Shown here: positions 1 through 38,629 of the stretch, piece by piece | How the letters are laid out: every line of letters starts with the position of its first letter | Position numbering within the stretch: the first letter of the stretch is position 1 | DNA from: a virus | Direction: 5' to 3' (one strand) | DNA length: 38,629 nt | Virus record (IMG/VR): IMGVR_UViG_3300027759_000194 | Span: 1 to 38,629 of that record | Made by a program: the position numbers and the translations under genes | The notes under the pieces: generated by a model | The model's database searches: none | Seen by the model: only the letters and a program-made list of their open reading frames with translations | What the model was told of the DNA's origin: nothing

Positions 1-112
1 AGCAATATGGAATGATTACGAATACACAAACAAGTTTGTTGCTGCTGCGATTCTTAGTCATATAATATTTTTATTAATAAACGAATATGAGAAAAATGCA
101 GATAAAGGATGA
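1..112 (+). CDS. Partial small membrane protein, 5' end cut by the window
   Basis: The window starts inside this gene; codons run from base 2 to the TGA at 110-112. The complete homologue is at 29214-29378 and encodes 54 residues with two hydrophobic stretches. The end overlaps the start of the next gene by 26 bases, as in the second copy. Function is not recognised; a small inner-membrane protein is all the sequence supports. Confidence 0.6.
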   Translation, partial: AIWNDYEYTNKFVAAAILSHIIFLLINEYEKNADKG

Positions 113-323
113 GTATAAAGGCAAGACTGTTATTGTGTATAATAGTGTATTAGGCAATCAGAATGTGATAATTGATAAAATACTACCAAAGCATTATGAT
201 TGGTATTCAAGAAATGGATTAAGTCACGTCTTTGAAGTTCAAGCGACAATTAAACCAACTTTTGAATTGACGGAAGAAGAAGTAGTTCCGGTAGTGAAAA
301 AAACACGAACTAAGAAAAAGTGA
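87..323 (+). CDS. Conserved phage protein of unknown function, 78 aa
   Basis: A small soluble protein with a central aromatic patch (YDWYSRNG) and a strongly basic C-terminal tail rich in Lys, Arg and Thr. Its second copy at 29353 differs mainly around residues 50-58, while the first 45 residues and the basic tail are kept, which supports a real reading frame. The start overlaps the preceding membrane protein gene; a second in-frame ATG at 96 is a possible alternative. The basic tail could bind nucleic acid (inference). Its position just before the terminase genes suggests late expression. Confidence 0.7.
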   Translation: MRKMQIKDEYKGKTVIVYNSVLGNQNVIIDKILPKHYDWYSRNGLSHVFEVQATIKPTFELTEEEVVPVVKKTRTKKK

Positions 324-334
324 ATCTCGACTAT

Positions 335-475
335 ATGATAGCATCAGTCAAAGAATATATATTCCAACACAAAGGAATATACATAGAGATAGATGCACAC
401 TTCATTAAATCGGATGTCGGACAAATACAACTACTATATCAAGCATTTAACTACATTCAAAGTGTCAAAGGATAG
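335..475 (+). CDS. Small conserved protein, 46 aa
   Basis: A short frame opening with MIASVKEYIF and closing with TAG at 473-475. The homologue at 29601-29744 keeps the same frame with 47 residues and mostly conservative changes, which is the main evidence that it is real. A GTG at 320, overlapping the end of the previous gene, is an alternative start. The 3' half is overlapped in another frame by the next gene in this copy, whereas in the second copy the neighbour here is the HAD-phosphatase gene. Function unknown. Confidence 0.6.
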   Translation: MIASVKEYIFQHKGIYIEIDAHFIKSDVGQIQLLYQAFNYIQSVKG

Positions 476-653
476 AAAGTACTATATCGCAGTAATCAAT
501 CAAGACCTTCATACTAAACAATGGAGCAAAATTAAGAAACTATTGAAAGCAACTGATTCTTGTTATTGTGTTTTTTACTCAAATGTAAAAGAATTTGAAT
601 TCAATCAAGTTACACAAAATGTGTACCACGAAATGTGTTATCAAGAAAACTAG
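393..653 (+). CDS. Unknown protein, 86 aa, with an N-terminus altered by an upstream indel
   Basis: From about residue 29 (KYYIAVINQ) to the end it matches the 67-residue protein at 30167-30370. The first 28 residues have no counterpart there: they come from reading the 335-475 gene in another frame, because this copy lacks the roughly 450 bases that carry the HAD-phosphatase gene in the second copy. The start is therefore uncertain; ATG at 393 or 414 would both work. The conserved part has an aromatic/Cys segment (YCVFYS) and ends a few bases before the small terminase. Function unknown. Confidence 0.5.
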   Translation: MHTSLNRMSDKYNYYIKHLTTFKVSKDRKYYIAVINQDLHTKQWSKIKKLLKATDSCYCVFYSNVKEFEFNQVTQNVYHEMCYQEN

Positions 654-666
654 AAAAATACGAATA

Positions 667-1083
667 ATGGCAAAACATAAGTATATAGAAACACCTGAGA
701 AACTTTGGGAATTATTTCAAGGTTATCAATCAAGTTTAAAGCCTAGAGAAATACAAAAAGCAACTGCAACAGGAGTGAAGTCTGAATTCCACACACCGCC
801 ACTTACAATGGAAGGATTTGAGAACTATTGTGAAGATAATATCTGTTTTGTACATCAGTATTTTGTAAATCAGAATGAGGCTTATAATGAATATATGAAC
901 ATCTGTTCACGCATAAAGAGAAAGATAAGACAAGACCAAATCGAAGGAGGTATGGTTGGTCAATTCAATCCATCTATTACTCAAAGATTAAATTCATTAA
1001 CTGAAAAAACGGATGTGACAAGTCAGGGTGAAAAGATAAACGAAATCAAAGTAACGATTGTAAGTGGAAATCAAAGCAACTAA
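667..1083 (+). CDS. Terminase small subunit (probable)
   Basis: A 138-residue protein placed directly before and overlapping the large terminase by 20 bases, the classical position of the small subunit that recognises packaging sites in the DNA. I chose ATG 667 rather than the upstream ATG at 595 because the homologue at 30384 starts there and the upstream codons overlap the preceding gene. The N-terminal half (residues about 1-95) is predicted helical; the C-terminal part from QIEGGMVGQFNPSITQRLN is nearly invariant between the copies and probably mediates oligomer or large-subunit contact (inference). The differences cluster at residues 55-85. Confidence 0.8.
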   Translation: MAKHKYIETPEKLWELFQGYQSSLKPREIQKATATGVKSEFHTPPLTMEGFENYCEDNICFVHQYFVNQNEAYNEYMNICSRIKRKIRQDQIEGGMVGQFNPSITQRLNSLTEKTDVTSQGEKINEIKVTIVSGNQSN

Positions 1084-2215
1084 AATCTTTGAGCAGAATT
1101 ATACTGCCTTATCTGATTCAGCTACCAGGTTTATAATCAATCAAGGTGGCTCACGTTCTTCTAAAACCTATTCACTTTGTCAAGTTATAATCGTCTATTG
1201 TCTACAGAATCCAAACAAGGTAGTATCAATAGTTAGGAAGACGTTTCCTGCTTTAAGAGCAACGGTAATGCGTGATTTCTTTGAGATAATGAAAGACTTA
1301 GAAATCTATGAGGTGACGAGCCATAACAAGAGTGAGAATATATATCGGTTTGCGAATGGCTCTATTGTTGAATTCTTTTCAGTAGATGACGAGCAGAAGA
1401 TAAGAGGTCGAAAAAGAGATATAGGATGGTGTAATGAAGCCAATGAACTTTGGTTTGAGGACTTCCAACAGTTGAATATGAGAACTGAGAATACAATGAT
1501 ATTTGACTATAATCCTTCAGATAGTTCAAGTTGGTTATACGAACTTCCTGAAGAAGAAAGCATACTAATAAAATCTACATACAAAGATAATCCATTCCTT
1601 CCTGATTCAATCAAGCGACAGATAGAAGACCTTAAACGAACAGATGAAGCACTATATCAAATCTATGCATTAGGTGAGAAGACAACAAGCAAAACAAATA
1701 TATATAGTAACTGGCAATTTGTCAAAGAAAGACCTGCTAGATTTGAATCATTCTGTTATGGGTTAGACTTTGGATATAACCACCCAACTGCATTAATGAA
1801 AGTCTATTGGAATGAGAAGGATATCTTTGTTGAATCAGTAATCTATGAATCATATCTAACTACTACGATGTTGATAGAACGAATGAATGAGATAGGAGTG
1901 GATAAGAATGCTGATATCTTAGGTGACCATTCAAGACCTGAGATAATAGCAGAGATACAAATCGCAGGTTACAACATAAACAACGCAACGAAAGGAGTGA
2001 AGAAAGGTATTGACAATGTTAAAACGTTTGGAGTGTTATGCCTTGACAATCCAAATCTTAAACGAGAATATGAGAACTACAAATGGAAGAAAGTAGGTGA
2101 TTCAATTACAGATGAGCCAATCAAATTGTTTGACGATGCAATGGATGCAATCCAGTATGCAGGTCGATTCATAAAAGATAATTACTACACAGATGATAGT
2201 TACTTCAGCTTCTAA
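1064..2215 (+). CDS. Terminase large subunit (ATPase and nuclease)
   Basis: 383 residues, typical of PBSX/Terminase_3-like large terminases that translocate DNA into the prohead and cut concatemers. The Walker A motif GGSRSSKT is at residues 28-35 and the Walker B/catalytic segment WCNEA at 122-126, with Glu125 the probable catalytic carboxylate. The C-terminal RNase H-like nuclease shows its acidic residues at Asp235 (LDFGYNH), Asp288 (LGDHSRPE) and Asp357/358/361 (DDAMDAIQYA). The second copy (30781) differs at only about four residues despite many silent changes, showing strong purifying selection. All catalytic residues are intact. Confidence 0.97.
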   Translation: MEIKATKIFEQNYTALSDSATRFIINQGGSRSSKTYSLCQVIIVYCLQNPNKVVSIVRKTFPALRATVMRDFFEIMKDLEIYEVTSHNKSENIYRFANGSIVEFFSVDDEQKIRGRKRDIGWCNEANELWFEDFQQLNMRTENTMIFDYNPSDSSSWLYELPEEESILIKSTYKDNPFLPDSIKRQIEDLKRTDEALYQIYALGEKTTSKTNIYSNWQFVKERPARFESFCYGLDFGYNHPTALMKVYWNEKDIFVESVIYESYLTTTMLIERMNEIGVDKNADILGDHSRPEIIAEIQIAGYNINNATKGVKKGIDNVKTFGVLCLDNPNLKREYENYKWKKVGDSITDEPIKLFDDAMDAIQYAGRFIKDNYYTDDSYFSF

Positions 2216-2234
2216 AACACGAACAAAAAATTAA

Positions 2235-2242
2235 CCATTATA
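2235..2242 (+). promoter_or_regulatory. CCATTATA start-site motif, four bases before the ATG
   Basis: CCATTATA followed by AGAT and the ATG at 2247. The same octamer at the same spacing precedes the genes at 8712, 13029 and 15582 and the second copies at 31964 and 38494. It is either a translation-initiation element or a late promoter giving nearly leaderless mRNA; the sequence alone does not decide. Confidence 0.55.
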
Positions 2243-2246
2243 AGAT

Positions 2247-3668
2247 ATGGCAATAACATCAATAGCAGCACCACAAGATTTTACACCTGCGTATAATCCG
2301 ATTAAGTTCATAGTAGATGGCACGAACAAGAATCTACTAGGTTACAAATATATCTTTGACATCTATCCTTTTGGTGGTGCAACAAAGATAGCAGAGTATC
2401 GAGTGTTTCCAGAGTATGGCACTGGATATGGTAGAATAGATATATCTAAACTACTTCAAACGAAAGTAAGTTATGATAGTGAGTTATATAACACAGTCAC
2501 ATATCCTGCTATCAATTCATTTTACAAATACGATGTGAAGATAGGCGAGGAGTATATTACTTCAATTACATATACTTCTTCATTGTCTAATAACTCAGGC
2601 AATGTAAGAATAACTGCAACACATTCGTATGTTGTAGGCGACCAAGTTAGAATAAATCAAGCAGATGGTGGTGCAGCTAATCCAAACTTAGAAGGACTGT
2701 TTACCGTATTGTCAATAGTTGGCACTACTTCTTTTACTGTTAACTCATTGTGGTCTCAAGTGACAAATGCTGCGATAGATGGAACGGTAAGCTACTCAGA
2801 TAATAGAAAGACTATCACACCAAATATATTACTTGAAGAAAGAAAGATAGTGTTTAATGGTGCGAGGTCATTCTTAGAGTTTATTAATTATGACCAAAGT
2901 CTCTACATCTTGAATAATGCTAGAGATTATCTTCTAACTGATATGCCACAAAATGGATTCTATTCTACTTTATATCAAGACTTGATAATCAACTTTGGTA
3001 ATGCCAATGTGACTACAGGCTTTGCTTATTTTGAGAACGATGGTGGTAACTTATTCAGTAAAGTAGTAGATGCAAATTCTTATATTGCAGGTGTTCCAGT
3101 AGGAACTAATAACTTTGGTACTTTGACTTTGGTAAGTGGTGTAGGTAATCTTATAGAGACTAATACACAATACTATGACTTTTGGTATGCTGATAGTTTA
3201 GGCAATCAATGTTCAAGAAAATATCGTGTTAACATTGACTATCGATGTTTGATTGAAGACTACTCTTTATTGTTCTTAGATAGGATGGGAAGCTATGGCA
3301 GTTTTGCTTTTCAGTTGAGAGCATACGAAAAAGGCAATGTGCAGAAACAAGGATTTAATAGAGATATTGAAGGTAATACTGATGGTGGAGAATGGAGATA
3401 CTTTTCTGAATCATTCGGTCAAACAATCTATTCATCTAACGTGACTAAAACTTTAGACTTAAATACTAATTGGATGACTGAAGAGATGTCGATATACTTT
3501 GAGCAGTTGATTACTTCGCCATTAGTTTACATAAAATTGCCTAATAATATTTATGCAGCAGTTACAATAAATGAGAATTCGTTTGAAGTAAACAATCAAA
3601 GAAACAAGAAACTATTTAAGAAGTCAATAACAGTTACATACGCAAATCAAAATACTGTCAATGTATAA
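2247..3668 (+). CDS. Late structural protein, probably tail-associated, 473 aa
   Basis: A beta-rich protein lying between the terminase and the long fibre gene, and overlapping the latter by eight bases, which suggests coupled translation and a virion role in the tail. No catalytic motif is visible. The start follows the CCATTATA motif. Compared with the second copy at 31964, most of the protein is conserved, but residues about 373-392 are rewritten, a pattern expected for a surface loop. From residue about 412 onward the two copies become identical even at nucleotide level. I cannot name the family; baseplate or distal-tail component is an inference from position. Confidence 0.75.
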   Translation: MAITSIAAPQDFTPAYNPIKFIVDGTNKNLLGYKYIFDIYPFGGATKIAEYRVFPEYGTGYGRIDISKLLQTKVSYDSELYNTVTYPAINSFYKYDVKIGEEYITSITYTSSLSNNSGNVRITATHSYVVGDQVRINQADGGAANPNLEGLFTVLSIVGTTSFTVNSLWSQVTNAAIDGTVSYSDNRKTITPNILLEERKIVFNGARSFLEFINYDQSLYILNNARDYLLTDMPQNGFYSTLYQDLIINFGNANVTTGFAYFENDGGNLFSKVVDANSYIAGVPVGTNNFGTLTLVSGVGNLIETNTQYYDFWYADSLGNQCSRKYRVNIDYRCLIEDYSLLFLDRMGSYGSFAFQLRAYEKGNVQKQGFNRDIEGNTDGGEWRYFSESFGQTIYSSNVTKTLDLNTNWMTEEMSIYFEQLITSPLVYIKLPNNIYAAVTINENSFEVNNQRNKKLFKKSITVTYANQNTVNV

Positions 3669-6600
3669 CGTAAGAATACAACTAGCAACTGGATATTTAG
3701 ATGTCAAAGAAGATACTGCTTTTCCTTTAAACTTTGGAGTAGCAGATATTCGTGATGTAAGCAAAAGAGCAGGAGCATTCTCTAAGACTATCACACTTGT
3801 AGGCAACAAGAATAACCACGACTTGCTTAACCACTACTACGATGTCAATATTGTAGCAGGAACATTCGACATCAATGCTTTGACTAAATGTACTGTAGTT
3901 CAAAATGGCATTCCGATTCTTGCAGATGCGTTTGTTCAGTTGTTGTCAGTTAATAAGATTCAAAAGGATACTTCATTTGAACAAGACATTGAATATTCTG
4001 TATTGATTAAAGACCAAGCAAGTACATTCTTTACTGACATAGATACTAAAGAGTTAAGAGACATTGACTATTCGGATTTGAATCACGCAATAAATTCAGC
4101 TAACATTTACTCTTCATTTACTCACGATGTAACTGACGGTTATAAATATGGCTTGACGTGGATGACTGGCAACTTGTATAATCTTTCTGATTTTAGACCT
4201 GCCATTTATGCAAAGGTTTATTTCGATAGAATCTTTCAGAATGCAGGATATAATTATGATTGGTCTTCTTTGGCTGCGTGTGGATTTGACAAGCTACTTA
4301 TTCCTTACAACGGTGATTTAGTTACGATTGATTATTCTAACTATACAGTTGAAGCAACTCACGCAGCAGATATTGTGAGTATAGTTCAAACACCATATAC
4401 TGCAGGTTTCACAGAGCCTTTAACTGGATTTGTTGAAATAGTAGATACTCAAGCTTTATTCAATCCTGCTACTGGAGTATACACTTGTGCTTTTCCGTTG
4501 TCAGGAGCAGAATGTGTTAATGTAGGAATTGACATAGTAGGAGATGTTCAACTTGTGAATGCTACTGCAGGAGATTTGCGTTTATTAAATACTTTCTTTT
4601 CATATACATCACTGCCAAAACAAAGATACTATTTAGAAATAAGAGTATTCAGAAGTGCAGTCGCTGCTTATCCAATAAGTACTTATTCTATACCATATGA
4701 CATTATGACTGATGGTATAAATTCTGCACCATTTGCACCAGGTACAACAACGATAATAAGTTTAAACAATAGCTATATTATTCCAGTCAGCAATGTATTA
4801 GCAGGGGAGCAATTAACGTTTGAGATAGGATTAAGAATTGAAAACTCTAACACTTCTTTACATTGGGTGGATAATGCAGTAGTAGATGCTATAATGACTC
4901 CTCAACTTAACTACACATCTTTAAAATTAAGTGCTAATATCTCATCTAATACTTTGTCGGTAGGTACACTTTTGAATATGAATCAGTTTGTGCCTGATAA
5001 AATTAAGCAGAAAGATTTTGTCAAGTCAATATTTCAGATGTTTAATCTATATGTTGAGATAGATACGAATAACGCAAATACACTTATACTAAAAACTAGA
5101 GATGACTTTTATGATAGTGGAGTTGAGAAAGATTGGACTTACAAACTAGCAAAAGACAAAGAGCAGATTCTAAACTTCTTGCCAGAACTAGCATCAAAGA
5201 AACTTATCTTAACATACAAGCAAGATAAAGATACACCTAACGTAACTTACTACGATACTACACGAGAAATATACGGTCAAGTGGAATATGTCTTTGACAA
5301 CGAGTATGTGAAAGGAATAGATACAAAAGAATTAATCTTCTCACCTTCACCTATTGGTCAAACAATATTCGGTGCTTATGTTCCAATTGTTGCAGGTAGT
5401 TCGCCTAAGACTAATCTTCGTATATTATACGATGGTGGTATGAAATCGTGCAGTCAATATACAATTATAGATTCAGGCTCTGCAGGCTTGTACGGAATCT
5501 TAGAATATCCTTTGATGCATCACTATGACGATGCGTTGAATCCTACGTTAGACATAAACTTTGCTTTGTGCGATTTTATGTTCTACGATGACTACACACC
5601 AACCGATAACAATCTTTATAATTCATATTGGAGACGTACAATAAGCCAAATCAATACTGGCAAGATGTTGATTGCTTACTTCAATTTGAAAGAAGATGAC
5701 ATTCAGAAGTTAAAGCTAAACGACAAGATTAGAATAGATAATTCTTGGTGGTCAATTAACAAAATTATAGACTACGATGCTAATAATAAGCAACTGACAA
5801 AAGTTGAATTATTATCTACAGATAGTGAGATAGATTTCGCACCATTTATAACGAAGAAACCAATTAAACCACACGGTGGATTTAGTGCAGTTTATACAGG
5901 AGTAAATCAAACAATAACAGATAATAGCAATACTGTAGGAATAGGTGCAGATGCTTATATTAAAGGCAAGAATAACATAATAATGCCGAACGTTAAATGT
6001 ATAATTGAAGGAGATGGATTTGTTGTAAGTGAAGATGGAATATATAGAGGAAACGATAACATAAATACTATAAATGACAATTACGCAAATGCTGATTTAA
6101 CATTTGACGACAATCGTAACCATTCGACAAATGGATTTGATTTAATAGAGTCAACAGATGGTGGTAATCTTCTACAATCATATAGAAAAATGACACCTTC
6201 AAATTCAGAATATGGATTTGAAGGATATAAAACAAAATATGATAGTACAAAAGTTCAATTTTATGCAGATAACAATCTAATATCTGAACTTGTTAAAACT
6301 GGATTTATTCACAAGTCATCTGTGACATATCCACAAGCAGTTAAGACTGCTAATTATTCATTTGTTGACTCTGATTATTTAGTTAATTGTACTGCAAATT
6401 CATTCAATGTAACGTTACCAACTGCAGTAGGTAGACAAGGTAAGACGTATGTAGTTAAGAATAGTGGAACTGGTACTATTTCATTCTTAGCAAGTGGTGG
6501 TCAATTGATAGATGGTGCTGCAAGTTGGTCTTTATCTCAATATGATTATTTTGTTGTACAATCAACGGGTTCAAATTGGGTTATTATATCTTCTAATACA

Positions 6601-8508
6601 CTTGGAGCAATAACACCTAGTGGATACTACGGGGCATTTCAGGATAATACTATACAAACTGCTGCTGCAATTAATACGCCTTATGCAATGAGATTTGGTA
6701 TTACTGATTTAAGTAACACGATAACAATTGTAAGTGATGGAAGTTATTTGACAAGAATAACAATTGCTAATACTGGCGTTTATAATATTCAATTTTCAGC
6801 ACAATTTGATAGAACAAATAGTGGCACTGATACTGTAGATATTTGGTTAAGAAAAAATGGAGTAGATGTTCCTGGAAGTGGTGGTAAAATAGTTTTAACA
6901 GGAGGAGTAATAGCATCTGCAATAATAGCAGCTTGGAACTATGTATTAGATGTAGTTGCAGGAGATTATTATCAAATAATGTGGAGTACACCAGATACTC
7001 ACGTTAGACTACTTTATGAAGCTGCGCAGACTACTCCATTTGCCCATCCATTAATACCATCCACTATATTAACTGTAACACAACAAGCAGGTATAATGGC
7101 AGGAACTGGGATAACAGCCTTAAATGGATTAAGTGCAGATGTTCAACTTTTATCAGTTGGAACAAGTGGAACAGATTTCAATATTTCATCATCAACTAAT
7201 ACACACACATTCAATCTACCAACTGCGAGCGCAACAAATAGGGGTGCATTAAGCTCGGCAAATTGGTCAACATTTAATGGTAAACAAAATCAAATAACAT
7301 TAACAACAACTGGAACTGGTGCTGCTACATTTGTATCAGACGTCTTAAATATTCCTACTCCTTCGAGTGGTGGTGGAAGTGGTATATTCGGTATATCAAA
7401 TTCAAGTGGTGTTTATACTTACTATGCTACATTAACCTTAGCAATGGCAGCTGCTTCAAGTGGTCAAACTATTGAAATGTTTGCAGATGTTACGGAAACG
7501 GGAGCTGTTTCAATTAATTTAAAAAATGGGGTTAATATAAATGGTAACGGTCATACATATACTTTAAATAATACAGGAACAACAAATTGTATTCAAGATA
7601 ATGGGGTTTCTTTGTATTGTGAATTATTTAATATTAAGTTTAAAAGAATGGGAGCGGCGACACCAAGTGCCACAGCTTCACTACCATTATATGTTACAAA
7701 TGCTGCGACTCAAATCATAAATAATGGCGTTAGTTTTGAGTCAACATTTAGTTTAGCAGCTGCGATTAGTGGAAAAGTAACGGGAGGATATTTTAGAGGA
7801 GAATTATCAGCTAATTTATCCTTAAATGTTTCATCGGGTGGAATTTTAACAAATGCGGATTTTTATTCAGCAGTTGGCTATGCTAATATTGCTGGCACGG
7901 CGGTTAATTGCTCATTTAGAAGTAACGGTAGTTACGCAGTAAATAGTGGTACTACTGCTAGATTAATTAATTGTACTGGATATTCAACCTCTAGTTATGG
8001 GATTTTTGGGAATGGTTATTTATTTAATTGCGTAGGTTATTCAACTGCAGGCTCTGGAATTTTTACATCTGATACAAATACTGTTCTTATGAATTGTTCG
8101 GGATATTCAAGTGCTGTTTGTGGGATACAAGGTATAGGTAACTTTATAAATTCAGTTGGAGAGTCTACAGCAAATGCGGGTATATTTGGGGCTTCAATAA
8201 TTAATTGTACTGCTAAAAGTTCAGGCGCAAAAGCTGCTTGGGTTTCAGTTAAAATGTATAATTCAAGTTCAATTTGTACTTGGAATAATGCAAGCGGTCA
8301 TTCGGTTGAATTACAAGCTAATAATACAGAAATTGTCGAATGTGTTTTACAAGTTACAAATGCTTCTGCAAATTCAATATATAGTGGTACTGCTTATGCT
8401 TGCAAATATGCAAATAATGCGTTTAAAGGAGCAACTACTTCTATTAATGCAAACATAACACAAGGCATGATAAATGTTCACGATTTACAAGGAAATATAA
8501 TAATTTAA
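3661..8508 (+). CDS. Giant tail/fibre protein with beta-helix tip, 1615 aa
   Basis: The N-terminal 700 or so residues look like a tail-anchoring structural part. Residues about 898-975 form a small beta domain (from SFVDSDYLVN to a TGSNWVII end), and about 988-1127 resemble a C1q/TNF-like jelly roll often seen in tail fibres. Residues about 1190-1209 carry the fibre linker NRGALSSANWSTFNGK. After a SSGGG linker near residue 1239 comes a 376-residue tip that reads as a right-handed beta-helix, with recurring NCxGYS...GI rungs at about 1440-1540. It should bind, and possibly degrade, the host surface glycan. No catalytic residues can be assigned. The tip is replaced by an unrelated one in the second copy (33378). 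Confidence 0.9.
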   Translation: MYNVRIQLATGYLDVKEDTAFPLNFGVADIRDVSKRAGAFSKTITLVGNKNNHDLLNHYYDVNIVAGTFDINALTKCTVVQNGIPILADAFVQLLSVNKIQKDTSFEQDIEYSVLIKDQASTFFTDIDTKELRDIDYSDLNHAINSANIYSSFTHDVTDGYKYGLTWMTGNLYNLSDFRPAIYAKVYFDRIFQNAGYNYDWSSLAACGFDKLLIPYNGDLVTIDYSNYTVEATHAADIVSIVQTPYTAGFTEPLTGFVEIVDTQALFNPATGVYTCAFPLSGAECVNVGIDIVGDVQLVNATAGDLRLLNTFFSYTSLPKQRYYLEIRVFRSAVAAYPISTYSIPYDIMTDGINSAPFAPGTTTIISLNNSYIIPVSNVLAGEQLTFEIGLRIENSNTSLHWVDNAVVDAIMTPQLNYTSLKLSANISSNTLSVGTLLNMNQFVPDKIKQKDFVKSIFQMFNLYVEIDTNNANTLILKTRDDFYDSGVEKDWTYKLAKDKEQILNFLPELASKKLILTYKQDKDTPNVTYYDTTREIYGQVEYVFDNEYVKGIDTKELIFSPSPIGQTIFGAYVPIVAGSSPKTNLRILYDGGMKSCSQYTIIDSGSAGLYGILEYPLMHHYDDALNPTLDINFALCDFMFYDDYTPTDNNLYNSYWRRTISQINTGKMLIAYFNLKEDDIQKLKLNDKIRIDNSWWSINKIIDYDANNKQLTKVELLSTDSEIDFAPFITKKPIKPHGGFSAVYTGVNQTITDNSNTVGIGADAYIKGKNNIIMPNVKCIIEGDGFVVSEDGIYRGNDNINTINDNYANADLTFDDNRNHSTNGFDLIESTDGGNLLQSYRKMTPSNSEYGFEGYKTKYDSTKVQFYADNNLISELVKTGFIHKSSVTYPQAVKTANYSFVDSDYLVNCTANSFNVTLPTAVGRQGKTYVVKNSGTGTISFLASGGQLIDGAASWSLSQYDYFVVQSTGSNWVIISSNTLGAITPSGYYGAFQDNTIQTAAAINTPYAMRFGITDLSNTITIVSDGSYLTRITIANTGVYNIQFSAQFDRTNSGTDTVDIWLRKNGVDVPGSGGKIVLTGGVIASAIIAAWNYVLDVVAGDYYQIMWSTPDTHVRLLYEAAQTTPFAHPLIPSTILTVTQQAGIMAGTGITALNGLSADVQLLSVGTSGTDFNISSSTNTHTFNLPTASATNRGALSSANWSTFNGKQNQITLTTTGTGAATFVSDVLNIPTPSSGGGSGIFGISNSSGVYTYYATLTLAMAAASSGQTIEMFADVTETGAVSINLKNGVNINGNGHTYTLNNTGTTNCIQDNGVSLYCELFNIKFKRMGAATPSATASLPLYVTNAATQIINNGVSFESTFSLAAAISGKVTGGYFRGELSANLSLNVSSGGILTNADFYSAVGYANIAGTAVNCSFRSNGSYAVNSGTTARLINCTGYSTSSYGIFGNGYLFNCVGYSTAGSGIFTSDTNTVLMNCSGYSSAVCGIQGIGNFINSVGESTANAGIFGASIINCTAKSSGAKAAWVSVKMYNSSSICTWNNASGHSVELQANNTEIVECVLQVTNASANSIYSGTAYACKYANNAFKGATTSINANITQGMINVHDLQGNIII

Positions 8509-8670
8509 ATAATATGGAAAATTTACAACAAATAGTAGTACAATTAACTACTGCACCATTTGAAAGAGCATTGGCACAATACGGAACTGATTTTATGCCA
8601 CAAGAGCAAAAAGAAGTGATTTACTCAGATTTAACAACTGAAGAAAAAGTCATATTTGATTCTTTTGTTG
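7377..8670 (+). other. Exchangeable fibre-tip cassette, beta-helix version
   Basis: This segment has no similarity to the corresponding segment 37094-38452. The left junction lies inside codons for a Gly-rich linker (GGTGGTGG) and the right junction lies within the last codons of the small gene at 8514. The cassette therefore carries a fibre tip and a small partner gene as one exchangeable unit. Confidence 0.8.
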
Positions 8671-8696
8671 AAATGATTAAAACACAACTTCAATAA
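8514..8696 (+). CDS. Small fibre-associated protein, 60 aa
   Basis: Starts five bases after the fibre gene and is replaced together with the fibre tip in the second copy, so it probably belongs to the beta-helix tip as an assembly partner or chaperone (inference from linkage). The sequence is acidic and helical, with no cysteine and no signal peptide. The last five codons (KTQLQ) and stop survive as a non-coding remnant at 38461-38478 in the other variant. Family not recognised. Confidence 0.6.
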   Translation: MENLQQIVVQLTTAPFERALAQYGTDFMPQEQKEVIYSDLTTEEKVIFDSFVEMIKTQLQ

Positions 8697-8699
8697 TCA

Positions 8700-8707
8700 C
8701 CATTATA
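8700..8707 (+). promoter_or_regulatory. CCATTATA start-site motif before the tape measure gene
   Basis: CCATTATA, then TAAT, then the ATG at 8712. The whole block is kept in the second copy at 38482-38489 although everything just upstream is exchanged. Confidence 0.55.
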
Positions 8708-8711
8708 TAAT

Positions 8712-10832
8712 ATGGCAGCATCACCGATTGAGATTCCTATTAAACTAAATGGCTTAGCAGCAATTAAAGCAGAACTTCGTGAACTGAAAGGTGACCTTGC
8801 AAATGCAACAGACCCTAAACAGATGCAGGAACTTGCTATGAGAGCAGGTGAACTGAAAGACCAACTTGCAGATGCTAATGAACAAGTAGCAGTATTCGCA
8901 TCGGGCAGTAAGTTTGAGCAGGTGTCGAATTCATTCGGTAGTATGAAAGATTCTTTGATGTCATTGGACTTTGAAGAAGCTGCAGGAAAAGCGAAGATGT
9001 TTCAGCAAACATTAGGAAGTATATCACCTGCAACGATTGGCAATGGTATTAAAGGGTTAGTTTCGGTTGTCGGTAGTTTATCTAAAGCCTTCATTCAGTT
9101 TGGTATTTCATTATTAGCGAATCCTATCTTTTTATTAGTTGCTGCGATTGTAGCCATTGTCGCAGTCATTGCTTTAGTAATGAATAAACTTGGAATCTTA
9201 AAGCCAATTCTTAATGCAGTAGGTAAAGTATTTGGTTGGATTGGTGATGCGATTGATATGGTTGTTCAAGCCTTCAAAGATTTGTGCGATTGGTTAGGCT
9301 TATCTAATAACGCAGCAGAAGATGCAGCAGATGCACAAGCAGCAGCAGCCGAGAAAACTGCAGCAGCATACGAAGAAAAGAGTGCAGCAGTAGTAGCAGG
9401 TTTCGATAGAGAGATTGAAATGGCTAAACTTGATGGTCAGAATACTGTTTATATGGAAAAGCAAAAACAGTACTGGCTTTTAAAAACTGCAGCTGCAAGA
9501 CTAGAAGCAATTAAACAGAAAATGATTGCTGCAAGATTGAGTGGTGATTTAGATGAAGAAGAGATTTTAGCTTTAAGAAAATCATATAACGAGCAAAGAG
9601 AAGTAGTCAAAGATTCTATGCATCAGATAGAAGTGATTGATAAGACTGAAGCTAATCGTAAAAAGGAAGATGCTAAAAAACAATCAGATGAAAGTTCTAA
9701 AAATGCTAAATCTAATGCAGATAAACAAAAAGAAATTAATGCTAAAAAGATTGAAGCAGAAAAGAAATACCAAGCAGATAGATTAGCAGCAGCAAGAATG
9801 TATCAGGACTTGGATATTCAGTTAATGGATGAAGGAGTAAAGAAAGAATTACTCGTTTCAAAACTTGCGTATCAGAGGCTCATTGAAGATACACAAGCTA
9901 AGGTTGCTACAACGAAACAAGAACAAGAAGAAAAGTTAAAGCTAATTGAGATGTATGGTCTTTTAGCAGGTGATGCAAGAGATAAGATAAATCAAAAAGA
10001 AGCTGAAAAAGAAAAAGAAAAGAATGCAGCAATAGCAGCTAAACAATTAGAGCAGCAGGATTTACTTTGGGCAATGAAAGAAGCAGCGAATCAAACTGCT
10101 AAAGAAAAAGAAGTAGCTGATTTATTAACAAAGAGTGAAGCAGATTTATTAGCTTTAGGAAGTAGTGCAGAAGCTGAATTATTTGTTGCTGAAGAAACTA
10201 AAAAGAAACTTGCTGAGATTGATGCTAAGTATGCAGATGCTGAAAAAGCAAATCATTTTAAACTATTAAGTGAGAAAGCAGATATTGCTTCTAAGTATGC
10301 ACAAAGTGTAAACTCTTTAGCTGAAGGAATGTTTGCAGTATCTAATAGCTACGGTAAACAAGATGAGAAATCAAAAGAAGAAAGAGCAAAGAGACAGTTC
10401 TACATTCAAAAAGCTATGAATCTAGGAATGGCTACAATAGATGGATATAAAGCAATTACTTCTTTCTTGTCAACAAATTCATTAACTGTTTTAGGTTTGC
10501 CAAATCCTGGTGCAATCGCAGGGCTTGTTGCTACTTCAGCAATGGCTGCAGGTAATATCTTAAAGATTGCTTCTGCGAGATATGGTGGTAAAGGAACACC
10601 AACTACAACTGCACCACCAACAACAGTAGGAGGAGGAGCAGGTGATACTTCTACACAAGCAGCTACTCCTAACGTTAATCTATTTGGAGCAAACAACAAC
10701 GCAAATACATTTGGTGCAAATGGTCAACAACAACAAGGTGGTCAAATGATAGTTAAAGCAGTAGTAGTAGAATCAGATATCACTTCTGTGCAAAACAAGA
10801 TGAGTAAAATTCAACAATCAGCAGTACTATGA
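8712..10832 (+). CDS. Tail tape measure protein, 706 aa
   Basis: A long, mostly alpha-helical, Ala/Lys/Glu-rich protein with a hydrophobic segment at about residues 127-162 (ISLLANPIFLLVAAIVAIVA), heptad-rich coiled coil through about 200-600, and a Gly/Thr/Gln-rich C-terminus near 630-680. This architecture is that of a tape measure protein, which sets tail length and enters the cell envelope on infection. At about 0.15 nm per residue it predicts a tail of roughly 100 nm (rule-of-thumb inference). It overlaps the next gene by four bases. The start follows the CCATTATA motif. Confidence 0.9.
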   Translation: MAASPIEIPIKLNGLAAIKAELRELKGDLANATDPKQMQELAMRAGELKDQLADANEQVAVFASGSKFEQVSNSFGSMKDSLMSLDFEEAAGKAKMFQQTLGSISPATIGNGIKGLVSVVGSLSKAFIQFGISLLANPIFLLVAAIVAIVAVIALVMNKLGILKPILNAVGKVFGWIGDAIDMVVQAFKDLCDWLGLSNNAAEDAADAQAAAAEKTAAAYEEKSAAVVAGFDREIEMAKLDGQNTVYMEKQKQYWLLKTAAARLEAIKQKMIAARLSGDLDEEEILALRKSYNEQREVVKDSMHQIEVIDKTEANRKKEDAKKQSDESSKNAKSNADKQKEINAKKIEAEKKYQADRLAAARMYQDLDIQLMDEGVKKELLVSKLAYQRLIEDTQAKVATTKQEQEEKLKLIEMYGLLAGDARDKINQKEAEKEKEKNAAIAAKQLEQQDLLWAMKEAANQTAKEKEVADLLTKSEADLLALGSSAEAELFVAEETKKKLAEIDAKYADAEKANHFKLLSEKADIASKYAQSVNSLAEGMFAVSNSYGKQDEKSKEERAKRQFYIQKAMNLGMATIDGYKAITSFLSTNSLTVLGLPNPGAIAGLVATSAMAAGNILKIASARYGGKGTPTTTAPPTTVGGGAGDTSTQAATPNVNLFGANNNANTFGANGQQQQGGQMIVKAVVVESDITSVQNKMSKIQQSAVL

Positions 10833-11275
10833 CAAGCTATATATTATTAATTCAAAAACTTGAAACGTTTTGTAATTCACATCTACAGATACAAAAGTTC
10901 GGAACTGAGTTTAAAGAGCAAATGACAAATTTTGCTACAATAGATGAAAAGTTTCCTATTGTATACGTTACTCCAGTATCATTTACTACACAAGAAAATA
11001 CCAACTTAATAACCGTTGATATATATTGCTATGATTTAATACAAGCAGATAGAGTAAATATCAATACGATTATTTCAGATGCTCAACAGATATTGAATGA
11101 TATATATTTAGAGTTCAAATATGGAAACGATGTAAGTATTGATGTTGTATCTTCAGCAAGTTTCACACCTTTGAATAATGACTTATTAGATTACGCTGCA
11201 GGATGGGTAATGAATATTACTTTTGAAGTTGATGCTTATACACAATGTTATATTCCTACAAATTCCGTAATTTAG
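10829..11275 (+). CDS. Neck or tail-terminator-like protein, 148 aa
   Basis: An alpha/beta protein beginning four bases inside the tape measure gene. The pattern FPIVYVTPVSFTT, then ENTNLITVDIYCYDLI, then a helix ending in ILNDI, resembles small head-tail joining or tail-terminator proteins of Bacteroidetes phages. With the following HK97 gp10-like gene it forms a neck/tail-completion pair. The assignment rests on fold-like pattern and position only. Confidence 0.6.
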   Translation: MTSYILLIQKLETFCNSHLQIQKFGTEFKEQMTNFATIDEKFPIVYVTPVSFTTQENTNLITVDIYCYDLIQADRVNINTIISDAQQILNDIYLEFKYGNDVSIDVVSSASFTPLNNDLLDYAAGWVMNITFEVDAYTQCYIPTNSVI

Positions 11276-11279
11276 CAGT

Positions 11280-11705
11280 ATGCCAACATACAAAGTAAAA
11301 TACGCAACAAGAAATAAACTAGCAAGAGCTTTGCAGATGGAAGTCAAAAAACTTGGCTTAATAGATACTGGCTCTTTGTACGATAGTATTAGAATTTCTG
11401 CTATGCAATCAGATAACTTTAATAACATTACTATTACTGTAAATGCTTTATATTACTTTTTCTTTTTAGACAAAGGAACAATTTATATTGCTCCTCAAAA
11501 AATCATACAGAAGTGGTTAGCAAGTTCAGAAGTTCAAGCAATTACTTCAGAAATTATGCAAGACTTTATAAGATGGCAATTTGAAGTATATCCATTATTA
11601 GAAATGGCTAGAATTCTAAACAATCCAAAAATGTTTTTAGAGTTCAATTGGATAGACGAAGAAGAATTACCTTATAGTTTGCCTGAGTCTTCTACTTTAC
11701 TTTAA
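11280..11705 (+). CDS. HK97 gp10-like tail-completion protein, 141 aa
   Basis: The N-terminal pattern of a helix, then GLIDTGSLYDSIRIS, a beta hairpin, and YYFFFLDKGT is typical of HK97 gp10-like head-tail connector proteins that bridge the neck and tail tube. Starts four bases after the previous gene. Its 3' end overlaps the minus-strand gene 11702-12436 by four bases in convergent orientation, so this is the last gene of a plus-strand block; no clear terminator hairpin separates them. Confidence 0.65.
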   Translation: MPTYKVKYATRNKLARALQMEVKKLGLIDTGSLYDSIRISAMQSDNFNNITITVNALYYFFFLDKGTIYIAPQKIIQKWLASSEVQAITSEIMQDFIRWQFEVYPLLEMARILNNPKMFLEFNWIDEEELPYSLPESSTLL

Positions 11706-12436
11706 ATCTCTAGTTCTTTTTTCATTCCTAGCATATTAAACGCAAAGACTAGATTTAACTCCAGTACGTCTTTTATCTTAGTAACATCTTCGTTAGCTAA
11801 ATTATACAACGTATGCTCCCACGACCATCTATTTATTTTGTCTTCTTTTTCTTGTTCTTTGACATCTTCTTCGTCTAGTTCTTCTGCTAGTTCATCTTCA
11901 TCAAAGATTGGATTAAATAGATTTTCATATACTTTTAAGAAGTTCTCACGGTACTTAAGATACTCGGAACAGATTCCATAGACTGATGTAATAGGTAACT
12001 CGTTAAACTGTTCTTTGCGTTTTTCTATGTTGAATGAATAATCTTCATAAATCAATTCTTCCCATTCGCTAAGTTTAGTTTTACGATACAAAACTGAACT
12101 AATATATGTTAGATGCTTAACATAATCATTTGCGAAGTAGTATTCCAAATCTATGAACTCGCCTAACTTTAAATTATCTAAACCAATATAAACAAAATTG
12201 TTTACTTTATTCTTGAAGAGACCTGATGGTTGCTTTTTTATGAATGTAATCTGCTTAACAATCTTTGCTAGTTCGTCAATATCTAAATCGTCAAACTCGT
12301 CAACATCAATATCAGTTAAAATAGACAAGCATTCTATTTCATAACTAAACAAAGAATCAAAGTCACTACCATTTAGCGACCTTAATTCAATGAACTGTTC
12401 TACGGTTATATCATTCCACGATTTCGGCAGTTTCAA
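11702..12436 (-). CDS. Probable tail assembly chaperone paralogue 2, 244 aa
   Basis: An acidic helical protein beginning KLPKSWNDITVEQF. The pattern, with DLDIDELAKIVK near residues 50-61 and KQPSG near 68-72, matches the neighbouring 12411-12968 product piece by piece, so the two are diverged paralogues. Short acidic proteins of this kind next to the tape measure gene are usually tail assembly chaperones. There is no ATG: the frame begins at a TTG (12434-12436) lying inside the end of the upstream gene, with an in-frame stop about eight codons further upstream. Either TTG initiation with translational coupling, or a +1/-2 ribosomal shift near the GAA-TGA end of the first gene, could express it. 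A very acidic patch (EDELAEELDEEDVKEQEKED) lies near residues 176-195. Confidence 0.7.
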   Translation of the reverse strand: MKLPKSWNDITVEQFIELRSLNGSDFDSLFSYEIECLSILTDIDVDEFDDLDIDELAKIVKQITFIKKQPSGLFKNKVNNFVYIGLDNLKLGEFIDLEYYFANDYVKHLTYISSVLYRKTKLSEWEELIYEDYSFNIEKRKEQFNELPITSVYGICSEYLKYRENFLKVYENLFNPIFDEDELAEELDEEDVKEQEKEDKINRWSWEHTLYNLANEDVTKIKDVLELNLVFAFNMLGMKKELEI

Positions 12437-12968
12437 CTTGCATATTTTTAGCAGTAGTACCTAACTTTTGACCAATATACACCATAAAAGGTATAGCAAT
12501 ATTTGCTTTTTGCTCTTTAAACATCTTTGATTTCAACGCAAGATGTGAATCACCATAGTGTTCTGCTTTAGTCAAGTCAGTTCTTTTAAAAATAATAGCC
12601 AAAACTTTAGAAACATAGTTCTCAGGACTTGTAGAAACTGCTTTTTCAATCATTTTTAAATCACGCACATTTAGTTTAAATTCATCTTCGTGTGATTGAT
12701 AAGTGTAACCATCAAAATCGATTGATTTAAGAAACTTTGTGTCAGGCTTTTTCTTAGTATCAGAAAATTTCTTTACAATTTCTGTAAACTTATCAAAGTC
12801 TAAATCATAAACTTCATCTTCATCTGCTCCTAAGTCAATAAATATCTTTGCCCATTTTTCAAACTGGTCTAGTTCTTTATTGTTAATAGTTGTACTAAGT
12901 TGCTCAAACTGTTCAATAGTCAACTCAGTAACTTCATTATTAATCTTCTTTGTTCCGATTTTTATCAT
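12411..12968 (-). CDS. Probable tail assembly chaperone paralogue 1, 185 aa
   Basis: I start it at the ATG at 12966-12968 (MIKIGTKK) rather than the TTG at 12992, because a TATATTTG promoter box overlaps the upstream codons. It is acidic and helical with TELTIEQFEQL, an aspartate-rich DEDEVYDLDFDKF segment and KKKPDTKF, each with a counterpart in the next gene. The overlap with that gene is 26 bases. Together they form a two-gene minus-strand operon embedded among plus-strand late genes, unlike the usual arrangement with chaperones co-directional and just before the tape measure. Confidence 0.7.
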   Translation of the reverse strand: MIKIGTKKINNEVTELTIEQFEQLSTTINNKELDQFEKWAKIFIDLGADEDEVYDLDFDKFTEIVKKFSDTKKKPDTKFLKSIDFDGYTYQSHEDEFKLNVRDLKMIEKAVSTSPENYVSKVLAIIFKRTDLTKAEHYGDSHLALKSKMFKEQKANIAIPFMVYIGQKLGTTAKNMQVETAEIVE

Positions 12969-12981
12969 AACGTTTTTTTGA

Positions 12982-12989
12982 CAAATATA
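12982..12989 (-). promoter_or_regulatory. Bacteroidetes-type -7 box for the minus-strand pair
   Basis: On the minus strand this reads TATATTTG, the host vegetative -7 consensus TAnnTTTG, about 14 bases upstream of the ATG at 12968. A TTG exists upstream but at a shorter distance than the usual 19 bases, so the -33 element is weak. The divergent plus-strand gene at 13029 starts only 40 bases away. Confidence 0.5.
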
Positions 12990-13016
12990 CAAAAATATAA
13001 CAAAAAAAAGTATATG

Positions 13017-13024
13017 CCATTATA
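13017..13024 (+). promoter_or_regulatory. CCATTATA start-site motif before the protease gene
   Basis: CCATTATA, then ATGT, then the ATG at 13029. The gene behind it lies divergent to the minus-strand pair, so it cannot be reached by read-through from an adjacent plus-strand gene without crossing them; this favours a promoter-linked role for the motif. Confidence 0.55.
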
Positions 13025-13028
13025 ATGT

Positions 13029-13994
13029 ATGGCGAATGACATTCCTATTTTTAAAGTTACGATTGACGAAGAATATTCTGATGGTGAAGTACTAGGAATT
13101 GAACAGGTTGCCTTCACTTCTAAACCTGCTATCTTAGTCAAAGGTATGGCTTTTAACAGTCATACCAAAGTAATGCAGTTTGCTGATGAGCCAAAGATGA
13201 GAATTGTAGCACCTGCTATGATTCCAATGGATATATATAGAAATGATGAAGAAGGAGAATATTACGTTCAATTTTCTGAGCAAGAAATTGAAACTATATA
13301 CTCTGATTTTATGCAGAATCTAAATAACAAAAATCTTTTCAACTTAGAACACGATGCAGGGCAAACAGTACCAGCATATATTCTTGAAAGTTGGATAGTT
13401 GAGAATCCTAAATCTGATAAAGCATTTAGTTCGTATGGTATTGAGGTGCCTAAAGGAACTTTAATGTTGACTGCTCAGATTACTGACAAAGAGTATTACA
13501 ATAAGCTAGTTGAAAGTGAGCAGTTAGGATTCTCAATCGAAGGATTCTTAGGATTAAAATTAAATAGTAATCAAATAATAAATAATAGTATGAAGTTACC
13601 TGATGGAGAACATCTAATTGAAGGCAAAATCTACGTTGTAAAAGATGGAGAAGTTGTTGAAGTGAAAGATGCACCTGCAACTGATGCACCTGCTGAAATG
13701 GCAGTTGTTGAAGAGGAAGTAACGACTGAAGAAGAAGTAGTAACAGAAGAAGCACCAGTAGAAGAGCCAGTAAAAGAGGAACTATCTATTGACCCAACTG
13801 CAGATGCTGAAGCTATCTTAGCAATCGTTATGCCTACAATAGATGAAAAGTACAATGAACTTATTCAACTAATTGCAGAAGTAAAAGCAATGATTCCAAC
13901 TGCTGAAGAAGAAGCAGCTGCGGATGTTACCGAGCAAACAAAATTAACTGCTCACGAAAAATTAATGAAGTTTAATCAATTTAACAAAGACTAA
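13029..13994 (+). CDS. XkdF-like prohead protease with acidic C-terminal tail, 321 aa
   Basis: Residues about 1-180 match the XkdF-like prohead serine protease pattern: NLEHD with His108, AYILESWIVE at 116-125, and GFSIEGFLG with Ser169 as the likely nucleophile. It should mature the capsid by cleaving scaffold or capsid precursor. Residues about 220-265 are very rich in Glu, Val, Ala, Pro and Thr, and the final part is helical. No separate scaffold gene stands between it and the major capsid gene three bases downstream, so the acidic tail may serve as an attached scaffold (inference). Confidence 0.85.
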   Translation: MANDIPIFKVTIDEEYSDGEVLGIEQVAFTSKPAILVKGMAFNSHTKVMQFADEPKMRIVAPAMIPMDIYRNDEEGEYYVQFSEQEIETIYSDFMQNLNNKNLFNLEHDAGQTVPAYILESWIVENPKSDKAFSSYGIEVPKGTLMLTAQITDKEYYNKLVESEQLGFSIEGFLGLKLNSNQIINNSMKLPDGEHLIEGKIYVVKDGEVVEVKDAPATDAPAEMAVVEEEVTTEEEVVTEEAPVEEPVKEELSIDPTADAEAILAIVMPTIDEKYNELIQLIAEVKAMIPTAEEEAAADVTEQTKLTAHEKLMKFNQFNKD

Positions 13995-13996
13995 AA

Positions 13997-14914
13997 ATGT
14001 CAAGAAACTTAAAATTCAATTTAGATATTGAAACAAACGCACTTTTATGTGCTAATCCTAACGAGTTCTATTCTCGTGCGTATATTACAGAAGATATTGT
14101 AGACAACTACCGTACTTTGCCTGGTATCAAATCAGCTACTAAACTAGCTAATGTTGCTTTTGGCTCTATCCTACAATCAAGTACTTGTGCATTCTCTGCA
14201 CCTACTGATTCATTAGATGCAATCGATATTGACGTATGTGCTTTATCTGCTATGGCTCAAATCTGTCAATTCGACTTAGAGCAATCATTCCTTTCTTTGC
14301 AAATGGCTGCAGGTTCAAACGGAAGTTTTGAAGTTGCTAGTTTTATGTCTTACTACTGGGAAACTATGAGTATGCAAATTGGTGAAGATATTGAGTTATT
14401 AAGATGGAATGGTGATACAGATTCAATAGACCCTCTATTGGCTTTATGCGATGGTTATCTTAAAAGACTTTTAGCTGATGCTGCAGTAGTTGATGTTGCA
14501 AATGTTGCTATCACATCAGGTAACGTTATTGCACAATTGACTTTGATTTTGAATGCTGCTATTCCTTCAATTAAACGTAAGAAAGCTGACTTAAGATTTT
14601 ATGTTTCTTCTAACATTGCTACTGCTTATGAATTAGCTGCTGCTAGTGGTAACACTCAAACTTATGTTACACTTCCTCTTGCTTTGACTTTCTTAGGTAT
14701 TAAGATGGTAGTTGCTGAAGGTCTTCCTAACGATACTGCAGTTCTTACTTTGAAGAATAACTTGATTTATGCATTCGATTCTGAAGCTGATGCTAAAGCA
14801 TTAAGAGCAGTAAACTTGAATGATACAGTTGCTGAGCCATATTTGAGAACTCGTGCTAACTTGAAGGTAGGATTCTGGTATACTAACCCAACAGAAATCG
14901 TTCTTTATTCTTAA
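13997..14914 (+). CDS. Major capsid protein, 305 aa
   Basis: Located directly after the prohead protease and followed by a strong terminator, as expected for the most abundant virion protein. The length and the mixture of a long helix region (LSAMAQICQFDLEQSFLSLQ) with beta-rich C-terminus (LPLALTFLGIKMVVAEGLP) are consistent with an HK97-fold capsid protein. No long N-terminal scaffolding domain is visible. Identification is by position, size and fold-like pattern; no unique motif is available. Confidence 0.85.
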   Translation: MSRNLKFNLDIETNALLCANPNEFYSRAYITEDIVDNYRTLPGIKSATKLANVAFGSILQSSTCAFSAPTDSLDAIDIDVCALSAMAQICQFDLEQSFLSLQMAAGSNGSFEVASFMSYYWETMSMQIGEDIELLRWNGDTDSIDPLLALCDGYLKRLLADAAVVDVANVAITSGNVIAQLTLILNAAIPSIKRKKADLRFYVSSNIATAYELAAASGNTQTYVTLPLALTFLGIKMVVAEGLPNDTAVLTLKNNLIYAFDSEADAKALRAVNLNDTVAEPYLRTRANLKVGFWYTNPTEIVLYS

Positions 14915-14938
14915 GAATTAGTTTTATTAATTAACTAA

Positions 14939-14969
14939 AAAGGGTGGGTGGATTCGCCTACCCTTTTTT
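14939..14969 (+). terminator. Strong rho-independent terminator after the capsid gene
   Basis: A 12-base stem (AAAGGGTGGGTG with CGCCTACCCTTT, two G-U pairs) around a GATT loop, followed by a run of T. It ends the protease-capsid transcript and would stabilise the capsid mRNA 3' end. Confidence 0.85.
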
Positions 14970-14984
14970 AATACATAAAAAATT

Positions 14985-15497
14985 ATGCCAATTTGTAACA
15001 CAATAACGACAATAACCAAAGGATGCGACAATAATATTGGCGGTATCCAAACAGTATTCATAAACGACCAAAGCGAAGTAACTGCAGTAACTGTAGATGA
15101 TGCTAACTGGGAAGTGACTGCGATGACTACAACTGCACCATTCGTGCCTTTTGAGTTCAAAAGAAACACAGGAATGTACACGGAAGACCAAGCTAATGAT
15201 TTAATCAATGGCTCTTCTTTTGTAACTGCAACTATTACACTAATGTTTCACAGACGTGAAGCAGCGAAATCTCGTTCAATCAAAATCTTAGGAGAAGGAC
15301 AAAGAGACTTAGCAGTAATTGTTTTAGATGCTAACGGTAAGTACTGGTATTTTCCAACTGCACAAGTTACTGCAGTAGCTGAAGGAAGTGGAACTGCGAA
15401 AGCTGACGGTAGTAAGTATTCCATTACGATGGTCGCTGAAAATGAAACTTTAGCATACGAAATTGACCCTACTATCATTGCAGGTTTACTAGTTTAA
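14985..15497 (+). CDS. Major tail tube protein (probable), 170 aa
   Basis: A beta-rich protein between the capsid gene and the portal gene, enclosed by its own pair of strong terminators, which suggests high expression. It starts with Cys-containing CNTITTITKGCDNNIGG, a pattern common in Bacteroidetes phage tail tube proteins, and contains VTATITLMFHRR and IVLDANGKYWYF strands compatible with a tube-protein beta barrel. No separate promoter was recognised in the 70-base gap before it; expression may rely on incomplete termination upstream. Confidence 0.7.
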   Translation: MPICNTITTITKGCDNNIGGIQTVFINDQSEVTAVTVDDANWEVTAMTTTAPFVPFEFKRNTGMYTEDQANDLINGSSFVTATITLMFHRREAAKSRSIKILGEGQRDLAVIVLDANGKYWYFPTAQVTAVAEGSGTAKADGSKYSITMVAENETLAYEIDPTIIAGLLV

Positions 15498-15516
15498 GTA
15501 AACTTTGCTATCCCTA

Positions 15517-15543
15517 CCCTCACTTTAATAGTGGGGGTTTTTT
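15517..15543 (+). terminator. Rho-independent terminator after the tail tube gene
   Basis: CCCTCACT and AGTGGGGG pair around a TTAAT loop with one G-U pair, followed by six T and more T-rich sequence. Confidence 0.8.
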
Positions 15544-15569
15544 GTTTTATAACAAATGCTAATTAAACA

Positions 15570-15577
15570 CCATTATA
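15570..15577 (+). promoter_or_regulatory. CCATTATA start-site motif before the 118-aa gene
   Basis: CCATTATA, then ATAT, then the ATG at 15582. It lies about 27 bases after a strong terminator, so the portal operon needs either read-through or a promoter here. Confidence 0.55.
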
Positions 15578-15581
15578 ATAT

Positions 15582-15938
15582 ATGATATACTTTGAAAAAG
15601 ATTCTGTAAATACTTTTGTACTCACTTTGACTGAGACTTCGACTATTACGAATCCTTATTATCTATTTGTTTTCCAAAATGAATTCAACAAAGATTCACA
15701 AGGCTTTCAATGGATGGGTACAGACACATCAGCTTATATTGATAGATACAATTTATTCCAATTAGAAGAAGGTGTAGATGCCACCTTTGTAATTGGGCAA
15801 TATACATATACTGTTTACGAATCTGCAAATCCTATTGTCATTGTAGACCAAGCTATAGATTACTATACTGGTCTAAATGTAGTAGAAGAGGGCAGAATGG
15901 TAGTTGCAGGAGTAGTAACAAACACAATATACGATTAA
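15582..15938 (+). CDS. Small structural protein, 118 aa
   Basis: A beta-rich protein whose pattern (NPYYLFVFQNEF, GQYTYTVYES, GLNVVEEGRMVV) recurs in virion gene blocks of Bacteroidetes phages, function unknown to me. It is the first gene of the portal operon, and its stop overlaps the portal start by one base. A head decoration or tail-associated role is a guess from its position between tail tube and portal. Confidence 0.65.
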   Translation: MIYFEKDSVNTFVLTLTETSTITNPYYLFVFQNEFNKDSQGFQWMGTDTSAYIDRYNLFQLEEGVDATFVIGQYTYTVYESANPIVIVDQAIDYYTGLNVVEEGRMVVAGVVTNTIYD

Positions 15939-17233
15939 TGAAGATTTTAGGTTATGAATTCGGAGCAAATAAATCCGTAGAAGTAGAAGAAGTAGGAGGA
16001 TATCAAGCATTTTCTACACCATTCTTAAAAGTAGGAAGAGGAGATTTGTCTCTACCTTATGTAAATGCTAGGTTAAACGTAGGTAATTTCGTTAGATTTG
16101 GAAACGACAATCTTTATCCGCAGCTATTAAATCAAATGTACTATACATCACCTTTACACGGTGCAGTAGTAGACTTTAAAACGAATGCTACAGTAGGTGG
16201 TGGTTATGAATTGCAATATCCTCAAACTACTTCACCAATGGAGAAAGTAGACATCTATGCTTTTGAAAAGCGAATGAATCTAAGAAAGATACTTCCTGCA
16301 GTTACTAAAGAAAAAATCATTCACGGAAGAGTTTACTTTCACTTGCGATTTAATCAAACTGGTACACTTATTTTCTGTAAGCATATCGCAGCAGACAAGG
16401 TAAGAAAGAATGCAATAGGTGATTTGTACTACATTTGTGATGATTGGAGTACACAGATAAATATTCAGACCATTTGTCCTTATAAATTCAACACAAAAGA
16501 ACGTGAATTCCTATACTGTTATGAAGATTATTCAGTAGGTCAAGACGTTTACACATTACCACAGTATTCTTCTTGTATGAATTGGGCATTTTTAGATGGC
16601 GAAATGTCTTATCTTCAAAAGTCAAACATACAAAATTCTATTTTTCCATCGTTTGCTATGATGTTTCCTAAGAAACCACAGAACGAAGAAGAAAAGCAGA
16701 ACATAAAAACTACTATTGATAGAGCAAAAGGTGCTACAAATGCAGGAAAAGCTATCGCATTCTTCGCTAATAATAAGGAATCACTTCCAACGATTGAAGC
16801 AATACCTACTAATTCAAACGATGGCTTGTTTCAGGTTACTACTGAAAGTATAGATTCAAAGATTTGTCAGGCACATATTATTGACCCTATCTTAATGGGT
16901 ATTCGTGTAAGTGGTAAACTTGGAAGTGGTAGCGACATCAAACAGTCTTATGTAATATTTGAAAAGAACAGTATTATTCCTTTGCGTAATTCAGTAGAAG
17001 AAATATTCAACGAGATTTTAGCTATTTGCAATATCAATGCGAAGTTAGTAATCAATAACTTTCAGATTGTGAATGAAACGATTGTTGAAATGGATGAAAG
17101 AACTAGCGAAATATCAAATATTATAGCAACTGTTAATCCTGCTTTAGCTACTAAACTAATTGATTCAATGACGCAAAATGAATTAAGAGAATTACTAGGG
17201 TTAAAACCAATTGAACCAACTCCTGCACTATGA
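15938..17233 (+). CDS. Portal protein, 431 aa
   Basis: The pattern of a phage portal is clear: an N-terminal segment with RFGNDNLYPQLLNQMYYTSPLHGAVVD split over residues about 52-78, a GRVYFHLRF strand, a stem-like helix, IIDPILMGIRVSGKLGSGSD near 312-331, and C-terminal helices. It forms the dodecameric ring through which DNA is packaged by the terminase. The length is normal for small siphovirus portals. It overlaps the following connector gene by four bases. The portal is unusually far (about 13.8 kb) from the terminase gene in this order, and is downstream of the capsid gene rather than upstream. Confidence 0.88.
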   Translation: MKILGYEFGANKSVEVEEVGGYQAFSTPFLKVGRGDLSLPYVNARLNVGNFVRFGNDNLYPQLLNQMYYTSPLHGAVVDFKTNATVGGGYELQYPQTTSPMEKVDIYAFEKRMNLRKILPAVTKEKIIHGRVYFHLRFNQTGTLIFCKHIAADKVRKNAIGDLYYICDDWSTQINIQTICPYKFNTKEREFLYCYEDYSVGQDVYTLPQYSSCMNWAFLDGEMSYLQKSNIQNSIFPSFAMMFPKKPQNEEEKQNIKTTIDRAKGATNAGKAIAFFANNKESLPTIEAIPTNSNDGLFQVTTESIDSKICQAHIIDPILMGIRVSGKLGSGSDIKQSYVIFEKNSIIPLRNSVEEIFNEILAICNINAKLVINNFQIVNETIVEMDERTSEISNIIATVNPALATKLIDSMTQNELRELLGLKPIEPTPAL

Positions 17234-17739
17234 TTTACTTTGTAACAGAAAACTATTTAAAAACGCAAACACCAATAACTGCGAATATTGACGTTAACAA
17301 TATTGTGCCTTTCATCAAGACTCAAAGTGATATGAGAATAATGCCTATTCTTGGCACTTATTTCTATAACTACATATTGACTGCATATAATGCACAAACG
17401 TTAACAGTTGACGAAGAAGAACTAGTGACATATATTCAACCTGCGATAGCTTGGCGAAGTGCAGAAGATGCTGCTTTTGGTTTATCTTACCAGTTAAAGA
17501 ATAAAGGAATTCAAACGCAAAACGGTGACTATTCAAATAACGTGAATCAAAGTGAAGTTAATTTTGTTCAAGACCACTATGCACAAAAAGCTAGTTTCTA
17601 CGAATCACGTTTATGGAAGTATCTTGACACTAATAGAGACTTGTTTCCAAACTTTATTTCACAGTTAAATAGAGATTCAGACATCAGACCTGCAGTACAA
17701 CAAACACAAGGATTTAACGATTCAATACTTTTTTTATAA
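17230..17739 (+). CDS. Head-tail connector protein, DUF6712-like, 169 aa
   Basis: A helical protein starting four bases inside the portal gene. The sequence has the features of the Bacteroidetes connector family DUF6712: an N-terminal YLKTQTPITANID segment, IMPILGTYFYNYI, and a mid-protein helix with AIAWRSAEDAAF. It probably docks on the portal ring and joins it to the neck proteins. The family assignment is from pattern memory. Confidence 0.65.
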   Translation: MIYFVTENYLKTQTPITANIDVNNIVPFIKTQSDMRIMPILGTYFYNYILTAYNAQTLTVDEEELVTYIQPAIAWRSAEDAAFGLSYQLKNKGIQTQNGDYSNNVNQSEVNFVQDHYAQKASFYESRLWKYLDTNRDLFPNFISQLNRDSDIRPAVQQTQGFNDSILFL

Positions 17740-17749
17740 ATAAACCACA

Positions 17750-17980
17750 ATGCTTGAAATTTTAGAAACTATCAAAAAGCACGGTGCTTTAGGAATGACC
17801 GTAATAGCTTTAATTTGGATGAACAGTAGATTGTCATCTGTAGAAGAAAGATTATTCCAGTGCTTAAATGATAGGCAAGAAATAAAACAAGCATCTACAC
17901 ATAGAAGTGAGATATTAATAAAAGAGAAATTAGTTGCTATACTTCCAAATGAAAGAAAAAATAAAAGAGTTATTTCGTGA
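17750..17980 (+). CDS. Small holin-like membrane protein, 76 aa
   Basis: One short N-terminal hydrophobic segment (ALGMTVIALIWM, residues about 13-24) followed by a charged helix with RLSSVEERLF, a layout seen in BhlA/UviB-like small phage membrane proteins. It heads the lysis cassette and overlaps the next membrane gene by 32 bases. It could be the holin or its regulator. Confidence 0.5.
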   Translation: MLEILETIKKHGALGMTVIALIWMNSRLSSVEERLFQCLNDRQEIKQASTHRSEILIKEKLVAILPNERKNKRVIS

Positions 17981-18170
17981 CACACTAAAGAAAGACGGTA
18001 AATGGTCAAGAACTTCGCTTACAATGTTTACTTCATTTGCTATTTGTGTGCTTGTTGGCTTAATAGATTTCTGTATGCATGGTTATAATTCTGAAGTATT
18101 CTTCGGTTTTCTTTCGGTTGCAGTAGGTAGTAAGATATCGGATGCATTTAGCAAGAAGATTCATAGCTAA
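17949..18170 (+). CDS. Holin candidate with two membrane segments, 73 aa
   Basis: ATG 17949 is chosen because it gives the charged N-terminus MKEKIKELFRD typical of holins. Two hydrophobic segments follow, about residues 25-45 (MFTSFAICVLVGLIDF) and 49-61 (EVFFGFLSVAVG), then a short basic tail. Located before spanin and endolysin genes, it is the better holin candidate of the two, acting at the inner membrane to time lysis. Confidence 0.6.
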   Translation: MKEKIKELFRDTLKKDGKWSRTSLTMFTSFAICVLVGLIDFCMHGYNSEVFFGFLSVAVGSKISDAFSKKIHS

Positions 18171-18177
18171 TATATTA

Positions 18178-18185
18178 TACTTTTG
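18178..18185 (+). promoter_or_regulatory. Possible -7 box (TACTTTTG) for the spanin-endolysin genes
   Basis: TACTTTTG fits the Bacteroidetes consensus TAnnTTTG and lies in the only sizeable gap (18171-18277) of the lysis cassette. No convincing TTG is seen 19 bases upstream, so this is weak. The rest of the gap is AT-rich with no hairpin. Confidence 0.25.
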
Positions 18186-18277
18186 TCACAAATTATGCAC
18201 GTTTTGGCTATTATATTATACGTTATCAAGTATAAATAAACAAATTATCTATACATTATATTTTAATACATATAAAA

Positions 18278-18721
18278 ATGAAAATAAACTATACACATTT
18301 AGCGACTTTAGTATTTATGTTTTTGCTATCAATCTATTTATTCTTTATGATTTCTTGTTCAGCGAAATTTCATCAAAGAAAATTCATTGAAAAAGGTGGT
18401 AAGATTATATGCGACACTACAGTAGTTACTGTAAACACAATTGTTAAAGGTAAAGATGGCAAAGATTCGATTATCTATCGTGAAGTTTCTGTTAAATGTC
18501 CTGAGTTACAAGCACCATTAACACGATATGAGATAAGATACCAATATAAAACGATTAGAGATACTTTAAAGCTAATTAAGTACAATACAAAGTACAAGTA
18601 TAAAGAAGCTATTAAAACGATTAAAAACGATAAAAGAAAAGGTTTTGCTTTTAACTTTAGATTTCTTGGTATAATTGCATTTCTTGTCTTATTAATTGTA
18701 CTTTTGTTTAAATTTAAATAA
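18278..18721 (+). CDS. Unimolecular spanin candidate (lipoprotein plus C-terminal membrane anchor), 147 aa
   Basis: An N-terminal hydrophobic signal ends in FFMISC with Cys27 as a possible lipidation site (Met at -3, Ser at -1). The middle is a charged, mostly hydrophilic linker (residues about 28-122), and the C-terminus has a strong membrane segment FLGIIAFLVLLIVLLF near 128-143. That topology, outer-membrane lipid anchor at one end and inner-membrane helix at the other, is that of u-spanins such as T1 gp11, which fuse the two membranes at lysis. Position between holin candidates and the endolysin agrees. Confidence 0.65.
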   Translation: MKINYTHLATLVFMFLLSIYLFFMISCSAKFHQRKFIEKGGKIICDTTVVTVNTIVKGKDGKDSIIYREVSVKCPELQAPLTRYEIRYQYKTIRDTLKLIKYNTKYKYKEAIKTIKNDKRKGFAFNFRFLGIIAFLVLLIVLLFKFK

Positions 18722-18728
18722 AACAAAT

Positions 18729-19328
18729 ATGGATATTGAAAAGTACAAAGGAGTGACTATTAACGGCTCACATTTTCCTGACAAGCCGATTATTAATAAT
18801 GCAAAGATTTCATTTAACGATGAGATTTTAAAAGAGTATATTCCTGCGATTGAAAAGATGAATCTATCTAAAGGATTGAAGTTATTATTAATAGTGATGA
18901 CTGACCACGAAGGATTCAAAGTTGGTACACGAAGTTATAGAACAAACAATCCTGGTAATATCGGTAATACTGATTCAGGTGCAAACGTGAAACTTGCTAG
19001 TTTAGAGATTGGAATAGGCAGACAAATAGATTACTTTACTAAAATTATTGAAGGTAGGTCTAAAACTTATCCAATGAATAAACAAGTGAACATCAAGCCT
19101 TATTATTCAAGTGAGATAGCAAAGAATATAAAGACTTATCAGATGTCACCTTATGTACCAGGTTATCGTTTCATCTTTACAGGTCAATTAGACCAATTTA
19201 TAAAAATCTATTCGACTGGAGCAAGAGCAGGTAACAGTTATTTAAGTGAGATTATTTCATTTTTTAAGAATCACGGTATAGAACTAGATTCAAAAAGCAC
19301 CTTGCAAGAAATTAATAATATTAAATAA
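18729..19328 (+). CDS. Endolysin, lysozyme/transglycosylase-like, 199 aa
   Basis: I start at ATG 18729, seven bases after the spanin gene. The core TDHEGFKVGTRSYRTNNPGN (Glu61, then RTNNPGNIG at 71-79) is the catalytic-Glu plus NNPGNI pattern found in many phage and Bacteroidetes peptidoglycan hydrolases. There is no signal peptide, so it should depend on the holin for access to the wall. The C-terminal part contains YVPGYRFIFTGQLDQFIK, probably helical. A terminator follows. Confidence 0.75.
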   Translation: MDIEKYKGVTINGSHFPDKPIINNAKISFNDEILKEYIPAIEKMNLSKGLKLLLIVMTDHEGFKVGTRSYRTNNPGNIGNTDSGANVKLASLEIGIGRQIDYFTKIIEGRSKTYPMNKQVNIKPYYSSEIAKNIKTYQMSPYVPGYRFIFTGQLDQFIKIYSTGARAGNSYLSEIISFFKNHGIELDSKSTLQEINNIK

Positions 19329-19336
19329 TGCTAAAG

Positions 19337-19358
19337 CCTTCACAACGAAGGTTTTTTT
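19337..19358 (+). terminator. Rho-independent terminator after the endolysin gene
   Basis: CCTTC and GAAGG pair around ACAAC, followed by seven T. It closes the late/lysis transcript before the metallophosphoesterase gene. Confidence 0.75.
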
Positions 19359-19422
19359 ATTACAAAATGTCACGTTTATTGCGTAAAAAACTAGACAAAA
19401 TATTTACCTAAAACACATAACA

Positions 19423-20457
19423 ATGTCGAATAATAGAATAAGATTGAAGCCAGATGAATTTGAAATAATTAAACAATATAGAGGAATTAAAACTGCTACT
19501 GATTCAGCAGATGTAAACGATGAAGATGTTAAACATGGATGGCTTAAGACTGATAAGGCAAGTTTATTCTTTAAGAATCCGAATTTTAAAACAGAAGTTG
19601 AACAAGGATTTTCTATAATACAAGAAGAAACAATTGAAGCTACAAAAAAGCATTCACCAAAGTATAAGAAGATAGAACGTGTTGAGGATAAAGATTCTAA
19701 CTTATTAGTAATTGATATTGCTGATTTGCACATCGGTAAACTAGCTAGTGCTTTTGAAACTGGAGAAGATTATAATTGTCAGATTGCAGTACAAAGAGCA
19801 AAAGAAGGATTAATAGGTATCATTCAAAAAAGCAAAGGATATACGATAGACAAGATTCTTTTTGTAGCAGGAAACGATATTCTACACACCGACAATACAA
19901 AGAGTTCTACAACTGCAGGAACACCACAAGACACAGATGGTATGTGGTATGATAATTTTCTAACTGCAAAACAGTTGTACATTGACTTATTAGAGATGTT
20001 AGTACACATTGCAGATGTTGAAGTGGTTTACAATCCATCTAATCACGATTATACACACGGATTCTTTTTATTGCAGTTAATTGAAGCACATTTTAATAAA
20101 GCTGAAAACATCGTTTTTAACGTGGACTTGAAACACCGTAAAGCATTCCAGTACTATGATAACTTTATAGGAACTACACACGGTGATGGTGCAAAATTAG
20201 AAGCATTGCCATTGCTATATGCTACAGAACATTCTATACTATGGGCAAATACTAAACACAGATATGTATATACGCATCACATTCATCACAAATCAGGCAA
20301 AGACTTCCCTGGTATCACGATTGAAAGCCTACGTTCACCAAGTGGTACAGATTCTTGGCATCACAGAAACGGTTTTTGTGGTGGTGTAAAAGCAGTAGAA
20401 GGATATATACATTCAAAATATAATGGTCAAGTTGCTAGGTTAACACATATTTTTTAA
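19423..20457 (+). CDS. Calcineurin-like metallophosphoesterase, 344 aa
   Basis: All metal-binding blocks of the superfamily are present in order: DLHIGK near residue 101, GND near 150, NHD near 207, THGDG near 252 and the HHIHH cluster near 286. Such phage enzymes are DNA nucleases or nucleotide phosphohydrolases. The first 90 residues form a helical N-terminal domain without a recognised motif. Flanked by a terminator upstream and the control region downstream, it forms its own unit. No clear promoter box is seen in 19359-19422. The substrate is unknown. Confidence 0.85.
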   Translation: MSNNRIRLKPDEFEIIKQYRGIKTATDSADVNDEDVKHGWLKTDKASLFFKNPNFKTEVEQGFSIIQEETIEATKKHSPKYKKIERVEDKDSNLLVIDIADLHIGKLASAFETGEDYNCQIAVQRAKEGLIGIIQKSKGYTIDKILFVAGNDILHTDNTKSSTTAGTPQDTDGMWYDNFLTAKQLYIDLLEMLVHIADVEVVYNPSNHDYTHGFFLLQLIEAHFNKAENIVFNVDLKHRKAFQYYDNFIGTTHGDGAKLEALPLLYATEHSILWANTKHRYVYTHHIHHKSGKDFPGITIESLRSPSGTDSWHHRNGFCGGVKAVEGYIHSKYNGQVARLTHIF

Positions 20458-20465
20458 TATATTTG
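20432..20465 (+). promoter_or_regulatory. Promoter of putative small RNA A
   Basis: TATATTTG at 20458-20465 begins one base after the stop codon's TAA and matches the host -7 box. A TTG at 20432-20434 lies 23 bases upstream, slightly longer than usual. Confidence 0.5.
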
Positions 20466-20469
20466 CAGA

Positions 20470-20533
20470 GTTAAAATTTTTGTTTTGTTTAGGTTTGGAT
20501 TGAATGAGGAGGTGTAATAGCCTCCTTTTTTTT
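20470..20533 (+). ncRNA. Putative small RNA A (or a promoter-proximal terminated leader)
   Basis: From the expected start about five bases after the -7 box, a transcript of about 64 bases would run to a rho-independent terminator: AGGAGG and CCTCCT around TGTAATAG, then eight T. There is no reading frame of note. It may equally be only the terminator of the metallophosphoesterase gene, with a fortuitous promoter box upstream. Confidence 0.4.
20507..20533 (+). terminator. Rho-independent terminator after the metallophosphoesterase gene / RNA A
   Basis: A six-base GC-rich stem with an eight-base loop and eight T. The hairpin GGAGGTGTAAxAGCCTCC recurs almost exactly at 24014-24031. Confidence 0.8.
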
Positions 20534-20540
20534 GTGCCTA

Positions 20541-20560
20541 AAGTGCAGTATAGTACACTT
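20541..20560. promoter_or_regulatory. Operator-like palindrome 1
   Basis: AAGTGCAGTATAGTACACTT is a 20-base palindrome with two mismatched pairs. Its core AAGTGCAGTATAGTA recurs at 20602. No regulator can be assigned from the sequence. Confidence 0.55.
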
Positions 20561-20601
20561 GTGAAGGAGAAAAACACTTAATAAACGTAATAAACACTTA
20601 A

Positions 20602-20621
20602 AAGTGCAGTATAGTATACTT
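20602..20621. promoter_or_regulatory. Operator-like palindrome 2
   Basis: AAGTGCAGTATAGTATACTT shares 19 of 20 positions with palindrome 1, 61 bases downstream. Between the two sites, TAAACACTTAA-type half-sites occur at about 20573 and 20592, so the block has about six AAGTG/CACTT half-sites. Confidence 0.55.
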
Positions 20622-20683
20622 TTAGCAGTATTAAATACATCTATAGTAGAAAATATTTGTATTCAATAAACGTTAATTATAAC

Positions 20684-20719
20684 ATTTTGTAAAGTTATAA
20701 GCTGATATTTTGTAAAGTT
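20684..20719 (+). repeat. Two direct repeats ATTTTGTAAAGTT, period 23 bases
   Basis: Copies at 20684-20696 and 20707-20719 are identical over 13 bases and lie on the same face of the helix about two turns apart. Candidate iterons or activator sites upstream of the early promoter. Confidence 0.5.
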
Positions 20720-20796
20720 TTGTCAAGAATTACCTGTACTCTTATTTAGAATGAATATAAATTAGCATTAATTTGTTATTATTTTGTTGAAAAGTA

Positions 20797-20826
20797 TTGT
20801 AGTTCTAAACATTATATATATATTTG
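20797..20826 (+). promoter_or_regulatory. Early operon promoter, Bacteroidetes type
   Basis: TTG at 20797-20799 and TATATTTG at 20819-20826, separated by 19 bases, fit the -33/-7 consensus of Bacteroidetes vegetative promoters. The first gene starts 30 bases downstream after an A-rich leader. This is probably the main early promoter and depends on the host polymerase. Confidence 0.75.
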
Positions 20827-20856
20827 CATATATCAATTAACTAAAAACAAAACAAA

Positions 20857-21093
20857 ATGAAAAACATTAAACAAATCACAAAGCTAACTAACCAAGCAAT
20901 TGACTTGCTAGACTTAGCAGAACAATCAAATCAAAAGTACGATTCAATGTGTAGATACAACGTAGAAATTGCTGCACCTAATGGATTCAAGCCAAAATCA
21001 GATTTAGTAATCGAGTTTCAAATGGTTGTTACCAAGAGAATTATGGCTAGTTATTTTAGAGTTATTAACGAGATTAAAGCATTTGAGTTATGA
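20857..21093 (+). CDS. Early protein of unknown function, 78 aa
   Basis: First gene of the early operon, helical, with two basic clusters (KNIKQITK near the N-terminus, VTKRIMASYFR near 58-68). Leader AACAAAACAAAATG lacks a Shine-Dalgarno, as usual in Bacteroidetes. Overlaps the next gene by four bases. First early genes often act against host functions, but nothing in the sequence shows this. Confidence 0.65.
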   Translation: MKNIKQITKLTNQAIDLLDLAEQSNQKYDSMCRYNVEIAAPNGFKPKSDLVIEFQMVVTKRIMASYFRVINEIKAFEL

Positions 21094-21230
21094 ACGAAAC
21101 AATTAAAGAACTAGAAACAATCAAAGCCTATTACATTCAAGAGGGCGATTGGGATTCAGCTAATCAAATCACACTAGCTATAGACGTTGCAGAAAACTAT
21201 TATTTTATACTTAAACAACAAACAAGATGA
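21090..21230 (+). CDS. Tiny early protein, 46 aa
   Basis: Begins MNETIKELETIKAYYI and ends with TGA at 21228-21230; its start and stop overlap both neighbours by four bases, a strong sign of a translated chain. Contains a short helix with GDWDSANQITLAIDVAE. Function unknown. Confidence 0.6.
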   Translation: MNETIKELETIKAYYIQEGDWDSANQITLAIDVAENYYFILKQQTR

Positions 21231-21379
21231 ACGAGAGAATCAAAGAATTAGAACACCAGTTATACTTATCAGATTTCAGAATTAAAAAGTATAATAGAAA
21301 CAACGAATTTGATGCTGCTGAAAGAGAGGAATACGAAAGAATGTTAATACAGAATGAACTTAAAAAACTAAAGAAATGA
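21227..21379 (+). CDS. Tiny early coiled-coil protein, 50 aa
   Basis: Begins MNERIKELEHQLY and is almost entirely charged helix (about a third Glu/Lys/Arg), ending KKLKK. Overlaps the genes on both sides by four bases. Probably a small dimeric coiled coil; function unknown. Confidence 0.6.
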   Translation: MNERIKELEHQLYLSDFRIKKYNRNNEFDAAEREEYERMLIQNELKKLKK

Positions 21380-21558
21380 GAGCAGAAAATTTTCAAACGT
21401 GGTTAAATAGAAATGTTAAACCAACAGAAGTAAAAAACACCTACGTTGAACCAACGAAGGCAAAGATTAGAATTCAATCTACAGTTGATGAAGGCAAAGG
21501 ATTAGATTTTAATCAAAAAGCGAGTCATATTTTCGGATTAATAAAACAAATGAAATGA
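21376..21558 (+). CDS. Small early protein, 60 aa
   Basis: A short basic protein with FQTWLNRNVKPTE near the N-terminus and a helical C-terminus (KASHIFGLIKQMK). Four-base overlaps with both neighbours support it. Function unknown. Confidence 0.6.
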   Translation: MRAENFQTWLNRNVKPTEVKNTYVEPTKAKIRIQSTVDEGKGLDFNQKASHIFGLIKQMK

Positions 21559-21791
21559 AACAAGAAACAAAATTGCTAGGTGCAATCGGAATAATGCCAG
21601 TACTAGCAGATTTCTTAGAAGACCAACAATTCAACCAACAAATGAAGATGATAGCAAACGATTTAATAGCATCAATCAGAAGATTTGACAACTACTTTAT
21701 GCGAGATGCTGACATCGAATTAATCGACCAACAAGTGAATATTCAACTAGCCTTTAGACAATGGCTTAAATCAATGGAAAATGAAAAATAA
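21555..21791 (+). CDS. Small early protein, 78 aa
   Basis: Helical throughout, with LADFLEDQQFNQQMKMIAND and a C-terminal QLAFRQWLKSMENEK. Part of the overlapping chain of small early genes. No motif recognised. Confidence 0.6.
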   Translation: MKQETKLLGAIGIMPVLADFLEDQQFNQQMKMIANDLIASIRRFDNYFMRDADIELIDQQVNIQLAFRQWLKSMENEK

Positions 21792-21870
21792 AGACAAAAT
21801 TATTAAAGTAAAAGAAACTACAAAATCGCCTAAAAAATATGGCAAATTATTAAATAAAAAAAAGTGGTAA
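21781..21870 (+). CDS. Possible basic peptide, 29 aa
   Basis: ATG 21781 opens inside the last codons of the previous gene and the frame runs to TAA at 21868-21870, two bases before the next start. The product is about one-third lysine (MKNKDKIIKVKETT start). It fills the only gap in the overlapping chain, but could be noncoding. Confidence 0.35.
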   Translation: MKNKDKIIKVKETTKSPKKYGKLLNKKKW

Positions 21871-21872
21871 TT

Positions 21873-22241
21873 ATGACTGAAATAGAGACATACATTAACA
21901 GAAATACTGAAGCAACAGAATTAGATATTCAAGATTATTTCAAGTTCAAATATCGTGGTTTATTCTATCAACAAATGAAGACTAATGCAGCAAAATTGCT
22001 TAGAAAAAAAGGAATGATTTACGAAGACATTGCCAAAGTAATTAATTTAAAGAATCACGATGCTGCAATACATCACATAAACACAAAGAAAGTTGATAAA
22101 GTAGCTGAAAGCATTGTATTAGCCAACTTTGATGAGTGGATTTTGAATAAACTTTATCCAATGACTGCTACTATTTATGAATACGATAGCAGAAATAAAG
22201 AAAAAATATCGACAATTAGTCATATATTAGTTAATAAGTAG
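21873..22241 (+). CDS. DnaA domain IV-like DNA-binding protein, 122 aa
   Basis: Start at ATG 21873 (MTEIETYINRN) chosen over an ATG nine bases upstream that overlaps the previous stop. Residues about 40-60, YEDIAKVINLKNHDAAIHHI, resemble the basic helix-loop-helix and signature of DnaA domain IV (compare the FGGRDHTTVLHA type signature), the part that binds DnaA boxes. There is no AAA+ domain. It may bind the phage origin, regulate transcription, or compete for host DnaA boxes (inference). A promoter box follows it. Confidence 0.55.
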   Translation: MTEIETYINRNTEATELDIQDYFKFKYRGLFYQQMKTNAAKLLRKKGMIYEDIAKVINLKNHDAAIHHINTKKVDKVAESIVLANFDEWILNKLYPMTATIYEYDSRNKEKISTISHILVNK

Positions 22242-22249
22242 TATATTTG
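22242..22249 (+). promoter_or_regulatory. -7 box upstream of the recombination genes
   Basis: TATATTTG lies 24 bases before the ERF gene start, with an A-rich leader between. No good TTG is seen 19 bases upstream. Confidence 0.5.
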
Positions 22250-22273
22250 TAAACAATCTAAAAATAAAACAAG

Positions 22274-22807
22274 ATGAAAAACGAAACATTCGAAGATGCA
22301 ATTCCAAGACCAAACGGAATTTATTACAAGCTACATTTAGCTAAACAAGAAATCGGTAAGATTAATAAATCTGCTGACAATCCATTTTTTAAATCTAAAT
22401 ATGCAGATTTAAACACTATTCTAGATGTAGTTGAACCGATACTACATAAGTACAATTTACTGTTATTGCAACCTATTATGAATGGATGTGTGCATAGTGT
22501 AATAGTTGACATTGAAAGCGGTGTAGATATTAATGCTGAGATTAAACTACCTGAGTTAAACGACCCACAAAAGTTAGGAGGATGTATTTCTTATTTTAGA
22601 CGTTACACACTTCAAAGTTTGTTATCTTTAAGTATGCAAGATGACGATGCAAACGATGTGACTAAACACGTTAATAAGAAACCTACGATTACTATTGACC
22701 GATTCGAAAATGCTTTAACAGCAATTCAGGATGGAAAGGCGAAAAAAGAGGATTTATTTAAGTTTGAACTCACAGACCTTCAAAAGTCAGCATTACAATT
22801 ATTATGA
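22274..22807 (+). CDS. erf: ERF family single-strand annealing recombinase, 177 aa
   Basis: Residues about 36-56 (NPFFKSKYADLNTI...VVEPIL) and the GGCISYFRRYTLQSLLSL...DDDAND block at about 98-124 are the hallmark of ERF proteins. It anneals complementary single strands and works with the exonuclease two genes downstream, as in other phage recombination pairs. The C-terminal third is helical and ends just inside the next gene. Such recombinases favour mosaic exchange, which fits the strain differences seen between the two copies here. Confidence 0.88.
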   Translation: MKNETFEDAIPRPNGIYYKLHLAKQEIGKINKSADNPFFKSKYADLNTILDVVEPILHKYNLLLLQPIMNGCVHSVIVDIESGVDINAEIKLPELNDPQKLGGCISYFRRYTLQSLLSLSMQDDDANDVTKHVNKKPTITIDRFENALTAIQDGKAKKEDLFKFELTDLQKSALQLL

Positions 22808-23031
22808 CACCAAAAGAAAAAGCAAAAGAGTTAGTAGATAGTTTTTATACTATAGATTCTGACTCAGAAATGTTTGACGGATTTACAATGCCTATTTTTT
22901 ATGCTGAAAGATGTGCATTAATTGCAGTTGATGAGATTATTAATATTGGTTATTGGTCATTTATGGAATCAGGAGGAAGACAAGAACAAGAATACTGGCA
23001 AGAAGTTAAAACAGAAATAGAAGCATTATGA
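22804..23031 (+). CDS. Conserved small phage protein, 75 aa
   Basis: A helical acidic protein with MTPKEKAKELVDSFY, a hydrophobic CALIAVDEII helix and EQEYWQEVKTEIE at the C-terminus, a pattern I associate with small proteins of Bacteroidetes phages and prophages in early regions. Overlaps both recombination genes by four bases. Function unknown. Confidence 0.65.
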   Translation: MTPKEKAKELVDSFYTIDSDSEMFDGFTMPIFYAERCALIAVDEIINIGYWSFMESGGRQEQEYWQEVKTEIEAL

Positions 23032-23711
23032 GCGAATTACTATTTAGATGCAGTTCACTAGGAAAGCTGATGACGGAATCTCGTTCTAAAAGCGAGGTTT
23101 TGTCTGAAACTGCAAAGACATACATTCAAGATGTATTCAAAGAGAAAGAATTAGGTATTTATAAGGACTTTTCAAGCCGTTATACTGACAAAGGAATACA
23201 AATGGAGGACGAAGCTATCCAGTTTGCATCAGAAGTTCTTAAATGGGATTTCGTAGTAAAAAACGAAACAAGATTTAACAACGAATGGTTAACTGGAGAG
23301 CCTGACATTTGTACAGATAATCTTTTAGCTGATATAAAATGCAGTTGGAACGGTAGTACTTTTCCAATGTTCGATTCTACTTTAAAAAATAAAGATTATT
23401 TTTGGCAGTTACAAGGTTATATGATGCTAACGAATCACGATAGTAGTGAGTTAGTGTACTGCCTTATGAATACACCATTTGAAATAGTTGAAGACGAAGT
23501 AAGACGTGAACACTGGAAACTACATTTAATTGACGAGGATTTAGATGTAAGAGATGCAGTTCAGCTTTCACATAACTTCGACCAGATACCGAATGAATTA
23601 AGAGTTAAAAGATTTATTGTGCAAAAAGACGAAGAAGCACAAGATAAGATAATTGAACGTGTCAAGGTGGCACGTCAATATTACGAACAATTACAAACAA
23701 TTTTAAGATGA
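23028..23711 (+). CDS. YqaJ-like PD-(D/E)XK exonuclease, 227 aa
   Basis: Carries the lambda-exonuclease/YqaJ signature: YTDKGIQMEDEA near residue 52, GEPD at 90-93, then ADIKCSW at 101-107 giving the D...(D)xK active site (Asp93, Asp102, Lys104), and a WQLQGYMML helix near 125. It should resect double-stranded ends to provide the single strands used by the ERF protein. Overlaps its neighbours by four bases. Lys104 and acidic residues are intact. Confidence 0.85.
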   Translation: MSELLFRCSSLGKLMTESRSKSEVLSETAKTYIQDVFKEKELGIYKDFSSRYTDKGIQMEDEAIQFASEVLKWDFVVKNETRFNNEWLTGEPDICTDNLLADIKCSWNGSTFPMFDSTLKNKDYFWQLQGYMMLTNHDSSELVYCLMNTPFEIVEDEVRREHWKLHLIDEDLDVRDAVQLSHNFDQIPNELRVKRFIVQKDEEAQDKIIERVKVARQYYEQLQTILR

Positions 23712-24007
23712 GTAGTTTAATTAATTTCAGTATGAAAAATGCACAAGGTGGTTACGATAAGTACACTATGAGTGTAAACGACAAACAAGATGACTATGGT
23801 AACAATGCTAGTATCTTTGTTCAGCAATCAAAAGAAGACCGTGAAGCAAAGGTTAAAAAGAACTTTGTTGGAAACGGCAAAGTAGCTTGGACAGATGGCA
23901 ACATTGTAAAAGCTGAATTTGTTGAAAGAGTAGAAGCAAAACCAACTGGTATGTCGATGCAGTCAACGAGTTCTAAACTATCTGAAGCAAACGATTTACC
24001 TTTTTAA
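23708..24007 (+). CDS. SSB-like protein with DLPF tail, 99 aa
   Basis: The C-terminal tip NDLPF matches the acidic recruitment peptide of bacterial single-stranded DNA-binding proteins. The body is a short beta-rich domain, smaller than a usual OB fold SSB, with KVAWTDGNIVKAEFVE near residues 58-73. The position next to exonuclease and ERF genes supports a role in recombination. It may coat single strands or only carry the docking tail. Confidence 0.6.
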   Translation: MSSLINFSMKNAQGGYDKYTMSVNDKQDDYGNNASIFVQQSKEDREAKVKKNFVGNGKVAWTDGNIVKAEFVERVEAKPTGMSMQSTSSKLSEANDLPF

Positions 24008-24013
24008 TTTAAC

Positions 24014-24040
24014 GGAGGTGTAAAAGCCTCCTTAATTTTT
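24014..24040 (+). terminator. Terminator after the recombination genes
   Basis: GGAGG and CCTCC pair around TGTAAAAG, then TTAATTTTTT. The 18-base hairpin differs by one loop base from the one at 20508-20525. The T-run is interrupted, so termination may be partial. Confidence 0.65.
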
Positions 24041-24045
24041 TAACT

Positions 24046-24318
24046 ATGTACGATAAAGCTATATTAGAATGTTACCAGTTGCTATATTTGAATGCAACTC
24101 CTTCAGCTAACTTTGATTTATTAGTTGAAAATGCACAAATCAATACACAAGGTCAAAAAGTAATTAACTATGATTTCTATGAAATTGAAGGAGATGTGTT
24201 TGATAAGATTATTATTGATATGATTAAGAAGCACAAAATCAAGAAAGATTATAGAAAAATGTTTGAAAGAACTATTTTATTAGGATGCTCACCTAAATTT
24301 AAACAAAATGTACTATAA
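24046..24318 (+). CDS. Early protein of unknown function, 90 aa
   Basis: A helical protein with LLYLNATPSANFDLLVENA, a YDFYEIEGDVFDKII middle and a basic helix (KKHKIKKDYRKMFER). Overlaps the next gene by 11 bases. The pattern is like other small conserved early proteins of Bacteroidetes phages. No function. Confidence 0.6.
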   Translation: MYDKAILECYQLLYLNATPSANFDLLVENAQINTQGQKVINYDFYEIEGDVFDKIIIDMIKKHKIKKDYRKMFERTILLGCSPKFKQNVL

Positions 24319-24511
24319 AGTATTTTACACAAGAGAAAACCAACCTGCTTACTGGATAGGTAAAGCTAATTCTAAAGAAGATGCGATATTAAAAGCTGAT
24401 GTATTACCATCTTTAATATACGATGTATGGCTACTAGATGAATGGATGGATGAATGCGATTCAAGAAGAGGAATATTCATAGATAAAGATTTGAATATTA
24501 AGAATATTTAG
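24308..24511 (+). CDS. Early protein of unknown function, 67 aa
   Basis: A small alpha/beta protein with YYKVFYTRENQPAYWIGKA, acidic-aromatic middle (VWLLDEWMDECDS) and a short C-terminus. Its last codons overlap the putative promoter of RNA B. Function unknown. Confidence 0.6.
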   Translation: MYYKVFYTRENQPAYWIGKANSKEDAILKADVLPSLIYDVWLLDEWMDECDSRRGIFIDKDLNIKNI

Positions 24512-24522
24512 TTATATTTGCA
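24492..24522 (+). promoter_or_regulatory. Promoter of putative small RNA B, Bacteroidetes type
   Basis: TTTG at 24492-24495 and TATATTTG at 24515-24522, exactly 19 bases apart, the same geometry as the early promoter at 20797-20826. Confidence 0.7.
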
Positions 24523-24527
24523 TATAT

Positions 24528-24608
24528 TCTCGTGCAGGGGATTCAAAAGATTTAGTTTAAGCTCTTATCTGATAGGTCTGCACACCTTGACGATAGGAGC
24601 TTTTTTAT
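24528..24608 (+). ncRNA. Putative structured small RNA B with pseudoknot-like pairing
   Basis: About 80 bases from the predicted start to a terminator. Stem 1: GTGCAG (24534-24539) pairs perfectly with CTGCAC (24580-24585). Stem 2: AAGCTCTTATC (24561-24571) pairs with GATAGGAGCTT (24594-24604), one G-U pair, followed by six T. The strands interleave, so both stems together form an H-type pseudoknot; otherwise they compete. It may be a stand-alone small RNA or a leader controlling the gene at 24647. No frame of note inside. Confidence 0.6.
24561..24608 (+). terminator. Terminator hairpin of RNA B
   Basis: An 11-base stem with a 22-base loop that contains the CTGCAC strand of stem 1, followed by TTTTTT. 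The large loop is unusual for a simple terminator. Confidence 0.65.
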
Positions 24609-24646
24609 TTAATGGTTACTCGTAATCCTAAAACGTTTATTATATT

Positions 24647-24859
24647 ATGGCAAATGTAAAATTATTGTTCTACGGAACTAAACAATCAGGAACACAAGAA
24701 ATTTCAATTGAATGTTTTCACAATTCATATAATGAAATTACAATCAAAATTGATGAGGGCAGAGATTTTCCGCTTTCATTTATATCTTTGGATAAAGAAA
24801 CAGCTATTAAGTTGTCAAAGGAATTACGTAAACAAATAGCTACAATCGATTTATTATGA
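24647..24859 (+). CDS. Early protein of unknown function, 70 aa
   Basis: A small beta-rich protein (ANVKLLFYGTKQSG, EITIKIDEGRDFPLSFISL) with a C-terminal helix AIKLSKELRKQIA. Follows RNA B and starts the replication gene block, overlapping the next gene by four bases. Function unknown. Confidence 0.6.
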   Translation: MANVKLLFYGTKQSGTQEISIECFHNSYNEITIKIDEGRDFPLSFISLDKETAIKLSKELRKQIATIDLL

Positions 24860-25302
24860 AGTTAACTAAACGAAAAGGATTTAACTTCTTTAGGAGTTAT
24901 TACGATGTTTACAACGAACTTGAAACGATTGAAGACAAAATTTCTTTTATAGATGCTTTATTAGATAGACAGTTTTTAGGAATTAAACCAACAACCTTGA
25001 AAGGTATGGCAAAATTTGCATATATAAGTCAGACTAATAGTATTGATTCTCAAGTAAAAGGATATCAAGATAAGACTGGAGAAGTTTTAGATTTAGCCCC
25101 TACCGTACCCCCTACCGTACCCCCTACCGATGGGTGTCAACTACCCCCTACCGTACAAGTAGAAGAGAAAGAGAAAGTACAAGTAGAAGTAAAAGAGAAA
25201 GTAAAAGAAAAAATAAATACAAAAGCGGATGTAATTTCAACCGACCAATGGGGTAATGAAATTGATGTAAATGGCTTTCACATAAAAACAAAAAAGAAAT
25301 GA
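24856..25302 (+). CDS. DUF6291-like replication-associated protein, 148 aa
   Basis: Residues about 5-70 (KRKGFNFFRSYYDVYNELET...IKPTTLKGMAKFAY) match the DUF6291 pattern found upstream of phage replicative ATPase genes. The second half is low complexity: a proline-rich TVPPTVPPT stretch made from 12-base DNA repeats, then a Glu/Lys/Val-rich charged stretch, then a small C-terminal motif STDQWGNEIDVNGFHI. By analogy with DnaD/DnaC-like proteins it may load the ATPase encoded next (inference). Overlaps that gene by four bases. Confidence 0.6.
   Translation: MKLTKRKGFNFFRSYYDVYNELETIEDKISFIDALLDRQFLGIKPTTLKGMAKFAYISQTNSIDSQVKGYQDKTGEVLDLAPTVPPTVPPTDGCQLPPTVQVEEKEKVQVEVKEKVKEKINTKADVISTDQWGNEIDVNGFHIKTKKK
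25096..25160 (+). repeat. 12-base tandem repeats encoding Pro-Thr-Val-Pro
   Basis: CCCTACCGTACC occurs twice in tandem, continues in a degenerate third unit and reappears after 20 bases. This is a G/C-rich island in an AT-rich genome and in codon phase, so copy number can change without frameshift. A second short repeat, GTACAAGTAGAAG, follows twice. Confidence 0.75.
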
Positions 25303-26147
25303 TAGTTAATCATAGAAGTAGTGATGAATTTTTAGAATTGTCTAGGTTAGATAAGATTCCTTTGGGTTTAGGATTAGGTATTGATTTGGATATTAACTTA
25401 AGATTTAAACGTGCTTCATTCAACATCGTGTTAGGACACGCAAATGTAGGCAAAACGTATTGGGTGTTATGGTACTTGCTTTGTTTGGCTAAAAAGCATA
25501 ATCTTAAACATCTAATTTATTCAGCTGAAAATAGTGTTAACGGATTGAAACGCAATCTAATTGAATTATATGCTGGATGCAAGATTAAAGATATGTTACC
25601 TAAACAACTAGAAAATTGTAAAAACTTTATTGAATCGCATTTTGATTTTATAGATGCTCAAAAGGCTTGGACTATAGAAGAATTTATGAAAGAAGTTCAA
25701 GTGTTAGGTGATTATGATACTTTAATGATTGACCCACACAATTCATTCTTAAAGCCAAAGTTTGCTAATGCACACGATTTGGATTATGAAATGGCTACTA
25801 AACTTCGATTGTTTGCTAAAAAAACGAATACTTCAATTTATATGTGTATTCACGCAGCAACAGAAGCACTTCGTAAAACGCATAAAGCAGGTGATTACGA
25901 AGGTATGCCACAAGCACCGAATATGGCAGATGCTGAAGGTGGTGGTAAGTGGGGCAATCGTGCAGATGACTTCATTGTTATTCATAGATATCCAATGCAC
26001 ACTAACTTTTGGATGTACACCGAAGTACACATTAAGAAAGTTAAAGAAACTGAAACTGGTGGTAAGCCTACATTCGCAGCTGAGCCAATTATGTTTAAAT
26101 TACAGAACGGAACACAATTTTTAAACGAAGGAAAAAACGTATTATGA
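25299..26147 (+). CDS. RecA/DnaB-like replicative ATPase, 282 aa
   Basis: Walker A GHANVGKT at residues 46-53 and Walker B DTLMIDP at 140-146 with Asp145, plus IYMCIHAATEALRK near 185, place it in the RecA/DnaB-like hexameric helicase group (close to AAA_25/RepA type). It lacks an N-terminal primase or DnaB domain, so it is a minimal helicase core. It should unwind the phage origin with a host or phage loader. It overlaps both neighbours by four bases. DNA repair ATPase is an alternative. Confidence 0.82.
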   Translation: MIVNHRSSDEFLELSRLDKIPLGLGLGIDLDINLRFKRASFNIVLGHANVGKTYWVLWYLLCLAKKHNLKHLIYSAENSVNGLKRNLIELYAGCKIKDMLPKQLENCKNFIESHFDFIDAQKAWTIEEFMKEVQVLGDYDTLMIDPHNSFLKPKFANAHDLDYEMATKLRLFAKKTNTSIYMCIHAATEALRKTHKAGDYEGMPQAPNMADAEGGGKWGNRADDFIVIHRYPMHTNFWMYTEVHIKKVKETETGGKPTFAAEPIMFKLQNGTQFLNEGKNVL

Positions 26148-26410
26148 AATCAACAGATATAGCAACTGCAAGACTAAACATAAAGATAAGCATCAATAGA
26201 TTGCTTTTTAGGAGTGCATTAGAACGTGTAAGCGAAGAAAAACAAAAAGTGATACTACGTGAAGCAAATGATTTGAACTATAGCTTAGAAGTCTTTAAAA
26301 TGCTTGAAGACGATAATACTGCATTAACACGAACAAATGATGCTTTAAGATTACAAATACTATATTTAAAGAAGGAATTAATTAAACAACAAGAAATAGA
26401 TGGAATATAA
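26144..26410 (+). CDS. Small coiled-coil protein, 88 aa
   Basis: Entirely helical with a heptad pattern in the second half (LEDDNTALTRTNDALRLQIL). Overlaps the ATPase by four bases and the next gene by eleven. It could be an accessory factor of the replication block; no family recognised. Confidence 0.6.
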   Translation: MKSTDIATARLNIKISINRLLFRSALERVSEEKQKVILREANDLNYSLEVFKMLEDDNTALTRTNDALRLQILYLKKELIKQQEIDGI

Positions 26411-26765
26411 TAATGATTTTAAATATGATTTAAAAGTAGGTCAAGTTTATGAAAAACAATTTAATGATTTATTAGGAAGTAAAATAGAAATTAAAAGAGA
26501 TTTTAGATGTTTGGAAACTGGTAATATTTATGTAGAATATGAATCAAGAGGTAAGAGAAGTGGACTTTCAACAAGTGAAGCTGAATATTGGTGCTATTGG
26601 TTAAGTGATTTTCATTGTATGTTTATTAAAACTGAAAAGCTAAAAGATTTATGTAGAAAATATTTGAATACAAATAGAGATAAAGCAGGAGGAGATATGA
26701 ATACTTCTAAAGGAATTTTACTTCCATTAATTGAATTTTTAAAACAACAAAATGAAGAAATGTAA
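26400..26765 (+). CDS. PD-(D/E)XK nuclease-like protein, 121 aa
   Basis: The pattern YEKQFNDLL, then KIEIKRD (Glu-x-Lys), GNIYVEYESRGKRSGLSTSEAEYW is that of small phage restriction-endonuclease-fold proteins, where the E-x-K is catalytic. Residues about 10-85 form this core; the C-terminus is helical. It lies next to NinG and may process recombination intermediates. The superfamily call is tentative because the preceding Asp is not certain. Confidence 0.5.
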   Translation: MEYNNDFKYDLKVGQVYEKQFNDLLGSKIEIKRDFRCLETGNIYVEYESRGKRSGLSTSEAEYWCYWLSDFHCMFIKTEKLKDLCRKYLNTNRDKAGGDMNTSKGILLPLIEFLKQQNEEM

Positions 26766-27276
26766 AACTTGTTCCGAACAATTTGAACCTATCAAAAAGT
26801 TCAATTCTACTTTATCAACTAACCGTTGTGATATATGCTTAAAGACTGCACAAGCATTGAAGAATTTAGCCAGTATAAAGAAAGAAAAGAAGATTAAGCA
26901 GAAAGAAGATTTATTAACGTTGCAAGACTATTTGAAGATGACTCAACAGGTGTTTAATTCTTGGATTAGACAACGTGATAAAGGATTGAATTGTATATCG
27001 TGCGACAAGCCTTGTAAAAAAGAGAACGCAGGTCATTACTTTTCAAGTGGAGGACACGCAAATGTAAGATTTGACGAGAATAACGTACATCTTCAATGTG
27101 AATATTGTAATACTTTTCTACACGGAAACTTAATTTTGTACGGACTCAATCTTGAAAAGAAGATAGGAAAAGACGAATTCATAATTTTGCGTGAAAAAGC
27201 ATATGAAGTAAAGAAATTCACGAAGATTGAATTAAAAGAGTTACTTTTGAAGTACAAACTAAAACTAAAACAATGA
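26752..27276 (+). CDS. ninG: NinG/Rap recombination protein, 174 aa
   Basis: An N-terminal zinc-finger-like CKTCSEQF and CDIC pair, a coiled-coil segment, then the NinG/Rap core: LNCISCDKPC, AGHYFSSGGHANVRF, NNVHLQCEYCNTFLHGN. In lambda, Rap (NinG) is a structure-specific nuclease that resolves D-loops and Holliday junctions. It probably acts with the ERF and exonuclease system. All Cys and His positions look intact. Confidence 0.85.
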   Translation: MKKCKTCSEQFEPIKKFNSTLSTNRCDICLKTAQALKNLASIKKEKKIKQKEDLLTLQDYLKMTQQVFNSWIRQRDKGLNCISCDKPCKKENAGHYFSSGGHANVRFDENNVHLQCEYCNTFLHGNLILYGLNLEKKIGKDEFIILREKAYEVKKFTKIELKELLLKYKLKLKQ

Positions 27277-27356
27277 GTAGAGAAATAATAATAGGTGTAA
27301 TAGCATTTGGATTGATAATGATTACAGTAATAATAGATAAATATACAAGGTTATGA
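27273..27356 (+). CDS. Single-membrane-span peptide, 27 aa
   Basis: MSREIIIGVIAFGLIMITVI followed by a short polar tail (DKYTRL). Starts four bases inside NinG and ends four bases inside the next gene, supporting translation. A small membrane peptide; function unknown. Confidence 0.5.
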   Translation: MSREIIIGVIAFGLIMITVIIDKYTRL

Positions 27357-27571
27357 GTACTACATTCGGAGTAAAGATACCTTCAACTGGAGAGGTAGAA
27401 CCAATAGCGAGACGTGTTGGTATAGGTAATGGTGAGGTTGATATATATTTCACTAATCTATTAGCAGAGATGTTGCCTGATAATATAAAGGTAGTAGCCA
27501 TAGATAATTCTAATCAAGGAATATATACTATTGGCGATATTAAAAATCATTTAAAAGAAACGAAAGAATGA
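27353..27571 (+). CDS. Early protein of unknown function, 72 aa
   Basis: Small alpha/beta protein with TTFGVKIPSTGEVEPIARRV, a helix FTNLLAEMLPDN and a C-terminal NQGIYTIGDIKNHL. Overlapping start and stop with neighbours. No family assigned. Confidence 0.6.
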   Translation: MSTTFGVKIPSTGEVEPIARRVGIGNGEVDIYFTNLLAEMLPDNIKVVAIDNSNQGIYTIGDIKNHLKETKE

Positions 27572-27624
27572 GAAATTTAATATACATATTTATAATTAAT
27601 TTGTTATATAAGGGAGTTGATTAG
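27568..27624 (+). CDS. Possible hydrophobic peptide, 18 aa
   Basis: MRNLIYIFIINLLYKGVD, starting four bases inside the previous gene. It may be a membrane peptide or chance; the region right after holds the promoter of RNA C. Confidence 0.25.
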   Translation: MRNLIYIFIINLLYKGVD

Positions 27625-27642
27625 AATTTAATCTTATATTTG
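27617..27642 (+). promoter_or_regulatory. Promoter of putative small RNA C
   Basis: TATATTTG at 27635-27642; the nearest upstream TTG (27617-27619) is 15 bases away, shorter than ideal. The sequence TATATTTGCATA is shared with the promoters at 20819 and 24515. Confidence 0.55.
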
Positions 27643-27645
27643 CAT

Positions 27646-27713
27646 ACGAGGATAGAACGGAAGTAATTAACCGTTTGAAAAGTGAAGCAGTTACACCTTC
27701 CTCGTTTCTTTTT
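27646..27713 (+). ncRNA. Putative structured small RNA C
   Basis: ACGAGGA (27646-27652) pairs perfectly with TCCTCGT (27699-27705), closing a domain that contains AACGG (27656-27660) paired with CCGTT (27671-27675). GGAAG and CTTCC inside allow an alternative pairing. A T-rich run (TTTCTTTTT) follows the closing stem, so the transcript is about 65 bases. It sits directly before the homing endonuclease gene, and could be an independent RNA, a leader, or the target site of that endonuclease. Confidence 0.5.
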
Positions 27714-27738
27714 AACTGCGTTATTTAACTGTAAAAAA

Positions 27739-28239
27739 ATGCAAGAAGAAATTTGGAGGAGCATAAAAGGTTTTAATGATGTTTATAAAATATCAAATTT
27801 GGGTAGAGTAAAAAGTCTTAAATTTAATAAAGAAAAAATTTTAAAATTTTCTATACATAAATTTGGATACACGCAAGTCACATTAGTGAACAAGGATATT
27901 CGCACAACAAAAAAAGTACATCAGTTAGTAGCTGAAGAATTTCTATTTCATAAACCTAATGGATATAAATTAGTAGTTGACCATATAAATGATAATCCTT
28001 TAGACAATAGAGTTGAAAATCTTCAAATAGTAACTCAAAGATTTAATGCTTGTAAAACTCAAGGAAAATATTCTAGTAAATATAAGGGTGTTTATTGGAG
28101 CAAAGCTAATAATAAATGGAAAGCCGGGATTAAAATAGGTAGTAAAGTTAAATATTTAGGTTATTTTTTAAATGAATATGATGCTTATTTGGCGTATGAA
28201 AAAGAATTAAATTATATAAATAAAATTGCATATTTATAA
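27739..28239 (+). CDS. HNH homing endonuclease with NUMOD4 and AP2 domains, 166 aa
   Basis: Start at ATG 27739, since an upstream in-frame ATG (27682) lies within RNA C. NUMOD4 at about residues 5-30 (IWRSIKGFNDVYKISNLGRV), an HNH core near 80-100 (VDHINDNPLDNRVENL), and an AP2-type DNA-binding domain near 112-158 (YKGVYWSKANNKW, then YLGYFLNEYDA). This is a free-standing selfish nuclease that spreads by cutting related phages lacking it. It is flanked by promoter-bearing gaps and does not overlap its neighbours, unlike most genes here, consistent with a recent insertion. Confidence 0.88.
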   Translation: MQEEIWRSIKGFNDVYKISNLGRVKSLKFNKEKILKFSIHKFGYTQVTLVNKDIRTTKKVHQLVAEEFLFHKPNGYKLVVDHINDNPLDNRVENLQIVTQRFNACKTQGKYSSKYKGVYWSKANNKWKAGIKIGSKVKYLGYFLNEYDAYLAYEKELNYINKIAYL

Positions 28240-28255
28240 TATAAGGTTATATTTG
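28226..28255 (+). promoter_or_regulatory. Bacteroidetes-type promoter before the membrane protein gene
   Basis: TTG at 28226-28228 and TATATTTG at 28248-28255, exactly 19 bases apart. The next gene begins 15 bases downstream. It would drive the membrane protein, the 68-aa protein and the sigma-like gene. Confidence 0.7.
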
Positions 28256-28270
28256 ACGAAATTAACGTCT

Positions 28271-28519
28271 ATGGAGTATTTAATAATTATTTCTTTTGCT
28301 TGGTGGTTTGTAGAATTCGAGCCGATTCAGTTTGTAATAGATTGGACTTTCAACTATTTGCCTATTCACTTTTTAACCGACTGGATATATTCAGGCTTAG
28401 GTTGTTTCAAATGTATGGGGTTTTGGAGTGGCTTAATCTACTCAGGTAGTTTCACATTTGCTTGTATCACATCGTTATTAACTTACATCACATCACTATG
28501 TTTGAGCAAGATGAACTAA
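28271..28519 (+). CDS. Small membrane protein with CFKCMGFW motif, 82 aa
   Basis: Start at ATG 28271, after the promoter, rather than the ATG at 28226 that lies in the promoter itself. Hydrophobic segments at about residues 1-20 (MEYLIIISFAWWFV) and 53-78, with a conserved-looking LGCFKCMGFWSGLIY between. Such short membrane proteins with a Cys-x-x-Cys and WSG/WIG core occur in phages; function unknown. Confidence 0.6.
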   Translation: MEYLIIISFAWWFVEFEPIQFVIDWTFNYLPIHFLTDWIYSGLGCFKCMGFWSGLIYSGSFTFACITSLLTYITSLCLSKMN

Positions 28520-28704
28520 TCTACATCGAATCAATAAAGATAGCTGATTCAACTATTCAAACTGCGAAGATAACGTGTAAGAAGTTAGATGCGATTTACG
28601 CAAGAGTGAACGGAATAACGAGCAAGGATTGTTTTTGTTCAATGGTGAGACGAAAGATATTTATTAAAGACTTTTTTATTTGGTATGAAGGACTTACTGG
28701 ATAG
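28498..28704 (+). CDS. Small conserved protein, 68 aa
   Basis: Start chosen at ATG 28498 (MFEQDELIYI), overlapping the membrane protein gene by 22 bases. C-terminal CFCSMVRRKIFIKDFFIWYE looks like part of a small helix-turn-helix-like protein: it begins with a helix, followed by KITCKKLDAIYARVNGI. It precedes the sigma-like gene, overlapping by 20 bases. Function unknown. Confidence 0.6.
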   Translation: MFEQDELIYIESIKIADSTIQTAKITCKKLDAIYARVNGITSKDCFCSMVRRKIFIKDFFIWYEGLTG

Positions 28705-29221
28705 ATATCTGCAACTGCATTACATTGATGTGAAGAAGTACACGATGTATCTTTTGAATCGTATAAACATACGCATTGAAGCAGACACAGTCATCTCTAA
28801 TGCTTATCTAAATTGTCTAAAAAACGAATCAAAGTTCAAATACGGAAACGTTCAAGACTTTCTATTTCATTTTATCAAATGTGAGTTACTATTTAGAGAT
28901 ACTAATAGCAAGATAGAGATAGTCAATAGTGTAGAGAATAATATGCCTATTGAAGAAGCAGAAGATGAATTGAAAGATAAGATTCTATTTGAATTGAACT
29001 ACCAGGAGCAGAAGTCAGTTATAGAAATCTATCGTAACACAGTAGATGACAGAATCAAACTAATATTCTTTGAGACATTCCACGACAAAGGATATAATAC
29101 GACAAGAAGTATAGCAGACCATTTTGATATTTCGGTATTTACGGCACACGCAATGATAACAGAAATGAAGCAGGATTTAAGACGATTAAAACACGAATTG
29201 AAAAAAGACCATTATGAGTAG
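28685..29221 (+). CDS. Sigma-factor-like late regulator (probable), 178 aa
   Basis: The N-terminal half (ADTVISNAYLNCLKNESKF, VQDFLFHFIKCELL) resembles sigma-70 region 2. The C-terminus has a helix-turn-helix at about residues 142-168 (TTRSIADHFDISVFTAHAMI) like region 4 of ECF factors. It lies at the end of the early genes and just before the terminase and structural genes, the place of a late-transcription switch. It might recognise the motif shared by late genes (inference). It may instead be a generic DNA-binding protein. Confidence 0.6.
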   Translation: MKDLLDRYLQLHYIDVKKYTMYLLNRINIRIEADTVISNAYLNCLKNESKFKYGNVQDFLFHFIKCELLFRDTNSKIEIVNSVENNMPIEEAEDELKDKILFELNYQEQKSVIEIYRNTVDDRIKLIFFETFHDKGYNTTRSIADHFDISVFTAHAMITEMKQDLRRLKHELKKDHYE

Positions 29222-29378
29222 ATGGATAGCATTAAGCACTTTTGTTTTATCTATTGGAATGACTGTAGCAATATGGAATGATTACGAATACACAAACAAG
29301 TTTGTTGCTGCTGCGATTCTTAGTCACATAATATTTTTATTAATAAACGAATATGAGAAAAATGCAAATAAAGGATGA
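29214..29378 (+). CDS. Small membrane protein, 54 aa (complete copy)
   Basis: MSRWIALSTFVLSIGMTVAI and KFVAAAILSHIIFLLI give two hydrophobic segments. It overlaps the sigma-like gene by eight bases and the following gene by 26. This is the complete homologue of the fragment at the window's start. Function unknown; no lysis genes are near. Confidence 0.6.
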   Translation: MSRWIALSTFVLSIGMTVAIWNDYEYTNKFVAAAILSHIIFLLINEYEKNANKG

Positions 29379-29589
29379 ATATAAAGGCAAGACTGTCATT
29401 GTGTATAATAGTGTCTTAGGGAATCAGAATGTAATAATTGATAAAATACTACCAAAGGATTACGATTGGTATTCAAGAAACGGATTAGGTCACATCTTTG
29501 AAGCTGAAGGAACAATTGTTTGGAGTGATGAATTGACGGAAGAAGAAGTAGTTCCAGTAGTGAAAAAAACACGAACTAAGAAGAAGTGA
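29353..29589 (+). CDS. Unknown conserved protein, 78 aa, second copy
   Basis: The homologue of 87-323. The first 45 residues are nearly the same and the basic Lys/Arg tail is identical, but residues 50-60 change from VQATIKPTF to AEGTIVWSD. Same overlap with the membrane gene upstream. Confidence 0.7.
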   Translation: MRKMQIKDEYKGKTVIVYNSVLGNQNVIIDKILPKDYDWYSRNGLGHIFEAEGTIVWSDELTEEEVVPVVKKTRTKKK

Positions 29590-29600
29590 ATCTCGACTAT

Positions 29601-29744
29601 ATGATAGCATCAGTCAAAGAATACATATTCCAACAGAAAGGAATATACATAGAGATAGATGCAAACTTCATTAAATCGGATGTAAGACAGATTCAACTAC
29701 TTTATCAAGCATATAACTTTATACAAAATGCCAATACCAAATAA
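29601..29744 (+). CDS. Small conserved protein, 47 aa, second copy
   Basis: The homologue of 335-475. Conservation of frame with mostly synonymous or mild changes supports coding. Here its end overlaps the HAD-phosphatase gene by 17 bases. Confidence 0.6.
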   Translation: MIASVKEYIFQQKGIYIEIDANFIKSDVRQIQLLYQAYNFIQNANTK

Positions 29745-30189
29745 AGGAGAACATAAAATAGAGTATCTTCAAAGATGTATGTCTGATGAAGAAACCAAAT
29801 CTAAATATCCTGATGAATCTCAAAGATTCGCAGTATGTAATTCTCTATGGTATGAAGATAAGATGTCAGCTTTGACAAAGTATAAAGATTCATTTGCTAC
29901 TAAAAAGATTAGTTTTGATTATGATGGTGTATTAAGTACATCGAAAGGAACTGAACTAGCAAAACGTTTAAAAGACGAAGGAAACACTATCTACATTATT
30001 TCAGCAAGAGGAAGCAAAGATAATATGCTATCTAGAGTAGAAAGCATTGGAATACCAACTTCAAGAATATATGCTACTGGAAGCAATAAAGCGAAAGTAG
30101 AGAAGATTAAAGAACTAGGTATAGATATTCATTATGATAATAATCCTGATGTAATAAAAGAATTAGATGGAATTGGAAAACTTTTCTGA
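29728..30189 (+). CDS. HAD-superfamily phosphatase fused to an N-terminal Cys-rich motif, 153 aa
   Basis: Residues about 1-44 have the pattern PIPNKGEHKIEYLQRCMSD...RFAVCNSLW, a short motif otherwise found in phage head-associated proteins. Residues about 60-150 are a HAD phosphatase: FDYDGVLS with Asp64 and Asp66, Ser in YIISARGS, Lys in NKAKVEKI, and a final HYDNNPDV acidic motif. It could dephosphorylate nucleotides or DNA ends. It is absent from the first copy, where only the flanks remain. It overlaps the genes on both sides, so its insertion or loss reshaped both borders. Confidence 0.78.
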   Translation: MPIPNKGEHKIEYLQRCMSDEETKSKYPDESQRFAVCNSLWYEDKMSALTKYKDSFATKKISFDYDGVLSTSKGTELAKRLKDEGNTIYIISARGSKDNMLSRVESIGIPTSRIYATGSNKAKVEKIKELGIDIHYDNNPDVIKELDGIGKLF

Positions 30190-30370
30190 AAAGAAATATT
30201 ATATAGCAGTAATCAATCAAGAATTACATTCTAAGCAATGGAGTAAGTTAAAGAAATGTTTAAAAGCAACTGATTCTTCTTATTGTGTTTTTTACTCAGA
30301 TGTGAAGGAATTGGAATTCAATCAAGTTACACAAAATGTGTACCACGAAATGTGTTATTTAGAAAACTAG
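30167..30370 (+). CDS. Unknown protein, 67 aa, second copy of the 393-653 gene
   Basis: Begins MELENFSEKKYYIAVINQEL, with ATG inside the end of the HAD-phosphatase gene. From KYYIAV on it parallels the first copy. This short N-terminus is more likely the ancestral one than the 28-residue extension in the first copy. Confidence 0.6.
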   Translation: MELENFSEKKYYIAVINQELHSKQWSKLKKCLKATDSSYCVFYSDVKELEFNQVTQNVYHEMCYLEN

Positions 30371-30383
30371 AAAAATACGAATA

Positions 30384-30800
30384 ATGGCAAAACATAAGTA
30401 TATAGAAACACCTGAGAAACTATACGAACTATTCCAAGAGTATAAGACAAGCATAAAGCCAAGAGAGATACAGAAAGCAACTGCAACAGGAGTAAAGTCT
30501 GAGTTTCATACACCACCGTTTACAATGGAAGGATTTGAGAACTTTTGCTTTATAAATTATAGCACAATAAATCATTACTTTGATAATCCTGAAGGAGCAT
30601 ATGACGCATATCGTACTATCTGTTCACATATAAAGAAAGTCATTCGTCAAGACCAAATCGAAGGAGGTATGGTTGGGCAATTCAATCCAAGTATTACACA
30701 ACGATTAAATTCATTAACTGAAAAAACGGATGTGACATCTCAAGGTGAAAAGATAAACGAAATCAAAGTCACTATTATAAGTGGAAATCAAAGCAACTAA
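30384..30800 (+). CDS. Terminase small subunit (probable), second copy
   Basis: 138 residues, homologous to 667-1083. The N-terminal 10, the block KPREIQKATATGVKSEFHTP, and the last 45 residues are nearly unchanged. Residues 55-85 differ strongly (FCFINYSTINHYFDNPEGAY instead of YCEDNICFVHQYFVNQNEAY). The variable part could reflect different packaging-site preference (inference). Confidence 0.8.
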   Translation: MAKHKYIETPEKLYELFQEYKTSIKPREIQKATATGVKSEFHTPPFTMEGFENFCFINYSTINHYFDNPEGAYDAYRTICSHIKKVIRQDQIEGGMVGQFNPSITQRLNSLTEKTDVTSQGEKINEIKVTIISGNQSN

Positions 30801-31932
30801 AATCTTTGAGCAGAATTATACTGCCTTATCTGATTCATCTACACGATTCATAATCAATCAAGGTGGCTCACGTTCAAGTAAGACCTATTCACTTTGTCAG
30901 GTTATAATCGTCTACTGCCTTCAGAATCCAAACAAGGTAGTATCAATAGTTAGGAAGACGTTCCCTGCTTTAAGAGCAACTGTGATGCGTGACTTCTTTG
31001 AGATAATGAAAGACTTAGAAATCTATGAGGTGACGAGCCATAATAAGAGTGAGAATATATATCGGTTTGGCAATGGCTCTATCGTTGAATTCTTCTCAGT
31101 AGATGACGAGCAGAAGATAAGAGGTCGTAAACGTGATATAGGTTGGTGTAATGAAGCCAATGAACTTTGGTTTGAAGACTTCCAACAGTTGAATATGAGA
31201 ACTGAGAATACAATGATATTCGACTATAATCCTTCCGATAGTTCAAGTTGGTTATACGAACTGCCTGAAGAAGAAAGCATACTAATAAAATCTACATATA
31301 AAGATAATCCATTCCTACCTGATTCAATCAAGCGACAGATAGAAGACCTTAAACGAACAGACGAAGCATTGTATCAAATCTATGCATTAGGTGAGAAGAC
31401 AACAAGCAAAACAAACATATATAGTAATTGGCAATTTGTCAAAGAAAGACCTGCTAGGTTTGAATCATTTTGCTATGGACTTGACTTTGGGTACAATCAC
31501 CCAACTGCATTGATGAAGGTGTGGTGGAATGAAAAAGACATCTTTGTTGAATCAGTAATCTATGAATCATATCTAACGACTACGATGCTGATAGAGAGAA
31601 TGAATGAGATAGGAGTGGATAAGAATGCTGATATACTTGGTGACCATTCAAGACCCGAAATAATAGCAGAGATACAGATAGCAGGGTACAATATAAACAA
31701 CGCAACGAAAGGAGTGAAGAAAGGAATTGACAATGTGAAGACATTCGGTGTGATATGCCTTGACAATCCAAATCTTAAAAGAGAATACGAAAACTACAAA
31801 TGGAAGAAGGTAGGTGATAGTATTACAGATGAGCCTATCAAATTGTTTGACGATGCGATGGATGCAATCCAGTATGCAGGTCGATTCATAAAAGATAATT
31901 ACTACACAGATGATTCATACTTTAGTTTCTAA
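30781..31932 (+). CDS. Terminase large subunit, second copy
   Basis: 383 residues with the same Walker A (28-35), catalytic Glu125 and nuclease acidic residues (Asp235, Asp288, Asp357/358/361) as the gene at 1064. Only about four residues differ (Ala20Ser, Ala97Gly, Tyr248Trp, Leu to Ile near 325), while the DNA has many silent changes, so the copies have diverged under strong constraint. Confidence 0.97.
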   Translation: MEIKATKIFEQNYTALSDSSTRFIINQGGSRSSKTYSLCQVIIVYCLQNPNKVVSIVRKTFPALRATVMRDFFEIMKDLEIYEVTSHNKSENIYRFGNGSIVEFFSVDDEQKIRGRKRDIGWCNEANELWFEDFQQLNMRTENTMIFDYNPSDSSSWLYELPEEESILIKSTYKDNPFLPDSIKRQIEDLKRTDEALYQIYALGEKTTSKTNIYSNWQFVKERPARFESFCYGLDFGYNHPTALMKVWWNEKDIFVESVIYESYLTTTMLIERMNEIGVDKNADILGDHSRPEIIAEIQIAGYNINNATKGVKKGIDNVKTFGVICLDNPNLKREYENYKWKKVGDSITDEPIKLFDDAMDAIQYAGRFIKDNYYTDDSYFSF

Positions 31933-31951
31933 AACACGAATGAAATAAACA

Positions 31952-31959
31952 CCATTATA
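31952..31959 (+). promoter_or_regulatory. CCATTATA start-site motif, second copy
   Basis: CCATTATA, then AGAT, then ATG 31964. The octamer and spacing are unchanged from the first copy although bases just upstream differ. Confidence 0.55.
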
Positions 31960-31963
31960 AGAT

Positions 31964-33385
31964 ATGGCAATAACATCAATAGCAGCACCACAAGATTTTA
32001 CACCTGCGTATAATCCGATTAAGTTTATAGTAGATGGCACGAACAAGAATCTACTAGGTTACAAGTATATCTTTGACATCTATCCACAAGGTGGAGCAAC
32101 GAAGATAGCAGAGTATAGAGTGTTTCCTGAGTTCGGTACTGGATACGGTAGAATAGATATATCTAAATTACTTCAAACGAAAGTAAGTTATGATAGTGAG
32201 TTATACGGAACTGTTACCTATCCTGCTATCAATTCATTTTACAAATACGATGTGAAGATAGGCGAGGAGTATATTACTTCAATTACATATACTTCTTCAT
32301 TGTCTAATAACTCAGGTAACGTAAGAATAACTGCTACACATTCGTATGTAGTAGGTGACCAAGTTAGAATAAATCAAGCAGATGGTGGAGCAGCTAATCC
32401 AAACTTAGAAGGACTGTTTACCGTTTTGTCAATAGTTGGTACTACTTCTTTTACTGTAAACTCTCTTTGGTCTCAAGTAACAAATGCTGCGATAGATGGA
32501 ACGGTAAGCTACTCAGATAACAGAAAGACTATTACACCAAATATATTACTTGAAGAAAGAAAGATAGTGTTTAATGGTGCGAGGTCATTTTTAGAGTTTA
32601 TAAATTACGACCAAAGTGTCTATATCTTGAATAATGCTAGAGATTATCTTTTAACTGATATGCCACTAGAAGGATTCTATTCTACTTTATATCAAGACTT
32701 AATAATCAACTTTGGTAATGCCAATTCGATTACAGGCTTTGCTTATTTTGAGAATGACGGTGGTAACTTATTCAGTAAAGTAGTAGATGCAAATTCTTAT
32801 ATTGCAGGTGTACCAGTAGGAACAAATAACTTTGGTACTTTGACTTTGGTAAGTGGTGTAGGTAATCTTATAGAGACTAATACACAATACTATGACTTTT
32901 GGTATGCTAATAGTTTAGGCAATCAATGTTCAAGAAAATATCGTGTTAACATTGACTATCGATGCTTAATAGAAGATTACTCTTTATTGTTCTTAGATAG
33001 AATGGGAAGTTATGGAAGTTTTGCTTTTCAGTTGAGAGCATACGAAAAAGGCAATGTGCAGAAACAAGGATTCAATAGAGATATTCAAGGAAGTGTAGTG
33101 AGTCAAGAATGGGTGTATGCACCTGAAGCATTCGGACAAAACATCTATTCATCAAATGTTACTAAAACTTTAGACTTGAATACTAATTGGATGACAGAAG
33201 AGATGTCGATATACTTTGAGCAGTTGATTACTTCGCCATTAGTTTACATAAAATTGCCTAATAATATTTATGCAGCAGTTACAATAAATGAGAATTCGTT
33301 TGAAGTAAACAATCAAAGAAACAAGAAACTATTTAAGAAGTCAATAACAGTTACATACGCAAATCAAAATACTGTCAATGTATAA
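31964..33385 (+). CDS. Late structural protein, second copy, 473 aa
   Basis: Same length as 2247-3668. Scattered single differences; the concentrated change is at about residues 373-392 (RDIQGSVVSQEWVYAPEAFG here). From nucleotide 33197 to the end the two copies appear identical. Confidence 0.75.
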   Translation: MAITSIAAPQDFTPAYNPIKFIVDGTNKNLLGYKYIFDIYPQGGATKIAEYRVFPEFGTGYGRIDISKLLQTKVSYDSELYGTVTYPAINSFYKYDVKIGEEYITSITYTSSLSNNSGNVRITATHSYVVGDQVRINQADGGAANPNLEGLFTVLSIVGTTSFTVNSLWSQVTNAAIDGTVSYSDNRKTITPNILLEERKIVFNGARSFLEFINYDQSVYILNNARDYLLTDMPLEGFYSTLYQDLIINFGNANSITGFAYFENDGGNLFSKVVDANSYIAGVPVGTNNFGTLTLVSGVGNLIETNTQYYDFWYANSLGNQCSRKYRVNIDYRCLIEDYSLLFLDRMGSYGSFAFQLRAYEKGNVQKQGFNRDIQGSVVSQEWVYAPEAFGQNIYSSNVTKTLDLNTNWMTEEMSIYFEQLITSPLVYIKLPNNIYAAVTINENSFEVNNQRNKKLFKKSITVTYANQNTVNV

Positions 33386-36300
33386 CGTAAGAATACAACT
33401 AGCAACTGGATATTTAGATGTCAAAGAAGATACTGCTTTTCCTTTAAACTTTGGAGTAGCAGATATTCGTGATGTAAGCAAAAGAGCAGGAGCATTCTCT
33501 AAGACTATCACACTTGTAGGCAACAAGAATAACCACGACTTGCTTAACCACTACTACGATGTCAATATTGTAGCAGGAACATTCGACATCAATGCTTTGA
33601 CTAAATGTACTGTAGTTCAAAATGGCATTCCGATTCTTGCAGATGCGTTTGTTCAGTTGTTGTCAGTTAATAAGATTCAAAAGGATACTTCATTTGAACA
33701 AGACATTGAATATTCTGTATTGATTAAAGACCAAGCAAGTACATTCTTTACTGACATAGATACTAAAGAGTTAAGAGACATTGACTATTCGGATTTGAAT
33801 CACGCAATAAATTCAGCTAACATTTACTCTTCATTTACTCACGATGTAACTGACGGTTATAAATATGGCTTGACGTGGATGACTGGCAACTTGTATAATC
33901 TTTCTGATTTTAGACCTGCCATTTATGCAAAGGTTTATTTCGATAGAATCTTTCAGAATGCAGGATATAATTATGATTGGTCTTCTTTGGCTGCGTGTGG
34001 ATTTGACAAGCTACTTATTCCTTACAACGGTGATTTAGTTACGATTGATTATTCTAACTATACAGTTGAAGCAACTCACGCAGCAGATATTGTGAGTATA
34101 GTTCAAACACCATATACTGCAGGTTTCACAGAGCCTTTAACTGGATTTGTTGAAATAGTAGATACTCAAGCTTTATTCAATCCTGCTACTGGAGTATACA
34201 CTTGTGCTTTTCCGTTGTCAGGAGCAGAATGTGTTAATGTAGGAATTGACATAGTAGGAGATGTTCAACTTGTGAATGCTACTGCAGGAGATTTGCGTTT
34301 ATTAAATACTTTCTTTTCATATACATCACTGCCAAAACAAAGATACTATTTAGAAATAAGAGTATTCAGAAGTGCAGTCGCTGCTTATCCAATAAGTACT
34401 TATTCTATACCATATGACATTATGACTGATGGTATAAATTCTGCACCATTTGCACCAGGTACAACAACGATAATAAGTTTAAACAATAGCTATATTATTC
34501 CAGTCAGCAATGTATTAGCAGGGGAGCAATTAACGTTTGAGATAGGATTAAGAATTGAAAACTCTAACACTTCTTTACATTGGGTGGATAATGCAGTAGT
34601 AGATGCTATAATGACTCCTCAACTTAACTACACATCTTTAAAATTAAGTGCTAATATCTCATCTAATACTTTGTCGGTAGGTACACTTTTGAATATGAAT
34701 CAGTTTGTGCCTGATAAAATTAAGCAGAAAGATTTTGTCAAGTCAATATTTCAGATGTTTAATCTATATGTTGAGATAGATACGAATAACGCAAATACAC
34801 TTATACTAAAAACTAGAGATGACTTTTATGATAGTGGAGTTGAGAAAGATTGGACTTACAAACTAGCAAAAGACAAAGAGCAGATTCTAAACTTCTTGCC
34901 AGAACTAGCATCAAAGAAACTTATCTTAACATACAAGCAAGATAAAGATACACCTAACGTAACTTACTACGATACTACACGAGAAATATACGGTCAAGTG
35001 GAATATGTCTTTGACAACGAGTATGTGAAAGGAATAGATACAAAAGAATTAATCTTCTCACCTTCACCTATTGGTCAAACAATATTCGGTGCTTATGTTC
35101 CAATTGTTGCAGGTAGTTCGCCTAAGACTAATCTTCGTATATTATACGATGGTGGTATGAAATCGTGCAGTCAATATACAATTATAGATTCAGGCTCTGC
35201 AGGCTTGTACGGAATCTTAGAATATCCTTTGATGCATCACTATGACGATGCGTTGAATCCTACGTTAGACATAAACTTTGCTTTGTGCGATTTTATGTTC
35301 TACGATGACTACACACCAACCGATAACAATCTTTATAATTCATATTGGAGACGTACAATAAGCCAAATCAATACTGGCAAGATGTTGATTGCTTACTTCA
35401 ATTTGAAAGAAGATGACATTCAGAAGTTAAAGCTAAACGACAAGATTAGAATAGATAATTCTTGGTGGTCAATTAACAAAATTATAGACTACGATGCTAA
35501 TAATAAGCAACTGACAAAAGTTGAATTATTATCTACAGATAGTGAGATAGATTTCGCACCATTTATAACGAAGAAACCAATTAAACCACACGGTGGATTT
35601 AGTGCAGTTTATACAGGAGTAAATCAAACAATAACAGATAATAGCAATACTGTAGGAATAGGTGCAGATGCTTATATTAAAGGCAAGAATAACATAATAA
35701 TGCCGAACGTTAAATGTATAATTGAAGGAGATGGATTTGTTGTAAGTGAAGATGGAATATATAGAGGAAACGATAACATAAATACTATAAATGACAATTA
35801 CGCAAATGCTGATTTAACATTTGACGACAATCGTAACCATTCGACAAATGGATTTGATTTAATAGAGTCAACAGATGGTGGTAATCTTCTACAATCATAT
35901 AGAAAAATGACACCTTCAAATTCAGAATATGGATTTGAAGGATATAAAACAAAATATGATAGTACAAAAGTTCAATTTTATGCAGATAACAATCTAATAT
36001 CTGAACTTGTTAAAACTGGATTTATTCACAAGTCATCTGTGACATATCCACAAGCAGTTAAGACTGCTAATTATTCATTTGTTGACTCTGATTATTTAGT
36101 TAATTGTACTGCAAATTCATTCAATGTAACGTTACCAACTGCAGTAGGTAGACAAGGTAAGACGTATGTAGTTAAGAATAGTGGAACTGGTACTATTTCA
36201 TTCTTAGCAAGTGGTGGTCAATTGATAGATGGTGCTGCAAGTTGGTCTTTATCTCAATATGATTATTTTGTTGTACAATCAACGGGTTCAAATTGGGTTA

Positions 36301-38147
36301 TTATATCTTCTAATACACTTGGAGCAATAACACCTAGTGGATACTACGGGGCATTTCAGGATAATACTATACAAACTGCTGCTGCAATTAATACGCCTTA
36401 TGCAATGAGATTTGGTATTACTGATTTAAGTAACACGATAACAATTGTAAGTGATGGAAGTTATTTGACAAGAATAACAATTGCTAATACTGGCGTTTAT
36501 AATATTCAATTTTCAGCACAATTTGATAGAACAAATAGTGGCACTGATACTGTAGATATTTGGTTAAGAAAAAATGGAGTAGATGTTCCTGGAAGTGGTG
36601 GTAAAATAGTTTTAACAGGAGGAGTAATAGCATCTGCAATAATAGCAGCTTGGAACTATGTATTAGATGTAGTTGCAGGAGATTATTATCAAATAATGTG
36701 GAGCACACCAGATACTCACGTTAGACTACTTTATGAAGCTGCGCAGACTACTCCATTTACCCATCCATTAATACCATCCACTATATTAACTGTAACACAA
36801 CAAGCAGGTATAATGGCAGGAACTGGAATAACTGCCTTAAATGGATTAAGTGCAGATGTTCAACTTTTATCAGTTGGAACTAGTGGAACAGATTTCAATA
36901 TTTCATCAGCAACTAGTACACATACTTTCAATCTACCAACTGCGAGTGCAACAAATAGGGGTGCATTAAGTTCAGCCAATTGGAGCACGTTTAACGGTAA
37001 GCAGAATGCAATAACGTTAACAACAACTGGAACTGGTGCTGCAACATTTGTATCAGATGTTTTAAATATACCTACTCCATCAAGTGGTGGTGGTCTGACT
37101 ATTGGAACAACTGCTATTACTTCAGGAACAGTTGGAAGGATATTGTTTGAAGGTACTGGTAATTTACTACAAGAAGATTCTAATCTATTTTGGGACAATA
37201 CAAATAAACGTTTAGGAATCGGAGCAACCCCGGCAACAACTGTAAGACTTGACGTAAGAGCGCAAGGTGCTTTGTCTACTGATATTGCATTTAGAGTTAG
37301 GAATAGTGCTGATACGGCTAATATTTTAACTGTAAATGGAGATGGAACACAGAATTGGTTTGAACCTGCAAATAATACTTTAAGCTCGATAAAGTCAGGC
37401 ACTTACAATCTTATTCAATGGGGTAATAACAATTTTGGTAATGTAGCCGTTGGATATAGTAGTACTAATATGATTACACCTACTTTATCTTACTGTACAT
37501 TATTAGGTACATTTACTTCTGTTTTAGCATCAGGTGGAACTAGAGTGGGGAATGCAGGAGGAATAGGAGTAGGAGGAGATTATGGAATTGCTATTGGATA
37601 TGGAACAAATGTAAAAGGCAATAGTACTATACATATTGGTAGAAGAACGGGAGCAAGTTCAATGAGTGGATTAAATTCTATTCACTTAGGAAAAACTCCA
37701 TCAGGCAATGACATTGCACCTTCAAATGTATTTATGACACATTTTGACTCGGAAAACGCTTCAACACTTGCAAGGGGAAATGGTTCATTTGGTTTACTTG
37801 GTAAAACTGCATATATTTTAGGAGATGGTATTGGAACTTATGGAGTAGATAAGTTTATGGGTAATGGAGGCAATACGCTAGTTATAACAAATCATACATT
37901 AGTTCCTTCTACAAATATAGTAGATACTTTTCAAATGTATTCAAATGACATTATAGCAGGAAATGCAGCACCACACTTCAGAACTGAAAACGGAGGAATA
38001 ATTAAACTTTATCAAGAAACAACGGCAGTAGCAGCATCAACATTTGTTGTAGGAATAGGAACGGCAGTAACAGATGCAAGTACTTTTGATGGTTATACAT
38101 TAAAGCAGATAGTAAAGGCATTAAGAAATCAAGGATTATTAACATAA
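33378..38147 (+). CDS. Giant tail/fibre protein with YadA-like tip, 1589 aa
   Basis: Identical to the first copy over about the first 1100 residues, with a few differences to residue 1239, then a different 350-residue tip. The tip starts with the fibre motif LFWDNTNKRLGIG and LDVRAQGALSTDIAFRVRNS, includes a YadA-head-like AIGYGTNVKGNSTIHIG segment, and ends with the conserved trimer-end sequence YTLKQIVKALRNQGLLT. Compared with the beta-helix tip of the first copy this is a different receptor-binding head on the same shaft. Probably a trimer. Confidence 0.9.
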   Translation: MYNVRIQLATGYLDVKEDTAFPLNFGVADIRDVSKRAGAFSKTITLVGNKNNHDLLNHYYDVNIVAGTFDINALTKCTVVQNGIPILADAFVQLLSVNKIQKDTSFEQDIEYSVLIKDQASTFFTDIDTKELRDIDYSDLNHAINSANIYSSFTHDVTDGYKYGLTWMTGNLYNLSDFRPAIYAKVYFDRIFQNAGYNYDWSSLAACGFDKLLIPYNGDLVTIDYSNYTVEATHAADIVSIVQTPYTAGFTEPLTGFVEIVDTQALFNPATGVYTCAFPLSGAECVNVGIDIVGDVQLVNATAGDLRLLNTFFSYTSLPKQRYYLEIRVFRSAVAAYPISTYSIPYDIMTDGINSAPFAPGTTTIISLNNSYIIPVSNVLAGEQLTFEIGLRIENSNTSLHWVDNAVVDAIMTPQLNYTSLKLSANISSNTLSVGTLLNMNQFVPDKIKQKDFVKSIFQMFNLYVEIDTNNANTLILKTRDDFYDSGVEKDWTYKLAKDKEQILNFLPELASKKLILTYKQDKDTPNVTYYDTTREIYGQVEYVFDNEYVKGIDTKELIFSPSPIGQTIFGAYVPIVAGSSPKTNLRILYDGGMKSCSQYTIIDSGSAGLYGILEYPLMHHYDDALNPTLDINFALCDFMFYDDYTPTDNNLYNSYWRRTISQINTGKMLIAYFNLKEDDIQKLKLNDKIRIDNSWWSINKIIDYDANNKQLTKVELLSTDSEIDFAPFITKKPIKPHGGFSAVYTGVNQTITDNSNTVGIGADAYIKGKNNIIMPNVKCIIEGDGFVVSEDGIYRGNDNINTINDNYANADLTFDDNRNHSTNGFDLIESTDGGNLLQSYRKMTPSNSEYGFEGYKTKYDSTKVQFYADNNLISELVKTGFIHKSSVTYPQAVKTANYSFVDSDYLVNCTANSFNVTLPTAVGRQGKTYVVKNSGTGTISFLASGGQLIDGAASWSLSQYDYFVVQSTGSNWVIISSNTLGAITPSGYYGAFQDNTIQTAAAINTPYAMRFGITDLSNTITIVSDGSYLTRITIANTGVYNIQFSAQFDRTNSGTDTVDIWLRKNGVDVPGSGGKIVLTGGVIASAIIAAWNYVLDVVAGDYYQIMWSTPDTHVRLLYEAAQTTPFTHPLIPSTILTVTQQAGIMAGTGITALNGLSADVQLLSVGTSGTDFNISSATSTHTFNLPTASATNRGALSSANWSTFNGKQNAITLTTTGTGAATFVSDVLNIPTPSSGGGLTIGTTAITSGTVGRILFEGTGNLLQEDSNLFWDNTNKRLGIGATPATTVRLDVRAQGALSTDIAFRVRNSADTANILTVNGDGTQNWFEPANNTLSSIKSGTYNLIQWGNNNFGNVAVGYSSTNMITPTLSYCTLLGTFTSVLASGGTRVGNAGGIGVGGDYGIAIGYGTNVKGNSTIHIGRRTGASSMSGLNSIHLGKTPSGNDIAPSNVFMTHFDSENASTLARGNGSFGLLGKTAYILGDGIGTYGVDKFMGNGGNTLVITNHTLVPSTNIVDTFQMYSNDIIAGNAAPHFRTENGGIIKLYQETTAVAASTFVVGIGTAVTDASTFDGYTLKQIVKALRNQGLLT

Positions 38148-38452
38148 AAAATAAATATGGCGATTTTAATAAAAGCAAACAAAAAAAAGAGTATTACAAT
38201 TTCAGGTACTGAGTTGAATTTAGAAAGCATCTATGCACGACTAGAATTCGCTGCGAGAGCAGATGGTAAAACGTTAGAAATTGCAGTAGCTACATACGCA
38301 AGTAGAACTACTTTTGAAAGTAATCAACCTATCTTTACAGATGTTCAGCAAGGCACATTCACAGTTGAGATATTACCAACTGAGATGCAAGACTTGAAAT
38401 CGGCTAATAAATACGCTAGTTTAGCATTCGAGCAACTTGGTTATTCAACTGA
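37094..38452 (+). other. Exchangeable fibre-tip cassette, YadA-like version
   Basis: Alternative to 7377-8670. It carries the fibre tip and a 101-residue partner gene. The left edge is in Gly codons; the right edge lies next to short shared sequence (GAAAT-ATT-AAAACAC with a mismatch and an indel) that leads into the tape measure leader. Confidence 0.8.
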
Positions 38453-38462
38453 AATCATTTAA
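38157..38462 (+). CDS. Fibre-associated protein, 101 aa
   Basis: Unrelated to the 60-residue gene at the same place in the first copy. It begins MAILIKANKKKSITISGTEL and contains LEFAARADGKTLEIAVATYA and EQLGYSTEII at the C-terminus. Linked to the YadA-like tip, so probably an assembly partner or baseplate cap for it (inference). Start follows an A-rich leader nine bases after the fibre stop. Confidence 0.65.
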   Translation: MAILIKANKKKSITISGTELNLESIYARLEFAARADGKTLEIAVATYASRTTFESNQPIFTDVQQGTFTVEILPTEMQDLKSANKYASLAFEQLGYSTEII

Positions 38463-38478
38463 AACACAACTTCAATAA
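38461..38478 (+). pseudogene. 18-base relic of the 60-aa gene
   Basis: AAAACACAACTTCAATAA is identical to 8679-8696, where it encodes the last codons and stop of the gene at 8514. Here it overlaps the stop codon of the 101-residue gene and is otherwise untranslated. It suggests that this variant once carried the other partner gene, or that both variants use this block as a recombination boundary. Confidence 0.6.
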
Positions 38479-38481
38479 TCA

Positions 38482-38489
38482 CCATTATA
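38482..38489 (+). promoter_or_regulatory. CCATTATA start-site motif before the tape measure, second copy
   Basis: CCATTATA, then TAAT, then ATG 38494; the whole block is identical to 8700-8714 despite the exchange immediately upstream. Confidence 0.55.
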
Positions 38490-38493
38490 TAAT

Positions 38494-38629
38494 ATGGCAG
38501 CATCACCGATTGAGATTCCTATTAAACTAAATGGCTTAGCAGCAATTAAAGCAGAACTTCGTGAACTGAAAGGTGACCTTGCTAATGCAACAGACCCTAA
38601 GCAGATGCAGGAACTTGCTATGAGAGCAG
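38494..38629 (+). CDS. Tape measure protein, partial, cut by the window end
   Basis: The first 45 codons of the homologue of 8712-10832; the amino acid sequence visible is identical to the first copy with two silent changes. The rest lies beyond the window. Confidence 0.85.
   Translation, partial: MAASPIEIPIKLNGLAAIKAELRELKGDLANATDPKQMQELAMRA

Follow-up and report, generated by a model that had tools for sequence, protein, structure and literature searches.

Does the gap behind a phage metallophosphoesterase (MPE) gene encode an RNA of its own, and what would such an RNA act upon? The window, meaning the whole stretch of 38,629 nucleotides analysed, is an IMG/VR virus record (IMGVR_UViG_3300027759_000194) with Bacteroidota-type promoter boxes. 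The first-pass annotation had placed a promoter box at the MPE stop codon and a terminator about 70 bases further on, and both are seen: TATATTTG at 20458–20465 follows directly on the TAA at 20455–20457, and the terminator ends at 20533 (Table 1). We infer from sequence that this unit, RNA A, is probably an independently transcribed phage small RNA (sRNA) that represses the phage's own early and replication genes through their start codons, its transcription, repressive action, timing and purpose all being part of that inference.

The RNA A terminator has an 8-pair stem, a 6-nt loop and a T8 tract that runs through to 20533, and the segment 20466–20533 folds with z = -3.0. As described for F. 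psychrophilum, the box occupies positions -12 to -5 (PMC9723704), and the RNA is therefore expected to start at ~20470. The RNA A box is preceded by a TTG at a distance of 23 nt; for the box at 20819 the corresponding distance is 19 nt. The window contains 83 copies of TANNTTTG, against 59 +/- 7.5 expected. Pairs of box and terminator on the + strand of the window end at three distinct terminators, and 20 dinucleotide shuffles give 0–2 (mean ~0.7); because shuffled windows yield such pairs, their number is insufficient to prove the RNA A unit. By count alone the unit is mildly unusual, and it is sequence comparison with relatives that lifts it above chance.

Table 1. Features of the window discussed in the text, with window coordinates.
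Feature	Position	Strand	Remarks
MPE / SbcD-like 'DNA repair exonuclease' gene	19423–20457	+	PHROG 704, E=1.4e-67; upstream of the unit, anchor for comparison
Bacteroidota-type -7 promoter box TATATTTG of RNA A	20458–20465	+	Abuts MPE TAA; conserved in relatives
RNA A, predicted transcript	20470–20533	+	5' end inferred from published box position in F. psychrophilum
U-rich segment UUUUUGUUUUGUUU of RNA A	20477–20490	+	Replaces the CATAG seed in the window clade; complementary to A-rich early start regions (suggestive only)
Intrinsic terminator of RNA A	20506–20533	+	Stem 20506–20527, then T run
TATATTTG box, likely early-operon promoter	20819–20826	+	TTG 19 nt upstream
First early gene	20857–21093	+	AAACAAAACAAAA adjoining AUG is a perfect 13-nt complement to window RNA A
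ERF recombinase gene	22274–22807	+	Orthologues targeted in two relative clades; in the window, 14-nt match with wobble pairs across AUG
RNA B, box-RNA-terminator unit with loop-loop (kissing) pairing	24513–24606	+	Unrelated to RNA A

Relatives were collected in two sets by MPE protein alone, the unit playing no part in retrieval. We took 80 of 521 MPE loci for set 1 and 80 of at least 589 for set 2, and removed L054 (set 1) and L306, L310, and L339 (set 2) because their MPE match stopped short of the gene end. This left 157 loci (the window, 79, and 77), of which 152 extend at least 70 nt beyond the MPE gene; the other five were set aside. With a pattern that tolerates one-letter box variants, 98 of the 152 loci carry box and CATAG, nine (the window included) carry a window-type variant, and 45 carry none, a class that takes in loci whose units are degenerate or lack the seed (L288, L298, and L305). 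The recurrence of box, CATAG-bearing RNA, and terminator at 98 of 152 MPE loci bears out the earlier view of a promoter-RNA-terminator unit as opposed to a stray terminator.

The box reads TATATTTG in 20 of 22 (the other two GATATTTG), 18 of 18, and 16 of 19 (the other three TACATTTG) aligned distinct units, and CATAG is invariant across all three alignments; the rows of these alignments were selected for a box-like pattern, and no such selection was applied to the raw locus listings of relatives. The box is degenerate in L060, L076, L318, and L332. Box and RNA remain joined when 20–50 nt, or an inserted gene of ~700 nt, separates the unit from the MPE stop. Between clades the hairpin changes in sequence, unrelated hairpins taking its place, with pairing kept by compensatory change; in the A3 hairpin, double changes occur at 7 of 10 pairs, a value reached by 0 of 500 shuffles. 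Conservation of the hairpin only, beside a degenerate box, had been named as the observation that would speak against the unit. Since the box is kept and the letters of the hairpin are not, the relatives display the reverse. RNA A thus has two traits of a base-pairing sRNA, namely its own promoter, recognized by sequence only (the box kept in relatives and window), and its own intrinsic terminator (hairpin and T run, with compensatory changes).

Other genes are also found at this site. L046, L047, L082, L111, L289, and L295 have a gene between MPE and RNA A or its expected place, and these genes begin, by eye, like GIY-YIG homing endonucleases (MIGIYKITSP...); L055 and L077 hold an apparent remnant of a GIY-YIG-like gene insertion. 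Two tRNA genes, one of 121 nt, occupy the place of RNA A in L049 (7243–7456). In L334, a box, CATAGTTTTG, and a terminator occur 1599 nt after the MPE gene; this locus otherwise has no RNA A, and it has no AACTATG start.

A further trait of base-pairing sRNAs, a short seed complementary to several mRNAs encoded elsewhere, is found in the relatives. The conserved 5' part of their RNA A, UCAUAGUU or UCAUAGCG, is antisense to several early-gene start codons (AACUAUGA or CGCUAUGA), and RNAs of the large clade open with UUCAUAGUU(A/G), which complements AACUAUGAA exactly. In set 1, which was not dereplicated for these counts, the context CTATGAA occurs at 124 of 386 early starts of seed-bearing phages (75 with the full AACTATGAA), 0 of 159 of unit-less phages, and 3 of 107 of window-type phages. 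Among structural starts it occurs at 0 of 382 in the same seed-bearing phages and 4 of 89 in unit-less ones. We also counted starts in 61 representatives, obtained by clustering MPE at 95% identity (63 clusters, reduced to 57 by removing those with <900 nt downstream) and adding L303, L292, L293, and L286 in order to keep seed variants. CT is the dinucleotide that stands out before ATG in these representatives. CT-ATG makes up 169/584 early starts in unit phages, 12/211 in unit-less, and 2/53 in window-type phages, and 17/271, 6/111, and 2/20 structural starts, respectively (Fisher, early 4.6e-14, structural p = 1; per-genome test, 39 v 17, p = 1e-7), the phages being related and the counts not fully independent. 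Targets seen encode small early proteins, ERF, exonuclease-like, helicase-like, and methylase proteins; the ERF and helicase families were identified in the window, and the other names were assigned by eye. The unit pattern is present in L452, L418, L428, and L436, which have no AACTATG starts.

Seed and targets vary together. In a second clade the seeds are CATAGTT, CATAGCT, and CATAGCG. The bases before CT-ATG are AA/GA at 53 and CG/TG at 13 starts in phages with seed TT, and 3 and 42, respectively, in those with seed CG (p = 1.6e-15; relatedness among the phages inflates this and the other seed-target p-values). Placing the five labels on the MPE tree takes 12 changes, where shuffled labels take 30, and the seed-target match is therefore not one event. 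When seeds were swapped, pairing of at least 8 bp was found at 34.5% of early starts with a genome's own seed and 19.7% with other-class seeds, the own seed being better in 30 of 39 genomes (p = 1.2e-5). ERF orthologues read TTTAACT-ATGAA beside UUCAUAGUUA (11–12 bp) and TTACGCT-ATGAA beside CAUAGCGUAA (up to 13 bp), both contexts spanning 9–13 contiguous pairs, and AATAAAA-ATGAA or AAAAACA-ATGAA in unit-less relatives. ERF is no target in the clade-2 UU phages (seed CATAGTT), and CATAGTT phages retain 13 CGCTATG among 97 CT-ATG starts.

The same association is present in loci held out from these counts. Scans were made for CG-type and TT-type units and only new loci were counted, with 44 already seen, 16 duplicates, and 3 short ones removed. 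CT-ATG stands at 104 of 243 early starts in 20 CG-type loci (60 of them CG) and at 29 of 154 in 13 TT-type loci (16 of them AA); the two-by-two table is 19, 4, 10, and 65 (p = 1.2e-9). For four TT-type loci of different context, L427, L432, L438, and L450, tblastn with ten window proteins gave no match on the fragment, and AACTATG accounts for 3/11, 3/11, 5/9, and 1/8 of their downstream starts, respectively.

The window itself belongs to a clade from which the CATAG seed has been deleted, reading CAG-----AGUUA where relatives have CAGUUCAUAGUUA. No CATAG seed is present in the window RNA, and a search of the whole window found no AACTATGAA. Pairing in this clade was scored by duplex energies and by contiguous runs against shuffled RNAs. 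The U-rich segment of the window RNA matches 13 nt at 20857; with wobble pairs included, it matches 14 nt across the AUG at 22274 and 18 at 24308. Over threshold were 13 of 55 of the window's own early starts (shuffles 4.8; 1 of 60 as high), 3 of 30 structural starts (17 of 60 shuffles as high), and 14 of 96 early starts of unit-less relatives. The duplex energies of the window RNA did not separate early from structural starts. In the window clade, then, the unit persists and its U-rich segment may pair with A-rich start regions, for which the complementarity is suggestive at best. L298 and L305 likewise retain box and RNA with the seed gone (ACTCGTTAAATTAG and ACGAGTTAAATTAG), and a few CT-ATG starts remain in them; these are possible independent seed losses, resembling the window clade.

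Could the hairpin merely serve as an insulator between the MPE operon and the early control region, as a stray terminator with an incidental box? The site is at a gene end, hairpin sequences are freely replaced with pairing kept, as in any terminator, and box-less gene-end terminators are present elsewhere in the window (the scan gave + strand terminators without a paired box at 14964, 15538, 19352, and 24036). This reading is contradicted by the conservation of box and seed: the box and CATAG segment are conserved above all other parts, and they shift together away from the stop codon, making a stray terminator extremely unlikely. Sites acting at the level of DNA would have AACTATGA as an asymmetric operator, to which a phage repressor binds both at the unit and close to gene starts. 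Stoperators are a parallel for asymmetric repressor-bound operator sites, and short repeated sites in one orientation across early genes fit such an arrangement. An operator would not, however, need the observed lock to the reading frame. The ATG of the motif is the in-register start codon, the first ATG of its open reading frame, in 35/35 CGCTATGA and 35/41 AACTATGA sites, as compared with 472/1752 for all ATGA. Antisense copies of the two sites number 1 and 4, the CG motif having one and three of the four antisense TCATAGTT copies being the RNA unit itself (the fourth is in L290), such that the sole regular opposite-strand copy is the RNA unit. As the sites are locked in register to start codons, action on mRNA starts is favored over DNA operators, which we regard as very unlikely.

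The unit's position just upstream of the early control region, on the same strand, also agrees with a leader or attenuator, in which a promoter and built-in terminator ahead of the early region would be read through upon antitermination; lambda pR'/6S-like or put-like arrangements are parallels. Against this, a promoter box distinct from that of RNA A precedes the early genes at 20819, the sequence beyond the terminator in L045 is unrelated to that in its close relative L042, and complementarity to start codons is left unexplained, so that a leader has very little probability. Similarly improbable is a start consensus shared by chance, with AACTATGAA as a favored start context and the RNA match accidental or the RNA acting on host genes. 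Flavobacterial start preferences, as described in PMC6847099, include an A at -3 that helps, and AACU has A at -3. But the CGCU class carries G at -3, contrary to that preference, the context is missing from structural genes of the same genomes and from early genes of unit-less relatives, and contexts switch together with the seed.

The first-pass annotation had counted RNA A as the third unit of its kind in the genome and had suggested a family of regulatory transcripts. A second real unit exists, RNA B, but a third was not confirmed, the candidate at 27635 being a weak hairpin running into the gene at 27682. RNA B consists of a promoter box and a hairpin, followed by a linker and by a terminator whose stem encloses another hairpin, and its two hairpin loops are complementary over 7–8 nt. 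Across 28 RNA B sequences, pairing is kept in 97.9% of 613 cells and double changes number 181, versus at most 43.5% and 17 in the slid control. RNA B occurs in relatives (e.g., L102:4213-4315 and L059:9301-9405), whether or not they carry RNA A, and Rfam does not contain it. The idea of a family does not hold, in that RNA A and RNA B share neither sequence nor architecture and RNA B occurs in phages lacking RNA A. We also considered a pairing of window RNA A with RNA B (GTGCAGGGG v CCCCAGCAC) and rejected it; the letters are absent from window RNA A, and GTGCAG belongs to the loop-loop pairing of RNA B.

Two other features of the window deserve mention. Between RNA A and the early promoter are two near-palindromic 21-mers of the AAGTGCAGTATAGTACACTT type (20540–20560 and 20601–20621), which in sequence resemble repressor operators; of 8 window-type loci checked, 5 have the first 21-mer, and L045, L052, and L053 do not. 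The ends of the window, 1–8847 and 29267–38629, repeat each other (474–7376 v 30192–37093 at 95.5%; 1–468 at 91.2%). The genome is likely ~29.7 kb with a strain-variant overlap from assembly, in agreement with many related contigs of 29–32 kb.

The closest known parallels to RNA A are phage antisense RNAs. P1/P7 c4 and P22 sar are likewise small phage RNAs that pair with phage mRNA and lower translation, the c4 pairing site being around the ribosome-binding site, as described in PMC12197685. These have a single target, ant, whereas RNA A is predicted to have several early genes as targets, with its seed on the AUG, in a phylum without Shine-Dalgarno sites. Lambda OOP RNA is also short (77 nt; PMC12197685), has its own promoter in the control region, and lowers expression of a phage gene. 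Unlike OOP, which is cis-antisense to cII, RNA A is in tandem with its predicted targets, on the same strand as the early genes. Trans-acting bacterial base-pairing sRNAs such as flavobacterial Rfp18, as reported in PMC9723704, similarly have their own promoter, seed, and terminator, with one region predicted for several mRNAs; RNA A differs from them in being phage-borne, in being aimed at the phage's early genes, and in having its seed at or near the 5' end, on the start codon. No Rfam family scored above the gathering threshold for RNA A, and nothing relevant appeared at E<=1, the matches being plastid and microRNA ones far below threshold. A search of 50,697 cultured phage records gave no credible match to RNA A, and a search of cultured phages found no near-identical DNA; the nearest cultured MPE genes, compared as annotated neighbourhoods only, are those of Flavobacterium phages (54%), S-CBS2 (52%), and Elizabethkingia phage TCUEAP1 (48%). 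A 21-nt pattern matched 101 viral stretches, and among the 80 matches listed some were plainly chance ones inside other sequences; 62 host-genome matches to it were scattered across unrelated phyla and were taken as chance. A literature search, with most subscription papers and preprints outside its reach, found single-target phage RNAs (c4, sar, and OOP) and prophage sRNAs but no multi-gene start-codon sRNA.

Our preferred reading, repression of early genes by RNA A, would operate as follows. A host-type promoter would produce an RNA of ~40–65 nt, with a 5' antisense seed followed by an intrinsic terminator. In most relatives (U)UCAUAGUU or (U)CAUAGCG forms the seed, placed close to the 5' end or directly at it, and this seed is predicted to pair across the start codon (AACUAUGAA or CGCUAUGA). 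The RNA would start at or just ahead of the seed, and the seed would therefore be free; in some CG-class RNAs it lies ~15 nt further in. Predicted targets are the genes for small early proteins and for ERF recombinase; some phages add an exonuclease gene, a helicase-like gene, or a methylase gene to these. The phylum lacks Shine-Dalgarno pairing, and A at -3 favors initiation in F. johnsoniae, as described in PMC6847099. In the absence of such pairing, a duplex covering the AUG should block initiation, with early and replication genes most likely being repressed. Because they have G at -3, where A favors initiation, CG-class boxes look to be kept for the RNA and not for the ribosome. The level of RNA A would rise with genome copy number, as it has its own, unregulated-looking promoter, and that rise could either act on replication genes as a dosage brake or bring about an early-to-late switch. 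A co-infecting phage would likewise be subject to RNA A if it belonged to the same seed class.

The phages with RNA A are uncultured, marine, and Bacteroidota-type, with the unit located just ahead of early genes. A broader and more tentative proposal is that they possess a viral self-regulon, in which one tiny RNA may be a common off-switch for the phage's own early genes sharing a start-codon box. Seed classes (UU, CG, and intermediate CU) and boxes may co-evolve, acting as copy-number brakes and cross-immunity groups, in a design that may recur in lineages without detectable shared proteins. Known phage antisense RNAs typically control a single gene, whereas here a multi-gene regulon would be readable from sequence. 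The starts of Bacteroidota-type phages do without Shine-Dalgarno pairing, making the start codon an obvious point of action, and the naturally matched seed and target classes make self-programming of phages by small RNAs directly testable.

Follow-up and report, generated by a model that had tools for sequence, protein, structure and literature searches.

In lambda P'R-tR' (6S RNA) and in operon attenuators, a promoter is followed by a short RNA, an intrinsic terminator and then co-oriented genes. The put RNA of HK022 consists of nearly adjacent hairpins and carries no terminator at its end. Complementary loops are used by phi29 pRNA, a part of the packaging motor, to multimerise, and ColE1 RNAI/RNAII and the P4 CI RNA are antisense systems that kiss through their loops. 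The phage RNAs GOLLD and ROOL oligomerise via kissing loops, and their intermolecular contacts covary (PMC12286853). In this study, we analysed a viral DNA stretch of 38,629 nucleotides (IMG/VR record IMGVR_UViG_3300027759_000194; hereafter the window) that holds a kissing-hairpin element, in which a promoter is followed by a P1 hairpin, an A/U-rich linker and a terminator hairpin composed of P2 and P3 (Table 1).

Table 1. Predicted features of the kissing-hairpin element and the adjoining gene in the window.
Feature	Position	Strand	Description
Promoter, Bacteroidota type	24490..24520	+	TTTG 24490-24493, 19-nt spacer, TATATTTG 24513-24520
RNA element	24521..24606	+	predicted start ~24524-24527, end at the U-tract, ~80-85 nt
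P1, 5' hairpin	24528..24541	+	TCTC/GGGA around the 6-nt loop GTGCAG; in the minimum-energy fold
P1, alternative form	24526-24542	+	ATTCTC/GGGGAT, 5-nt loop
K, kissing helix 5' strand (GTGCAG)	24532..24537	+	P1 loop
A/U-rich linker	24542..24558	+	contains the motif AAAAGATTTAGTTT
P2 5' strand AAGCTCTTATC, base of the terminator hairpin	24559..24569	+	pairs with GATAGGAGCTT 24592-24602
Internal loop, 5' side (UGAU)	24570..24573	+	faces UGAC 24588-24591; tandem G-A pairs possible
P3 5' strand (AGGT)	24574..24577	+	pairs with ACCT 24584-24587
K', kissing helix 3' strand (CTGCAC)	24578..24583	+	P3 loop
P3 3' strand, internal loop 3' side and P2 3' strand	24584..24602	+	P2 3' strand is GATAGGAGCTT 24592-24602
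U-tract (TTTTTT), intrinsic terminator	24601..24606	+	
Downstream 70-aa ORF	24647..24859	+	starts 46 nt past the U-tract start; first gene ahead of the DnaD-like and helicase genes

The original prediction had placed a promoter, a perfectly complementary pair GTGCAG/CTGCAC and a terminator at this site, and all three are found exactly so; the predicted intrinsic terminator has a G+C-containing P2 stem of 10-11 bp with TTTTTT directly after it. P1 and P2 are both present in the minimum-energy fold, which leaves the complementary strands K and K' as facing loops. GTGCAG had rightly been located near the 5' end of the RNA, but it had been missed that GTGCAG is the loop of a hairpin of its own, P1, so that the contact is one between two loops. 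Likewise, CTGCAC does lie in the terminator hairpin, but the 22-base loop said to hold it is not open, as P3 and the UGAU/UGAC internal loop lie inside it. A single G, which either closes P1 or ends the kissing helix, is the sole point of competition among P1, P2, P3 and the loop-loop helix. The proposed pseudoknot is therefore sound, with all helices compatible, and the proposed switch between exclusive stems has to be given up, since the stems can form together with the kissing helix. The window element is thus best described, as a predicted fold, as a kissing-hairpin pseudoknot and not as a pair of exclusive folds. The claim that there is no reading frame is correct in that no ORF is conserved, but the window does have an open frame from a TTG inside the promoter; the homologue L102 reads TTGTGA where this frame begins.

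Taken alone, the window is unconvincing. The promoter motif has 8 matches in it against 2.3 expected, the fold of the element gives z = -2.3, shuffled sequence scores equal to or better than the window in a structural descriptor scan, and a 6-nt match is unremarkable by itself. The comparative evidence, in contrast, is convincing. We gathered 134 viral loci via the downstream 70-aa protein and the helicase gene, and most loci that are long enough share the layout of the window with different letters. According to our reading of the alignments and scans, from which the class names and consensus strings are taken, the elements fall into four classes, A-D. Class B, to which the window belongs, has fully paired 6-nt loops. 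In class A, the P1 loop reads NNTYNNAC-AWTATA and the terminator loop AA-GTNNRANN, and the kissing helix has 8 bp; in class C, the two loops read CNNNRGA-AA and AA-TCYNNNGC. In class D, P1 holds AA-GTNNRANN and the terminator holds NNTYNNAC with an A-rich flank, so that, in the predicted fold, the two loop types of class A have changed places in class D. The kissing helix is 6-8 bp long across the family. With regard to a ligand-binding core such as riboswitches have, the conserved unpaired parts are the short loop flanks and the linker, which carries a similar motif (about AAAGRAATTTWRTT) in all classes and is ~11-26 nt long in nearly all members. The internal loop is swapped for different modules between classes (UGAA/GGAU or AGUA/GAA in the others). 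A T-run of at least 5 forms the U-tract in 64 of 77 relatives and T4 in another 11 of the 77, and several class D members have an interrupted U-tract (UUUUACUUUUU-like).

The pairing is kept pair by pair in the alignments, where covariation cells count sequences and not independent events. In the 10 distinct class B sequences, each of the 24 pairs is intact throughout (100% of cells paired), 10 of them are changed on both sides, and the covariation is 0.407 compared with 0.171 in shuffled alignments. These changes are spread over the helices: both sides are changed in 3 of the 4 pairs of P1 and in 4 of the 10 counted pairs of P2, all 10 of which are kept, and P3 turns from AGGT/ACCT into AGGA/TCCT in relatives. 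All 6 pairs of the class B kissing helix are kept and 2 are compensatory (GTGCAG/CTGCAC, GGGCAG/CTGCCC, GTGCCG/CGGCAC). The class A alignment A2 comprises 19 distinct sequences. Of its cells, 89.7% are paired; 21 of 28 pairs are changed on both sides and the covariation reaches 0.637 against 0.232 (sd 0.019) in shuffles. Pairing in its kissing helix reaches 99.3%, and both partners vary in 6 of the 8 pairs. Near relatives also differ at the kissing strands, as in phages morran9-1 (GTGAGAAG/CTTCTCAC) and tooticki6-1 (GTGAGACG/CGTCTCAC). Since the four classes and these near relatives agree, the compensatory change must have been repeated.

An independent scan of viral contigs gave the same picture. 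Its pattern described P1 only and left four kissing positions free and one half-free. Among the matches listed, a perfect 8-nt partner was present in 76 of the 82 distinct sequences that were long enough, compared with 2 of 6314 swapped combinations, and it always lay 57-64 nt downstream of K; these counts are a lower bound, and the family has further members beyond those listed. By our reading, five of the failures (L139, L144, L149, L154 and L164) are unrelated sequence and the sixth (L257) has a G-U pair. The pattern matches listed hold 27 K sequences, most of them true elements. In the corresponding scans, the partner was found in 13 of 19 class C matches and in 8 of 11 class D matches, compared with 0 of 284 and 0 of 102 swapped combinations, respectively. 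The class C matches without it arose by chance or come from a cut contig, and those of class D arose by chance. An earlier test on the regions upstream of the 70-aa gene, with a crude 3' cut, had found at least 8 complementary nt in 27 of 47 regions and in 2.8% of swapped ones.

The loops are therefore complementary hairpin loops whose complementarity is maintained by compensatory changes. The original prediction had staked itself on such changes in relatives, and they are present in several classes; the observation behind it is real and stronger than first stated. In the relatives, P2 contains 125 G-U pairs and 0 A-C mismatches, a count that the optimised P2 register favours, whereas optimisation of P2 on the other strand yields 6 such wobbles and a lower score. 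The presence of G-U and absence of A-C in P2 argue for a plus-strand RNA. Because the loops remain complementary while their letters change, we regard the predicted kissing-hairpin RNA as a real, previously uncatalogued family. At the level of sequence comparison, what is established is the structure of this RNA including the kissing helix, its strand, its promoter box, its terminator-type 3' end and its position.

The element is found in well over a hundred phage sequences, and the identified carriers infect flavobacteria. Flavobacterium phages morran9-1, tooticki6-1 and hattifnatt9-1 and Cellulophaga phage phi18:3 are the named ones; most other members are uncultured viral contigs. These named phages were reached through the downstream protein and not through the element sequence. 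BLASTN of the window element or of a class A element against named phages returned almost nothing, because the sequence of the element drifts. The class A model R1 finds the element in 40 of the 47 records searched whole, in single copy except for one record with two. This model is not broad enough to cover class B, as it misses the window element and gives L102 only 27 bits. In 84,980 bacterial and archaeal genomes, the class A P1 pattern with the promoter box has one match, L139, where the partner strand is absent, and a search of genome contigs with the 70-aa alignment gave no confirmed relative. In Maribacter phage Panino (L265 9793-9957), a terminator-like hairpin lies between the SSB gene and the gene preceding the replication initiation protein; it has no R1 match and may be a distant relative of the family.

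The impression that the RNA resembles no named family agrees with Rfam 15, which has 0 matches to the whole window at the gathering threshold and 0 to the window element at E<=10. A class A element gives only chance matches at E<=10, and 15 related loci contain just tRNA and DUF805b, both away from the element. The DUF805b RNA (RF02914) is in Flavobacterium phage morran9-1 (L002 1548-1582; 52.1 bits against a threshold of 35.6). Our literature searches for the kissing-hairpin RNA found no description of it, and the words RNA, promoter and terminator are absent from the main text of the paper that presented the Flavobacterium isolates (PMC7077304). Thus, the terminator, the kissing loops and the leader position are each known; their combination and the RNA family are new with respect to Rfam and the searchable papers.

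The surroundings of the element are conserved in kind. Of 77 independent relatives, 69 carry a TANNTTTG box no more than 60 nt upstream of P1. As P1 starts 4-7 nt past this box in 66 of the 69 box-bearing elements, it would coincide with or adjoin the predicted transcription start. The upstream portion of the promoter is shared less widely, since TTG at the -33 spacing is present in only 32 of the 77. Of 139 elements listed, 135 are followed by a co-oriented ORF that begins 2-61 nt past the start of the U-tract (approximated as P1 + 75 nt for elements from the pattern scan), compared with 70 of 239 other terminators at the same loci. Between K' and the next ORF, a box was found in 0 of 76 cases, with only the TANNTTTG-type box scored. 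The element is therefore 5' of, and co-oriented with, genes without a TANNTTTG box of their own in the gap. It is positioned between a recombination module (Erf, exonuclease) and a replication module (DnaD-like, helicase). The next gene itself varies (the 70-aa family, DUF6291, Phg_2220_C, Prim-Pol, helicase, MT-A70 methylase or endonuclease VII), the most frequent kind being a replication-module gene (DUF6291/Phg_2220_C, Prim-Pol, helicase).

Phages that share the upstream gene and promoter, with 36-44 identical nt, can differ in the RNA class and in the next gene. Six loci (L012, L013, L014, L015, L022 and L053) are identical to the window up to the promoter and then continue with other RNA classes and genes, and comparison of these loci with the window puts the presumptive recombination breakpoints in or next to the promoter. 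The record with two copies (G030, L263) has its second one elsewhere in the genome with a promoter box of its own, where K (GGTCTGA) pairs with TCAGACC; the gene after it is short, Cys-rich and, by our reading, endonuclease-like. Because this second copy precedes another gene elsewhere, it suggests that the RNA unit travels with genes.

Between the U-tract and the 70-aa gene of the window lies a conserved box, GGTTACTCGTAATCCTAAAACGTTTA (24614-24639), which accompanies the 70-aa gene family. It forms a small hairpin whose closing pair is C-G, G-C or T-A, and it is possibly a binding site for the 70-aa protein. The model of this protein (24647-24859; pLDDT 92) has four strands and one helix and resembles PUR-alpha repeats (Z 6.7, which is middling; rmsd 1.9 over 58 residues) as well as Whirly/PC4-like folds that bind single-stranded nucleic acid. 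Elsewhere in the window, two near-identical imperfect palindromes at 20540-20625 (AAAGTGCAGTATAGTACACTTGTG and AAAAGTGCAGTATAGTATACTTTTAG), both of which happen to contain GTGCAG, are possibly operators, and two other terminators (20506-20527 and 24014-24031) share GGAGGTGTAA(A/T)AGCCTCC. The ends of the window, 1-8847 and 29267-38629, repeat the same region with 95.5% identity across 6907 bases and 91.2% across another 468. The contig therefore appears to combine two variants of the same phage region and not to be a clean single genome.

For the function of the element we favour, at a probability of about one half, a transcription attenuator that releases a short stable RNA over an RNA that acts in trans. 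Polymerases that start at the promoter of the element, or arrive from upstream, would mostly stop at the U-tract and release a compact ~85-nt RNA closed by hairpins at both ends. A minority would continue into the replication genes, for which the gap provides no separate promoter box. How well or how quickly the terminator hairpin closes, and hence the level of read-through, might be set by the kissing helix, and this level could be shifted by a phage or host factor able to bind or disrupt the kissing complex. The attenuator is supported by the closeness of a co-oriented downstream ORF, the lack of a TANNTTTG box in between, the frequent replication genes downstream and the usual single copy per record, and also because the single second copy precedes a gene too and has its own promoter box. 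Several points weigh against it. The downstream gene varies, so that no single regulated product explains the conservation, and some members have a short or interrupted U-tract. Hairpins at both ends of the transcript would also fit a stable trans-acting RNA, and the kissing could be intermolecular. Close downstream ORFs are partly expected, as early phage genes are dense and co-oriented. By inspection of the linker against the 5' strand of P2 for an alternative antiterminator, AAAGG/CCUUU occurs in some members only and none is conserved. More tentatively, the element may represent a new class of phage control RNA whose nascent first hairpin docks onto its own terminator loop. The result would be a rigid kissing module, largely free in its sequence and able to be turned round between the hairpins, that would set the expression of the following gene and travel between phages with that gene.

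The strongest competitor of the attenuator, which we consider possible but doubtful, is a trans-acting small RNA. The terminated 85-nt RNA would bind a host or phage protein through its linker and loop flanks and act as a decoy, in counter-defence or as a regulator; its position would only set its timing. This would account for a usually single-copy RNA that is closed by hairpins at both ends, with P1 at the predicted start, and that stays in place while the next gene changes; the kissing sequences vary freely as if shape alone counted, and the linker motif is alike across classes. It is harder to reconcile with an element that is nearly always directly followed by a co-oriented ORF lacking a promoter box of its own; the second copy in G030 precedes a gene as well, and a weak or broken U-tract in some members would be odd for a small-RNA gene. 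K has no target within the phage's own locus, and the antisense RNA once suggested is not borne out either: K or its complement occurs elsewhere in the fetched loci, each up to ~15 kb, 3 times against 5.4 expected.

Alternatively, the loops may pair between molecules, so that dimers, chains or rings are the active form as in phi29 pRNA. Complementary loops within one molecule allow this, and the covarying intermolecular contacts of GOLLD and ROOL are a precedent (PMC12286853). We regard it as improbable, as the tight K-K' spacing (57-64 nt, class A) and linkers of ~11-26 nt suit an intramolecular contact, the second hairpin is a terminator, and the location is the replication module and not the packaging genes. 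A transcript that primes or opens a phage origin adjoining the replication genes would fit the consistent position between the recombination and replication modules, and yet is about as improbable: the GC skew has no turn at 24.5 kb, the second copy is elsewhere before the endonuclease-like gene, and the strong terminator hairpin disfavours a persistent RNA-DNA hybrid. Finally, an ordinary terminator whose loop matches upstream sequence by chance could be entertained for the unremarkable 6-nt match of the window, but it is refuted by the swapped controls in three classes (A, C and D), beside the pair-by-pair covariation in class B, and is almost certainly wrong.

Our results add a widespread and strongly supported RNA family to the phages of flavobacteria, in which small RNAs and attenuation have been little studied. 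Its study can draw on a model, four structural classes and phages that can be cultured for testing (morran9-1, tooticki6-1, hattifnatt9-1 and phi18:3). In addition, the exchange of loops between classes A and D can serve as a natural experiment on the interplay of the kissing complex and the terminator hairpin.

Among known systems, ColE1 RNAI/RNAII and the P4 CI RNA share with the element a kissing loop sequence that varies among relatives. In the element, unlike in these systems, both loops are in one transcript, and no second complementary sequence is nearby beyond chance. Like phi29 pRNA, GOLLD and ROOL (PMC12286853), it is a phage RNA whose complementary loops keep pairing as the sequence changes. 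However, it is much smaller, lies beside replication genes, has a built-in terminator and most likely pairs intramolecularly. HK022 put RNA resembles it in that a phage early transcript opens with two hairpins and each operon has one such RNA. The element departs from put in its linker of ~11-26 nt, in a second hairpin that is a terminator with a U-tract and in loop complementarity as its conserved feature, and it is not a put RNA. As in lambda P'R-tR' and operon attenuators, co-oriented genes without their own promoter in the gap lie downstream. In contrast to these, no leader peptide, tRNA/antisense partner or antiterminator protein is recognised in the element, which adds instead a covarying loop-loop helix that uses the terminator loop.
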